Assembly: GCA_032209605.1 (NCBI GenBank)
Contig: JASFXZ010000003.1
Span: 9,736,807 to 9,800,806, forward strand
DNA: 64,000 nucleotides
DNA from: Mactromeris polynyma
Lineage: Eukaryota; Mollusca; Bivalvia; Venerida; Mactridae
Reading direction: 5' to 3'
A program made the translations under genes and the position numbers. Below, piece by piece: positions 1-64,000 of this stretch. Under the pieces are notes generated by a model. The model searched no databases. It was not told the DNA's origin and saw nothing but the letters and a program-made list of their open reading frames with translations. The number at the start of each line of letters is the position of its first letter. Within the stretch, counting starts at the first letter, position 1.

Positions 1-1814
1 TTCTGTTCTGTTCAGTATTAATGGCCAAACTCTCATGACTCTGTGAAACTTCAATGATCTTGTACTCGTATTGACTTACCACTAATTTCAACACGAACAC
101 TTCCTTTAAAAAATAAATCGCCAGTTTTCTTACCATACCATATCGCTGGTTGATAAATAAAGATATATACTAAATGCCGTACTTTTTCGTAAACGGTGTT
201 CCCGGTGTAGTTCTGTCTCCTGGGCGAAGCGTTTGCATGCTCCTAGGACGGGGCCTTCCAGTTTGTCCTCACCACAGGACACGCGCCAATGTCCTGAATA
301 GGGAACCATTTAGGGATAAGGGATCAAAGGTCATTTGAAGCTACCTAGAAGACGATGCATCTGTCCAGTGTGCAAATGAAGCCCTCAAGGTGAATTGAAT
401 ATTGATTGCATTGCACATTGTCATAGCGTCGAGTACCTGGTGCTTAAATCGAAATAAATTTGAAACCCGGGCATTTAGATCCAAATTACGAATATATCTC
501 GTTCGAAATGGTTTAGTTTCAAGGTTTTGCATTTGTAATTCAATACAAAACACCGGACGCCCTTGGCCTAGTGCACCATTATAGATACAAGACGTGCATA
601 TTTACATTAATATCCTATTTTCACCATTATCTTTTTTTATTTAAGTGTGGTCCCTCTTTCTATTATTCCGGATGCTGATTCGGAGCCCTTGTATCTTAAG
701 TGATTGACAATTATAAGTGGTGACCTTTTACAATAGGGGAACAAAAGTTGGGCTGGAATACATTTTGGAAATGATCAATTCTAACACAATACAGCTACGC
801 ACAATTACCTTACAGCGATCGGCGAAATCTTATCAACAACTATTTACTTTGACACAAATCTACAATTATTTTAAATTTATTTCCATCTAGATTCTAATGC
901 CCGATTTTATCGACGATGATATATCCTGTTCAATTGCCAATCACATTAGAGTTAATATGCATTGACAAACTATCCGTATCTTAAGAAATCGGCCCACCAA
1001 GTTAAATGTTAATACCGCCCTTTTTTTCTTGCAATGATTAAAAATACAGCTCTTTGAAGAATAGTAGTTAATGATTTATTTTCTAGAACTTTAGCACGCG
1101 TTGGTAGTAAATGGGCATGAAAAAAATAACCAGCGGCATAATGCGGAGTCCTTAAATGCGCTTAATGCTTGACCAGTGCCGTTAAAGGTATTCAACTCGC
1201 TCGGATGGACGGCAATTTACGAGCTATATGCCACAAAATTGCATCTTAAGATCAAGAGGTCAGCTTTGTTGTTTAATGTCATAGATGGTTAAAGATGTTT
1301 AGAGAATGGTGCATTTTCTTCAGATGTTGCTCCAAACATTGCATCCAGCGCAGCGGGGTTGGGACTAAATTCGCTCTAAAGCGAGGTAACCGTTCGGAAA
1401 TTATCAAGAACCCTAGCGTGTATCGAAAGGCAAAGAACAATTGAGAAAACAAGGAACAAAAACAGCAAAAGGCGACTTTAAAGATATGAAAACTACTTCT
1501 GCTGATTTACTGATTAATAATTCTAAAGAACAAAAAGATTTTAAGTGTGTTACTCGGAGTGTTAGATGACTATAGAACTTGTTCAGCCTTTGTCAAGGTG
1601 GTCAATGTGTCTGCTTCCACAGCCATATATCTTAAACCGTGCGGTTTGGAGTGGCGACAAAATAACAAGATGCGTGCTTAGGACTTGGATTCAAATAGAT
1701 AATGCGATAATACGACAAACATAATCATCAGTGAAAGTGAAAGGGCTCTGAAAGATTAATGTGACCCTATTTGCCGCCGATGAAAAATTTAGACTGATTT
1801 TTTCCCAATTTGTG
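1..1814. other. Gene-free, AT-rich stretch
   Basis: No open frame longer than about 70 codons has coding character here, and I see no convincing splice-bounded exon on either strand. There is no obvious repeat apart from short A/T runs. It is read as intergenic DNA ahead of the first satellite. Confidence 0.6.
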
Positions 1815-4495
1815 GCGTTTTTGTCGTTAAGTAGACTGCTCTACGTGATGAAAACTTACTTTCTATACTGGTACATTTTAGGCGTTTTTTTAGGTTTAGT
1901 AGACTGATCTACGGGATCAATGCTTACTTTTGATCCTGGTACATTTTAGGTGTTTTAGGTTTAATATACTGCTCTACGTGATGATAGCTTACTTTCGATC
2001 CTGGTACATTTTAGTCGTCTTTAGGTTTAGTAGTCTGCTCTACGTGATGAAAGCTTACTTTCGATCCTGGTACATTTTAGGTGTTTTTAGGTGTAGCAGA
2101 CTGTTCTACATGATGAAAGCTTACTTCTATGCTGGTACATTTTAGTCGTCTTTAAGTTTAGTAGACTGCTCTACATGATGATAGCTTACTTTCTATGCTG
2201 GTACATTTTAGGTGTTTTAGGTTTAGTAGACTGATCTACGTGATGAAAGCTTACTTTCTATGCTGGTACATTTTAGGTGTTTTAGGTTTAGTAGACTGAT
2301 CTACATGATGAAAGTTTACTTTCTATGCTGGTATATTTTAGGTGTTTTAGGTTTAGTAGACTGTTCTACGTGATGAAAGCTTACTTTCTATGCTGGTACA
2401 TTTTAGGTGTTTTAGGTTTAGTAGACTGATCTACGTGATGAAAGCTTACTTTCTATGCTGGTACATTTTAGGTGTTTTAGGTTTAGTAGATTGTTCTACG
2501 TGATGAAAGCTTACTTTCTATGCTGGTACATTTTAGTCGTCTTTAGGTTTAGTAGACTGATCTACGTGATGAAAGCTTACTTTCTATGCTGGTACATTTT
2601 AGGTGTTTTTAGGTTTAGTAGATTGTTCTACGTGATGAAAGCTTACTTTCTATGCTGGTACATTTTAGGTGTTTTTAGGTTTAGTAGACTGTTCTACATG
2701 ATGAAAGCTTACTTTCTATGCTGGTACCTTTTAGGTGTTTTTAGGTTTAGTAGATTGTTCTACGTGATGAAAGCTTACTTTCTATGCTGGTACATGTACA
2801 TTTTAGGTGTTTTTAGGTTTAGTAGACTGCTCTACATGATGAAAGCTTACTTTCTATGCTGGTACATTTTAGGTGTTTTTAGGTTTAGTAGACTGTTCTA
2901 CATGATGAAAGCTTACTTTCTATGCTGGTACATTTTAGGTGTTTTTAGGTTTAGTAGACTGTTCTACATGATGAAAGCTTACTTTCTATGCTGGTACATT
3001 TTAGTCGTCTTTAGGTTTAGTAGACTGCTCTACATGATGAAAGCTTACTTTCTATGCTGGTACATTTTAGGTGTTTTAGGTTTAGTAGATTGTTCTACGT
3101 GATGAAAGCTTACTTTCTATGCTGGTACATTTTAGTCGTCTTTAGGTTTAGTAGACTGATCTACATGATGAAAGCTTACTTTCTATGCTGGTACATTTTA
3201 GTCGTCTTTAGGTTTAGTAGACTGTTCTACATGATGAAAGCTTACTTTCTATGCTGGTACATTTTAGTCGTCTTTAGGTTTAGTAGACTGCTCTACGTGA
3301 TGAAAGCTTACTTTCTATGCTGGTACATTTTAGGTGTTTTAGGCTTAGTAGACTGTTCTACATGATGAAAGCTTACTTTCTATGCTGGTACATTTTAGTC
3401 GTCTTTAGGTTTAGTAGACCGCTCTACATGATGAAAGCTTACTTTCTATGCTGGTACATTTTAGGTGTTTTAGGTTTAGTAGACTGTTCTACGTGATGAA
3501 AGCTTACTTTCTATGCTGGTACATTTTAGGTGTTTTAGGTTTAGTAGACTGTTCTACATGATGAAAGCTTACTTTCTATGCTGGTACATTTTAGGTGTTT
3601 TAGGTTTAGTAGACTGTTCTACATGATGAAAGCTTACTTTCTATGCTGGTACATTTTAGGTGTTTTAGGTTTAGTAGACTGTTCTACATGATGAAAGCTT
3701 ACTTTCTATGCTGGTACATTTTAGGTGTTTTAGGTTTAGTAGACTACTCTACGTGATGAAAGCTTACTTTCTATGCTGATACATTTTAGGTGTTTTAGGT
3801 TTAGTAGACTGCTCTACGTGATGAAAGCTTACTTTCTATGCTGGTACATTTTAGGTGTTTTTAGGTTTAGTAGACTGTTCTACGTGATGAAAGCTTACTT
3901 TCTATGCTGGTATATTTTAGGTGTTTTTAGGTTCAGTAGACTACTCTTCGTGATGAAAGCTTACTTTCTATGCTGGCCCATTTTAGGTGTTTTATGTTTA
4001 GTAGACTGTTCTACGTGATGAAAGTTTACTTTCTATGCTGGTACATTTTAGGTGTTTAGGTTTAGTAGACTGATCTACGTGACGAAAGCTTACTTTCTAT
4101 GCTGGTATATTTTAGGTGTTTTATGTTTAGTAGACTGATCTACGTGATGAAAGCTTACTTTCTATGCTGGTACATTTTAGGTTTTTATGTTTAGTAGACT
4201 GATCTACGTGATGAAAGCTTACTTTCTATGCTGGTACATTTTAGGTTTTTATGTTTAGTAGACTGATCTACGTGATGAAAGCTTACTTTCTATGCTGGTA
4301 CATTTTAGGTGTTTTAGGTTTAGTAGACTGATCTACGTGATGAAAGCTTACTTTCTATGCTGATACATTTTAGGTGTTTTAGGTTTAGTAGACTACTCTA
4401 CGTGATGAAAGCTTACTTTCTATGCTGGTACATTTTAGGTGTTTTAAGTTTAGTAGACTGATGAAAGTTAACATGTACTTTCTATGCAGGTACAT
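1815..4495. repeat. 65/66-bp satellite array, about 40 units
   Basis: Head-to-tail copies of a unit that runs from AGGTTTAGTAGACTG through GATGAAAGCTTACTTTC to TACATTTTAGGTG. Spacing measured between neighbouring GTTTAGTAGACTG motifs is 65 bp; a subset has one more T and is 66 bp. Where 66-bp units adjoin (about 2455-3100 and 3773-4018) the length is divisible by three and an artificial 22-residue protein repeat opens up, so the open frames here are a by-product of unit length. The array edges are diverged (before about 1930 and after about 4450), and the centre is the most uniform. No function is visible. Confidence 0.95.
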
Positions 4496-4700
4496 ATTAT
4501 TCTGTATTCAAATACTTATTGATTCATTTTAATTATTTTCACTTACATGTTAAAGGATTGAACGTCGCTTTATAGTGTTTTGTGACTTAAGACATAAACA
4601 TTATAGGTAATGATATGTCTCCTCATTACATTTTTAGGGGGTCATATTCGTGAAATTACGTATTTTTGTTATATTAAGTTATCATGTAAACAATAGTTGA

Positions 4701-4850
4701 ATAGTAAAACCTCACTAAAAGACCACCTCAATAATAAGACCACCTCAAAATTAAGAAGACAAGTTTCAAGTGCATTTCCACTGTTTTACTCTTTATTCAA
4801 CCGCAATAGGAGGGTCCCAAGTGTGGTCGGACTATTGAGGTTTTACTGTA
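4701..4850. mobile_element. CAGTAAAACCTC-TIR MITE, copy 1
   Basis: The left end reads AGTAAAACCTC and the right end GAGGTTTTACTGTA, an inverted pair. The interior has CCACCTCAATAATAAGACC and a CACTGTTTT..CTTTATTCAAC core shared with the copies at 5209, 17855, 18817 and 32945. There is no coding capacity. Termini starting CAGT next to a TA dinucleotide are typical of non-autonomous Tc1/mariner elements. Confidence 0.85.
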
Positions 4851-4996
4851 TGTAGTAAAGCAAACTCCCTGGGTGTATTATAGAGAGCTTAAATAGGTGT
4901 TTGTGTTGTTTATAATAGAGTTTTACTTAACTTGACCTAAGAGCACTGAGCGATGTTATAATGATGGCTATATTTCCAGGCCAAGAAATATGAAAG

Positions 4997-5100
4997 TACA
5001 GTAAAACCTCAATAATACGGACACTGGTCGTATTATTGAGGTGGTCGTATTATTGAGGTTGGATAAAGAGCAAATTTGTGAAAACGGACTTATGTTATTA
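4997..5100. mobile_element. CAGTAAAACCTC-TIR MITE, partial copy 2
   Basis: The left TIR TACAGTAAAACCTC is followed by ATAATACGGACACTGGTCG and two TATTATTGAGGT motifs. The ends TTGAGGT..GGTCGTATTATTGAGGT fold back on each other. The right terminus GGTTTTACTG is missing, so the copy is truncated or rearranged. Confidence 0.7.
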
Positions 5101-5208
5101 TATCTATAATCCAAACTTATTATATATTGTGCGTGATGCATAGTGCGTCCATGGGACGATGTCAAGGTCCCTGATTTTAATCCATTTCCAAAATATAAAC
5201 ATATGATG

Positions 5209-5388
5209 TACTGTAGAACCTCACCTAACGACCTTCTCAATAATAAGACCACCTCAAAATTAAGAACACAATTTCCAAGTCCATTTTCACTGTTTTGCTT
5301 TTTATTCAACTTCAATATTAAGACCGTCCCAATAAGACCAGTTTCCAAGGGTCCAAAAGGGGTCTTATTATTGAGGATTTACCGTATA
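5209..5388. mobile_element. CAGTAAAACCTC-TIR MITE, copy 3
   Basis: The left end TACTGTAGAACCTC and right end GAGGATTTACCGTA are degenerate inverted repeats of the family. The interior carries AATAAGACCACCTC, the CACTGTTTTGCTTTTTATTC core and GGTCTTATTATTGAGG near the right end. It is an older copy, as shown by the TIR mismatches. Confidence 0.8.
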
Positions 5389-6516
5389 TCAAGAAATGTC
5401 AAAATAGCGTCTCTATACACAATATATACAATGCAATATGTCCTCTATTGTCAGCGACAACCTTTCCTCAGCAACACGTCGCCCGAAAAATGTACAATTA
5501 ATCTAACCTCTCTAGAGTAACAGCCTTTCAACAACAGCCAAAGTTTGCATATCCAAACAGGGTGTTGTTCTGCAGAGGTTGCTATGTAACAATGCATTAT
5601 CGGTTTAACTTTGATCGAAAATACAGTGAAGTCCTCATTTCGCGACCCTTTATACTCATTTTAATTCTATTCAACCCTTAAATTGATTTTCTCGGACAGA
5701 AAGGGAAATGTTCACGCAGATTTATAATTAGCCATAGATTACCAGTTTTGATACCGTGTTAAAATGCTGACCACTTAACGCTTGTTCACGGGAATAAAAC
5801 AGGCTGACGTAATATCCCCAACCCTGTTCTTAATGTCCTAATGTAGCTGATAAAAATAATGGGCAAGACCCAAACATGACTTCTAGAGGGCGGGGTCAGA
5901 AGTCGCATTACTCTTTAACTTTCTAATTTCTCGACGGTAAAATGCTATTTAAATCCAGTAATGTCAGTGAAGCTGAGAAATTGATTAGAGAGGCCTACTA
6001 TTACCGACAATTAACTTAGAAAATTATTTTGAGGACATTTCACCTTATAAGGCATAAACCGTTCAGGACTGATAACAGGAGTCATTACATTATTTGGTAA
6101 TGTTTTCATTTCTCGCAATAAATAGCAACTACGTTTCCCCCTGGAGAAAGCATCAAACGAACGCTTGCATAAGGAGAACTACGCATGCGTGATAACATTC
6201 TAAAATAAATATTTTATTTCCGGTACCTTTATTCAATTTCACATTAAGTTTTATTTTTTAAACAAACCTTGTGATCATTAGTTAAACAGTATTTTTCCAG
6301 CTACACCAATTATTGAAATAATTCATTGAAAATAATGGTAATAATATTAAAGTTCACACATTGCTAGATGTATTATGCAATAATGTGAATTTTAGTATTT
6401 ATCATTCTTAAAAAAGGCTTTAACTGGAATATAGCTCTTGAGAGAGTATTTCAATGAATTATCTTATAGTTGCGAATTCCTGTGGAATCAGTTTTATACG
6501 GATTGGGAAGTAGATT
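5389..6516. other. Gene-free stretch with a diverged repeat
   Basis: No gene is seen. At 5450-5580 there are several CAACCTTT/AGCAACA and AGAGGTTGCT motifs in inverted relation, resembling the GAGAGGTTGTTGCT motifs at 44045-44180 in dynein intron 12. This suggests an old dispersed repeat. Confidence 0.5.
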
Positions 6517-6711
6517 ACGATTTGAAACAAGTTTTTACAACTTATACTAATCACTCTCGGTGACTGCTTCCTGGCTAACACAACCAGTACTCCCGCCAAA
6601 TCTAGGAATTGTGAAGTTCGTGATCAAACCCAGCTCATGGCGGCGCTTGAACTCAGGACCATCAGACCGGGAGTCCGGCGGTCTACTACTCGACCACTGC
6701 ACCTTCCAAAT
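6517..6711 (-). mobile_element. tRNA-derived SINE
   Basis: Read on the minus strand, the element opens with a tRNA-like head: an A-box-like GTGGTCGAGTAGTAGAC, then a B-box-like GAGTTCAAGC about 40 bases on. The body runs GAACTTCACAATTCC, GGGAGTACTGGTTG, CGAGAGTGATTAGTATAAG and ends in AACTTGTTTCAAATCG. The same body is found at 30845-31035 on the plus strand behind a different head and, more diverged, at 54399-54570 and 55245-55355. There is no protein-coding potential. Confidence 0.8.
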
Positions 6712-9182
6712 ATTAAACGTAATAATTATAATATCTTTATTTATAGAAGGTAACATGTAAAGCTGTATACAAAAAACAGTCATACAGTCTTAAATAAAAC
6801 ATGGCCTTCTAACAGATAATGTTCAACAGAAATTAAAACACTATAATTCTATAACACACATTTATTCATTCAAGACAATCACTCATCAGATTTTCATATT
6901 GTAAACAGTACATATATATTTAAATGTTAAAATGCTATAAATAACATTTTTATAAACATATTAGGGTGAAGATTATTTTTGAACAATATATAAATTTTTA
7001 ATGTTCTTTTGAATTCATTGACAGACGAGTCCTATTATGTTTTAATTACAAAAAAAATATAATTAGAATGAACCAGTTATAGTAGTCAGTAGTAGTAAAG
7101 TGTTTATTAAAGTGACATGTGTATGAAGTATATATAACATACAACAAATACACCCGGCCCAATGGACCTATAAGTCACTGTCTAACATAGAGTATACAGT
7201 TTGATATGACATGAAATTAAATAAATGAATAACATATTAAATACAGTAAAATTAACATTCCTCTGACAAAAACGATAATTCTATATACGAAATGTTACAA
7301 GCATAATAATTTGACAAACATTTGCACTCGTATTTCATAGTTTTGTAATTGGGAGTTAATACACAACGTTTCTTATGAGAAGAAGTATTGTTATAAATGA
7401 TACTGAATTCGCATCCATTACTCGATTTTGTGCTTGTTTTGAAAGTATATTTATATTATCTTTATGTTCGTCTCAATATATACGTGTACATACATTTTAC
7501 AATAACATAAAACAGAGCCAACTATTAGTATATAGCCACTCTTAATAAGAGATATAGGAGACTAGACATTACAATAAAACATCAAAAGGATACGTTAAGA
7601 TATTAGACATTACACAATAGTGTGTAATAAATATTTTCATATATACATATAAAACTGAAAAAACAGTTGTAAATTGTTACTAAAAATAATGATAAAACAA
7701 AAACATGTGTAAGAAACTGTACAATATCGTGCACTATTGCGCATACCTAAATAATAATCTTATGAAATATATTTAGGACCAATCAGATTGGTCTTAATTT
7801 AGTTAACAACTGTTTTCCAGATGCAATAAAAGCTATGACATACAATTAAAAATAAAAATATGTGCATTATTTACAGAGATAAAAAGTACGACGATGTAAA
7901 ATGATATGAGGGGTTTTGGCACATATCCTAATCATATCTGAATTGTTAAAGTAAGCAGTATCATTAAGACCAAAAAAGTCAATATGATTTTTAAATATTA
8001 TATGTCACATTGGTTGACCAAGCGGGCGGGTGAACAATTTACCTGGACTGAACTGGGATGAACCCAAAGTATTGTGGGTCGATAATGAACAATATAATAT
8101 GAGATGATTTGTTGCTAATCTCTTCACCTCATCGGACCGGACTGACCATCTGTTATATATTCCCTGATACTTGGATTTATCCACAACCAAGCCCAGTACG
8201 ACTAGACTGTTTTCAATTGGTATGGACTTACTAAACAAACAGTTTATCCACTGTCATTGTCAATATCCTCTTTTATGTGTATTTTACCGCTCGTAAAATT
8301 GTAAAATGTCATCAAAAAGGTTATATTCATCATTACTTTAGGAATTAAAATCATCGGTATTTCGCGGTGTTTTTTTCAAACAACATTGGACGACAATAAA
8401 GTCGCATGCTGTCCGTCCCGGCACGGGTTCGTTTATTCAGGGACGTGTAAATTATGACGAATTCAAATGCCTGATTGTTTTCCTTATTTCCTTTCAATGT
8501 TTAATTTATTTCTCCAGTTTTATTAAACTTCTCACGCTTAGTTGCATCTGATACATATTATAAATCGGGAACTTAAGGTGACAACTTATTTTGGTGAATG
8601 CTCTTGCAGCTGAATTACAATACAAACTGACCAGCGGTCAGTGCAGTTTTCATCAAACGTTCTGACCAATTCTCTTTGGACAATGCGCGTGTCATTTCGG
8701 ACCGGTCAATCGGCGGACACAGGGTCATGGTGCTTCGAATTCAGCTTTAGCGGTCAGCGGTCACTCATTTGGCCGAAATTGTCCGAAGTGTTCACCTGCC
8801 TATGCTCAAGATTTCAGTGGTCGAGGCTACTTGTAAATTTAATTTTGATATAAAAATAGTTAATGACTTTTAATGAAGCTAAAATGGCAGACTGTGAAAT
8901 TTCTCTCAAGAAAATTCTGATGATATTTTCGCGTATTTAAGGTAACCTATGAACTTTCTGAGGTCATTTCAGTTTGCCATATTATTACATAATATCTCAA
9001 ATTCTAAATCTGTCTGAATTTTGCTATTTTGGACAGATTATTAAACAAGTATGATAAATTATTTAATTTTTTTTCAAATAGCAAGCGCATAAAAACAGTC
9101 ATTTTTTATAAAGAATACGAATTTCGAATTCTACAACTGTCCGAATTTTGTCATTTTTGTCAAGTCATATAATATGTACGAT
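6712..9182. other. Gene-free, strongly AT-rich stretch
   Basis: No coding frame with exon-like boundaries is present. Much of 6720-7980 is above average in A/T. The start (6716-6760) holds a TAATTATAATATCTTTATTTAT motif of the sort often seen at old retroelement tails, directly next to the SINE, but no element boundary can be fixed. Confidence 0.5.
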
Positions 9183-9204
9183 CACGGACCTATATAGGTC
9201 CGTG
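9183..9204. repeat. Perfect 22-bp palindrome
   Basis: CACGGACCTAT is followed at once by its reverse complement ATAGGTCCGTG, giving a perfect inverted repeat without a spacer. No surrounding element or gene explains it. Confidence 0.9.
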
Positions 9205-9639
9205 GTACGATGAATGAATTCATGTTTTCCAAATAACATGTGTAGGAGAAAAAGTATAAATTATAAAGGGCTAGCCATTTCTGATTTATGAGACTCATGT
9301 CTACTTTCTGAGCACATTTACTTCTCGATTCCTATATTTTAATGCCAGGCACCAGGCAGGTAGGCACACGGTAACCATTATTTATCTAGCTTGCAGCTCA
9401 CCAACCGGCCATATCAGAACAAACCACTACCGGGACTCGAACCTAAATATGTAATTGTTCTCTTTTTTCCAATCCGAAATACAGTTACACGAAAACGTCT
9501 GAAAACTGATGCTAAACTCTATATTACCATGGCATTGTACTAAAAAAATACGTATAGTAAATATCGCTAAATAAAGACAGCGCTACCCCAGAAGAACAAT
9601 ATCGGCTTGTAAGGCGCATTGTCTGTTCAAAACTATCCC

Positions 9640-9860
9640 ACCCGGCTAGATTAGGCGGTAGAGTACTCGACTGCCAAACGGAGGTCGTAGGTTCAAATCC
9701 CGGGTGAGGCCGATGTTCTCGGAACGGCAATTTGAAGGATGATAATATATGCGAAGTCATTTGTATCCCACTTCTGTTTCAGACGCACTTGGGAAGGTAA
9801 CAGTTGCTCGGTGAAGAACGGGTTAGTTCAAGTTAATTTTACGTAACCCAGGATGACTGG
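9640..9860 (+). mobile_element. SINE with tRNA-Gly-like head
   Basis: Bases 9645-9712 resemble a tRNA: an A-box-like TAGATTAGGCGGTAGAG, an anticodon-arm region CTCGACTGCCAAACGGAG with GCC where a tRNA-Gly(GCC) has its anticodon, and a good B box GGTTCAAATCC. The acceptor ends do not pair well and there is no cloverleaf-quality D arm, so this is a SINE head and not a working tRNA gene. The body follows to about 9860 and includes CCAGGATGACTGGTTGGGTCA. A related body fragment without a head lies near 58180-58250. Confidence 0.65.
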
Positions 9861-10551
9861 TTGGGTCAATTGATCGCCGTACATTACTAAACTACTGTGG
9901 AAAAACGGCGTAAAAATACAACACAACTGTTCAAGTTGGTTTGCAGTTCTTGACTCGGTTATGACTATTACCGTAATTCATAATCCAAAAAGCAGACACA
10001 ATATCGATGTTCACCCACGAGCCATACATCATATATACCCACAATAGTGCCATTGTCATCATTTTAACTTTTGAGAAAAATGCAAAATCGTCTTCTTAAG
10101 ACGTTATTGTTATCTACAGAAACCAAAATTGGATGGTTCGTTAAAAAACCCGGCAGTGAATCAGACAAAAAATTGACTGTGAAGTGCAATTCCTTTATCA
10201 TTCATCGCCAAAGATGCGCGCTACGCAATGGAAGATTATTTATAGTTGCCAAATTAAGTCATCGCTGTGGTTTAGACATGTGGGTACATCTGGGTACAGG
10301 CGCTTGTCGTCTGCACACGCCCGGAATATAAAACTGTCACAAGGTATAATAGCACATTTAAAATTGTTTAAATTGCCGTTTAACTGTTTTCGACGATTTT
10401 AACCGTTGCCATAATTACAATACAAAAGTTTTAATTACATTTTTAGTATTTAATACCATATATGTTTTTTGTTATGTTTTACCATCTGCGAAAGATACAA
10501 TAAAATGGCTCACTAAGCGGCTCAAAGTCGTTTTATTAAATAAACATTCAA

Positions 10552-10821
10552 AAACAAGAAATATCTTGAGCAAAGATGGTCGGCGCAATTGTAAGATTAA
10601 TATTTGTTGTGCAGCATAAAACATTACCGAGATGTTACGATTGCTGATCACTCCAGATCTAAAATGGATTTTGGTAAATTCACCGAAATTCAGTGGATTT
10701 CGTTAAAGTAAGGTACACTGATCGAAAGGTTAACCAATTCGCGCCAAGGTTACAAACGTGTTCGGTTAAAGAGGAGTTAGTTTAGTAGTTAACATAGGAT
10801 TTGATTGGTTTACACATTGAT
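10552..10821 (+). repeat. Dispersed repeat C, copy 1
   Basis: About 270 bp shared, in inverted orientation, with 62848-63111. Matching landmarks in order are AAACAAGAAATATCTTG, GGTCGGCGCAATT, GAGATGTTACGATTGCTG, ATTCAGTGGAT, TTAACCAAT and GGTTTACACA. Both copies carry stops in all frames and many small differences, so this is an old non-coding interspersed repeat. Its type is unknown. Confidence 0.85.
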
Positions 10822-10856
10822 AGAGGCTTTTATTCGAATTAAGTCGTATTTACATT

Positions 10857-11023
10857 TGGACCTCGTTTATTCGACATCCTTCTATCCGAATACTCGGTAT
10901 CATCCGAAATAATTATCAGGTTCATGTGTATCTTCTTATGCACGTCGAATTGAAATGGGCTGTTCGAAACCATGACTTATTCGAAATGAAACTTCAGACC
11001 CGATGAATTCAAACGAACGACGA
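10857..11023 (+). mobile_element. GACCTCGTT-TIR MITE (family 2), copy 1
   Basis: Begins GGACCTCGTTTATTCGAC and ends ATTCAAACGAACGACG. The interior has CTTCTATCCGAATACTCGG, TCGAATTGAAATGGGCT and CAGACCCGATGAATTC, all found again at 49199-49333 and 51166-51345. This copy has lost the outermost CAGTC bases visible in the 51166 copy. Confidence 0.8.
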
Positions 11024-11169
11024 ATATGATAAAAATAAAAAAGTTAAAATTATCTTGAGGATTCCATTGAGTAAATAACGAACGCAACATTATACACACA
11101 GTTCAAGAAATAAATAGAATTCTTGGCGAGATACTAATAAATGAGTATGAAATTATTTACAAGTATGCA

Positions 11170-11278
11170 AGACCAGACCACACCAGACCTTGCCAGGCCA
11201 GGCCAGGCCAGACCACACCAGACCACACCAGACCACACCAGACCACACCAGACCATGCCAGGCCAGGCCAGCCCAGAA
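11170..11278. repeat. CCAGACCA minisatellite
   Basis: Tandem short units, mainly CCAGACCACA, with an interior patch of GCCAGGCCAG. It is strikingly purine/pyrimidine skewed: the top strand is almost free of T. The open frames on both strands here result from the repeat and are not genes. Confidence 0.9.
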
Positions 11279-11649
11279 CAAACTGCTTTTCAGCTTAAAA
11301 TGTCTATTTCTACTTGGTACTTTGGAAAAGAGATTATTGTGTCTTATAGATGTGGATTTAAGGTATTTATTTGACAATAATACAGCTTTGTTGTAGATTT
11401 TAAACATTCTTTTTTTTATTCTGAAATGAGCGTGCTTTAGTTAATCTATTAGCATTTACCTTCAAAGAGCTACAGAATAATTTTGTATTAAGAAATTAGG
11501 CAAACTCGCTGGAGTCGGTATTATTTTCACGGCCGTTTTCATAATGTTTAAGACACACGTGTTATGTATAATAATGTTATTGTATTTTACGAGCAAAGAG
11601 AAGGGAACGACGAAGATTGGACATAAAGGAAAAGTAAACAAAATTTGCA

Positions 11650-14374
11650 AGCTAAGAAAATAACTTCGAACGCCGCGGGCTTAACTATTTCATGAAGAAA
11701 AAAAACCACGAACGAAGGTCTTCAAAAAAAGGAATAAAAAGTCCTCGTTTTTTAGGTATGAGACACGTGTTTATTGAAAGGAGTCGAGTTCCCTAATCAT
11801 GATTGCCTAACATCACGCAAGTCAGTCATTGGAGAAGGGAGAAAGGGGCCAGAAAGAAAATGCAAATATATGAAGTGTTTGAAGATCGAAATGGACGAGG
11901 TAACAGTTAGTCAGTGATCAAGGCAGATTTTCCTCTCCAAAGTCATCGATTTTCGTATTCTATCGTAATTATCTCTCGATAATGCCACCAGCAAAAACGA
12001 TACCCTGGTTTCTGATCTTTTGTAGGGTTCTGCATATCAAAATAACCTTAAGGGCTTATTAAAACGTCACACGTGCTTCAAAAATCGGGCGATCTTCTAA
12101 CTCTATTGAAAATCTCTGAAGTTTTTGGAATAATGTTAAAATTTGTATGCGTAATTAGTAAATCCCGTCACTACGTGTCAATACGGCTGGTACGGGTTTT
12201 TCTATGGGTCAAATTGAAGCTGAATACGCGACGACTAACAAATTAATCTTATTCACCCACCGCTGATGTGAAACAGTTTATACTTTTGTTCCAGTTCAGT
12301 TTACTTCCATGTTTTTTGTCGGGTCACAATAAAAAGTCCTTTTAAGGGTCCTGCCCTGATGTCATCCTTACTTAATTTCCATCTTTCATGGTCGAGCAAT
12401 TGCGTACGGCGAGAAACTAAATCTTCATGAAAGACTAACAGTACCCCGTCATTTTTGTCAATGCGATTTGTCACTGTAATAATGAGCCATCTATTCTAAG
12501 CGACAGGCGTACGAGGAACTTCAAAAAATTGCTTATGAAAAAAGAATCCCCGATAACATGAAAAAACTTGCAATAGATTGAATAATCAGTAGGTGGGATT
12601 TGATTAATTAGTGATTTTACACTGTTATTACAACCGGCTGATTACCATAACCGTTCAGGTGCCTGTAATATCAATGGTATGGTATGATAACTTTCGCAGA
12701 TTGTGTAACTCTTTAATCAACTGTTTAAAATAAGTTGATGCTTTCTTTCGTAGCTGTTGTTGTTGTTGTTGCTTTTCATGAACATGATCACGTCCTTATT
12801 AGGGGTATTCGTTGCATTTAAAACGGGATGTAAAACACAGTATTAGATAATATTGCTTGAGGTACAAGTCCATTTTTTGTATATAAATATTCACTTCATT
12901 AAAATAAAATTATTTTGAATCTAAATTAAAGTTTATATTGCAGTACTTACTAGATATCGTTCTTTTTTATAGATTTTTTACAGTATTACTGTATTGTTTT
13001 TAACTATGAGGTATAGGCCTAATGATAAAAATAATCACATTCGAATTTTAAAAATGACATCCGAAATTCTGTTATGCGAGACGCTGTATTTCTTTATAAT
13101 TTTTTACAAATTTAAAGGTATTTTCTTGATTTTGATGCAACTTTATCGTAAATTAGCAACTTCTGTTAAAAGTCTTGACCATAGTATAATTTTAAGATTT
13201 ATTTTGATAAACGGTGAGAAAAAAACGGGCGATGGTTAAACTTGATAAACGATAAGAAAAGATGAATTATCATGATATTTATTTAATCAAACTTTCTTTA
13301 ACACGATTAAGATTATGTTATTTGATCGAAATACGATCACACATCAACACCTGCTTCAAGCCGTGAGTGTCCGAAAATCCGACAAGCTAACATGTCCTTA
13401 ATGTTTCAGTTTTAGCGATAGTAAATATGCCAATGTTTTATTTCCGGATTCTGGCTTTGTATTACAAATGTAAATCGAGTTTGCCCAAAGTATCGTTTGG
13501 GACTTGTGCTAACAAAGTAAGATGGTATCAATTTTAACGATGTAACTCGAAAAACATATATCTTTCAAAATCAACATTTCACTATGAAATAGCTGACATA
13601 CAGTCCCCTGTAATAGGGCCGCTGACCCCTAATTTGTATTTTGATCGTATAAGTGACTGACTAGCCACCTTGAGTTAATGAACGGCCATGGTTTAAATTT
13701 TAATGCGGTACGCTGACGCGAAATTGTAGCAACTTTTGTCAAAATGTCACCTCCAGTTCGTGATTTAGTAACCCAAAGAAACAAAAGAAAACCAAAGAGC
13801 ATGAGGAACTAACCCACAGAAACAAAAGAACCGAAAAGGAGGAAGAAATCGTTAAGAAAAAATATGTTCGCCGGTGCTTTACATGATAAGACCCTGTTTC
13901 GTGTTATCGACTTCTTATCATTAAAGAACAGGTTTTACGATATTAAGATCAGAATTAATAATAAAGGGTAACATTGAAAATTAACATATCTGTCAGTAAA
14001 ATAACTCGATGGCAAGTTGGAAAGAGTTGTAAATCTAATATTAGACAGAATAGAACAATGTCAGCACTGCAATTAGTAATTTTGAAGTCGAATAATTAGT
14101 GTTATCTAGCGTTAGGCATGTAAGATCTCACAACCCAAATGTACCACAAAATCTAAGGTTAAATCAACTGGAACATTAAAGGTAACCAAAAAATCGAAGT
14201 TTTTATTTCGAATTATTTTTCTTAATTGCATGTATGACCAATCAAGTATGACATTGATATTAGCCTTGTGTGTATGTTTAGATAGCACTCAAAATGCTCA
14301 AGAAATAATGGTCTTAATTAGATCTGTGTCCGGGATTATAACCACTACTAATTCACTTAAATCTCATATTCAGG
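11650..14374. other. Gene-free stretch
   Basis: No gene or clear repeat is recognised apart from a short GTT microsatellite near 12755-12775. Open frames here, including one at 12994-13239, have AT-driven composition and no recognisable domain. Confidence 0.5.
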
Positions 14375-15915
14375 GTAAAATCTCAAAAAAGTGGTTCACA
14401 AAGAAGACAGAGTACTTAGTAAGCGTTTTATACAGCTTCGTACACTCAATTCTCGGATTCAAACTCAAATCTCAAATAACATGGACCACAAAGAATACTC
14501 AACACTCAGTCAGCATTGTATACAATTTCGTAAACTCAAATCTCGGATTAAAATCTCAAATAACATGGACCACAAAGAATACTCAACACTCAGTCAGCAT
14601 TGTATACAATTTCGTAAACTCAATTCTCGGATTAAAATCTCAAATAACATGGACCACAAAGAATACTCAACACTCAGTCAGCATTGTATACCATTTCGTA
14701 CACTCAAATCTCGGTTTTAACTCAAATCTCATATAATACGGACCACAAAGAATACCCAACACTCAGTCAGCATTGTATACAACTTCGTACACTCAAATCT
14801 CGGCTTTAACTCAAATCTCATATAACACGGACCACAAAGAATACCCAACACTCAGTCAGCATTGTATACAACTTCGTACACTCAAATCTCGGCTTTAACT
14901 CAAATCTCATATAATACGGACCACAAAGAATACCCAACACTCAGTCAGCATTGTATACAACTTCGTACACTCAAATCTCGGCTTTAACTCAAATCTCATA
15001 TAATACGGACCACAAAGAATACCAAACACTCAGTCAGCATTGTATACCATTTCGTACACTCAAATCTCGGCTTTAACTCAAATCTCATATAACACGGTCC
15101 ACAAAGCAAACTCAACACTCAGTCAGCATTGTATACAACTTCGTACACTCAAATCTCGGCTTTAACTCAAATCTCATATAACACGGTCCACAAAGCAAAC
15201 TCAACACTCAGTCAGCATTGTATACCACTTCGTACACTCAAATCTCGGCTTTAACTCAAATCTCATATAACACGGTCCACAAAGCAAACTCAACACTCAG
15301 TCAGCATTGTATACCATTTCGTACACTCAAATCTCGGCTTTAACTCAAATCTCATATAATACGGACCACAAAGCAAACTCAACACTCAGTCAGCATTGTA
15401 TACAACTTCGTACACTCAAATCTCGGCTTTAACTCAAATCTCATATAACACGGACCACAAAGAAAACTCAACACTCAGTCAGCATTGTATACCATTTCGT
15501 ACACTCAAATCTCGGATTCAAACTCAAATCTCATTTAACACGGACCACAAAGAATACTCAACACTCAGTCAGCATTGTATACAACTTCGTACACTCAAAT
15601 CTCGGATTCAAACTCAAATCTCATATAATACGGACCACAAAGAATACTCAACACTCAGTCAGCATTGTATACAACTTCGTACACTCAAATCTCGGCTTTA
15701 ACTCAAATCTCATATAACACGGACCACAAAGAATACTCAACACTCAGTCAGCATTGTATACAATTTCGTACACTCAAATCTCGGTTTTAACTCAAATCTC
15801 ATATAATACGGACCACAATGAAAACTCAACACTCAGTCAGCATTGTATACAAGTTCGTACACTCAAATCTCGGATTTAACTCAAATCTCATATAATACGG
15901 ACCACAAAGCAAATT
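14375..15915. repeat. 84/89-bp satellite array, about 17 units
   Basis: Tandem units with the landmarks GGACCACAAAGAATACTC, ACTCAGTCAGCATTGTATAC and TTCGTACACTCAAATCTCGG. Measured spacing of CAGTCAGC is 84 bp for the first three units (14507, 14591, 14675), then 89 bp (14764, 14853 and on). The 84-bp units are divisible by three, which explains the 168-codon open frame at 14230-14736. Unit variants (AAGAATACC, AAGCAAACTC, CATTTCGTA, CAACTTCGTA) occur in blocks, pointing to segmental amplification. Confidence 0.95.
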
Positions 15916-17584
15916 CAAAATTCAGTAATCCACTTTAATCTTCACACTCAGATTGAGCAATATAAGCGTTCAGCACTCAGTACTGAGTCAAGGTTAAACC
16001 CCTGCGCTCAGTTCAAACATTAGCCTCTAGAAAAAAAGTCTATGATACTAAAATAGTAAAATCTCTATATAAGAACGTTTATGTCATTTTTAATTATACG
16101 ATTTCTCAAAGTTCATGAACCAGGGATTCAAGATAAGAAATTCTCATAATATTATTTCGTTTTACGCAATGATAAATGCTACATTTTCATTCAATGAACG
16201 ATTGAATTTTTATATCAAAACGAATTTTAAAAGACATATCACAGGTACAAAAATTAAATGTACTGAGTATATTTGGATTTAAGTATATAAAACGTATCAT
16301 CCAATGTATACAATTTACAAGAGTAAGTACATTTACATAGTATACTTTGTTCCGAAAACAACCCAAAAACAATTAAAATAAAATAACCCAAGACTAGCAT
16401 TTTTTTCTCCAAAATAATTTTTCAAACCTATTCCCAACCTTATCATAATTTACCTGCCCCACGCCAGCATCGCTTTAGTGTCATTTAATAGCCCAATTAT
16501 TTACCGACTATTTGCAATATTAATAAACCCATTTTGTTCAGTAGTTATCACATAACGTTGACAATAATGCTTATTTAATGCATTTTATTATTGCACATCT
16601 AACCTAATATTTGCTTGGGAAACTTAATTTTCTTGCAATGAAATTCAGCGGTCGTCCAGCGAAATAGGAACATCAAACGTGTGCCGAATTGCTAAAATGG
16701 ACTAAATGCCGTAAAAGACCGTCCCTGAAGCTAGTTTCTCCATTTGCAACTTTTTATTACAGATATTAGTACCCTTGTGGTAAATTTAGATAATTATCTT
16801 TCCTACACCATCATCACTAACGGATAAAGCATCATGAAACGTTATTATATCTGAATGCTAATTTAATATTCTGTCGTATATTAAGAGACGCGGAACGCAC
16901 GCGCAGATCGCGAGCATGCGCGCTCCGGTCCGTTTTTTTAAAAATAAATGTGAAAGATAAAATGACGTTATGTGGTTTTTGATAGAAAAGATTTACGCTT
17001 TTTTCGTGCCTGATTTTTTAAAACTTTGTTTTCGCTAATCACTCATAATAGCATTATGTTGCAATGAATGTGTGCCTCGTGGATGGACAGAATATCTGTA
17101 CCGCAAAAACCATAAAAATCAAGAGATAAATGAAGTATTAAGAAAATGTCTCGCCTGCTAGAGAAATATTCAAAATAATATAACCATAATTCGCGACCTT
17201 CGATCAAGATAAGAATTAATGCATGATTGTGAAAACATGCAAAACGTGCATATCGAAAGGAAACGCATGGTAACAGAATTAAAATATGTTCAGTCAATGT
17301 TTTAAAACAAAACAAAAAGAAGATAAGAAACTGTTCATGATTTTTCTAAAAAAAGAAATACCCGAAACTTGTTTGAAAATTGAATGACCTATTTGCTATA
17401 TTTGAACATTTAAATATATTTTTACATTGGGCCTTTTTTCTTATTGGTCACTACTATATTTTTTATCATTTTATTTTTATGATGGATATTTTTGCACCAT
17501 CATGCATGAGTATTGGGTTTTAAAGCTTGATGTATAAGTTTGAGTGAGCTTAAACAAATGTATTTAATTTAAAGTTCAATGCAC
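15916..17584. other. Gene-free stretch
   Basis: No gene is seen. Just past the satellite (15925-16010) a few degenerate CACTCAG motifs trail off. The remainder is AT-rich unique sequence with no exon-like frame on either strand. Confidence 0.5.
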
Positions 17585-17586
17585 TA

Positions 17587-17848
17587 GCGGCTCCAGGGGG
17601 TCGGGGTGCACCCGGGGCCCGATTCCCCAAACTTTATGTCTGAGTATAAATATGAAAATCTACAATGTTCTTTAATTATAGGATTTTCAGATACGCGATT
17701 TTGATTTATTGTAGCATTATATTCTATAATGATTATGTTAATAAACAAAGAATAAAACACAGTTATTGCCTTTTTATAAATTTCAGCAAAACCAAAATAA
17801 TGACAAAAAAGCAACCCCCCTAGTCCAAATCCTGGATCCGCCCCTGTA
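17587..17848 (-). mobile_element. Dispersed repeat B, copy 1
   Basis: The right end, read on the minus strand, is CAGGGGCGGATCCAGGATTT. The left end CACTAGCGGCTCCAGGG is a degenerate inverted counterpart. The interior carries TTTTGATTTATTGTAGCA, ATATTCTATAA and AGCAAAACCAAAATAATGAC, which reappear at 60728-61012 in the same order. TIRs and lack of coding sequence suggest a non-autonomous DNA transposon. Confidence 0.75.
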
Positions 17849-17854
17849 ATGTAT

Positions 17855-18007
17855 ATACACTAAAACCGCAATAATTTAGACCATCTTTGGAATCCTTATG
17901 GTGAGGTTGAATAAAGAGCAAAACAGTGAACATGGACTTGCAAAATGTGTTCTTAATTTTGAGGTGGTCTTATTAATGAGGTGGTCTTTTGGTGAGGTTT
18001 TACTGTA
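17855..18007. mobile_element. CAGTAAAACCTC-TIR MITE, copy 4
   Basis: The left end ACACTAAAACCGC is degenerate and the right end GGTGAGGTTTTACTGTA is intact. The interior includes GGTTGAATAAAGAGCAAAACAG and repeated GAGGTGGTCTTATTA motifs. It abuts repeat B, only a few bases apart. Confidence 0.8.
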
Positions 18008-18242
18008 TTTTGAAGAACAGCTATGACAATATAAAGAGTGAACAGTAAAAAACAGTGTCTGAGCGTACATGTGTATTGGTCAGAATAAAAAGGCAGGCAT
18101 TTATTGATTCATATTTTATTAAAGTAGTATACAGGCATACAAATGCACCGTTCAAATTCGTCTATAATCGGTGTATGCTATAATACTAAACCTGCATACC
18201 AAGGTACAAAGACTAAGAAAATATTAAATCTACCAGAAAAAT

Positions 18243-18412
18243 ATACAGTAAAATCTCGACAATAAGACCACCATTGGTTCCGACGAAAGTCGGTCTTAGT
18301 TGTGAGGTGGTCTGGGTTATCGAGTTAAAATATGGAATGAAAAATAAAAATGGTCATATTAAAGAGGTTATCTTTATTTCGAGAAGGTCTTTTAAGTGAG
18401 ATTTTAATGTAC
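18243..18412. mobile_element. CAGTAAAACCTC-TIR MITE, copy 5
   Basis: Starts TACAGTAAAATCTCG and ends AGTGAGATTTTAATGTA. The interior has AATAAGACCACC and GGTCTTAGTTGTGAGGTGG. The TIRs are diverged at several positions. Confidence 0.75.
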
Positions 18413-18816
18413 GATGTAAAATGATTATTTCCTTCGGATTTTCCAGTTAATTTGATGACTATTAATTTTCTTTATCTTCAAATGATTGCATTCATGCGAA
18501 AAAATAACAGCATTTTAGCAAACATAAATCATGAATTTACATTTCTAAGCTGGCGCTAGTTTTAAAAAATCGGTAGCCAGATTTAATTGAAAAAATAACT
18601 AATTTGACGAATTTATGCAATTTTATTAAAAAAAAATTAGGAACACTTTTTGGCAAACTTTAGTGTCCTGAACGGAGTTTTAATAGCCAATGGCTACCAA
18701 CTCGTGATAGTCTAACATTTAGAGTAAAGTCACAAAATATTTAGTTTAAAGCAAGAACTATTTATATCAGAATAGTATTCAAATTAGAAAAAAATCATTA
18801 AATATCTAAATGCAGA

Positions 18817-19043
18817 TACAGTAAAACCTCAATTTCAAGACCACCTCAATAATAAGACCACCTCAAAATTAATACTCAAGTCCATTTTCACTGCTTTGCT
18901 TTTTATTCAACCTCAATATTAAAACCATCATTAAGAAAAACCAGTTTTCAAGGTTCCCAAGCCGGGTGGATCTTATTATTGAGTTTTACTGTAATTTCAT
19001 AATTTATTTTACAGGAGGTCATGTATTGAGGTTTTACTGTACA
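18817..19043. mobile_element. CAGTAAAACCTC-TIR MITE, copy 6, compound end
   Basis: The left TIR is ACAGTAAAACCTC at 18818. A first right terminus GAGTTTTACTGTA ends at 18992 and a second, GAGGTTTTACTGTA, at 19043. Two right ends for one left end suggest a nested or tandemly duplicated terminus. Confidence 0.8.
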
Positions 19044-20827
19044 TATAGATAGCCAGCCAGTTTCACTGTGTATAAAGCTACAACAATTTTAAACTAACGG
19101 GACATCATGCTAAGTATAAAGCACCTCTTCACTCTAATTTATTTTTCACGAACATCAAAATTTGATACGAAATTGATAACCCGTCATTTGAGTTCTTCTT
19201 AAATTTAGCCTGTCATGTCCCATTTACTTTCCACAACAATTAGGTGAGAGATCAAATTAAAGATCAAAAGAAAAAATGCTTCATTTTTGACAGATAACCT
19301 CAGCAACATGAAATATATCTCATTAAACTAGTCACGTGACTCTTCAAGGCACGAGAGCATCTGTCATAGAGCGCGAATTAAAGGTGGGTTCACAGATTAG
19401 TAACTTTTTGTGATTTTAAAGGCATATATGCAAGTTTCAATATTTTTTTCCGGCCTGGGGATAGCCAACAGACTGACATCATGTCGTGATTTTTACTAAA
19501 TACCACAGTTTGCCAAATGTGGCTGACCACCTAATATGTCTGGCAAAATTTATTTCTTTTTTTGTAAAATCGAAATTTAGTAAGAAACAATAAAGGTAAT
19601 TGTTTCGATCTGAAACGCTGGTTCGGTTGGCAAAGTTGGAAACACTCTAATAACTACAGGTAAGACACATTTATAAACGTGTTGTCTTTTATATAAAATT
19701 AAAGACTGTATATAAGTATGTTTTATATACAAAATATGTAGTTTAAAACTCACTGGATGGACTCATATTTACTGTGCAAGATTGATTTATAGCTTATGGC
19801 AACCACTCCAGGAGAGAGGTCAAACTGACAGTAAATTCTTACATAAGGAGAAATATATAAAGTTGTTGCTCAGGAGAAGACCACTCTGAGGGATTTAAGC
19901 TGTTTTCACTTGGAACATCTCGGTGATTATTAGCATAGACTGTATTCCGAACTTTGCCGGACACCGCCGAGCAGTCACGATTGACCTTGTAGATCAGCTA
20001 AGGCGTGGTGATTGGGAGAAGTTATTAAATTAGTAAATTATTAATTTACTTAACCAGTTGTACTATCGGGCAAAGCAAACTGAATCGGCAATTTTAGAGA
20101 GACGATACTTCAAATGACATTTTGTTTTTGGAACATTAAGCAATCGTTGAATGGAAGTCTGCTTAGTAAATAGCGTGGCACTTAAATCTATTCCTTGACA
20201 AAATACATTTATTATACGGTTCGCGAAAGAATTTATGCGGGGTCGTTTTGTGATTTTCATTTTTATGAAAAAAATCGATAAATTCGCCAATTTATTCCCA
20301 AGTCGTAAAATGAAGAACAAAAGAAGAATATCGGGGCTAGAAAAAGATCAAATACTTTATATGCTTCAAATTATTTTATCTCAGCAAATTCTATCATTAT
20401 TCAAGGGTTATTGAACAATTTCTATTCAGAATATGAGAGAGATCTTAACGCTTATATTGCGTCATTTGTTAATATAGCGAAAAAACATCCTAAAGGTCAT
20501 GACGCTTGTGAACCAAATTAGCATATCGAAATTAAAAACACATAAAAAGTTAATCTGCAATATTAAAAGACTAAAATCTGATGAATTTTACGCGTAATTA
20601 TTCCAAAAGACCAGGTTGTGACCAATATCACTCTTGTAATCTTATTAACAGCACTTCATTGTAAAATCCAATGTTTTGTCTTGTGTTCGTCTGAAACAAG
20701 TAGACGTTGGTTGTTCGTACGCAATCTGAATTAATATTCATTAATTTTCTACATATACAAGCAAATCGTTAAAAACAGATTAATTAAATAAAATGAAATG
20801 TATGCATGTTTTTTTTTAGTCTCACAA
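19044..20827. other. Gene-free stretch downstream of the bHLH gene
   Basis: No protein-coding exon is seen. Bases just below 20827 are the presumed 3' UTR of the minus-strand bHLH gene. A minus-strand AATAAA (TTTATT on the plus strand) occurs near 20289, about 540 bases past the stop codon, and could be its poly(A) signal, though in such AT-rich DNA this is weak evidence. Confidence 0.45.
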
Positions 20828-21511
20828 TTATTGCACAAAAACTTTCTTTGTCAATTTTGAGCGCCTCTTTCCTCGTCTGTCTCCTACGCAGGAACCTCGT
20901 ACTTTTCTTATCTCCGCACCGGAAGTCTGAAGAGTAGCAACTAGAGCCGAGATATATTGAATAGCCAATCGAAGTGTGGCAATTTTGGACAATTTCTGAT
21001 GCTCCCCTAGGCTATTTTTGGGTACCACTTTTCTTAAGTCGTCAAATGCGTCATTCAGCATATGCATTCGGGTCCGTTCTCTCACAGTAGCGCCTATTCG
21101 CACGAGTTCTGGTACACGACGCGAATGCTTCGTTTTATGTTTTCCAGAGTCCGAGTCTGATTCACTACTTCCGGTTCCTAAATCAGACGACATCTGCTCG
21201 TCGTCCCATTGAACCATTGTTTTACTGGCATCGTTGACTCTGTCAGTTTGATGGTTCCAGTTTCTATGGTGACCAATCATTTCATCCACGTACTGTTCAC
21301 AATAATGATACATGTATCTTTCTTGGTCGTCTGTCCATGGAAATGCGTTTCGTTCCATGTCGCAGAATTCGTTATTTGATTGAAAAGTGTATCTACTGGT
21401 ATCATCTTGACACATAGAAGTCCATTGATTTTGTTCATTTTTACCAGTAGACGTTAAATTGCTATCATAATAGTTCCCGCTTTCATAATGACACAATTCT
21501 GACTCATTCAT
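20828..21511 (-). CDS. Group A (Atonal-like) bHLH transcription factor
   Basis: Single-exon gene of 227 aa. The start is ATG at 21509-21511 in good context (ACAACCATGA); a stop codon lies in frame a few codons upstream, and the longer frame reached through TTG has no ATG. The N-terminal half (1-137) is acidic, polar and Tyr/Trp-rich with a Ser/Asp run (SSESDSDSG), a plausible activation region. The bHLH domain is at about 138-194: basic region [13 protein letters not shown] with the E-R-x-R core that reads E-box DNA, helix 1 [13 protein letters not shown], a short loop, and helix 2 [18 protein letters not shown]. The C-terminal 30 residues are Lys/Arg-rich ([12 protein letters not shown]), probably nuclear localisation. 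Family members dimerise with E proteins and act in neural, sensory or other cell-fate choices. Helix 2 resembles NeuroD, Atonal and Oligo/Beta3 proteins; GAT in place of the usual AAN before RER is unusual. I cannot name the subfamily. Confidence 0.93.
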
Positions 21512-21549
21512 GGTTGTCAGTTGTCCGTACAATTACTTCTTTGTCAAAA

Positions 21550-21558
21550 TTTATATAA
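21550..21558 (-). promoter_or_regulatory. Putative TATA box of the bHLH gene
   Basis: Minus-strand TATATAAAT lies about 40 bases upstream of the start codon. A typical 25-30 base TATA-to-start distance would leave a 5' UTR of only about 10-15 bases. The AT-rich background tempers confidence. Confidence 0.45.
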
Positions 21559-21639
21559 CTTCTTTTAACTTTCTTCCAATTTCAATATTAAATCAAGATT
21601 AATAATAAAATTACTGTGACTGTTAACATTCAAACAAAA

Positions 21640-22070
21640 ATGTCGTTTTCTCGATATTTTTATAATATATCGAAATATCTCAATGTATAATTGCTTAATG
21701 TATGTCCAAGCATTATAGTCTGTACAGTAGGCCTAACATGCCTCAAACACCGTTTTATGCCGTCTTTTCGATATTTTCTGATATATAGAACTATAATTTC
21801 TTCTTTTCAATGATCGATATTTTTTTTAAAATAATATTCTTAAATTATGTCCAAGCGTTATAGTCTGTACAGTAACCTGCCTTAAACAACGATTTACGTC
21901 GTCGTATCGATATTTTCTGATATATCGAACTATAATTTCTTCGTTTATCGATATTTTCTAATATATCGAACAATAATTTCTTCTATTATCGACATTTATT
22001 TCAATATTTCAAACTTTAATTTCTTAATATATGTCCAAGCATTATAATATCTCAAACACTGTTTTACGTA
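21640..22070. repeat. Diverged ATCGATATT tandem repeat upstream of the bHLH gene
   Basis: Recurring units carry TCGATATTTTCTGATATATCGA followed by ACTATAATTTCTTC, and a longer-period motif ATGTCCAAGC.TTATA seen three times (about 21700, 21847 and 22031), the first two followed by GTCTGTACAGTA. The core is nearly palindromic. It lies 130-560 bp upstream of the bHLH start and could be regulatory or simply repetitive. Confidence 0.7.
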
Positions 22071-22076
22071 CACGTG
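22071..22076. promoter_or_regulatory. CACGTG E-box upstream of the bHLH gene
   Basis: A palindromic E-box at the far edge of the upstream repeat, about 560 bp from the start codon. bHLH genes are often auto- or cross-regulated through E-boxes, but a single hexamer is weak evidence. Confidence 0.25.
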
Positions 22077-22742
22077 AATGAAAAGCACAAGTCGTACTGA
22101 CTTGGAAACTTGTATTGTTTACGTTATGTACGTTCATTTGATCAGACAAATGTGCGAAAACAAGAATTAATTTATTAACAATTTATAGACATCATAGCCA
22201 GAGATATCCCCACCCCCATGGATTAAATTTATCCTAGGTATCCCCTTAGTTTACATAGAAAATTCTGATTTACCGATTGTGTTTCACGTGAGGATTTATT
22301 GTGATTCTAAGGAAAATATACAATATGACGATTTGCACTTAGGTTACAGTTAGATAATCAAAAAGATATTAAGAATTTCTGAAACACAAATAATGTCAGC
22401 AAGAACAAGTGTACAATCAGATTGAAATGGTAAATAATATTGTAGAGGCAAGTTGTAAAAAAATCTTCATTGAATGAATCGGCGCACGTGCGTATCTTGA
22501 TTACTACTCTTGTCGCTCGAGTTATGACTATTCGATATACATAATGTAACTAAGATTTTAGTTTGTTTTTCATTGTGGTGGAACCACCGAACAAACTATA
22601 TCACATACTAGTACAAAGATGATAATCATAACATAAGATATAGTTTATTGGTATAGAAAAATTTCCATAAATATAGCTAAACAAACAGATAAACAAATGT
22701 ACATAAGTAGTGATTTTTTATTGTTTCAAGAACCAGATTGCA

Positions 22743-22873
22743 TAAATAGAGGATCTTACATGAGTGCTTATTTGATATTGTTTTTATGAAACGAGTCGAC
22801 TGAATATATTCGTTTCAGTCGACGAGTATCATAGAAACAATATCAAATAAGCACGAATGTAAGATTCTATTTA
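22743..22873. repeat. Long inverted repeat, about 60-bp arms, about 10-bp loop
   Basis: The left arm (22743-22803) reads TAAATAGAGGATCTTACATG, GTGCTTATTTGATATTG, CGAGTCGACTGAA. The right arm (22814-22873) is its reverse complement with a few mismatches and one small gap. A second, outer pair TATCACATAAC (about 22873) and GTTATGTGATA (about 23003) suggests a larger foldback element. It would form a strong cruciform or RNA hairpin. Confidence 0.9.
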
Positions 22874-23019
22874 TCACATAACACCATAAATAGATTGTTT
22901 TCAATCTTTAAATATACTTTAAATAGTGCTGTGATTCGGCTATTTATGTAACTAGTTACATATGATATTTATGTCACTGCTTTATGCCACTCCTGGAGTG
23001 CAAGTTATGTGATAATTGG

Positions 23020-25146
23020 TAATGAGTATTGACATCTTAATACTTCTAATTTATTCCTTTAAAAGCGAAAAAAATAACAATGTTGCTACATTATTTATTA
23101 ATGTGATTGATTGAATTAAATAAATACAACATCGTCCATGTTTCAAAGTTGGGTTGTTTCCTTATCTATGGTACTCTTTTCTCTGTTAAATTGATAACTT
23201 CTTTTTTACGATGCTGCTTATTTCTCTTTGTATGTCTTTTTATATTAGTTCTATCCTTTTCTCCAGAAGACTGCAGTGTGAATGTGATTAATGTATTGTT
23301 TTACTTGAATTTATGTAAAATCATAAAATGAAACCATCTCAAAATAAAGAATTTTATTGTTATTAAAAATGTTTCACAGAGTTTCCTTATACGTTGCGCG
23401 ACACTAACAGTTAAGGGGAAATAACTCGTACATGACATAATTTGGTTTCCTTTTACGAATACGCAGTAGTATTTTGACTTATCAATCGCTACTTAGAAAT
23501 ACCAGTTATTTAGAGCATGTGTTTTGCATATTTACGATAATAAATGATTGTAGAAATATTTTTAAGTGTCCTCTATTTATTTAAATCTAGCATAGAGGTT
23601 ACATATTATAATAGATTAAAGGATATAATATACTCAGTACATATAAAAATGCACAGTTTTAGACCTGCGAAACATTTCTCAAGCGTAATTTTATTGCATT
23701 TTGAAGCATTTCTATGTGAAAATACCGAATATTTACAATGAAATATATCGTAAATGATACATAAACATGAAATAATACAGTGAGCAGTTCAGTTCTAGTA
23801 TCCCTATGTTAGTCAAAAACAACTTGAGAACATCTGTGTTGTGCGTTTTTAAATGTACTGAGCATATTTTGTATTAAAATGCCCGGATAAATGCGAACGA
23901 GCGAACGAACGGACAAGAAGGAGTTTTATTCATCGCTCATGGAATCGGTCACGCTACGCACGTGAAAACAATGTAAGCGTATGTGTTTCTTCACTACGTA
24001 CGCACCCCACTGCACGTGCATGTCAATATTTCACGGGACTTTTCTGTATATGTAAATAAGATTGACGGGTGATGCTCCCGACGTCTGACTCAGGTGTAAG
24101 CTTGTCTATGAACATAAACAGATTTTATATCCATTAATAAAAACGTATGATTCACAGATAGTTTTTGTGATTAAGAAACCTAATCTTCGTAACCCGAGTA
24201 ACAATGTTAAATCATTACGTAAATGCGTTATTTCGTAAATTGCGTCTAATTTCTTCTCACTTTTGTGAAAAAAATATTTTTAACATTATTTTATTATCAT
24301 TATTTTATTATTTTACATTAAACAAAGACGGGTAGTTTCAAGATAATCACCATAACTTTTATTATGTTGGGAATACAAACTGTGTGCTCAATCATCACAT
24401 ACGTTTAAGCGAGGTACCCTTCTAATCTTTGCCATGATCTATAGTTTTCATAATTTTAAATTGACGACTTAAATGATCTTTTTACATTTGAAAAAAAACA
24501 ACAGCTATCGTTTTTTCTATATTCAATGTAAAATACGTAAAAATGTCCGTTTTATAATGCAATTCGTAAGACGGTTTGTACCGTCATTACTTTTTTCGGA
24601 AATGGTCAAATTTGTATTTATCTTGTATTTTTTTTCTGTTATTGCATTGTAATTAGCTTTGCCATGATAAAGATCGAAAAAAAGGCATTTCTAAAGTGAC
24701 ATTTTCAAAAATTGCTCTTGCCATCTCGATATTGTTTGTGCTTTTATCCACATCTTCGGCAAGTTCCGGGTATCTCCGGACGTTATCGTACATAGGCCTA
24801 TTATGTAATATTTAGGTGGCAATCTGACAAATTAGGCATGGTGCTATTTATTTTAAAGATATAGATCTAGATTGATGCCTGCTTATTGTATCAAAAACGG
24901 AAATGTACAGTTATTTCCATTTAAGGTCTAAACAATTTATTTGAACTTACAAAACTGGCAAGATATTTAATCACACGTGAGTTTTAAAAAATAGATTTAC
25001 CCAAAATCCCAAAATAAATACGAACGCTTTGTTTCGTTGTGTAAATCAAGATATGGAATGTTATGCATTTAAGTTTATAAATTGCCTTTGACGATAGCAG
25101 ATATTAGCAGCTAGATTTAGTGGCATGGACTCATATAGGTCCATAT
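23020..25146. other. Gene-free stretch upstream of the dynein gene
   Basis: No gene is recognised. The composition is AT-rich, with ATTATTTTATT runs near 24280-24315. Open frames at 23107-23331 and 23544-23741 have no domain, and their composition follows the AT background. Confidence 0.5.
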
Positions 25147-25152
25147 AGATCC

Positions 25153-25308
25153 CAGGGCCGTAAATTACATGGAGGCATGTAGGCAGTTGCCTCCTATTGC
25201 GGGCTGAAAAAAAAATCATTTTTTGTCTAAAAAGGGTCCAAATTTTTTTTCGCATCGCTCCGCTCGGCGGGGTGCCTCCCCTTCCAGGGGAGGTAATTTA
25301 CGGCCCTG
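25153..25308. mobile_element. 156-bp MITE with 16-bp perfect TIRs and 6-bp target duplication
   Basis: The left end CAGGGCCGTAAATTAC and right end GTAATTTACGGCCCTG are exact reverse complements. The element is bounded by AGATCC on both sides (25147-25152 and 25309-25314), a direct repeat expected of a target-site duplication. The interior is GC-richer than its surroundings and non-coding. It lies about 500 bp upstream of the dynein start codon. Confidence 0.9.
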
Positions 25309-25563
25309 AGATCCACAATCTCTCTAATTTCTAAACCATATTGTATACGTGTAGATCTTGCTACAGATAGACTCTATCTATCTAGATTCTACTTGCAAAT
25401 TGATTGACATTTCTTTCTTTCATTGAATGCATCACTGATATACGTTAAGAAATACTTTTAACCGAACCTTAATATCACTTTTGAATAAAATTATTTCATG
25501 ATATAGACGTAGTTTGAGTACCTCCAGTACTTTGATAATGATATCTCAGAACGAGGCTTAATC

Positions 25564-25598
25564 TTGGCAACCGCTAGCCCGGATGTTGCTTGGGAAAA
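25564..25598 (+). promoter_or_regulatory. X-box-like (RFX) sites upstream of the dynein gene
   Basis: GTTGCTTGGGAAAA at 25585-25598 fits the RFX X-box plan (GTTGCC half, 2-base spacer, GGAAAC half) with a mismatched last position. TTGGCAACC at 25564-25572 is a clean half site on the other strand. RFX factors drive ciliary genes through X-boxes near the promoter, and these sit 204-238 bp before the start codon of an axonemal dynein. Confidence 0.5.
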
Positions 25599-25801
25599 TG
25601 GAGGACAACCATAGGTCGGATGTTTACAAATGGTCGTCGTAATGCATTAGACTTTCCCGACCGTTACATCCAATTTTTGGCATTTACAGGATAAATTTAT
25701 CCTACATTGTTTCAATTTACACATTGTGACACGAAAGAAATCAATTGACGGGATATTTAAGAGTGTTTGAGGCCGGAAACTTGTGAAACACGGATAGAAA
25801 C

Positions 25802-25822
25802 ATGGCGCTCGAAAGAGCGAAG
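25802..25822 (+). CDS. DNAH3: Dynein exon 1 (start codon exon, MALERAK)
   Basis: ATG in strong context (GAAACATGG: A at -3, G at +4), with an in-frame TGA at 25784-25786. It encodes seven residues and ends AAG before GTAAGG, phase 0, matching exon 2. The short coding stub followed by a 4.9-kb intron is typical of first exons. The start could lie elsewhere if the 5' end is alternatively used. Confidence 0.75.
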
Positions 25823-28800
25823 GTAAGGAACAATTTTAAGTTTTTCTGCCCTTACACTACATGTATTTGTGCTGAATCGTTGGAAAATAACCCTCTATCT
25901 GATCGATTTCAGATCTTATACCACAATTGTTAGTGTCGATGTCAAATAACCTGAAATTGTTCTTGCGACTGAGAGCCAATGTGATTAAAACATTTTCATG
26001 ATTTTGATTTATTTTCATTCATTAAGTGACGTCTTGGTCTTAAGCAGACATTTTTGTACCAATTAAATACTGAATAGATTGTATGTAGAGAGAAACAAAC
26101 AGTCTCTGTTTTTGTTTGCTGGTAGAATGTATGTCAATCAGACATACTCGATCAGAAATGTTCCAGTTGATACTTGTCTTACTTGCCCCTAACCATTGAT
26201 CTTGGGACATTGGTTTTACATAAACTTCACATCCGCACTTAGTGTTTCAATGCTCAAGCAGAGGAACATCAATACAGTGCTTGGTGATGTATCATTGAAA
26301 AATAAAAACCTCTCCCCTTATCATTCTGTTGAATCCAACGAAATGTTATTCAATATATCAGAAAGCGGACTTTCTTTTTATAAAGGGTAGTTCTTAGGCC
26401 ACAATGAGTGCACTTAGAGGCTTGGATGAAATTAGATAATATCCATGTCATCTGGGAGATAATATTGCTTCAGTATTCCACATTAGAAGCGAAGCAAATC
26501 AAGAGGAAAAGTCGCCATATAACCCTACACCACTACACTCCTCCCCCTTCCGGCATTTGAGGCTCAACCACTGTGGGCCATCAAACACCACTGCCACCAT
26601 TGAAGTAAATTAAGGGGAAAGAGTGCATCTGTTGTGGGCTCGATCCCGTGACACCCTAAACAGTAGTTCAGCACTCTACTGACTGAGCTAACTGGGCGTC
26701 CGTCTAGCCCCACACCACTACAGAAGACCCCACAACTAGAATATGGCAGTCTTTAAGTTCATTATTCAAGAACAAGTTGAGGTCTACTGGGCCAGTACTG
26801 GCTCACTAACTTGATTTTCTCCTCTGATTTGGATTTCTGGGGCCTGATGTAACTATATATAACGCATTATAATACTTTCGAATTGTGTAACTGCAAGTAT
26901 TTTAGATTGACCAATATCAATTCTGTCTTGGATTGTATTTATAAATATAAAGTTGCAAACATGTACAATTGGCAGCGTCAACACGAAACTGAAATGAATG
27001 ATTTCTAGTTATTGAAATTTTTAGTCCGATATGATAAGACATACCAGTTTAATTTTAAGTTGGCTGGTTTAATTGTAATGCAATCTGTATACAGTCAAAA
27101 TGATTATTTTGGTGGCTTTCAGACCAAACATTTCCATTTTTGCTTTCATTTATGTCATAAATTCGTATCATCATTCCTTTCTAGGATAGATTAACATGTC
27201 CCCCAATTCCTGTAAAGGTAGGTTGTGGATTATGTTGTAGTACATATTATACACTGCGGCTTTTTAGTGAGTAAAGTAAATGTGCATCAGTTTTATAAAC
27301 TTAAACATGAATCGTATTTTCATGATTAAGTATTGATATAGATATTTGCGTGAAAGGGAAAATGAAGACCACATTGCTTTTATAGACTGTTTTGTTGCAT
27401 GACAAATGTATGTTAGTGCCACATACAGTATACTGTAGTGCTTTGCTTTGAAAATACAGTGGTGTAATTCACCTAAACCATTGTTTCAACCATTGTTTCA
27501 TACAATAAATGATATTGTTTTGCATACTGGTATATATTTATCTCAAGCATTATTTTTTAGTTATCCAAATGCATGATTTTATCTGGCTTTATAGAAGTGT
27601 CACTTTGCTTTTGATGGTTTCAATGTCACATGTTGATACATTTTTGTAAAATCACATAAAGAAATGATTATTTATGTGTAAATATATTGATCATACCGTT
27701 TGCCTGACCACCATTTATATACTTGTTGAACTTTTGTCCTTCCTGTATGCTGATATTGCCTGACCACCATTTATATACTTGTTGAACTTTTGTCCTTCCT
27801 GTATGCTGATATTTCATGTGTACATATTATGTATACATTCATAAGAATTTCAACTAAAAGTCTTATCTATTCATTGGATCAATTTCCTATATCATTTCAA
27901 CTTCAATTGATTGAGCGCTGTAATATCCAGCTAAATGCTAGTTTGTAAATAAATGGCTTTCATGATTTAAACCAGGCCTATGAATTAATGAGATCATTTC
28001 AATGAATACTTTTATAACAAATAGTTTGTCCTACTTAAATTTTCCATTGCCAATATATTTCAGTTAAAATGCTTCCTAAGTGGCATTTAAATGAATATAA
28101 TTGACTTATGCAAGTGTTCCTTAAATTTATGTAACAAAGATTTTGGGTTGTGTTATACATGTGTATTTGAATAAAAGAATACACTTTGAGTAAAATTGCT
28201 ATAAGTATACTAAGTTGAATATCATGTAAGACGTCTCATACATACATTATAGTTCTCCGCCTTTATCAGGCAGAAAGAATATTGCCTCCTTCATTTTCAT
28301 TGTGTAATTTCCTTCATTTTTATGAGACCAAATTATTTTTTACCAGACGTAGTTCTCCACATAAATCGAGCCTTTATCAGGCAGAAAGAATATTGCCGTC
28401 TTTTTATCATTGTAAAATTGTCACTATTTGTATGAGAACAAATTATTTTTTACCAGACATACATGTCAAATAGTCTTACACACTTGGCAAACTCTGTACA
28501 TAAGAATGTATTGTTTGTACATAATCATTTATAAATTTTATATTACATGTAAGAAAATGTGTATGAACAATTGGTTATTATTACGTATTAAGTAACAGTT
28601 CACATCAGCATTTTTATTTGTTGATAAGAGCTTTGCAGTCCTCTTCTCCACAGTTGAGGATTTAGGGCAAAACGGTTTCATCAAAGAAACAGTTGTGGCA
28701 GTTTTGCATTAAAGACTCAATTTGTTATGGGTTAAAGTCTTTGAGTCTAAGTATTCAGGGACACTGATGCTTTACTTTAAGTCTTATCTATTATTCATGT

Positions 28801-31800
28801 ACAACTGATTGTTGATTTAAACCTTGATGTGTTTTTTATTGATGTTGGACGTTTTCACTTACAAGACTAAATGTTATCAAACTATAAATCTGGTACAACA
28901 ATCTAAGAAAATATCTTATTTTGTGCTGATATTAAAGTAACATTATGCAGTTTACTCTCAGAGTGAAAAAGGTCATTTTAAGTATTTCAAATATACATGC
29001 AGTACAATGTATTCATTTCTGTATTCTTGTAAAAGGGAAATTTCATGACTATTACTTTAATATGAAGATTTAAGTTGAATCTGTGATTGGATTCTGTGAA
29101 GTGAATTTTATTTATTGAGAACTCTGTACTTGGTTCGAATTAATTAATCATTAAGATTCAGGATCTTCCGTATGTTTACTTGTCCTATGTTTAAGTATGT
29201 TCCCTGCTGAAGTTGTTCAATAGTATAGCACCAAGTCATCGATTGTTTTAAACCATTGTCAATTTATTGTGACAATCATTGATCCAATTTGACGAGTTAG
29301 CGTTTTAACGGTGAGCTTAAAATCAATAGGAAAGCAGTGTTCTCAATTATATGTATAGTTTGTCCTCTTTAAATTTTATCGGAACAGTGCATTATTTTTA
29401 GTTAATATTTTACATTTTAGCTATGGCTTGCTTATGTAATTAGTTATTTAAACTTTAATTACCCCAAAATGACAACCTAGACTTGCATAGAACATTTATA
29501 TAACGTGACTTAAAAGACTATTCAAACCTGATCCCATATTAATCTTTATGCATGTAATTGTGGCTCTGGCATGGTAAATCTTTAAAGACTGTTTTAATTT
29601 GTATAATTTAGTATATTTTAAGGGATGAAAGCACATCTGGTCTGTCTGCTTATTAGTAACAAAGTAGATAGACCAGGGCACAGAGACCAGGGCACATGAT
29701 TATAATGGATACCTACACTCAGCACTCAGTCTGATGATGATTCATTTTGCATGTGAAAAATGTATGATGATGTAAAATGAGAGCTAAATAATCTTTTAGG
29801 TCCATTTTCTTAGAAATAAGAGTGTAAAATGAGATCTGTGTGTAAAATTATTAAGACTAAGTGTGGAGTGAGGTACTTAAGTCCAATAAGTACTCTATAT
29901 ACCGTATCTCGTAATCACACTCAACTCTCAAAGAAAATGGAACAAAATAAATGTTCAGTACACATTTGACATGTTCATGCAATTTCTGCACACAAATGTC
30001 TGCTATCAGACTAATATGAGTACATTTTGTGATTTGATCTGTTAAAATCCTGGACCCAGTTTTTCTTTCATACCACAATTTGTATATCATGAACTGTGTA
30101 TCTATGGTTGGGTGGACAACTATTGTAGCTTCTTCTATACTAGAAACAGTTACTACCGGTAGTTACAACTTCTGTGCAAAATCCTTGATAATTATGCTGT
30201 CTTGTAAAGTATTTTGTTTTTGTTGTTGTTTTTCATGTAAAGATTTTTAGTCTGCTGAATTTTGTAAACATGCTTTAAATCTTGTGAAAAAATGCTTTTT
30301 TTCATACTCCTGTCATTACTTTACAAGTGGCTTTATTTAAGTTTTTCAGTCAATTGTTGACTCAAATCCACTCAAAATGTGATAAAAGCAACTTGTTGTT
30401 CATGATATTATATTACATTCCATAGTCACATGTAATTTCATCTCTGATAGCCATGGAATACTTGTAAGAATAGAAAATGGCTTGTGAAAATGCATCATCT
30501 CTTTCAAATACAACACATCAATATTTATACATTTTATTCTAATAGTCAGTTATTGAATTGTTCATACATGTACATAAATTATGCTTGAGAACATGTTTCG
30601 GTAAATTATATTTGTAAGGCGTGTAAGTGTAAACTGTTAGTTTAGAATTTATATTGATCTGAGATTATAGTTTTTTTATTATAAATTTCAGTGTGTGCAG
30701 ACCCCGCTGCAGAGTTGCAGCAAGACTCGGGGTCTCCCAGGATTGCCTCCTTTACCACAGACAATGAAAGAATCAACAGATCTTTACCAGGTAAAAAACA
30801 GGTTATATCAGTAGCTTTATATTGTTCATAGGAAACTTAGGACTCGAGGGGTACAGCTCATGACTCCTTATCTGAAGGTTGCAAGTTCAAATCTTGCCTT
30901 TGGCGAGTTTTACAGGCAACTTCACAATCCCTGAGTTAGGTGCGAGTACTGCCTACTACTGGTTAGTAACCTGGGAAACATTCATTGAGAGCGATTAGTA
31001 TAAGTTATAAGAACTTGTTTCACAATTGATGTGAAGTATATAACTCAAACCAAAGGCCTTAAGACACAAGTAAATAATTATGATTATGATAATAATAAAC
31101 AACTTTATTTTGTGAATTACAAAGACTATGCATAATTATTATAATTCTCACAATAAATCATGACTTATGACAAGTCATTTTCAAATCTGCTTTAAAAGTA
31201 CATATGAGCAGAACTTTCATACATAATACACTTTTTTCTGTAAATTTGCGGAAATAGCTTCTTCCATTCCCAGGCATGTCTTCTCCATGCTTCTGTACAT
31301 AACAGACAAATTGAGAAAGTATGTTCTTCAATAATAATGCTGTTCTGTATATTCTAAAATGTGTGTGTCATTGAAATTGTATTTCTTTCCAGATTGTTCT
31401 ACGTAATAGTGAACACCCTCCAATTATGAAAGGGACATCATGGACCCTTGCCGCTCCCTTCAAGGAACAGAGATATCACAGAACTCCGAGTGAGTCGATA
31501 GCCAATAATTACACGCCATCGGCCTGTGATCTCAAAATGAAAGATATACCAAAACTGCAAAGACAGAAATTACGAGGTAAATAAACTTGAGCTTTAATTT
31601 TAGCACCACAGGGTGGATTTACCTTCAGATTCTTAGATTTCCACCTTTTCCCTTGCCTTATGGATCATTTCTGTGTATCACCTAAATCTGTGGAGCCCAT
31701 AATTATAATGAAATGTACCTTATTTACTCTGATTTACATGCAGGCACCCCTTATAATTATGGGAATGCTAGTGTACTGTATGATTTGTGCTGTGTCAGCA

Positions 31801-34800
31801 TATTGTAATGTTCTAGGTGTTTTTATTAAGACAAATATGGTATTGAAGGATTATGATTGATTCTGACTTAAAATGTCTTTTATTTAGTTTTGTTTTATTT
31901 CTTTTCTTAGAAAGATGAAAAAACATTTTTATAGATATTGCTATTGTCATATCAGATGAATATAAAAGTCGTATTTTGAGGAATAATTATTAGTTGGCAC
32001 AAAGGATGGTTCTTTTGAACCTATTTTCTTTCATTTATTCCTTGCTGAAAAATTAATGAGGAGTACACAGTCTATTTATTATGTTTACGAAAATTGAATA
32101 ACAAAAGTATCGGATGACCCCTTTAGCATGAATTAAGGATACAGTTATTTTATCACTGCATATTGTACTTAGAAATGTCTACATCAAAATCCCATCTAAT
32201 CTTACTACTTTATTCTTGTAATACCTTGCGTTTGAATTATCATTTATTTTATTTAAGTAGTAAATTTCTTACTTTTTATTCAAAATCCTATGTTTTTATC
32301 TTGACCACCTTTTTCACCTCCTGCTGAGAAAGAGTTCTGAAACTAAATATCTTGGAATGGCGGAAAATATTTCGAAGAATTTTTTGTACCAGTTCGTTAA
32401 CATTTTCTCTGAGAATATATGATAATTGAAGACAAATGTTTATGTAAATTAATACTATTCATGTGGAAAAAGTATGAAACTCAAAAAATTCGGATAAATT
32501 TTTGTTTAATATTTTGATAACGTTACGTGGGAGGTTTGAATATATCTCGTGTAATGTTTATTTCATAACGGCAGTCCATAATACCTATCCCAGTCAGATC
32601 TGATTTTCTTATGATTAAGAAAATAGCCGAGATAGTTGTTATGGCTTTCGAGTGATTGTTGATATATATGTACATTGTAAATGAAAGTTGAGAAAGCTTT
32701 ATAATTTTTTTCTTTGATGATGTATGGTAGAAAACTCTGAATTCCAGAGTACTTAACTTAAATTGCGCTAAATCTGACAATTGTAACGTTTTCATTTACA
32801 AACGTTTGTCACGAAATTCACTGATTTTTATATGTTATTTAGGCTACAAGAAAATTTACATATTTTTGGATATTGCTTGTGTGTTTTCACCCTTTTGAAA
32901 ATAATATGAAAATTAAGAATTTACATTGACATGAATTTGCAAAATACAGTAAAACCTCGAAAATAAGACCACCCTTGGAACCCTTGAGAACGTTTGTAAA
33001 TGAAAACGTAACAATTCTACTTATTTAGATTGTCTTAAAATTGAAGTTGAATAGAGTGCAAAACAGTGAAAATCATTAATGGACTAGAAAATTGTGTTCT
33101 TAATTTTAGGTGGTCTTATTATTGAGGTGGTCTTATTATTGAGGTGGTCTTATTATTGAGGTGGTCTTATTATTGAGGTGGTCTTTAGGTTAGGTTTTAC
33201 TGTATAACAAAACTACTCTATTATTGATTTAAGATATGGTAGTAAAACTAAAAACTGGGCCATATGGTCTTATAAATGAGGTGGTCTTAATTCCTCTTTT
33301 AGTGAGGTTTTACTGTAGTTATGTGTAGTGACATTCTAACATCGCCGTAATGATTGTTCTATTTTTTCAGCCTCGGTGAATGGAGGTTTACAAAGTCCTA
33401 GACAACTTATGAGAGGGAAAACAGTACTTGATAAAATACCAAATGGAAGGGGAGTCAATGGGCATACACAAAATGGGTGAGTTTCTATCTATAAACTTGT
33501 TTGTGAATAAATTCAATTTAAGGGTTAACAGCAAAACTGGTTTATCTGCATATTAATAAAGGTGCATATAGACTTGTATTGCTTTCAACTCTCTCCAAAT
33601 TTAAAATTATCATGATTGTGGATATTTGGATAAATGGTCATCTTGTCATGTTTTTTTAAATTTAAGTACATATTTTATATCACATTCTGTGACTTAGGTG
33701 GATGCACTGGTGAGAAAAACAGGAAGCAGTGATTGGGAATGATTAACATACGTTGTAATTATTTGCTCCACAATCCATACAATATGAAAACTTTAAACTA
33801 TATATATCAGGGGTTTCCCTAGGATTTTTCAGCTAGGGGTCCTTGGATCCTTGTTTTTGATAAATTGGGGATCATTAGTAAATTTGTAGGGTCCCAGATA
33901 CGAAGTTTATACTTGACAAAAGTTCATTTTAGGGGGCCCAGGGATGCACAGTTAGTTGAAAATGGGAGTTCCTAGAAAGAAAAAGGGATAGGGACTCAAG
34001 ATTTCTGCGTCATGGAAATCCCTCTTCATTTTGTTTGAATCTCAAGGAGTGAAGGCTAAATTAGTCTATCAGTATGTAAATGATGAAGCAGATAGACTTG
34101 TTTGACATTCACCTCGCAAAAGATTTTATGTAGAATTTTATTGTATAATTGTTATAATTCATCTTTAATTAAATATTACAGACATGATCAAGATATGACA
34201 GCAGAACTACTGGATGTAGAAGATATGCCACCTAGTCGATCTTTGACCCCTCACGAACAAATTGATATCATGATGGCTATTGAACATGAAGATGACGTAC
34301 AAACTGGTCTGCCCAGTGACCGAGATCTAGAGGTACTGGTTTAGTATTATTATTATTATTTATGTAAATTTTCTAATGTCAATTCAGTCTCAGAATGCAT
34401 CCTTGTCATTGTCCTTTTTAAGGCTAATTTCAGAACCAGTCAATGGTAGACTTGAATTTTCAGACAGGATATCAATCCAGTTTTATAAACTGTGGATGCT
34501 TATCACCTATGAGATTGCTAGAAGATCCAATAAATACATCTTAAAACAGACTATTATAATTCGTCATCATGCATTTGTATCTATTGCATTACATTAAGTC
34601 TAGAAGGCCAGCCTTTCGCAGCTATTATTTTTTACAGAAAGATACCAGCCATGAAAACCGTGAAATCAAAAAGCGTGAAAATATTCCTGGATTTTCAGTA
34701 AATGAACAGACTCCGTGGAAACCATTCCAAACTTGTTATAAAATTTCAAGTTACATAATAAATTGGAACGAGCAGAAACTTGAATGCTGTTTGTTTTTGC

Positions 34801-37800
34801 TTTCAGAGATATTACTACTATGTACAAAGGGGTATTGACAAGACTATGATAGCACAGCCAGATCCCACCATTATGAAAAATGTATGTGGAATGGTACCCA
34901 GCCCTTTACTGACAAACCATGATCTTGATCCTATGATACAAGATCTGTCTGAAGAAATCAACCATGACTATGAGTTCAGCATCAGAAAATCAATAGGTTA
35001 GTCTCTTTGACAATCGAGTGTTTGGTGCAACGCTATTTTACTCAGTTTGGATAAGAAAGAACCAGAGTTTATTTTGACTATTCTGGGCTGATGACCCGTA
35101 CCCTTCAAATTAGGAAATGCTGCGCGTTAAACTTAGAAATTGGGAAAAAGACTAGCTAACATTAGGAATAAAAGTAAAGGATATATTGATTAATTAATGG
35201 ACAAAATTTGCCATTTATATAAACTGCCTCTGAGAGAAAAGCTTCTAACTTTGTCAATTTTTGGCTTAATTCAACCTAATGTTTTCTTCAGATTTATTGG
35301 GAAATTTTACGTTCAATAATTTATATACTTCATCTTTTTTCAGTTGATTACATTCTGAAGGATGAGGAGGAGAAAGCCAGATTACATATAGCCACTGTAC
35401 CAAAATCATTCCCACAAAGGTATGAAACAGTACATACAGTGTTAGCTCCCTTGAATATCAGTACATACAGTGTTAGCTCCCTTGAATAACAGTACAGACA
35501 GTGTTAGCTCCCTTGAATAATAGTACAGACAGTGTTAGCTCCCTTGAATAAATGTTTTCCAGTCATTTGACATTAAAACAAGTTTTCTGAATTTGAGTAA
35601 ATATGTCGCAGTTTATACATTGTTCTTGGTATAGGTTTGACCATGATCAGTTTTGGAATTCCTTCATCTTAATGACTCTGCACAACATGAGTACTGTAGA
35701 CTTATGCACCTATCTATATTTTGCTGCAGGAGGGGGTGGGGCGGGCGGATTTACCCAGCGGAATAAAAAATCTTACTTATTTTTTTTCGCTTTTGATTAC
35801 AAGAAAAGTGGTACTTTAGATTCACTAGACTTGAAAAGTATTCTCATTTTTCTAATCTCTATTAAATAGTTTATTGCATCTTAACTTCGCTGAAATTTTC
35901 GATTTGAGCTGATTTGAATGCGATTATTAACTACGTAGTTTTATATCGATTTAGTTGGCTGTAAAAACTAAATTTTCAGTGGCCTTGTTAAAAATGTCTG
36001 TCTGTCTCCTGTGTTTAGATCTATGTTGCAATGCATTTTTTTTGATCAATTGATTTTAGACATTTTCAAGTATGTATATTATTGTCTGAACTAAGACGTA
36101 ACTTAAACTGGAGAGTCTCCAATGATTAAGTGTGTTAGACTTGGCAAGCTGCCAGGGGGGATTTTTTCGTCGGTGTTTTAAATTCGGGTGATTGGCATTT
36201 CAGTTTATTTGTTTGATTATAATTTATGCGGTATTGATATGGATTTGAGACATAATGAATGTTAAATACCCCCATTGACAATGTGTTGGGGGGTATTATG
36301 ATAAGACTTATCACCATTTTAAATTTAACTTGAAGGCTAAAGACTATGACTAACAGCAAAATTTGCCAAATAGAGTTGGGCTTTATCAGAACGAAAAATA
36401 TTTTCTTTTTTTTTGTTTTATAGAATTTCAATTTTTTTTTTACCAGACTAAATAAAATTTTACCTGACATGTATTTGCAAACTTGAGTGTATTTTGTGTA
36501 CTAAATGTAGCTTCAAGACGTCATACTTTAAATTAAATGACTTAATTATATTGGACATTAACCCAATTGTAGTCACAACTGCATTGTTCAAATGATAGAT
36601 TGTAGTACATTGTATTTAAACTTTTGCCCTCTGATGCTTTTTCATGATAAACCCAGTTGTCTACTGGGCTGTTGCTAAAATGCATTTTATTACATGTTTA
36701 TGACGAGTCGCATTTACAAAAAGAAATTGAAATGAACATAGAATCAATTTATATACATGTTATAGTATCAAAAAGATGATTTTGTCAATTAGGCCATCCT
36801 AAAAAAGTTGCTTGTTTCTTATACTCCTGCCCCTAATTTTTGGAATATGTAGGTCGATGGGTAAGATTTGAGATGTTTGTAGATCTATGTTTAGACATGA
36901 AAAATTCCTGAGCAAAAGAGCGAAAGATATTTGAGTTGAGCCAATTTCAGTGGGTAGGTCTGGATATACAGCTGTTAAAATACAATGGTAAAGGATGGGT
37001 TTTTCAAAAAGGGGTCGCTATAGCAGGACAGTAACTGTATTATCGAACTGCTGTACACTACTCAACAATTATAATCAGTCATTTAGGAGTTCAGTATACT
37101 GCTTTGCAGCATTTATTTAGACACATGTACATACTAATGATGACTTAAAAGAGTTATTACTATCATTGTTTCAACCACCATGTGTAAAGGTTACATTAGA
37201 ACAAGCCACATTGCTTGAACAACAACATCTAGTTTAGTAGGCATGAGAATTTTCCGTGAATTTGACGCTCACAAGGGCAGTTTTTGAGACAGTTTAAGCC
37301 ATCTTAAGCCATCTTAGATGCTTAAAAGCCAGGAGCTTCAGCAGCCCCCTGGACCCCTTGCCAATTTTCAGCTGATTTTGAATTCTCATGCCTGAGTTTA
37401 ATGTTACAGCTAAGTGACCGATTTAAGTGTCGAGTAGTGTTGCAGAATTTTTCTGTCTTTTGAATTTCTTTAGACATATTATCTAATTTTATGTTTCATA
37501 TTTTACTAGAATTATTCGAGCCCCAGTTCCATGGCACGAGACATTTCTACATATGAAAGAATACAACAAAAGCCACTTGTTTATTACCAACCCTATCATG
37601 CAAAAACTGCAGGATACCTGGTTTGACGAGTAAGTATAGCTCCTTACTTTTACTGTTCATGACAATCATACTGGATTGAATAGAATTTTCTCCAATGACC
37701 TTTGCTTCTCTATCCCATCGAGCACCTTCCATAAACAGACCCTGAAATACACAAAAATGTTCAATCATTAAAAAAAAATTAATGCTGTTTAAGTGGTTAA

Positions 37801-40800
37801 AGTTTGCTTGTCTACCTGTGGTAAAGTTTGTGAATTTCGCGAATGCAAAAAGTTTCAATAGCGTAAATTTCAACATTTCTTCCGAATTATATTTTTCCCA
37901 CACACTGTGAACCCCCTCCTTGGAGTCTGGCACTCCATGGAGCCACATCTAAAACACTGCATGGCTGATAATACTTGAGTCCTATCTTAATTTTTGGAGA
38001 ATTATATAAAATTAAGATATTGATAATTTTACGATGTGTTTATATTATAAACAAACTGATTTTGGCGATTCGCAAACATGACCGCACACGAAACATCTGG
38101 AATCGGCAATTCACAAACTTTTCGACATGCGATATTATCCACTTATAATATATATAGTATTAAAAGCATCATTTGAGTGGTGAATGTGAAACTTGTCTTA
38201 TCCGCTTTAAAATGACAGAGCAGATAGATTTATTTCCCTTTTACCCCTAGTTCTGGCTGTTGAAGTTTGTGTATGTTGTAATGTTGTGTGAAATTACTTT
38301 ACTTATGTGAGCAAGATTTTGTTTATTTTTGCTGTAAAAATTACAGGAGACGTTGTTGATTATTATTTGCAGGCTGTTCCTACTTTTCCTATATTTACCT
38401 ACTTTTTTACTTGCTCCCTACTTTCCTATATTTACCTACTTTTTTACTTGCTCCCTACTTTCCTATATTTACCTACTTTTTTACTTGCTCCCTACTTTCC
38501 TATATTTACCTACTTTTTTACTTGCTCCCTACTTTCCTATATTTACCTACTTTTTTACTTGCTCCCTACTTTCCTATATTTACCTAATTTTTTACTTGTT
38601 CCCTACTTTTCCTATATTTACCTACTTTTTTACTTGCTCCCTACTTTTCCTATATTTACCTACTTTTTTACTTGCTCCCTACTTTTCCTATATTTACCTA
38701 CTTTTTTACTTGCTCCCTACTTTTTCTATATTTACCTACTTTTTTACTTGCTCCCTACTTTCCTATATTTACCTACTTTTTTACTTGCTCCCTACTTTCC
38801 TATATTTACCTACTTTTTTACTTGCTCCCTACTTTCCTATATTTACCTAATTTTTTACTTGTTCCCTACTTTTCCTATATTTACCTACTTTTTTACTTGC
38901 TCCCTACTTTTCCTATATTTACCTACTTTTTTACTTGCTCCCTACTTTTCCTATATTTACCTACTTTTTTACTTGCTCCCTACTTTTTCTATATTTACCT
39001 ACTTTTTTACTTGCTCCCTACTTTTTCTATATTTACCTACTTTTTTACTTGCTCCCTACTTTTCCTATATTTACCTACTTTTTTACTTGCTCCCTACTTT
39101 TTCTTGAAAGAGCCTGCTAACCCTACTTTTGTTCAAATCTGAGGTGATTACTCAAAATATTGTTTTCACCGCATGAAGCTCGGAAGTCTAATCATGGAGA
39201 ATGTACAGTGTGGTGAAATTACCCTTTTTATTTTTGCTAAAGTAAGGAATCCTCCCTTCTAATCCTATGTATAGGCAATAACATCCCTACTTTTGACCTA
39301 CTTTTTATAAAAAGTTGAGTTGACAGTACAATTGAATGTAACATAAATAAGTTTAAACAAAGTACAAATGTGTATGTATATAATTATGTTTCAGGTTTAG
39401 TTCACTGAGATTCATCAATCTGAAGGAGCTGGAGAGAGCGGACTTGCCATTGTTGCCCTCTGAGTTTGAATCTCTCATCAGAAAACAGTGCTGGGAAGCA
39501 CATGAAGTTCTCAGAAAAAGGTCGGTATTTCTGAATTATTTCACAGATATAGTTACTAGTGGAAATTGTTTGTAAATTATCAGGTTTTGCCACGTTGAAA
39601 GCATTCTAATGTTTCCTGTATCCCGACTATACTGTGGGTAGGTCGGTTGGGAATTTATTTTTCTAAAAAAATAAACTACACTTTTTAAAGTAATATTATG
39701 CTCATTTGTTTCTTCAGTTTTTACCTAACCAAACATGAAATATATTTTGTGTATTGTTAAATATCAATAAATATGCATTATCGAAGAATACTATAATAAT
39801 GTATTCCTCAGTATGTTCAGTACTGTCTTCAGACATAAGGATGGTCTCATAGTCAAGGTTTTTTGTAATAATTTATTTTTTCAAATTTTTGTCTAGCTGG
39901 ATTCCTACATGTGCCAAAGTATTTGTTGACCATGCCGACCACTGGCAAGAACTAGTAGGACCTAATGACAATGATAGTACAGAGCTTGTACAAGAATTCT
40001 TCTCGGCCGTAGCTGCTATAATGTCCGGTCAGCTTAGAAGTATGGTGATCAACTCACTACACGACTTCCTCATCTTTTTCCAGACCCACAAGGTAATGTA
40101 CTGCTATCTACCTATCAAAACACAAGGTTAGATTTAAGGGATGAAAGCGTATTGGCTTATCAGTAAGGTAGCAGATAGAGTAGTTTTGCTTTTGCATCTC
40201 AGGGTACTTGTGTATTTTGCATTTATTAACTATAAAAAGTCCAATTATTACTAAAATTTGATTAAGTACTGTATGATATAATTTCATATTCCAATCTAAG
40301 TAAAAAATTCAAAGAAAAGAGAATTTTCTGTAATTATCTAAGTTACCATCTTAGTCATGTAACATGTAATATACTGCCTGCTGCAAGAAGTACTGTAAAA
40401 GTCTTTATTTTCGCAGGCACTTTATTTCACGAATTTCTGTTGTTTTTTTTCGCAAGTTTTTATTTTGTGAGTTCCTTCCTGAGATATTCGGACATAATAA
40501 TGAACACATATTTTGAATTTGCGAGGCTTTCAACTCATGAATTAATGTGAAAATAAAAAACATCGCAAAAATGACTTTTACAGTACATAACTTCAGTTAA
40601 ATATTTTAATGTCTTTTGTTAAAGTCCAAATGTAGTTTTTGCTACATTGAGGCCTGCCATATAAGTTTAGTCAAGAGAGCCCTCGACTGTCAATCTAGAG
40701 GAACCTGGGTGAGGCATATGTTCTCTGATAATATCAAGGGTTCAGTGCAAGACTAACTCCTATATAAATACATAGGAGTTAGGATAGTCTTTTGCGCTGA

Positions 40801-43800
40801 GCCCTCGATATATTCAAAGTCATTTATCCTTCACATCTGATTTATGTTGAGCAGATGCCAGTTGCATGTGGAAGAACAGATTAGTGTTTCTTGGTAACTC
40901 GGGGTCACTGATTAGGTCAAGTGACAGCTATACATTAGAAAAAACGACTGTTGAAGAAAGGTGTAAAACTCTTGTATTACATATTTGTTACATGACATTC
41001 CAGGATGGCAATGATTATGGTGAAAACTTTGATGATCTACAATACGTTATGGCACAGATCATGATAATCAAGCTGAGAGTGGAGGAACCTAAGATCGTGT
41101 TCGATCCTCCATTCAGGGAGATTCGAGATATCATTCTGAGATGTTTCTCTGAGATTATCGCGTCCGGCGAGGGTCTGATGAGAGTTGAGTGTACGTTATT
41201 CCCAGATATGAGGGGACAAAAACTTTTGCTGAGATCGGTGAAAATTGATGAGACCCTGGTGACCGATTATGTCGACAAATCTATGGAGATTTTCAAATTG
41301 AACACAGTTGGACCTCAGAAGTAAGTTAAAGCTTATAATTGCATTGAGGGTAACAGTTGTACATCGGGAAAATATACAAGAAATTTTGGGGCACTCTGGT
41401 TTTGGGTGTTGATAAAGAAAATTAGGTTTTCCATGTGAATTTATTGACTTCATGGAAGCAGTTTTATACACCTATTTGTTTAACTGTTGTGAGCATTTCC
41501 TCGATTAATACTTATTTGCTAAATTTGTCAACTGAAGGAAAAACGCCTGGGATTTTTTCCATTTAAGGCAAAAAGTTGTTATCAGGCTGTTCCAAATATT
41601 TATCAAATGTTTTATGGGGGTAAGGTAGTCCCATGATTTTGTGCTGTCTATAACACGATTGTGAGTTGTCTATAACACGATTGTGTGTTGTCTATAACTT
41701 TATTTTGTGCTGTCTATGACAATATTTTGTATGTTGTCTTTGACAAGATTTTTTGTTGTCTATAACACGATTGTGTGTTGTCTAAAAAACAATTTTGTGT
41801 TGTCTTTTACACAATTTTGTGTTGTCTATTACACATTTTTGTCGCCTATGAAAAGATTTTGTGTTGTCTATGACAAGAGTTTGTGTTTTGTGTTGTCTAT
41901 GACAAGATTTTGTGTTGTCTATTACTCAATTTTGTGTTGTCTATGACAAAATTTTGTGTTGACTATGACAAGATTTTGTTTTGTCTATAACCTGAATTTA
42001 TGTTGTCTATAACAATATTTTGTGTTGTCTATGACAAGATTTTGTGTTGTCTATGACAAGAGTTTGTGTTATCAACAAAATTATTTTGTGTTGTCTAAAG
42101 CACAGAGGGTTTGAAACATGTTTTATAATGTTATTTATCTTTCGTAGGTATCTAACTACATACAAAAAGTATTTGGAGCTGTTGAACAACAAAGCTGATC
42201 AAGATGTATCTGCATTTTTGAGGGAATCCCACTCCATTGCTGCCTTCAAAGCTGTAAGTTTCTGTTTATTGTCTTATAATGTAATTCCTAGCAGCCTATA
42301 TATATACAGGTTTCAAGGTGATTCCACATATTCACATAGAGATACCATTTTCATCATTTCATCTTTTAAAACCACTTTTCTATCGTTTCATCTTTTAAAC
42401 AGCTTCTGATAGCTTATAAGCTTGTCCCTTGTTTGTTTAGCGAATTCCCACTCAACTTTGCTTTCCTATGCTCCTGTAGGAAGTTGGCTAGCATTTAGAT
42501 TATAATTTTTTAAATCTCCAAAATTTGAGCTGAACACAAATAGTATCCCATCTTTAGTACAGGTTTGAAAATTTAAATGAGTCTTCATCTACTGTCCTTC
42601 TCCCTGCTTGGTTTTGCTGAGTTTGAACAAGTTTGAGTCGGAGTCAATTGGTATATAACATTGAACTTATTTCATTTGTGAATATTTTAATACATTTGCT
42701 GCCAAAAGGATACAAGACCAAATTCTAATAGTATAGACATTAGTAGGAGTGGTTCTTCACGTAGTCGCGTTGTAGTTAAAGTTGATGGTGTAAAGTCCCC
42801 GGATGAACAACATAGAATCAATGGAATGAGATCTCGAAGTCCCAGACTCAGTTTTTCTGGAAATTTGTTGACTGAGTATGATCCAATAAGTATTGCCCGT
42901 CTTAATAAACTAAGGAGTCGTAAAAACAGTGTCGCAAGTGTCACTGATGGTGTGGATAAAGCAAACGATGATAAAGCCCCAGGTTACGTGATGTTATACA
43001 GCGGACTTATGGGATTTCTTGATCCCAGCGATTTTTTAAGTGCAAGAATAGAAATTGGAGGAAAAGACAAGATTAATAAGAGTACTAATGAAGATGTGCA
43101 AGGAACAGTAAGTCAGGCTGACAAAGAAAATGGGGAAAAGGATGAGACTGAACCTTTAAATACAGAAGTAACAGAAGATTTTAAAGATGGTGATTTACAA
43201 GTGATGGCTGCATCTGACAATGAAGCTGCTAAAGCTAGAGAAAGAAGATCACCTGAAGGTAATGTTGCTGTGAATAATGGAAAATACACTACAGAAGACG
43301 ATACAGATTGTCATTATGAACAGATTGACAATGATAAGTCTGAAATGGATAAATTTGGAGGACTGAACATGGACTGGATACATGAGCAAGTGGTTTTGGA
43401 GGACATCAAACTTCATTTTCAGGAATCGGCTGAAGTAACTAAAAAGACTGTTGTGAAATATTCATTGTAATTAGGTTACTTATGTTCATATGGCTTTCAC
43501 CTCCCACATCATTGTTTGTTTATTCGTAAATAATTAATTGTTTCACTGGCATGTATAGCTGTTGTTATTGTTACAGATTGCAGCTAAGCCTGTATTAATG
43601 GTCACTTGAATCAACAGCCACCTGTCTTAAGCAGCTAATGATAATTAATCCCAATTGACAATGTTAACATTAAGTAAACCTTTATTAAACAGCCACCTGC
43701 TGTTAGTGGCTACATTTGATGTATCCCTTTACTGGCTGCTTAAGTCAGGTTTGGCTAATTACACAATGGCCTGATTGTCTCTCCCAATTTTCAATGATGA

Positions 43801-46800
43801 ATGTACATTTCAAACAACCTAATATTGATGTGAGTTTTGAAGTATTTGAAATAATTGATTGTTTGTAGTTTTTTTTGAAACTCCCAGACAAAACTACTTT
43901 TATATGAATAATGTTTGTGGTATAGAAATGTTCAGCTTTGCTGTATGTTGGATAAATGTTTTGTACTCACATGGACTGAATGGTGTAAAATGTTGTTGGA
44001 TGTACAGTGCAATATGTTCAGAGCTATGTCATTTAAAAGTTGCAAATTGTGGCTGTTGTTGAAAGGTTGTTGCTCTAGAGAGGTAACACTGGGGGTCATT
44101 TTTTGCGACATAATTATTAATATTCTTGTTGGAGAGAGGTTGTTGCTGAAGAGAGGGCCGGCTCTGAAGAGGTTGCACTGTATATATATATTATCTTGCT
44201 CCCCTTTTTTAATGCTGAAGAATTTACAATAATTTTCTATGCTACTAGAAATAATTTCTGTTTGCCTTTCCTCACAATGATTAGAGAGGAAACTTCTCTT
44301 GGGTAAAAGTTTCTATTGAGAATTTTATGGCATGTATGTAACATTTGTTGACTGTTATTCAAACAGCACACTCACTATAGAGATTCTATGGTTTAGTTGT
44401 GTTTATTTAGGTAGTTTTAACTTCTTATATTTAAGCAATAAAAACGTGTATAAAAGCAAGACTTTGCACCGCTGTGTATGAACTACTATTTATGTCAAAT
44501 TTACTTTGCTTTTCAGAAAATCATCAGTTTCCAGGACTTGAAAAATGAAATATCGTTGTTACGTATCACAGTTCCATTGAGCATGTTCTGTCTCGACTGT
44601 GTTGCTCTTAATCAGGAGCTGGCCACACGAGCTGAAAAACTTAAACAACGTCTGATCACGCACGAGATTGACGAGAATCGAGATATGAATAAAAGGTATT
44701 TTTACTGGGGCATAGGGGCTGTATTACATTTGTTTAGTCTTTGTATTCTGACCAGGCCTGATTCTGACCCATTGGCTTCCCTTAAAAAGTTTTGTTGCAG
44801 AATGCCTATTAAAAATTGTTAGTGTGTTAAGTAGGTTATTTATAATTTGGATTTTTAAATAAACTAAAAAATTTGTTTAGACATAAAACAATCTGTGAAG
44901 ATGAGCCAATCAATTTGAGTCACAGCCAAACGTCCTGTCCTCCCATGCCAATCATAAACTGCTCCGATGACATGATATAGCTTTCATATGTTGGTTGATG
45001 GTTTTACCTGTTTTATTTATTATTCAATTTATTATCTAATACAGTATATGTCGACGATACGACGAGATGGCAAACAGGGTTAGTGAGGTGCCAGACAACA
45101 CAGTCAGTCTTGTTGAAACACAGGAGTTCTTGAAACAGGTAAAAGAAACTATATTTGTATAGATAACTTTCTTTTGACATCTAAAATTGCCTCATTGACA
45201 ACATTCATACCATGATTCTCTCCCTTTATTATCCTACTTATGTTTAAATAGTTTACTCGTTACTTGCTTCTTCTCTTGGGGAAAAAGTAAGTTTTTACGA
45301 TGTATTTAAAACAATGTGATTAATTTCGTTTCCTAGCTTTAGAGAATGTTCTAAGTAGGCCAAAATTAAAAACATGTTTATTGTCTCCTTACTTACCTTT
45401 TAAAAATGCTGCGCTCCAAAGTTTGTTTGGCCTTGTCGGTAAAGTTTTTTTAGTCTTGATCAAGGGAAATATTGTTTAACAATTACTGTTAAGAAGTGTT
45501 GACTTTCAACACTATTAATTATGTTCCTACCCTACTTTCAAAGTAAGGTTGGGAGACAGAAAACCAAGAATTCTATAAATATAGCCTAAGATTTGGTTTG
45601 TGTATACAATTTACTCTTTTTAATGAATGTCATCTGATTTGTGTTTGTATTATTAAATAAGCTGATAGCGACTATGGTAAAGTTACCTATATATTGTTGA
45701 AATATTGTGATCAAATATGGTTAAAAATATGTGAATTTGACACTAAATGTTGATCACCAATGAATGCAATTTATGTTCCGTGTACGATATATTCACTATG
45801 TTAACTGTACCGAACCACTCTGTCTTCCTTTATTTTGTTATATATATCTCTCACAATTGTTAATGATCATATTTGCACCAAACATATTTAGTGTAGGACT
45901 GCACACAGGATTGTTGTAAAATAATGATTAGTTAGTTACTGCATACTTAGTCAATTTATGTTAGAAATCATTGACCATATAGCAGTTAAGTATGAGGTTA
46001 GCTAGCTGTTAAATCTATTTAAACCCCAAGTATTTTACTGACAGTTTCAAGGCTGTAAACTGCTGTGTGGTTATTATATATTTTTATGTTTTTGGATGTA
46101 TGTTAAGTTCCCCTTATGCCTATGTGCAGTTTCTTTACTAGATATGATATTCGTGCTCTATTCTCCCCCCTATCAGCCTATGATTACTGACTTTCTTGGC
46201 TTGTTCCATGATGTATTCCATCCATTCAACTGTTTTCCGACTGTTGTCCCCTTAAATTCTCCAAAGTTGTTTATGATGGTCCACCAGCCAGACCGTTCCT
46301 TGCACTCCTATTCCCATACATGTTTACCCTTGCACCTCGTCAGTCCATCATGTTTTGTAGACTGTTGTTACCCTGGGGTCTGTGTGGGGAGGCATTGTCT
46401 TACGTGTGTGATGTTCCCATTGATGTAACAACTTAAGCTCTCTTCTCTTAGAAACTGTAATATTTTGTGCAAAATTTTGAATTAAGTTTCTTAAAATAAA
46501 ACAGTGATTATGCTTATACGTGTTCTTTGCAATTTGACTTGATTTCCTTTAACATTTCGCCTTTAGTCGACATACATTTAAGAGCTGTTTGCTATCTTAT
46601 AAATCTATAATAATATTTACGACAAACCGTTGTCGCGAGGATGTCAAGGATGTTACTTCACATAAACATATCAGCCAGCATGAAATAATGATCACAGTTC
46701 GGTCTTTTCATATATTTATTATTTTCAGGACTTAATGCTTAATATAGGGTTGAATGCATTTACAAGTTTATCTGCATGTAAATAAAGAAGCAAATCATTG

Positions 46801-49800
46801 TCACCAAAATCACAATAACACATGATCGTGACAGAAGAATATGTATTATGTATGAAAGTTCTGCTCATATATTCTGTTACAGCAGATATAAAGTCCAGAT
46901 ATTATTCAATTTTAATTACCTTCACTATGCTATATTTCGGCATATAAATAGTAGACCTTTGATACCCTACAATGGCTGTCCTAAAGTTATTGGGTTAAAC
47001 AAATTAATGAAAAACAGTACAATGTATTAATAGTTTCATAACTATTGTAACTTTTGATACAAATGTTTTCAGTCCAAGGAAAAGACTGTATATGAGTTGA
47101 AAGATCAGATTGATGACCGGGCGGAAAGATTAATGTTCATTCTTGATTATGGTTTATTTCCTAGTAAGTCATGTGACTGGCGGTGTGATCATGTGATCTG
47201 TGTTATCACATGACTGTCCATGTATCTAATATTCATTGTGCTTGTTTTCAGGTGATATGAAATGTAGTAACCATTGTCTATTTATGTTAGTTTGCAGTTT
47301 CTACTCATTACTGATCTGTTGTTTTGATGTTTCTATTGTTCAGGCAAACTATGAAATTGTTTGTTTAAAAAAGAATACTAAGGTTTTGGGGCAAAACTGT
47401 GGTAACTACTTCTTACCAAAACTGTGTCACAATAGTGTTACCAAAACTGTGTCACAATAGTTTTACCAAGACTGTGTCACAATAGTCTTACCAAAACTGT
47501 GTCACAATAGTTTTACCAAAACTGTGTCACAATAGTCTTACCAAAACTGTGTTACAATAGATTTACCAAAACTGTGTCACAATATTTTACCAAAACTGTG
47601 TCACAATAGTCTTACCAAAACTGTGTTACAATAGATTTACCAAAACTGTGTCACAATAGTTTTACCAAAACTGTGTCACAATAGTCTTACCAAAACTGTG
47701 TCACAATAGTCTTACCAAAACTGTGTTACAATAGTTTTACCAAAACTGTGTCACAATAGTTTTACCAAAACTGTGTCACAATAGTCTTACCAAAACTGTG
47801 TTACAATCGTTTTACCAAAACTGTGTCACAATAGTTTTACCAAAACTGTGTCACAATAGGCTTACCAAAACTGTGTTACAATAGATTTACCAAAACTGTG
47901 TTACAATAGTTTTACCAAAACTGTGTCACAATAGTCTTACCAAAACTGTGTTACAGTAGTTTTACCAAAACTGTGTCACAATAGTCTTACCAAAACTGTG
48001 TCACAATAGTTTTACCAAGACTGTGTCACAATAGTCTTACCAAAACTGTGTCACAATAGTTTTACCAAAACTGTGTCACAATAGTCTTACCAAAACTGTG
48101 TTACAATAGATTTACCAAAACTGTGTCACAATAGTTTTACCAAAACTGTGTCACAATAGTCTTACCAAAACTGTGTTACAATAGATTTACCAAAACTGTG
48201 TCACAATAGTTTTACCAAAACTGTGTCACAATAGTCTTACCAAAACTGTGTCACAATAGTCTTACCAAAACTGTGTCACAATAGTCTTACCAAAACTGTG
48301 TTACAATAGTTTTACCAAAACTGTGTCACAATCGTTTTACCAAAACTGTGTCACAATAGTCTTACCAAAACTGTGTTACAATCATTTTACCAAAACTGTG
48401 TCACAATAGTCTTACCAAAACTGTGTTACAATAGTTTTACCAAAACTGTGTCACAGTAGTCTTACCAAAACTGTGTTACAATAGTTTTACCAAAACTGTG
48501 TCACAATAGTCTTACCAAAACTGTGTTACAATAGTTTTACCAAAACTGTGTCACAATAGTCTTACCAAAACTGTGTTACAATAGTTGTACCAAAACTGTG
48601 TCACAGTAGTCTTACCAAAACTGTGTTACAATAGTTTTACCAAAACTGTGTCACAATCGTTTTACCAAATCTGTTACAATTGTTCTGCATCAAACCTACA
48701 TTTTGTTGGCTTGTAGACAGACAATGCTTCTTTAAGGTGGGATATCTTGCTTCAGAAGTTGGCAAACCACCTTAGATGTGTTTCCTAGTCTTATATTTAA
48801 GAGAAAAACCCATCTGATGTCCAATTCATATTACAATAACACATTGAAAATAACTAAATTGCGAATGGGATGTGACTGCCATTTTTATACATCATACAGT
48901 TTCTAAAACTATCATTTGTCCCTCATAGTCACAAGAGGAAACCGCTTTCAAAATGAAAGACGAATTACTGGACGCAGCAGAAAGGATTCTGTTCCTTTTA
49001 GAGGAGGGTATATTCCCATGTAAGTAAAGGGTGACCCCGTACGAAATCACGTCCCATCCACCTTTCACGGAACCTCACCGCCGGGGAATTATAACGTTAA
49101 TATCCTATTTGTTTTCAGGCTAACAGTCACAGGTTACCATAATATTCACAATGTTTCTTGTTTTACGTGTTTTGTTACACATGTTGTTATGTATGCAATC
49201 AGACCTCGTTAATTCGACAACCTTCTATCCGAATACTCGTGCACTTCGAATTGAAATGGGCTATTCAAAACCATGCGTTTTTCAAAATTAAATTTCGGAC
49301 CCGATGAATTCGAATGAATGAGGTTCAACTGTACATTTTTATTAAAACACAATTGGTTTCAGTCATTAGCCTAATGTTTGGGAGGGGGGGGGGGGTGAAA
49401 TACTTATAATGATATATAAACTGAAAATCATTTTGAAAGTTATGATTTCTATAAAAATGCTGGTCTTATTTAGTTTTATATAAGTGTCAATGTACTTAGT
49501 ATTGCAAAATGTATACTTGGACTAGAGATTTTTGTTCAACACTTAATTCAAATAAGTATTGTAGGTTTTTACTGGTACAGCAATCAGGATCCTCCTTATG
49601 GAACATTAGTGACTTTTGTATGCAGTTATTTCATGGAGGTACATTTAGCATCAGAGTCACAGTAAAAAATAAATGTTCTATTTGAGAATGTAACTGTACA
49701 TCATATTTGGGGGTATTTCAATTTAAAAGAAATTGAAAGGATGATGAAAATGAAATCCAAAGCCACATAATAAACCTGATGGTTCTATAGTACTCTCTGA

Positions 49801-52800
49801 CTGATTGTCAGATATTGAAATTATTTTTAAAAGTGCATAACTTAGTTAAATTATTTCTGTGCTATAAATATTACCATATGTTATTCTCCAGCTTTTGTTG
49901 ATGTTTTTATCACTTGTACCAACTAAACTACATGTATTGCCATGGATATGAGAACTTGAGCTTTATCACACTTTGAGAATTTACCACCACTGACAGTACT
50001 GAATATAATGATGAAAACATGCCTCATTCAAAGTTATTTGTCTTAAGATCCAGTACTTTTTTTGTTTTTCTGACGTCAGAATTGTTTTATAAGAATATGG
50101 GATCTAGTTTTGATTGTGTCTTTATCGAATAGTGAATTTTCACTGAAGGGGACACTTGGCATACCCCCTTCTGACAACCTTGATGGGACTAATTTGCTTT
50201 TCGGTATTTCTTGAGAATGTGATTGGGCTTCAAGTTCACAATCCTTTGTTGTTGGTTTATATTAATTGTCCATTGTTGAGTTTTACTAACATCTTGAATT
50301 AACCTGGTGTTATTGTTTTAGTCACAAGATGTAACTGTGTACAAACTCAGAGACGAGATCGAAGACGCCGCGAACAGACTCATGTTTCTGTTAGATTACG
50401 CAGTATTTCCTTGTAAGTACTGGACGCAAACTGATATAGCACGCTCCTGTACACCTTTAGAAGTCTCCTCATCTGTCTCTGCTCTTTGTCTTCTTTTCCT
50501 TGCTAGAACTTTGTCTGATGCTAAGCTTCTGACAAAACACAAACATAATTCTTTACTGCTCTACACTTCAATGGGTGAACATAACACCATCTGCTTCTCT
50601 ATCTATATCCAGATACACTAGTTTGAGGCTTTCATTCCTTGACTTGTTCTTTCATCTTCTTCTCTGTAGTTCTTTCTATTAATTCATTGGTTTCTTTTCT
50701 AGTGACTACTGCTTCTTTCTACCAGATCATTAGCCTGTTTCCCAGACTTCTGTCTTGTTATTTTCAAATTCTTCTTTGATCAGCTCTCATTTATACCTCT
50801 TAGTTTTATACCTCTATAGTCTTCGGTTTTTGTAATTTTCTATTGAATGCTGCCTGTCTCTTACCTGATTATTTGCATATATTCCTGATTAAAAATCAAA
50901 GTTTCGTGTAGTCAATTGTACATCATTGTTTTCTTCATTTATATCTCTTACTCTCAGCTATACTTCTATGTTATTATCAATGCATTGCTACCAGTGTTTC
51001 CTTTTGTTATGCTTTTCTTCATTCTTTGTCCTCTTTATCTAAACTTTTTCTGAATCGAAATTTGTAGATAGATGGTCCAGATTCACTAGAAGAATGGAAT
51101 AACCCTCTTCTCATCTTCTCTTTCTTTTACAGTACATGCCATGTCCTGTTTATGTCGTGTAAATACAGTCAGACCTCGTTTTTGCGACAACCTTCTATCT
51201 GAATACTTGGTATCATCCCAAATAAATATCAGGTCCCGATATATTGTTATAGGCATGTCAAATTGAAATTGGCTATTCGAAACCATGCATTATTTGAATT
51301 AAATTTTGGACCCAATGAATTCGAATGAACTAGCTCCGACTGTATCGTGTTCCAAACATCTTTGTTTTCATGTTTCACTCTTTTACCTTCGTTTTCTCCT
51401 TTACTTCTATCAATCTTTCTGTGCTTGCTCTTCTGTTTGCTATCTTTCTATCTTCTCTTTCCTATCCTAATCTAGTGTCTTAATAATGAAGAATATGCAG
51501 AAGAACTGAGGTCGACTGCTGAGCGTATTCTATTTCTCATTGACATTACTCCATTTGCCAGTAAGTCGTCATACCATTATTGTCTTCATGTGTTGGCATT
51601 CCATTGGTTAACCTTTATGTAATTTTGTCTAGTACTTTGTTACTTGGCACGCACCTTTATCTTCACTGGAGGTCATGGTAGGACAACAGGGACAAGTCTG
51701 TGATGAATTTGGCTTTAATTATGCTCCCTATTGAAGCTGGAAAATTGAAGTTTGGTAAAGCTTTACATTAAAGTCCACTTTATTTCATTACCATGAGACT
51801 TAGCAGTATTCTTAATTGGTACACATATTTGTTTTACCTAGAAAAATATGTAAGACAAGAAGGATAACTCTTTTTAATTTGGGATAACAATTTTTTATTT
51901 GAATTACATCCCCTTTTTCATTACTGAGGCAGTGTGTAAAGCCTCCTTCTTCACACACATTTATAAATATCCCTGTTTTACATTAAAATTCCTATCAACT
52001 TGGTATGAGGTTGTGAAATTGAGCTGGGAACCAGTCTCAAAACTCAAGCTTCTGATTGGTCAGTTTGGAATTGATCAATGGTAAGGTAAACCTCAGTTTT
52101 TCTAACCTTTGACCTTGATCTGTATTGTATGGAAATACATATATAAGGGTCTAGTTGAAATAGTGTATCCTGTCTGATCCTTTGTCATCATATTGTGGTC
52201 CATAATATTTTACGGAAAAAATGGACCTATGTATGTAATTGTAAATTTATATTTCTTAATTATCTGTTGATTTCTGAAAACGAACTTTTGTTCACTGAAA
52301 TAAAATCATGACATCTTTTTTCTTTATTAACTTTTAAATTGAATAATGTTTCATGATTAAATGATTGCTAGATTTTTTTCAAGTTTTTGTGGCTTATAAG
52401 TGCAATATTGGCAAGATGGAGTTATATTAAATTTCAAACCTCCTTTGTTTAATGCAATGAACTGAAAATGAGTAAGATCTGCTATGTGTGTATACAGTAA
52501 AACCTCGATAATACGACCACCCTTGGGACCCTTGAAAACTGGTCTTAATTTTGAGGTGGTCTTTAAGTGAGGTTTTACTGTATATCCGATCTATCATATT
52601 TATATATCTTTATCTAGATGAGGATATCAAACTGAACAGCCAAGTATTCCATTGGCCCGAGAGCATAAAGGCTGTGTTTGAACTCAGCCAGAACAGAATC
52701 ATGTCTAAACGTGAACATATTGAGGAAGAGTTACGTGGTAGAACTCGTGCGTATGAAGAGAAACTCAATGATATGATGAAAGAAGTGGAATCCTACAAGA

Positions 52801-55800
52801 AGAAGGAGGTAAGGCGTTTGATGCTACATAAAACACTGGTCCAGTATTATTAGAATTGGGGAGCAGTTAATAAAAGCTATATTAATTGTGTTTATGGTTG
52901 GAAGCCTTCTGAAGCGAAAATAGACAACGTGCATAGAGATGAAGAAGTATTGAGTCAGCCTTCACAGTATCCCACTAGCCTGAAACCAAGGGCTTTTTAA
53001 CAAATTGTACTGACACATAATCGTGACTTTTTGCTTGTTATGAATTAGTTTCATATAAGTTTGGGCTAGTAAAAATGATTTTTGGCTAGTGGTTTGGCTC
53101 TGAAAAAATGAACGCAATGCCTGCTGAGTATGTGGATATTTTCACAAATTAAAGTTTGTGAATTGGCAATTTCAGTGTTTTTTCGAGCAGAAATTTTTGT
53201 GACTTGTTATTATTGAAAAAATAAATATATAAAACATACTTGTGTGAATAAGGACTAATAGACTTGTAAAATGTGCACACATTTCCAAAATCACAAATTT
53301 TACCACTTGCGCAGTGTATAGAATTATTTTCCTTTCACTCCTTAAAGTTTGTACTTGACAGGAATTTTTGTTCTTGCCAGGAAGTAAACAGACTTGTGTT
53401 ATCATCTTTTCACTTATTGTAATGATTTAATCCTATTTTTGATGCCTGAGCTTTTTAACTCAATTGCCTATTCAGTGCTGTAATTTTTGTTTCAATTTCC
53501 CTATTTTTTGCCTGTTGTATGCAGAAAATCTCTAAAAGATTGCCTACTTGCTCCAAAAATTATTAGTTCTTCAAACAAATAATTTTCGGGATTCTTAGTT
53601 TTTTTATGCCTTCTCTTTTATCTGTGATCTAAATTAAATTCTTTGAACTTTTTTTGTTTCTAGTTTATGTCTCAAGATGAGATGAAGTCCAATGTGGAAC
53701 AATTGGCTCGTCTTCAAGAAAATCTAGAAAAGGCTCGGGACGAACTCGACGGAATCAATGAAGAAGAACAACTCCTGGAATGGGAGCAAAGTTACTTCCC
53801 ACAACTGAACCAAATGTTCACACTCAAAGAACCCTATGATAAACTCTGGAACACAGCTTGGACATTCCACCAGAGACACGAGGCTTGGATGAATGGTAGA
53901 GTGTTGTTGATGACTTATGGATAGTTCCCCCATTTACAATATTTACCTCTCTTGTTCTGATTAGTCGGCCATATTGAAAGGCAATTTTCCTTAACATGTG
54001 TAGGGAATATAATGTAAACGATGATAAAATATAATCAGATATATATAAAAATAACTTATTCATTATGCTTATGTGGGCAGTTGGCTCAGTAAGTTGAAGA
54101 AAGAGCAGTTGTCACATGCAAATTCTCTTGGTATTTTCTCAATTATCACATATTTGGGAAATACATGTACTCCTATAAGTGGTTATCAGTTTTGTCTATC
54201 AAAATGGCTGATGATTAAGAACAAGGGAGGTAAATATTGTAGATTTGTGAACTATCTATTCTTGAAGAGTTATCTGTCTTTATCACAAATGATAAAGAGT
54301 TAGCTCCCTTGGTTATTTAAAGTTTACACGTAATTTATGACTGATTTGAGAATGAATTACGTTTATACGTTGCTTAAGTAATTAAGTCCCTATAAGGGAG
54401 GCATGGAGGTGGAGAGGCGGAGCCCTGAACTCCAGATCTAGAGGTCCTTGATTCGAATTGATGACGAAATTCTTCCATCGCTTGCTTAGTCATAAGTACT
54501 GGTTTGAAATCCAGGAAGCAGTCTATATGCTAGTGATTATTATAGATTGTAACAACTTGTTTCAGAACATTCCCTTAATTTAACTGCTTTCGTAACTGCT
54601 TTATATTTGAAATGAACATAATTGACTGAAATCCCAATATGCTTGAGAAAATGTATTGAATAAATGTATGTACCATATCTTTAAAATGTAACACAACAAA
54701 TTATAGTCAGTATGTCTCACAAGTAGATAATATGCATGATATAGCAAAAGTTATAAACAACTATTTTTAGAAATAATTGAATAATAAGCAAGTTAGTGTT
54801 TTTGAATGAAATATGGTAACTGCATGTTACCATGAAAAGACTAGATTTTACTAAGAATGACATGACTGACTCTTACAACAGTATGTTTAGTTATGCATGT
54901 GTATAGTAATTACCGTAGATCACTTACGTAATTTCTGTGACAAATTTTAGTATAATACAGGAATCATCCTAATTATATGAGTCTCGGGCCGTTTCTTAGC
55001 CTAAGGTTGCCTCTGGACTTTGTTGTATAAGATTTGAATCCTGCCCGTTAATTAAGAATTTGTTTGTTAAGCTTAACCCTACCTACCCATAAAAATGGCC
55101 CCCTACTCCAAAAAATATTTAAGGGTTCTTAGTGGGTAGATTTCTTCTGCAGCATATTAATAGTTTACACTAGTATGACTATAAAAAAAAAATATAAAAA
55201 AAAACCTACCCACCTACATTTGGGATTTTTGTGAGATTCATTTGTGATCTTCACAGTCCGTGAATTTGGTGTGAGTACTGGTTGGAAACTCATGCAATGG
55301 ACGTCGAGAGTGATTAATATACATTGTAGTAACTAGTTGTTTCGCAATTTATTGAAAAAAAATAAGTTTACACTGAGCTTGTTATACGAAACAATTTTGC
55401 AGTCTTTTTATAGGATATTTGATTTTTACATTTTTTTTACATGTGTACAATATCGAGCAGGTATATTTTACGTGTCGCACTAATATGTACATATTATCTT
55501 GTCTTCTGTTTTTGGATGGCTACATGTAGTTTTGGCTTCAACTTGATGCATGTATTTTTAATAATATTAATTACGCTAATTAAAACATAAGGTATAACCA
55601 AGAAATATATGTATGTATGCATGCTAGAGATGGAGATTATATTATACTAATCTAATTGAGATTAAGGAGTTTTATTAATTTATTAATCTCACAAGTAACA
55701 CTTGTAAAAATGTACAAATGTTAATTTGAATTTACCTCACAAATGAGAATTTCTTCATTTTGATTAATTAAAACAAGGTCAAACTTTGATGACTAGTGTA

Positions 55801-58800
55801 GCTACTGATGAGACAGTGAAGAACAGCCTGCCTGGTCAGGATCTACACTAGTCATTTGAAATACCTTAAGAACTACTGTTTTATGAGGCCTTTTTCTTTC
55901 ATTTGTGCAAATATAATTACAGTTTCTTTACCGTCCCGACCATCTCTAGTGCATACATACCCATAACTAAATATAGACAATTTATTTTGACTTGTCAGGT
56001 TTATTTTTAGAATGGAAAGTTCCATTTCCTTATATAGGGGTGTTTGGTTTTGTTTGTAATTTCAAGGATTGAACCGAAAACCTTGTGGTTGAAGTTCTGT
56101 GTCCTGCATATTCCACCACAGACGCTGTACAATATTAATCATTGACAAGCGATAATTTATGATGTTATGAATGGCTTAAACTCCCAGAATTTCGACTAAA
56201 ATTACCTGTTTCCAAAAATGGAATACTCCAGTCTAAGAACAAAACTGACAGGTCAAAAAAATATTGTACTACATTGTATATCTGAAATATATATACATGT
56301 GTGTAGCTAGCGTCTGCTATATAAGGGAGGTAATACGGTCAATGAGTATATCCAGTTGCTTCTGTTCCATCAATTGATGATGTGATGTACTCCAAGAGTT
56401 GTATCCCTTCCTTGCAATATTTTTAATGCTTCGTGTTTGTAGTTTATAGCTTGTTCAAAATTCATGTCCAGTTTACCTTGGAAGATTTTTTGAGAAGAAA
56501 ATAAATTCATAATTCATCAAAATTTATTTTAAATGATTTTCAAACTTTTCTGATTTCTGAAATTAGTAAACTAAAGAAAGAATGAGTGGAACCCATATAT
56601 ATTTCACTTTGATTTCTTTCAATAGAAGTTTTGCATTTTGTGTTCGATGCTGGATTCATATTGCTGTATTTTATTTTCATTTATGGTTGGTAACTAAATT
56701 TGAATTAGTAAACCATCCTGCCTTTTATTCGTGGACCGTTTTTTGTCTCTGAGAAATTTTACCTTGTTTTAGAAATGGATACTTATGGACATATGTATTT
56801 TTTGTTCATTTTCATTTGGTAAACTGGAATTAACAATTTTGAACAAGCTGTTTTTCGCTTCTTTTTAACAATGCATGTAATCTACATACTGATGAATTGT
56901 TCTTTTAAAACAGTTGTTTCATCATATTTTAATTTTCTATACATTAGGTGCGTTCACAAGCTTGAATGCCGAAGAAATCGAGAACGAAGTCGGCGACATG
57001 TGGAGAACCATGTACAAACTTACGAAAACATTCGGAGATCAACCTGGCCCGCGTCGTATCGCAGATAGTGTGAAGGGTAAAATAGACAAGTTCAAGCAAC
57101 ACTTGCCTATACTTCACACCATCTGCAACCCTGGTATCCGAGATCGTCATTGGGATGCGGTAGGTTGAGTTTTCTATATATAGTAACAATCGTGTGGGCG
57201 TGACGTTTGGGATTTTGCTATGCAAATTGGTGGTGGATAACTGCAAAAAATATTTTTCTGAATATTAATGAACGTAACTGCCTTTACTCAAAATATCATA
57301 TGCTTTATATTAACACATTCCTTCCGAGTCTAGCTTCATATTGTAATCTCCTTTCTTGCAATATTTAAATGATGTACAATATTATACGCTACATCATTCC
57401 CGCTGTTCATGTGAATTCAAAATTAAAACAAATCTTTAAATCATTTTTGGTTGAAAATAACTTTCGAACTATTCCATGGATTCCAGTCAAACTTTACACA
57501 AATGTTGAGAATGTGTGTCATGCACAAGTGTTGTGTCTGTACTTCCAAGGTCATTGTCTTTGGGAAGGCCACTTTCCTTCAAGGGCATCAATAAATTTGT
57601 CTTTTACTGGTGACATCTCTTTATTAAGACTCTTACTTCATTGTCATTGGTGTATGACATATGTACTTTGAAATTGAATCCGTTCTGTTGATTTATCGTC
57701 GCCTCTCTGCAGTTAAAAAGTTTAAAATTGTCATTCTCTATAGATAGCTTCAATGATCCATGATGATAAAATAATGTAGGCACCATAAATATACAAATAC
57801 ACACATATTCAAGACTAGGATTAATGATTTTTATTTAAAATCATAAATTTTATTTAGTTTATGTTGACTTGTATGTAATTTAGTTTTCTTTACAGGTCTT
57901 AAAGTAAGTAGGCTCTTGGCTGTGGCTTTTAATATTAAGTTTGTTGAGATAAAATGAATTTTCAAATGTAGAAAAACAAACTATATTATGAAAGTGTTGT
58001 TTACAACTATTAATGGTTCAACACCATTATCAAGCATTCTCTGTAGAATAGGTCAAATCTTTTGTAACCGAGTTTGTTTCATGCATTTTACATTCTGAGG
58101 TTGAAATGCTTTTTTGTTTATTGGTATGAAGTTTAGCGAATATAATTGTTCGATAATTTGCACTCTGATGTATGGGGAAGTTGTGAGTTGGACAAGGACA
58201 AGTTTGTACTGGTTGGTAACCCAGGAACACTGGTTAGGTCAACTTTACACCACTCGTAATATATTTAAGTATTGGTACTGTTAAACAAAAGTGTGAAACC
58301 CAAACACGGTTATTCAACTATAACTTTGGTAGCAGTACACTGTGAAGTTCTCGTATTTTGAAATGTGAGTTTGATTTTATTCTCCTAATGATTTCAGATG
58401 AGTAATATCGTAGGATTTGACTTGAAACCGCAACCAGAAACATCTCTTCATAATATGTTGGAGTATGGTCTGAACAAGCATCTACAGAAGTAAGTATTAG
58501 ATTTCAGCAGTTTGTAATTTCTGATGTAGATGAATCTGTCAGTACAGAGTCCAGTATTATACCTGTTTCTCAGACCTTAGCTGTCAAAATTTGGGTGACT
58601 TTTGAGATTTGAGAGTCAGGTGTGAGTAACAGTGCTTACTGAGTGGTTGGTATTCTTTCTGTCTATTTTCTGGAAGAATTGAGTGTGTATCTGAGATTTG
58701 AGTGTGAATCTGAAATTTGAGTGTGAATGACATTTGAGTGTGAAATAAATTTGAGTTCTCTGTCCAGAATGCAGATTGGTGAGTAATATCCAAGGATCTT

Positions 58801-61240
58801 GTCTTGTAAGTTTGTTTATTTTTTTCCAATTCCAACTACATAAATTGTACATAGAATATTGATATAAAATAAATGGGTTGCATTTTCTGGTAAAGTTGAC
58901 AATGTGTATTGCTGTTGGTCTACTGTTTTCTGTGTATAGTACATAACTTAATATGCTGCTAATGATTATAGCAAACAGAGTATGGAAATATTTATAAAGA
59001 GGTAGAGTTCTACATTATAGTGATTTATTGTACACTATACTGTCATATGTTTTCGGTTTGTTATTCAATAGTCAAGGCATGTTTATTAGGGCTGCAACAA
59101 TTATCCGATGTTCAATTATCATCGTTTCTTTTTTCTCATGGTTTGATTTGGTACTGTCTTAAGAATATACAGTTACACAGCTGTTGGGACTGTTTAGTTT
59201 TATCACGGAACATGAAGTGATATTTCTATTCATTGCTCTATTTTGTATTGTAATACTTTGTTCTAATTCTACTTACCTAGTCAAATGTTCAGGTCTGGTG
59301 ATTACAAGTCATTATCAGTTACTGAGAATTATATGTGTTTCATATATTTATGTAACCAAACCGAATAACCGAAAGGGTAGTAAATGAATCCGAAATTAGA
59401 GACAACTGTATCTTTGCAGCCCTTACGTATATGTCATGACAATATTGAGGTGTTTAGCACAACACTGCTGTAACTCAGTGTTGGTTAAGAAACTATTACA
59501 CCAGTTTTGTGTTAACTTTTGGTATGCAATTATATATGGAATTATTTGCTTATTATATGTATATTTTGTTCCTTGTCAAATCTTAGGTTCATTGATTGAT
59601 CTTTAATATCCAACAAAACATCAATGTTCAGAAAGACCTATTCATTTTCATGGTTAGTTTCAGTGTCAAAATGCTAATTAAACAGCAAAGTACTGGGGAC
59701 TGTGCAAGTGAGGTATTTTCACAAGTCACAAAGTTTGCAAAATGGCAATAAAATAGATGTTTTGCCGACGGAAATGTTTGGGATTGCAAAGTATAAAAGA
59801 GTATAGTTTAAGCGGATATTTTGTGACTTTCTTGAATTAGCAGACTTGACCATATACATTTATCGTAAAGTTGGTTGAACCATTTATATTGCTTAAATCA
59901 TTTTGATAAAAATTGCCATCTATTTGACAATGGAATGTATTGCAATATATCAGTGCAATACTCTTCTAACTGCTGTATCAATTTATTTGCATTTACAACA
60001 GTATTACACTGAAACATTTGTATTTTTTCTTATTCTATAATTTTGCTTGAGTCGTCAGCATGATATCATTTGCCCCCTTGTATTGATTTCAGTTTGAACA
60101 TTATAAAATGTTATTCAGGTTTGGAAATATTTCAGCATGAATTTTATTGTTGTCGCACATTCATTTTGATATTCTGTTGTTCAGAATGTCTTTATTGTTG
60201 TTGTCATTGCTGTTGTTGTTGTTGGTGTTCTTGTTGTCAGTATCGTAAATTTTAACATTGTCCAACTGCTGATCAAAATTTGGTTGCTCTGTTGTCGTTG
60301 TCGTTTATGTTGAAAAATTTCAATTTTTATTGAAAATTTGAAAAATTGAGTTTTGTATCATACAAGGTCTTGTTTGAATGTCAAGATCATTAGTGTATGT
60401 CCTTTCATGTATAAGCATCTAATGTCAAGGTCATTTGCATGTAAAGTCTTGTGTCCTTACAAAGATCGTACTTGCAAATTAAAGGACAATTGTATATTTC
60501 TTAATCAGTGTGAATCATAATTTAAAATTGAAGATATTTGTGTCTGGAATTTGATTCTTTAAGTATCTACCCCCATGCTGTTATAACATGACATTATACT
60601 TTTGATGCTTTACAAAAAAGAATATTTAGGTCTGGTTAAAAGTGACATTGTTGTAAAAAAGATTCTGTATCTATGACAATGGTTAATTTTGTTGTCTTTT
60701 TGGAAGATGACCAAAAGGCTGAGCCTTTTCTTGAGTGGTTCCAAGGGAGTGCACCTGGCGCAAGCCCCCCACCCTAAAAGTCTGCAACCTTACATCTAAA
60801 GTAAATACCAAAATACACAGAGATGTTTAATCATAAGATTTTCAAATAAACAATTTTGATTTATTGTAGCAATATATTCTATAACGATGATATTAATGTA
60901 TATGCTATGTAATATTATTCGGCTGCTATATAAGGCTTGAGCAAAACCAAAATATGACCAAAACGTTTTGCCCCCTCGCCCACAGCCCAAATCCGGGATC
61001 AACCCCTGCTGTCTGTCTTTAGTTCCTGTTTTGTTTCAATTGTATTGAGTTGAGTTAGAAATACTGTTTTACAACAATTCTGTCATAGTATTACTTTGCT
61101 AAATGTCAGCTAATCTGTATTATAGATTGGAAGAGATCGGTACTGCAGCCGCTAAGGAATATTCTCTCGAGAAGGCGTTGGAGAAGATGAAAGTTGAATG
61201 GAAGGACATGTCATTTGAACTTATACCATACAGAGAAACG
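25802..61240 (+). CDS. DNAH3: Axonemal dynein heavy chain, DNAH3/7/12 type, 5' part
   Basis: Motor heavy chain of an inner-arm axonemal dynein, which slides outer doublets in cilia and flagella. The entry gives the span; exons are listed separately. Nineteen constitutive exons plus one of four alternative cassettes form one frame of 966 codons in which every splice phase agrees. Residues 1-780 form the tail (about 424-528 a large helical block; [10 protein letters not shown] near 697-706). From about 785, [46 protein letters not shown] and LIPYRET mark the beginning of the linker (DHC_N2). Full-length relatives are about 4000 residues, so the AAA+ ring, stalk and microtubule-binding domain lie past the window. 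The short tail and [22 protein letters not shown] and IVDYILKD motifs fit the DNAH3/7/12 group; assignment to DNAH3 specifically is from recall and less certain. Confidence 0.9.
26485..26705 (-). mobile_element. SINE with tRNA-Lys-like head
   Basis: On the minus strand the head reads GCCCAGTTAGCTCAGTCAGT then AGAGTGCTGA, a near-perfect A box, and GGGATCGAGCCC, a B box, like tRNA-Lys. The acceptor and anticodon stems are degraded, so this is not a functional tRNA. The body runs left to about 26485 with GGTGGCAGTGGTGTTTG and CCACAGTGGTTGAGCC and differs from the 6517/30845 SINE body. Confidence 0.7.
27701..27812. repeat. Perfect 56-bp tandem duplication
   Basis: TGCCTGACCACCATTTATAT through CTGTATGCTGATAT occurs twice head-to-tail at 27701 and 27757, with no difference seen. 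This indicates a recent duplication or an assembly repeat. Confidence 0.9.
28250..28475. repeat. Diverged 111-bp tandem duplication
   Basis: CCTTTATCAGGCAGAAAGAA begins at 28260 and again at 28371; both are followed by ATATTGCC, a TTATGAGA/TATGAGAAC motif and AAATTATTTTTTACCAGAC. The two copies differ at scattered positions. Confidence 0.8.
30692..30790 (+). CDS. DNAH3: Dynein exon 2
   Basis: 99 nt, phase 0 to 0, acceptor ATTTCAG, donor CAG|GTAAAA. It encodes a Pro/Leu-rich extreme N-terminus ([18 protein letters not shown]) with no recognised domain. Confidence 0.88.
30845..31035 (+). mobile_element. tRNA-derived SINE in dynein intron 2
   Basis: The head has GTACAGCTCATGACTCC and a B box AAGTTCAAATCTTG. 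The body ACTTCACAATCCCTGAG, GCGAGTACTG, GAGAGCGATTAGTATAAG ends AACTTGTTTCACAATTG. The body matches the 6517-6711 SINE while the head differs. Confidence 0.8.
31393..31576 (+). CDS. DNAH3: Dynein exon 3
   Basis: 184 nt, phase 0 to 1, acceptor CTTTCCAG, donor CGAG|GTAAAT. It encodes [20 protein letters not shown] and a basic, polar stretch; part of the poorly conserved N-terminal extension. Confidence 0.92.
32945..33316. mobile_element. Compound CAGTAAAACCTC-TIR MITE with expanded interior
   Basis: Left TIR TACAGTAAAACCTCG; right terminus TTAGGTTTTACTGTA ending at 33205; a second right-hand fragment with GTGAGGTTTTACTGTA ends at 33316. Inside, GAGGTGGTCTTATTATT is repeated in tandem four times (about 33106-33180), an expansion absent from the other copies. 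Lies in intron 3, about 55 bp before exon 4. Confidence 0.85.
33371..33476 (+). CDS. DNAH3: Dynein exon 4
   Basis: 106 nt, phase 1 to 2, acceptor TTTTTTCAG, donor ATGG|GTGAGT. It encodes a Gly/Lys-rich linker region ([16 protein letters not shown]). It is poorly conserved and placed by frame continuity and good splice sites. Confidence 0.9.
34182..34332 (+). CDS. DNAH3: Dynein exon 5
   Basis: 151 nt, phase 2 to 0, acceptor ATTACAG, donor GAG|GTACTG. It encodes the acidic segment [20 protein letters not shown] and [13 protein letters not shown], immediately before the conserved [11 protein letters not shown] block. Confidence 0.93.
34807..34996 (+). CDS. DNAH3: Dynein exon 6
   Basis: 190 nt, phase 0 to 1, acceptor GCTTTCAG, donor ATAG|GTTAGT. 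It encodes [20 protein letters not shown] and EFSIRKSIV, the first strongly conserved block of the DNAH3/7/12 tail. Confidence 0.95.
35344..35419 (+). CDS. DNAH3: Dynein exon 7
   Basis: 76 nt, phase 1 to 2, acceptor TTTTTTCAG, donor AAAG|GTATGA. It encodes [20 protein letters not shown] plus SFPQ; together with exon 6 it gives the conserved SIVDYILKD motif. Confidence 0.94.
35428..35551. repeat. Four-copy repeat of about 32 bp next to a splice donor
   Basis: The unit CAGTACATACAGTGTTAGCT-CCCTTGAATA is repeated four times with CATACAG/CAGACAG variants. It starts about 9 bp after the exon 7 donor. Confidence 0.9.
35552..37509 (+). other. Rest of dynein intron 7
   Basis: About 2 kb of AT-rich intron without exon-like frames. 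It holds the 158-bp TIR element at 37237-37394. A fragment at 36360-36475 (TTTATCAGAACGAAAAATAT, TTTTTTTACCAGAC) resembles the duplicated unit at 28250-28475. Confidence 0.6.
37237..37394. mobile_element. 158-bp TIR element with 6-bp target duplication, copy 1
   Basis: The left end GTAGGCATGAGAATTTT and right end GAATTCTCATGCCTG are inverted repeats. AGTTTA flanks both sides (37231-37236 and 37395-37400) as a direct repeat. The interior has GACGCTCACAAGGGCAGTTT, AAGCCATCTTA and GAGCTTCAGC, shared with the copy at 63825-63998. Non-coding. Confidence 0.88.
37510..37629 (+). CDS. DNAH3: Dynein exon 8
   Basis: 120 nt, phase 2 to 2, acceptor TTTTACTAG, donor ACGA|GTAAGT. It encodes [20 protein letters not shown] and [17 protein letters not shown], a conserved tail block. 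An antisense frame of 133 codons overlaps it but is only a shadow. Confidence 0.95.
38383..39104. repeat. 37/38-bp minisatellite in dynein intron 8
   Basis: About 19 tandem units built on CCTATATTTACCTAC, then six or more T, then ACTTGCTCCCTACTTT. The measured period is 37 bp, with 38-bp variants having one extra T. A marked variant unit (ACCTAATTTTTTACTTGTTC) occurs at about 38583 and 38845, 262 bp apart, showing that a seven-unit block was duplicated. All three frames stay open, so the 266-codon frame here is not a gene. Confidence 0.95.
39395..39520 (+). CDS. DNAH3: Dynein exon 9
   Basis: 126 nt, phase 2 to 2, acceptor TGTTTCAG, donor AAAAG|GTCGGT. It encodes [20 protein letters not shown] and [17 protein letters not shown]. 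The donor GTCGGT is weaker than its neighbours. Confidence 0.93.
39897..40092 (+). CDS. DNAH3: Dynein exon 10
   Basis: 196 nt, phase 2 to 0, acceptor TTGTCTAG, donor AAG|GTAATG. It encodes [19 protein letters not shown] and [20 protein letters not shown], a conserved DNAH tail helix pattern (MxxQLxxLVxxSxxDF). Confidence 0.96.
40390..40586. mobile_element. MITE with perfect 14-bp TIRs (family 3)
   Basis: The ends are GTACTGTAAAAGTC and GACTTTTACAGTAC, exact reverse complements; read as TA|CTGTAAAAGTC..GACTTTTACAG|TA this fits TA-targeting Tc1/mariner non-autonomous elements. The interior is non-coding, with TTTCGCAGG and AAAAACATCGCAAAAATG near the ends. Confidence 0.88.
40727..40815. repeat. 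Imperfect hairpin, arms of about 35 bp
   Basis: GATAATATCAAGGGTTCAGT..AAGACTAACTCCTAT is followed, after a short loop, by ATAGGAGTTAGGATAGTCTT..GCTGAGCCCTCGATATATTC. It lies about 190 bp before exon 11. Confidence 0.85.
41004..41320 (+). CDS. DNAH3: Dynein exon 11
   Basis: 317 nt, phase 0 to 2, acceptor ACATTCCAG, donor CAGAA|GTAAGT. It encodes [20 protein letters not shown] and [20 protein letters not shown] followed by [15 protein letters not shown], a large conserved helical tail block. The frame stays open upstream of the acceptor back to about 40866, so an unspliced extension exists, but the extra residues have no family similarity. Confidence 0.96.
41638..42100. repeat. 22-bp TTGTGTTGTCTATGACA minisatellite in dynein intron 11
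   Basis: About 20 degenerate units of TTTTGTGTTGTCTATGACAA with variants (TATAACACGA, TATTACACA). The array ends about 45 bp before the exon 12 acceptor, so it crowds the branch-point region. Confidence 0.93.
42148..42253 (+). CDS. DNAH3: Dynein exon 12
   Basis: 106 nt, phase 2 to 0, acceptor TCTTTCGTAG, donor GCT|GTAAGT. It encodes [20 protein letters not shown] and [13 protein letters not shown]. Its phase 0 end fits both exon 13 and the open frame in intron 12. Confidence 0.95.
42709..43470 (+). CDS. Unassigned 253-codon open frame in dynein intron 12
   Basis: An open frame much longer than any other non-repetitive intronic frame here, with coding-like codon use. I recognise no domain. 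It is hydrophilic: an Arg/Ser-rich start ([25 protein letters not shown]), basophilic-kinase-like sites ([14 protein letters not shown]), then an acidic middle and the end [20 protein letters not shown] at 42707-42708 would open it in phase 0, matching the end of exon 12, though the polypyrimidine tract is weak. A perfect GTAAGT at 43108 would close a 399-nt phase 0 cassette (42709-43107) able to splice in frame to exon 13. Otherwise the frame runs to TAA at 43468-43470 and would give an alternative C-terminus (AATAAA near 44437). ATG at 42826 could also start an independent 214-aa protein. A retrocopy of an unknown gene is another explanation. Confidence 0.5.
   Translation, partial: DTRPNSNSIDISRSGSSRSRVVVKVDGVKSPDEQHRINGMRSRSPRLSFSGNLLTEYDPISIARLNKLRSRKNSVASVTDGVDKANDDKAPGYVMLYSGLMGFLDPSDFLSARIEIGGKDKINKSTNEDVQGTVSQADKENGEKDETEPLNTEVTEDFKDGDLQVMAASDNEAAKARERRSPEGNVAVNNGKYTTEDDTDCHYEQIDNDKSEMDKFGGLNMDWIHEQVVLEDIKLHFQESAEVTKKTVVKYSL
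43590..43765. repeat. Inverted-repeat element in dynein intron 12
   Basis: ACAGCCACCTGTCTTAAGCA and its near reverse complement TGCTTAAGTCAGGTTTGGCT bound about 130 bp. A third ACAGCCACCTGCTGTTAGTG motif lies inside. A decayed non-coding TIR element is the simplest reading. Confidence 0.6.
44517..44695 (+). CDS. DNAH3: Dynein exon 13
   Basis: 179 nt, phase 0 to 2, acceptor GCTTTTCAG, donor AAAAG|GTATTT. It encodes [20 protein letters not shown] and [19 protein letters not shown], matching the conserved pattern VPLxMxxLDCxxLNxxLxxRA of this dynein group. Confidence 0.96.
45045..45138 (+). CDS. DNAH3: Dynein exon 14, last before the cassette cluster
   Basis: 94 nt, phase 2 to 0, acceptor TAATACAG, donor CAG|GTAAAA. 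It encodes [20 protein letters not shown] and [10 protein letters not shown]. In related dyneins this region reads directly into a single helix (…EELILRIQES…FLDVFLFP) that here is supplied by four alternative exons. Confidence 0.95.
45139..47072 (+). other. Intron before the cassette cluster
   Basis: 1.9 kb, AT-rich. I searched it for further cassettes with an A-E-R-x-x-F-x-L-D pattern before GTAAGT and found none. An open frame at 46096-46428 has no acceptor-donor pair fitting the gene. Confidence 0.6.
47073..47163 (+). CDS. DNAH3: Dynein alternative exon 15A
   Basis: 91 nt, phase 0 to 1, acceptor TGTTTTCAG, donor CCTA|GTAAGT. It encodes [26 protein letters not shown]; the split codon completed by the common exon gives Asn. 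About 18 of 30 residues equal 15C by my count. Same place in the protein as the single helix of other DNAH proteins. Confidence 0.93.
47410..48678. repeat. 25-bp minisatellite between alternative exons 15A and 15B, about 50 units
   Basis: Unit TTACCAAAACTGTGTCACAA followed by TAGTT or TAGTC; measured spacing is 25 bp. Variants TCACA/TTACA and TAGTT/TAGTC/TAGAT alternate in recurring blocks (for example TTTT-type then CTTA-type), suggesting a higher-order period of 50 bp or more. It fills most of the 1.76-kb gap between the two exons. Confidence 0.96.
48929..49019 (+). CDS. DNAH3: Dynein alternative exon 15B
   Basis: 91 nt, phase 0 to 1, acceptor CCCTCATAG, donor CCAT|GTAAGT. It encodes [26 protein letters not shown]; the split codon gives Tyr. 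Identity to 15C is about 15 of 30. Compared with 15A and 15C it has EEG in place of DYG/DYA, a more acidic end to the helix. Confidence 0.93.
49199..49333 (+). mobile_element. GACCTCGTT-TIR MITE (family 2), copy 2
   Basis: Starts AATCAGACCTCGTTAATTCG and ends CGAATGAATGAGGTTCAACTGTA. It lacks an interior block (GGTATCATCC..AAATATCAGG) present in the other two copies. Lies about 180 bp past exon 15B. Confidence 0.85.
49381..49396. repeat. Poly-G run
   Basis: A run of about thirteen G interrupted once by A near its start (GGGAGGGGGG...). Such runs are prone to length error in sequencing and can form G-rich RNA structure. Confidence 0.9.
50322..50412 (+). CDS. DNAH3: Dynein alternative exon 15C
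   Basis: 91 nt, phase 0 to 1, acceptor TTGTTTTAG, donor CCTT|GTAAGT. It encodes [26 protein letters not shown]; the split codon gives Tyr. The first two residues (SQ) match 15B, while TVY and LMF..LDY match 15A. Confidence 0.93.
50430..51165 (+). promoter_or_regulatory. Pyrimidine-rich intron between alternative exons 15C and 15D
   Basis: Unlike the AT-balanced introns elsewhere, the coding strand here is dominated by T and C with many TCTT, CTTTCT and TTCTTTT motifs (for example TCTTTGTCTTCTTTTCCTTG near 50490 and CTTCTCTTTCTTTTACAG near 51120). CU-rich tracts are the known binding context of polypyrimidine-tract-binding proteins that repress alternative exons; a role here is inference. Confidence 0.4.
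51166..51345 (+). mobile_element. GACCTCGTT-TIR MITE (family 2), copy 3, most complete
   Basis: Starts TACAGTCAGACCTCGTT and ends AACTAGCTCCGACTGTA, inverted repeats beginning CAGTC next to TA on each side, the signature of Tc1/mariner-type insertion. Shares CTTCTATC.GAATACT and GAAACCATGC with copies 1 and 2. Confidence 0.87.
51476..51560 (+). CDS. DNAH3: Dynein alternative exon 15D (divergent, 85 nt)
   Basis: 85 nt, phase 0 to 1, acceptor TAATCTAG, donor GCCA|GTAAGT. It encodes [13 protein letters not shown] followed by [15 protein letters not shown]; the split codon gives Asn. It is two codons shorter and the most diverged (ITPFA in place of YGLFP), but AERILFL and both splice phases are kept. 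It could be a lineage-old paralogous exon or a decaying one; with no stop or splice-site loss I favour a working exon. Confidence 0.85.
52493..52584. mobile_element. Short CAGTAAAACCTC-TIR MITE next to a splice acceptor
   Basis: About 90 bp: TACAGTAAAACCTCGATAAT at the left and GTGAGGTTTTACTGTA at the right, with TA at both edges. The right end lies about 34 bp before the exon 16 acceptor, where a branch point is expected. Confidence 0.88.
52618..52808 (+). CDS. DNAH3: Dynein exon 16, common exon after the cassettes
   Basis: 191 nt, phase 1 to 0, acceptor TATCTAG, donor GAG|GTAAGG. The first two bases AT complete Asn (15A, 15D) or Tyr (15B, 15C). It encodes [20 protein letters not shown] and a charged coiled-coil-like helix ([20 protein letters not shown]). 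Confidence 0.95.
53664..53895 (+). CDS. DNAH3: Dynein exon 17, start of the linker
   Basis: 232 nt, phase 0 to 1, acceptor GTTTCTAG, donor AATG|GTAGAG. It encodes a helix [20 protein letters not shown], then [20 protein letters not shown] and [17 protein letters not shown], the conserved opening of the dynein linker (DHC_N2). Confidence 0.96.
54399..54570 (+). mobile_element. Diverged SINE in dynein intron 17
   Basis: Head region with GGTGGAGAGGCGGAGCCCTG and a degenerate B box TTGATTCGAATT. The body has AAGTACTGGTTTGAAA, CCAGGAAGCAGT, CTAGTGATTATTATAG and the tail TTGTAACAACTTGTTTCAG, matching the 6517-6711 family. Confidence 0.65.
54980..55355 (+). mobile_element. SINE split by a later insertion
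   Basis: 54980-55049 looks like a tRNA-type head with B box GATTTGAATCC. The matching body (TGAATTTGGTGTGAGTACTG, GAGAGTGATTAATAT, AGTTGTTTCGCAATTTAT) appears only at 55245-55355. Between them is unrelated sequence with CCTACCTACCC and A-runs, so the SINE appears interrupted. Confidence 0.45.
55611..55960. mobile_element. 350-bp TIR element in dynein intron 17
   Basis: GTATGTATGCATGCTAGAGATGG at the left and CCATCTCTAGTGCATACATAC at the right are inverted repeats with a two-base gap. Inside, ATGACTAGTGTAG (about 55789) and CTACACTAGTCAT (about 55843) form a second perfect 13-bp pair. No coding frame. Confidence 0.7.
55961..56947 (+). other. Rest of dynein intron 17
   Basis: AT-rich intron sequence with no exon-like frame or recognised repeat. 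Confidence 0.55.
56948..57159 (+). CDS. DNAH3: Dynein exon 18
   Basis: 212 nt, phase 1 to 0, acceptor TACATTAG, donor GCG|GTAGGT. It encodes [20 protein letters not shown] and [18 protein letters not shown]; the last motif is a hallmark of the dynein linker. Confidence 0.97.
57160..58397 (+). other. Dynein intron 18
   Basis: About 1.2 kb without exon-like frames. At 58175-58260 a SINE-body fragment (GTACTGGTTGGTAACCCAGG, ACTGGTTAGGTCAA) resembles the 9780-9860 sequence. Confidence 0.5.
58398..58489 (+). CDS. DNAH3: Dynein exon 19
   Basis: 92 nt, phase 0 to 2, acceptor GATTTCAG, donor CAGAA|GTAAGT. It encodes [20 protein letters not shown] and [10 protein letters not shown], continuing the linker ([14 protein letters not shown] across the junction). 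Confidence 0.97.
58590..58785 (-). repeat. Relic unit of the 84/89-bp satellite, inverted
   Basis: On the minus strand the order is CACACTCAAATCTCAG, GACAGAAAGAATACCAACCA, CTCAGTAAGCACTGTTACTC, CTCTCAAATCTCA. This is the order of the 14375-15915 unit (CACAAAGAATACCC, ACTCAGTCAGCATTGTATAC, CACTCAAATCTCGG) with substitutions. It lies 42 kb from the array. Confidence 0.75.
58860..60727 (+). other. Main part of dynein intron 19
   Basis: AT-rich intron. It includes a TTG/TGT-rich microsatellite at 60180-60240 that reads as Cys in one frame. Open frames at 59020-59387 and 60070-60255 lack family similarity and matching splice phases. Confidence 0.55.
60728..61012 (-). mobile_element. Dispersed repeat B, copy 2
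   Basis: Shares with 17587-17848 the blocks TTTTGATTTATTGTAGCA, ATATTCTATAA and AGCAAAACCAAAATATGAC and a degenerate right end AATCCGGGATCAACCCCTG. Ends about 110 bp before exon 20. Confidence 0.72.
61126..61240 (+). CDS. DNAH3: Dynein exon 20, last exon in the window
   Basis: 115 nt, phase 2 to 0, acceptor TATTATAG, donor ACG|GTGAGT. It encodes [20 protein letters not shown] and [11 protein letters not shown], the conserved linker segment that precedes …VDEIQ.LLDDHI in the family. That next block is not found before 64000, so the following exon is off the edge. Confidence 0.96.
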
Positions 61241-62847
61241 GTGAGTGTGACTTCATAACGGCCTGGCAAATTGTCTGGGCATAGTTCGAAAATCATTTTG
61301 GAAAATTGATACGTAGCAATAATGGTTTTGTTCATATACCATGTATTTAGGATCATCGAATGAAATTCTCTTGATTATAAGTCCACTTCAGCCTAGGATC
61401 ATCTGCTCTTTTAACTATTTTCAGTGTTTGTTGTATTACAAGCCCCATGTTTAAGTTTACCTGACCAAAAAATATTTGATTCTGCGTATTTAGTAAAATT
61501 TCCCATTTTTTTATCCGGCCGAACAAGTTTTTACCCAACACATCGACACAGTCAGCACCAATGCAGTTTTCATGCCAAAGTTTTGCTCAGAGCAGTATTT
61601 CCTCGTACCTCAATGCGATGTTCTATATTTGTAAAAAGCAATCTTGTGAAGTTTTACATGAATTTTCACTTCCCCAAAATTGATTTACATGTCATGGGCT
61701 TTTGACCAAATGGGTTATAGTGAAGACTGAAGTATCACTTAATTAGTGACACCTCCATTTTTCAGTCCAGATACAACACATTTTTGTATGCATTAAACAG
61801 ATTCTGTAATGCCTGGTATCTCTTACATCGGACATTTTTTCACATTTCCGCTGTGCATTCATTGATATGTGCAAACATAAAATTTTATAATTTTTTATCG
61901 ATAAAAGTATTGAACAAATTTCAGACCGAAACACAGTCGCCGAATGGAGACAAAATAGACCTAGTAAATACATGTATCTTGTTGTTTGATCATTGTATAT
62001 GATGGAACGAAGCGATTATCATGTTCACAATTCTAACTCGGCTGCCACTTAAATGAACATTATTGTCAGTAGTTCGTTGTGTATAAATCTCATTGTTGTG
62101 ATGATCAAAATTAGATGTTCAAATTAAGGAACTAGGGTCAAAGGTTATAAATGTACATTTTTAGAATGAAGCTTTGTCATTGGTCAATTTTACGACTCAA
62201 CTTGGAAACAATTATCATAAATCTGAGTATTAAGAATTGACATGTAGAGGTTTCAGTGCAATATTATCGTACCCGATTCTTCGTCGGAAACTAAGTTACA
62301 ATACTTTGCGCCAAACCCTGGATATGCATTAATTAACTACAGTAGTAGTCAGCCAATGAAAACAGGTTTTAGAAAATATTGACCAATAGACATCATGCAC
62401 ACAATTATGGTATTTTTCAACTTACTTTGAATAAACTACATGTATACATTCTGTTACCATAAATAATTAATTATTCTACTGCTGTGTTTTGTCTTAGCAT
62501 CCAATATTTCAGTATTACATCTATGGTGATGATATTTTTATTCTGTTCACTTGATACTTTGTTGTTGGCATGGAGATACAGATATTTGAAATTGCATGTC
62601 ACATAATATTATCTAGATTGTCTAAACTCAAGAGTATTTGATGTTTTGGTTTGAAATGGCACAAGCATGTATTTTGCCCTTTGATATGATTACGTTCCCT
62701 TGTTGCATGAGGGACTTTCGCTGAAGGGAAACATGTCTGACTGCTTCTTTATTCATATGCAGTTTGACTAGTTTTGCTTTTTTTCCCCTTCAAAGTACAG
62801 AATTCTTTTTCGGCGCAACCGTACTTACATAGCTGTGGTATTTGCAT

Positions 62848-63111
62848 ATCAGTGTTGTGTAAACCATTCAAATGTTACGTTAACCACTAAACCAACTTCT
62901 CTTCATCCGAACAACGTTTGAAACCTTGACCCGGATTGGTTAAGGGGTCATTACCTTAAGGATATCCACTGAATTTTGTCGAATTTTCCGGAATCCATTT
63001 TTGGATCAGGAGTGACCAGCAATCGTAACATCTCAGCAATTTTTTATGTTGCACAACAAGTCTTATCCTTCAAATTGCGCCGACCACATTTTTTCAAGAT
63101 ATTTCTTGTTT
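62848..63111 (-). repeat. Dispersed repeat C, copy 2
   Basis: Inverted relative to 10552-10821, with the same landmarks in reverse order: TGTGTAAACC, ATTGGTTAAG, ATCCACTGAATTTTG, CAGCAATCGTAACATCTC, AATTGCGCCGACCACATT and CAAGATATTTCTTGTTT. No coding frame is kept. Confidence 0.85.
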
Positions 63112-63298
63112 ACTTTGAACTTCTGTTTGTCCATTCGTCTTCCCTTGATGTTTTTCAGTCAGCAGTCGTCATTGCAGTCTTTATGCATTATGCTCATTGT
63201 ATGATATAAATCGTCTTGTGTTGAGGATTTAGTGCAAAATTGTTGTATTTGTGTCGCCCAAAACTGAGTTACTCTAGTTCTATCCCGAGCCCTCTATA

Positions 63299-63360
63299 TA
63301 TTCATATGAGATACATTTATATCATTTTTATTCATATGAGATACATTTATATCATTTTTA
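63299..63360. repeat. 30-bp tandem duplication
   Basis: TTCATATGAGATACATTTAT-ATCATTTTTA occurs twice in a row with no difference, followed by a partial third copy (TGCATATGAT). Confidence 0.9.
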
Positions 63361-63824
63361 TGCATATGATTGTCATTCTTGATTTTAACACTTTCAGAAA
63401 AGTTGTACAATATATATGTTACCCTGATAGTTTTTTCTGGATGACATTTTTCACTTCCTTGGAATGTCTGAATGTCACATATCATTCTGTTAATGTCACT
63501 CATGTTCACTTGTATTAGATTTGAGTCATTTGTTTCAACATCTGTCTCTTCACCAGTCATTTATTCGTCATCGTGTCTTGATTCACATTTGCACATGAAT
63601 TGTCTCCCATTTTTGTCATGTTGTGGGTGATGATCTTCCACAGCTGTATTATATTTACTGTTTTACAATCTTGACTTGTTCCGAAAAAATTGCCTTGTTT
63701 GAATAAGTTAAGATTGTTTAGTTTTTGTAAAATACCATTTTATACATGAACTTCTTTTTTCATTGAATAAGTCTATTAATTGTTTTCTATCTTGGTATAA
63801 TTAACATTCAGCAAGTCCTATTAT

Positions 63825-63998
63825 CAGGCATGAGAATTTTCTGTGGATTCACGGAAATCCGTGGATTTGACGCTGGCAAGGGCAGTTTTTGAGACAATTT
63901 AAGCCATCTTAAATGCTTAAAAGCCACGAGCTTCAGCGGTCCCCTAGACCACATGCCGAATTTTTAGCTGATTTTGAAATTTTGCATTCTCATTCCTG
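63825..63998. mobile_element. TIR element, copy 2 of the 37237 family
   Basis: CAGGCATGAGAATTTT at the left and GCATTCTCATTCCTG at the right are inverted repeats. The interior GACGCTGGCAAGGGCAGTTT, AAGCCATCTTA and GAGCTTCAGC match copy 1 in order; this copy has an extra CACGGAAATCCGTGGA palindrome near the left end. Confidence 0.85.
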
Positions 63999-64000
63999 TA

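Follow-up and report, generated by a model that had tools for sequence, protein, structure and literature searches.

A DNAH3-type axonemal dynein heavy chain gene of the bivalve Mactromeris polynyma holds four tandem exons, 15A to 15D, which we consider likely to encode four versions of a single tail segment. Stop-free joins take only one of them, and we predict that mutually exclusive splicing of these exons gives four DNAH3 variants.

Identity of the gene and layout of the exon cluster

We assigned the gene that carries the cassettes to the DNAH3-type (inner-arm) axonemal dynein heavy chains by its nearest relatives. The top PDB matches were a bovine sperm chain, 9fqr_Xx, and human DNAH3; 9fqr_Xx is labelled malate dehydrogenase 1B, yet it is the nearest chain to this gene. 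Seventy-five heavy chains with the cassette region were found, ranging from bivalves out to vertebrates, cnidarians, rotifers and insects. By our own count 52 of these 75 bear the DNAH3 name, the remaining ones being named DNAH7, hypothetical, cut-off or nameless. The nearest proteins over a region of 267 residues were those of Mercenaria (86% identity) and Mya (85%). The Mya DNAH3-like protein P0002 was aligned by tblastn from 30689 to 123317, in coordinates extended beyond the window (the whole stretch of 64,000 nucleotides that was analysed), and the gene thus continues to about 123317. The heavy chain is complete, with 3950 of the 4050 residues of P0002 covered by 67 tblastn matches that are all in order save one weak match, and DHC_N2 matches on C223 support a full-length heavy chain. 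The nearest PDB chains, the named homologs and the coverage of the Mya protein all bear out the original prediction of a DNAH3-type gene. The parts of the gene that concern us here, with the exon numbers 13 to 17 of the first reading of the sequence, are as follows.

30689..64000, + strand: portion of the DNAH3-type heavy chain gene that falls within the window (Mya P0002 aligned by tblastn)
44517..44695, + strand: exon 13, ends in phase 2 (Mya tblastn and exon model)
45045..45138, + strand: exon 14, ends in phase 0 (Mya tblastn and exon model)
47073..47163, + strand: putative cassette A (15A), 91 nt, SKEKTVYELKDQIDDRAERLMFILDYGLFP (frame, borders, duplicate scan, segment scores)
48929..49019, + strand: putative cassette B (15B), 91 nt, SQEETAFKMKDELLDAAERILFLLEEGIFP (frame, borders, duplicate scan, segment scores)
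50322..50412, + strand: putative cassette C (15C), 91 nt, ancestral type, SQDVTVYKLRDEIEDAANRLMFLLDYAVFP (frame, borders, scans; best match of 73 of 75 proteins)
51476..51560, + strand: putative cassette D (15D), 85 nt, CLNNEEYAEELRSTAERILFLIDITPFA (frame, borders, duplicate scan, segment scores)
52618..52808, + strand: exon 16, needs one base from the cassette and begins with the two bases that complete the split codon
53664..53895, + strand: exon 17 (Mya tblastn and exon model)

The coordinates, lengths, phases and borders of the four cassettes are all as originally predicted. Each has AG/GTAAGT borders, enters in phase 0, leaves in phase 1 and is open in frame 0. The array thus has the make-up of a mutually exclusive cluster, with tandem homologous exons of like length and the same phases and splice sites, D being 6 nt shorter. 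The codon fit was positive for all four in the frame used, under a model trained on the same gene, B included. The acceptor of cassette A is weak by a crude score, which we counted against the best explanation. Pairwise DNA identity among the four is 39-64%, and D is the weakest relative, with 0.25-0.36 amino acid identity to A, B and C.

The exon model behind these analyses is a rough one. It was built for the window plus 78 kb downstream, in a genome of 793 Mb, and every exon in it is stop-free; some of its 56 non-cassette exons may be false and, according to the alignment of the Mya protein, it missed an exon at 42148-42253 and others. The model exon at 43029-43434 was rejected as a dynein exon, as it is without counterpart in the Mya protein and likely lies outside the gene. 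The queries for the search that gave the 75 proteins and for a search of mid-length models included this stretch, which is almost wholly outside the scored region. It scored 28.9 as an exon and is part of an open frame of 259 amino acids (42691-43470, + strand) with coding-like codon use, which lies between two dynein exons and is itself without a Mya counterpart.

Reading frame and duplicate scans

To the joined exons 13-14 we added each of the 16 subsets of {A, B, C, D} followed by exons 16-17, and counted stops. Only four of the 16 joins were stop-free, and these were exactly the four single-cassette choices. The other 12 (no cassette, six pairs, four triples and all four) held from 2 to 17 stops each; inclusion of A, B, C and D together restored the downstream frame but left 2 stops within. 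The frame is therefore open by single inclusion only, and the arithmetic permits one of four, just as had been predicted. In the proposed mechanism the frame would act as a final safeguard, since a transcript with no cassette, or with more than one, would run into premature stops and be lost. The choice itself would likely be made by splicing factors, the frame merely removing errors.

A search for exon duplicates was run on 60 exons, the 4 cassettes and the 56 other predicted ones, over 12 kb on both strands. A duplicate had to be flanked by AG..GT, share the phases, have a length within 18 nt, hold no stop and reach a BLOSUM62 score above 0.15 of the exon's score with itself. The top-listed matches of each cassette were the other cassettes, including trimmed or extended versions of them, and none of the 56 other predicted exons had a spliceable, similar copy of the same phase and like length within 12 kb on either strand. 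We also scored the cassettes within a set of 129 AG..GT segments without stops, 67-109 nt long and in the same phases, taken from both strands of 45139-52617 and including versions that overlap the cassettes. Scores between cassettes ran from 27 to 104, and the best segment overlapping none of them scored 8. The best matches of D among the 129 segments were A, B and C.

The array was also sought in paralogs of the same genome. Matches to DHC_N2 fall, by our own grouping, in 18 places, namely the DNAH3-type gene and 17 others. Upstream DNA of 11 of these 17 (10-20 kb each, coding strand) gave 158 predicted exons (120 + 38), none of which had a duplicate scoring above 0.2. In two paralogs close to DNAH3, L031 and L032, the helix lies within one larger predicted exon (262 and 304 nt, respectively) without introns at the cassette borders, according to the rough exon model. 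In these two related genes the claim that other DNAH proteins have a single helix here is supported.

Age, selection and the cassettes of other animals

We judge cassette C to be the ancestral form, because it is the best match among A, B and C for 73 of the 75 DNAH3-like proteins. The two exceptions are Polyplax P0071, which ties B and C, and Dreissena P0003, which is nearest to B (12 of 30). C is also more conserved than its flanks in eight of the nine proteins listed (for instance, 0.97 vs 0.85 in Mercenaria and 0.83 vs 0.69 in Pecten), the ninth being that of Dreissena; the identity of A and B to those eight proteins is 0.43-0.63. The differences among A, B and C lie mostly at third codon positions (Fisher p 0.0004-0.0006). 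By the NG86 method the B-C comparison gave a dN of 0.33 and a dS of 3.03, and for A-B and A-C the dS was beyond estimate. From the third-position bias and the nearly saturated dS, A and B are judged to be old copies still under purifying selection on their protein sequence. Cassette D is far more diverged than A and B, and what supports it is an intact frame, its borders and a residual likeness to the others. It failed the third-position test against the other cassettes (p 0.06-0.10), which we also counted against the best explanation.

Cassettes unlike C were found in two other animals. The Dreissena model P0003 ("isoform X1" according to its source) has SMDSERTTEDLRQAARRILFLVDFGRFP in the place of the cassette, 28 amino acids as in D; its flanks are 0.84 identical, but the identity of its cassette to each of A-D does not exceed 0.40. 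The Dreissena cassette scored 59 against D, 51 against C and 49 against both A and B; the margin of D over C is small, which leaves D no more than a possible ortholog. The search for mid-length models gave six, five of them with a C-type cassette (by eye) and one, the partial model P0095 of the annelid Owenia, with the non-C cassette CREKHAEILKREVDKAADTLLSIIENAHFS. A further search for fragments with an alignment of 184-aa isoforms gave 19 proteins, mostly apparently unspliced open reading frames. Among these reading frames, which come from other animals, a single C-type exon lies shortly after exon 14 in P0088 and P0089, is fused to exon 14 in P0091 and stands shortly before exon 16 in P0081, which argues that the array is not general.

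These data bear on whether all four cassettes are used. C might be the sole productive exon, with A, B and D as old copies that are rarely spliced or that yield unproductive transcripts lowering DNAH3. Such an arrangement would fit the match of C to nearly all DNAH3-like proteins, the stops in every two-cassette join and the high divergence of D. Nevertheless, A and B keep their frame, splice sites, phases and purifying pattern despite synonymous sites that are saturated or nearly so, a merely frame-breaking copy would not need a conserved protein sequence, and the Dreissena gene model carries a non-C cassette; we therefore regard a single productive exon as unlikely. Still less probable, in our judgement, is that A, B and C are functional alternatives and D a separate or decayed exon. 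The shorter length of D, its low identity to A, B and C and its failure in the third-position test would agree with decay, but its borders, phase and frame are intact, its best matches among the 129 candidates are A, B and C, and of the four it gives the top score against the 28-aa cassette of Dreissena, if by a small margin. That the assembly placed together exons from several DNAH3 copies or alleles is hardly credible, given that, across the gene, the exons around the cassettes come in the same order as in the Mya protein and that a DNA identity of 39-64% among the cassettes far exceeds allelic difference. Four alternative versions of one tail segment, taken singly, thus remain the preferred reading.

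A wider proposal, which we offer as doubtful, is that DNAH3 of spiralians holds an old tail switch, in which the choice of exon yields four heavy chains, every one of them serving a particular type of cilium or place in the axoneme. Splicing would then do what the mammalian outer arm does with separate genes, where sperm DNAH8 and DNAH17 stand for the DNAH5 and DNAH9 of epithelial cilia (PMC11779644, seen in part). The non-C cassettes of Dreissena and Owenia would be either parts of this switch or repeated inventions.

Possible splicing control, the swapped segment and known systems

UCUU/UUCU is a motif of PTB. Within the cluster, one intron stands out in its density of TTCT/TCTT.

50413..51475, + strand: C-D intron, candidate PTB-type control region (TTCT/TCTT density of 60.2 per kb)

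It is the densest of the 58 introns of at least 300 nt in the rough model, the next having 25.2 per kb, and comes second among these 58 when pyrimidine content alone is considered. Dense UCUU/UUCU beside exons, as looked for in PTB-type control, is thus found in the C-D intron, and this composition suggests a candidate PTB-type control in which a PTB-like protein bound there would weigh C against D. PTB control of the CaV1.2 exons 8a/8 is among the works in the reference list of PMC3923563, of which part was available.

We also looked for docking and selector sequences by pairing, without gaps and in one genome, the intron between exon 14 and A or that between D and exon 16 with the 300 nt on each side of every cassette, against 100 shuffles. 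Among 12 such statistics, no shuffle reached the summed pairing between the upstream flanks and the intron from D to exon 16, two others were reached by 5 and 6 shuffles, and the remaining nine by 24-95. Several repeats were noted in the introns of the cluster.

47392..48674, + strand: minisatellite of 25 nt, 51.4 copies, in the A-B intron (tandem repeat)

By eye, two stretches that resemble repeats and each other run the same way, one at 49199-49330 in the B-C intron and one at 51172-51345 in the C-D intron. The intron between D and exon 16 holds a perfect inverted repeat of 16 nt (52491-52584).

To place the cassette in the protein we used a predicted fold of the partial protein of Owenia, whose cassette is not of the C type (36 sequences, mean pLDDT 74, pTM 0.47), in which the pLDDT was 83 to 85 in the cassette stretch. 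A helix spans residues 643-679 of the model; exon 14 encodes the first 13 of these, and the cassette (656-685, aligned to C) encodes the remainder. A turn follows, and then a helix at 686-747 from exon 16. In this model the cassette is predicted to supply the last two thirds of a long helix in the tail, together with the turn that leads to the helix after it, all of this ahead of the linker. The cassettes had been described as versions of one helix; that they are related alternatives stands, while in the predicted fold the helix begins in exon 14 and the cassette adds a turn. With this model Foldseek returned 9fqr_Xx first (E 1.5e-49), and a TM-score of 0.37 with an rmsd of 22 means that the fold family was matched and the overall shape was not. 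A swapped segment at this place would leave the motor unchanged and likely tune the docking of the tail or the passage of force, because human DNAH3, which is inner arm c and carries actin and DNALI1, sits at the base of radial spoke 2 (PMC10266980, in the part seen).

The array is best read as a mutually exclusive exon cluster, a known kind of arrangement to which it adds a new case. The literature searched, seen in part and with few papers from subscription journals, yielded no description of such a cluster for an axonemal dynein heavy chain. Closest is SmDHC1 of Schistosoma mansoni, a dynein heavy chain whose equally long homologous exons are reported as mutually exclusive (PMC3228551, in part); that chain is cytoplasmic with two such exons, whereas the present one is axonemal with four. 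The muscle myosin heavy chain genes of arthropods likewise make many isoforms from one motor gene by swapping short tandem exons (PMC3228551, PMC2257972, both in part), although with several clusters tied to muscle types, against one predicted cluster in a dynein tail here. Among human mutually exclusive exons, 377 clusters (60%) hold exons not divisible by three, whose joint inclusion breaks the frame, according to the accessible part of PMC5740500. Junction reads were at hand there, whereas the present cluster is known from genomic sequence alone; in the main text of that paper, as far as available, dynein occurs in the reference list only and DNAH does not occur. Clusters of the Dscam type also take one exon of a tandem array (PMC6071210, PMC8042237, both in part), but their docking and selector pairing is not established here, where the pairs were ungapped and came from one genome.

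If the four forms are made, the diversity of cilia motors would come from splicing, beyond the many DNAH genes. Bivalves have several kinds of beating cilia as well as sperm, so the use of cassettes by cilia type is directly testable. Because the segment that is exchanged is short and sits ahead of the linker in the tail, it would provide a natural test of the role of this part of an inner-arm dynein.

Three further features were noted elsewhere in the window. Inside the gene, a tandem repeat of 38 nt with 19.2 copies (38379-39101) is largely open in three forward frames, and the minus strand at 37547-37948 contains an incomplete, inverted duplicate of the dynein gene's last-exon region, with 79% identity over 274 nt to 122816-123077 (window-extended coordinates) and a weak Dynein_C match below the cut-off. 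The minus strand also has, at 20828-21532, an open frame that matches the helix-loop-helix domain PF00010 (E 1.8e-17) and may be a bHLH gene with a single exon.
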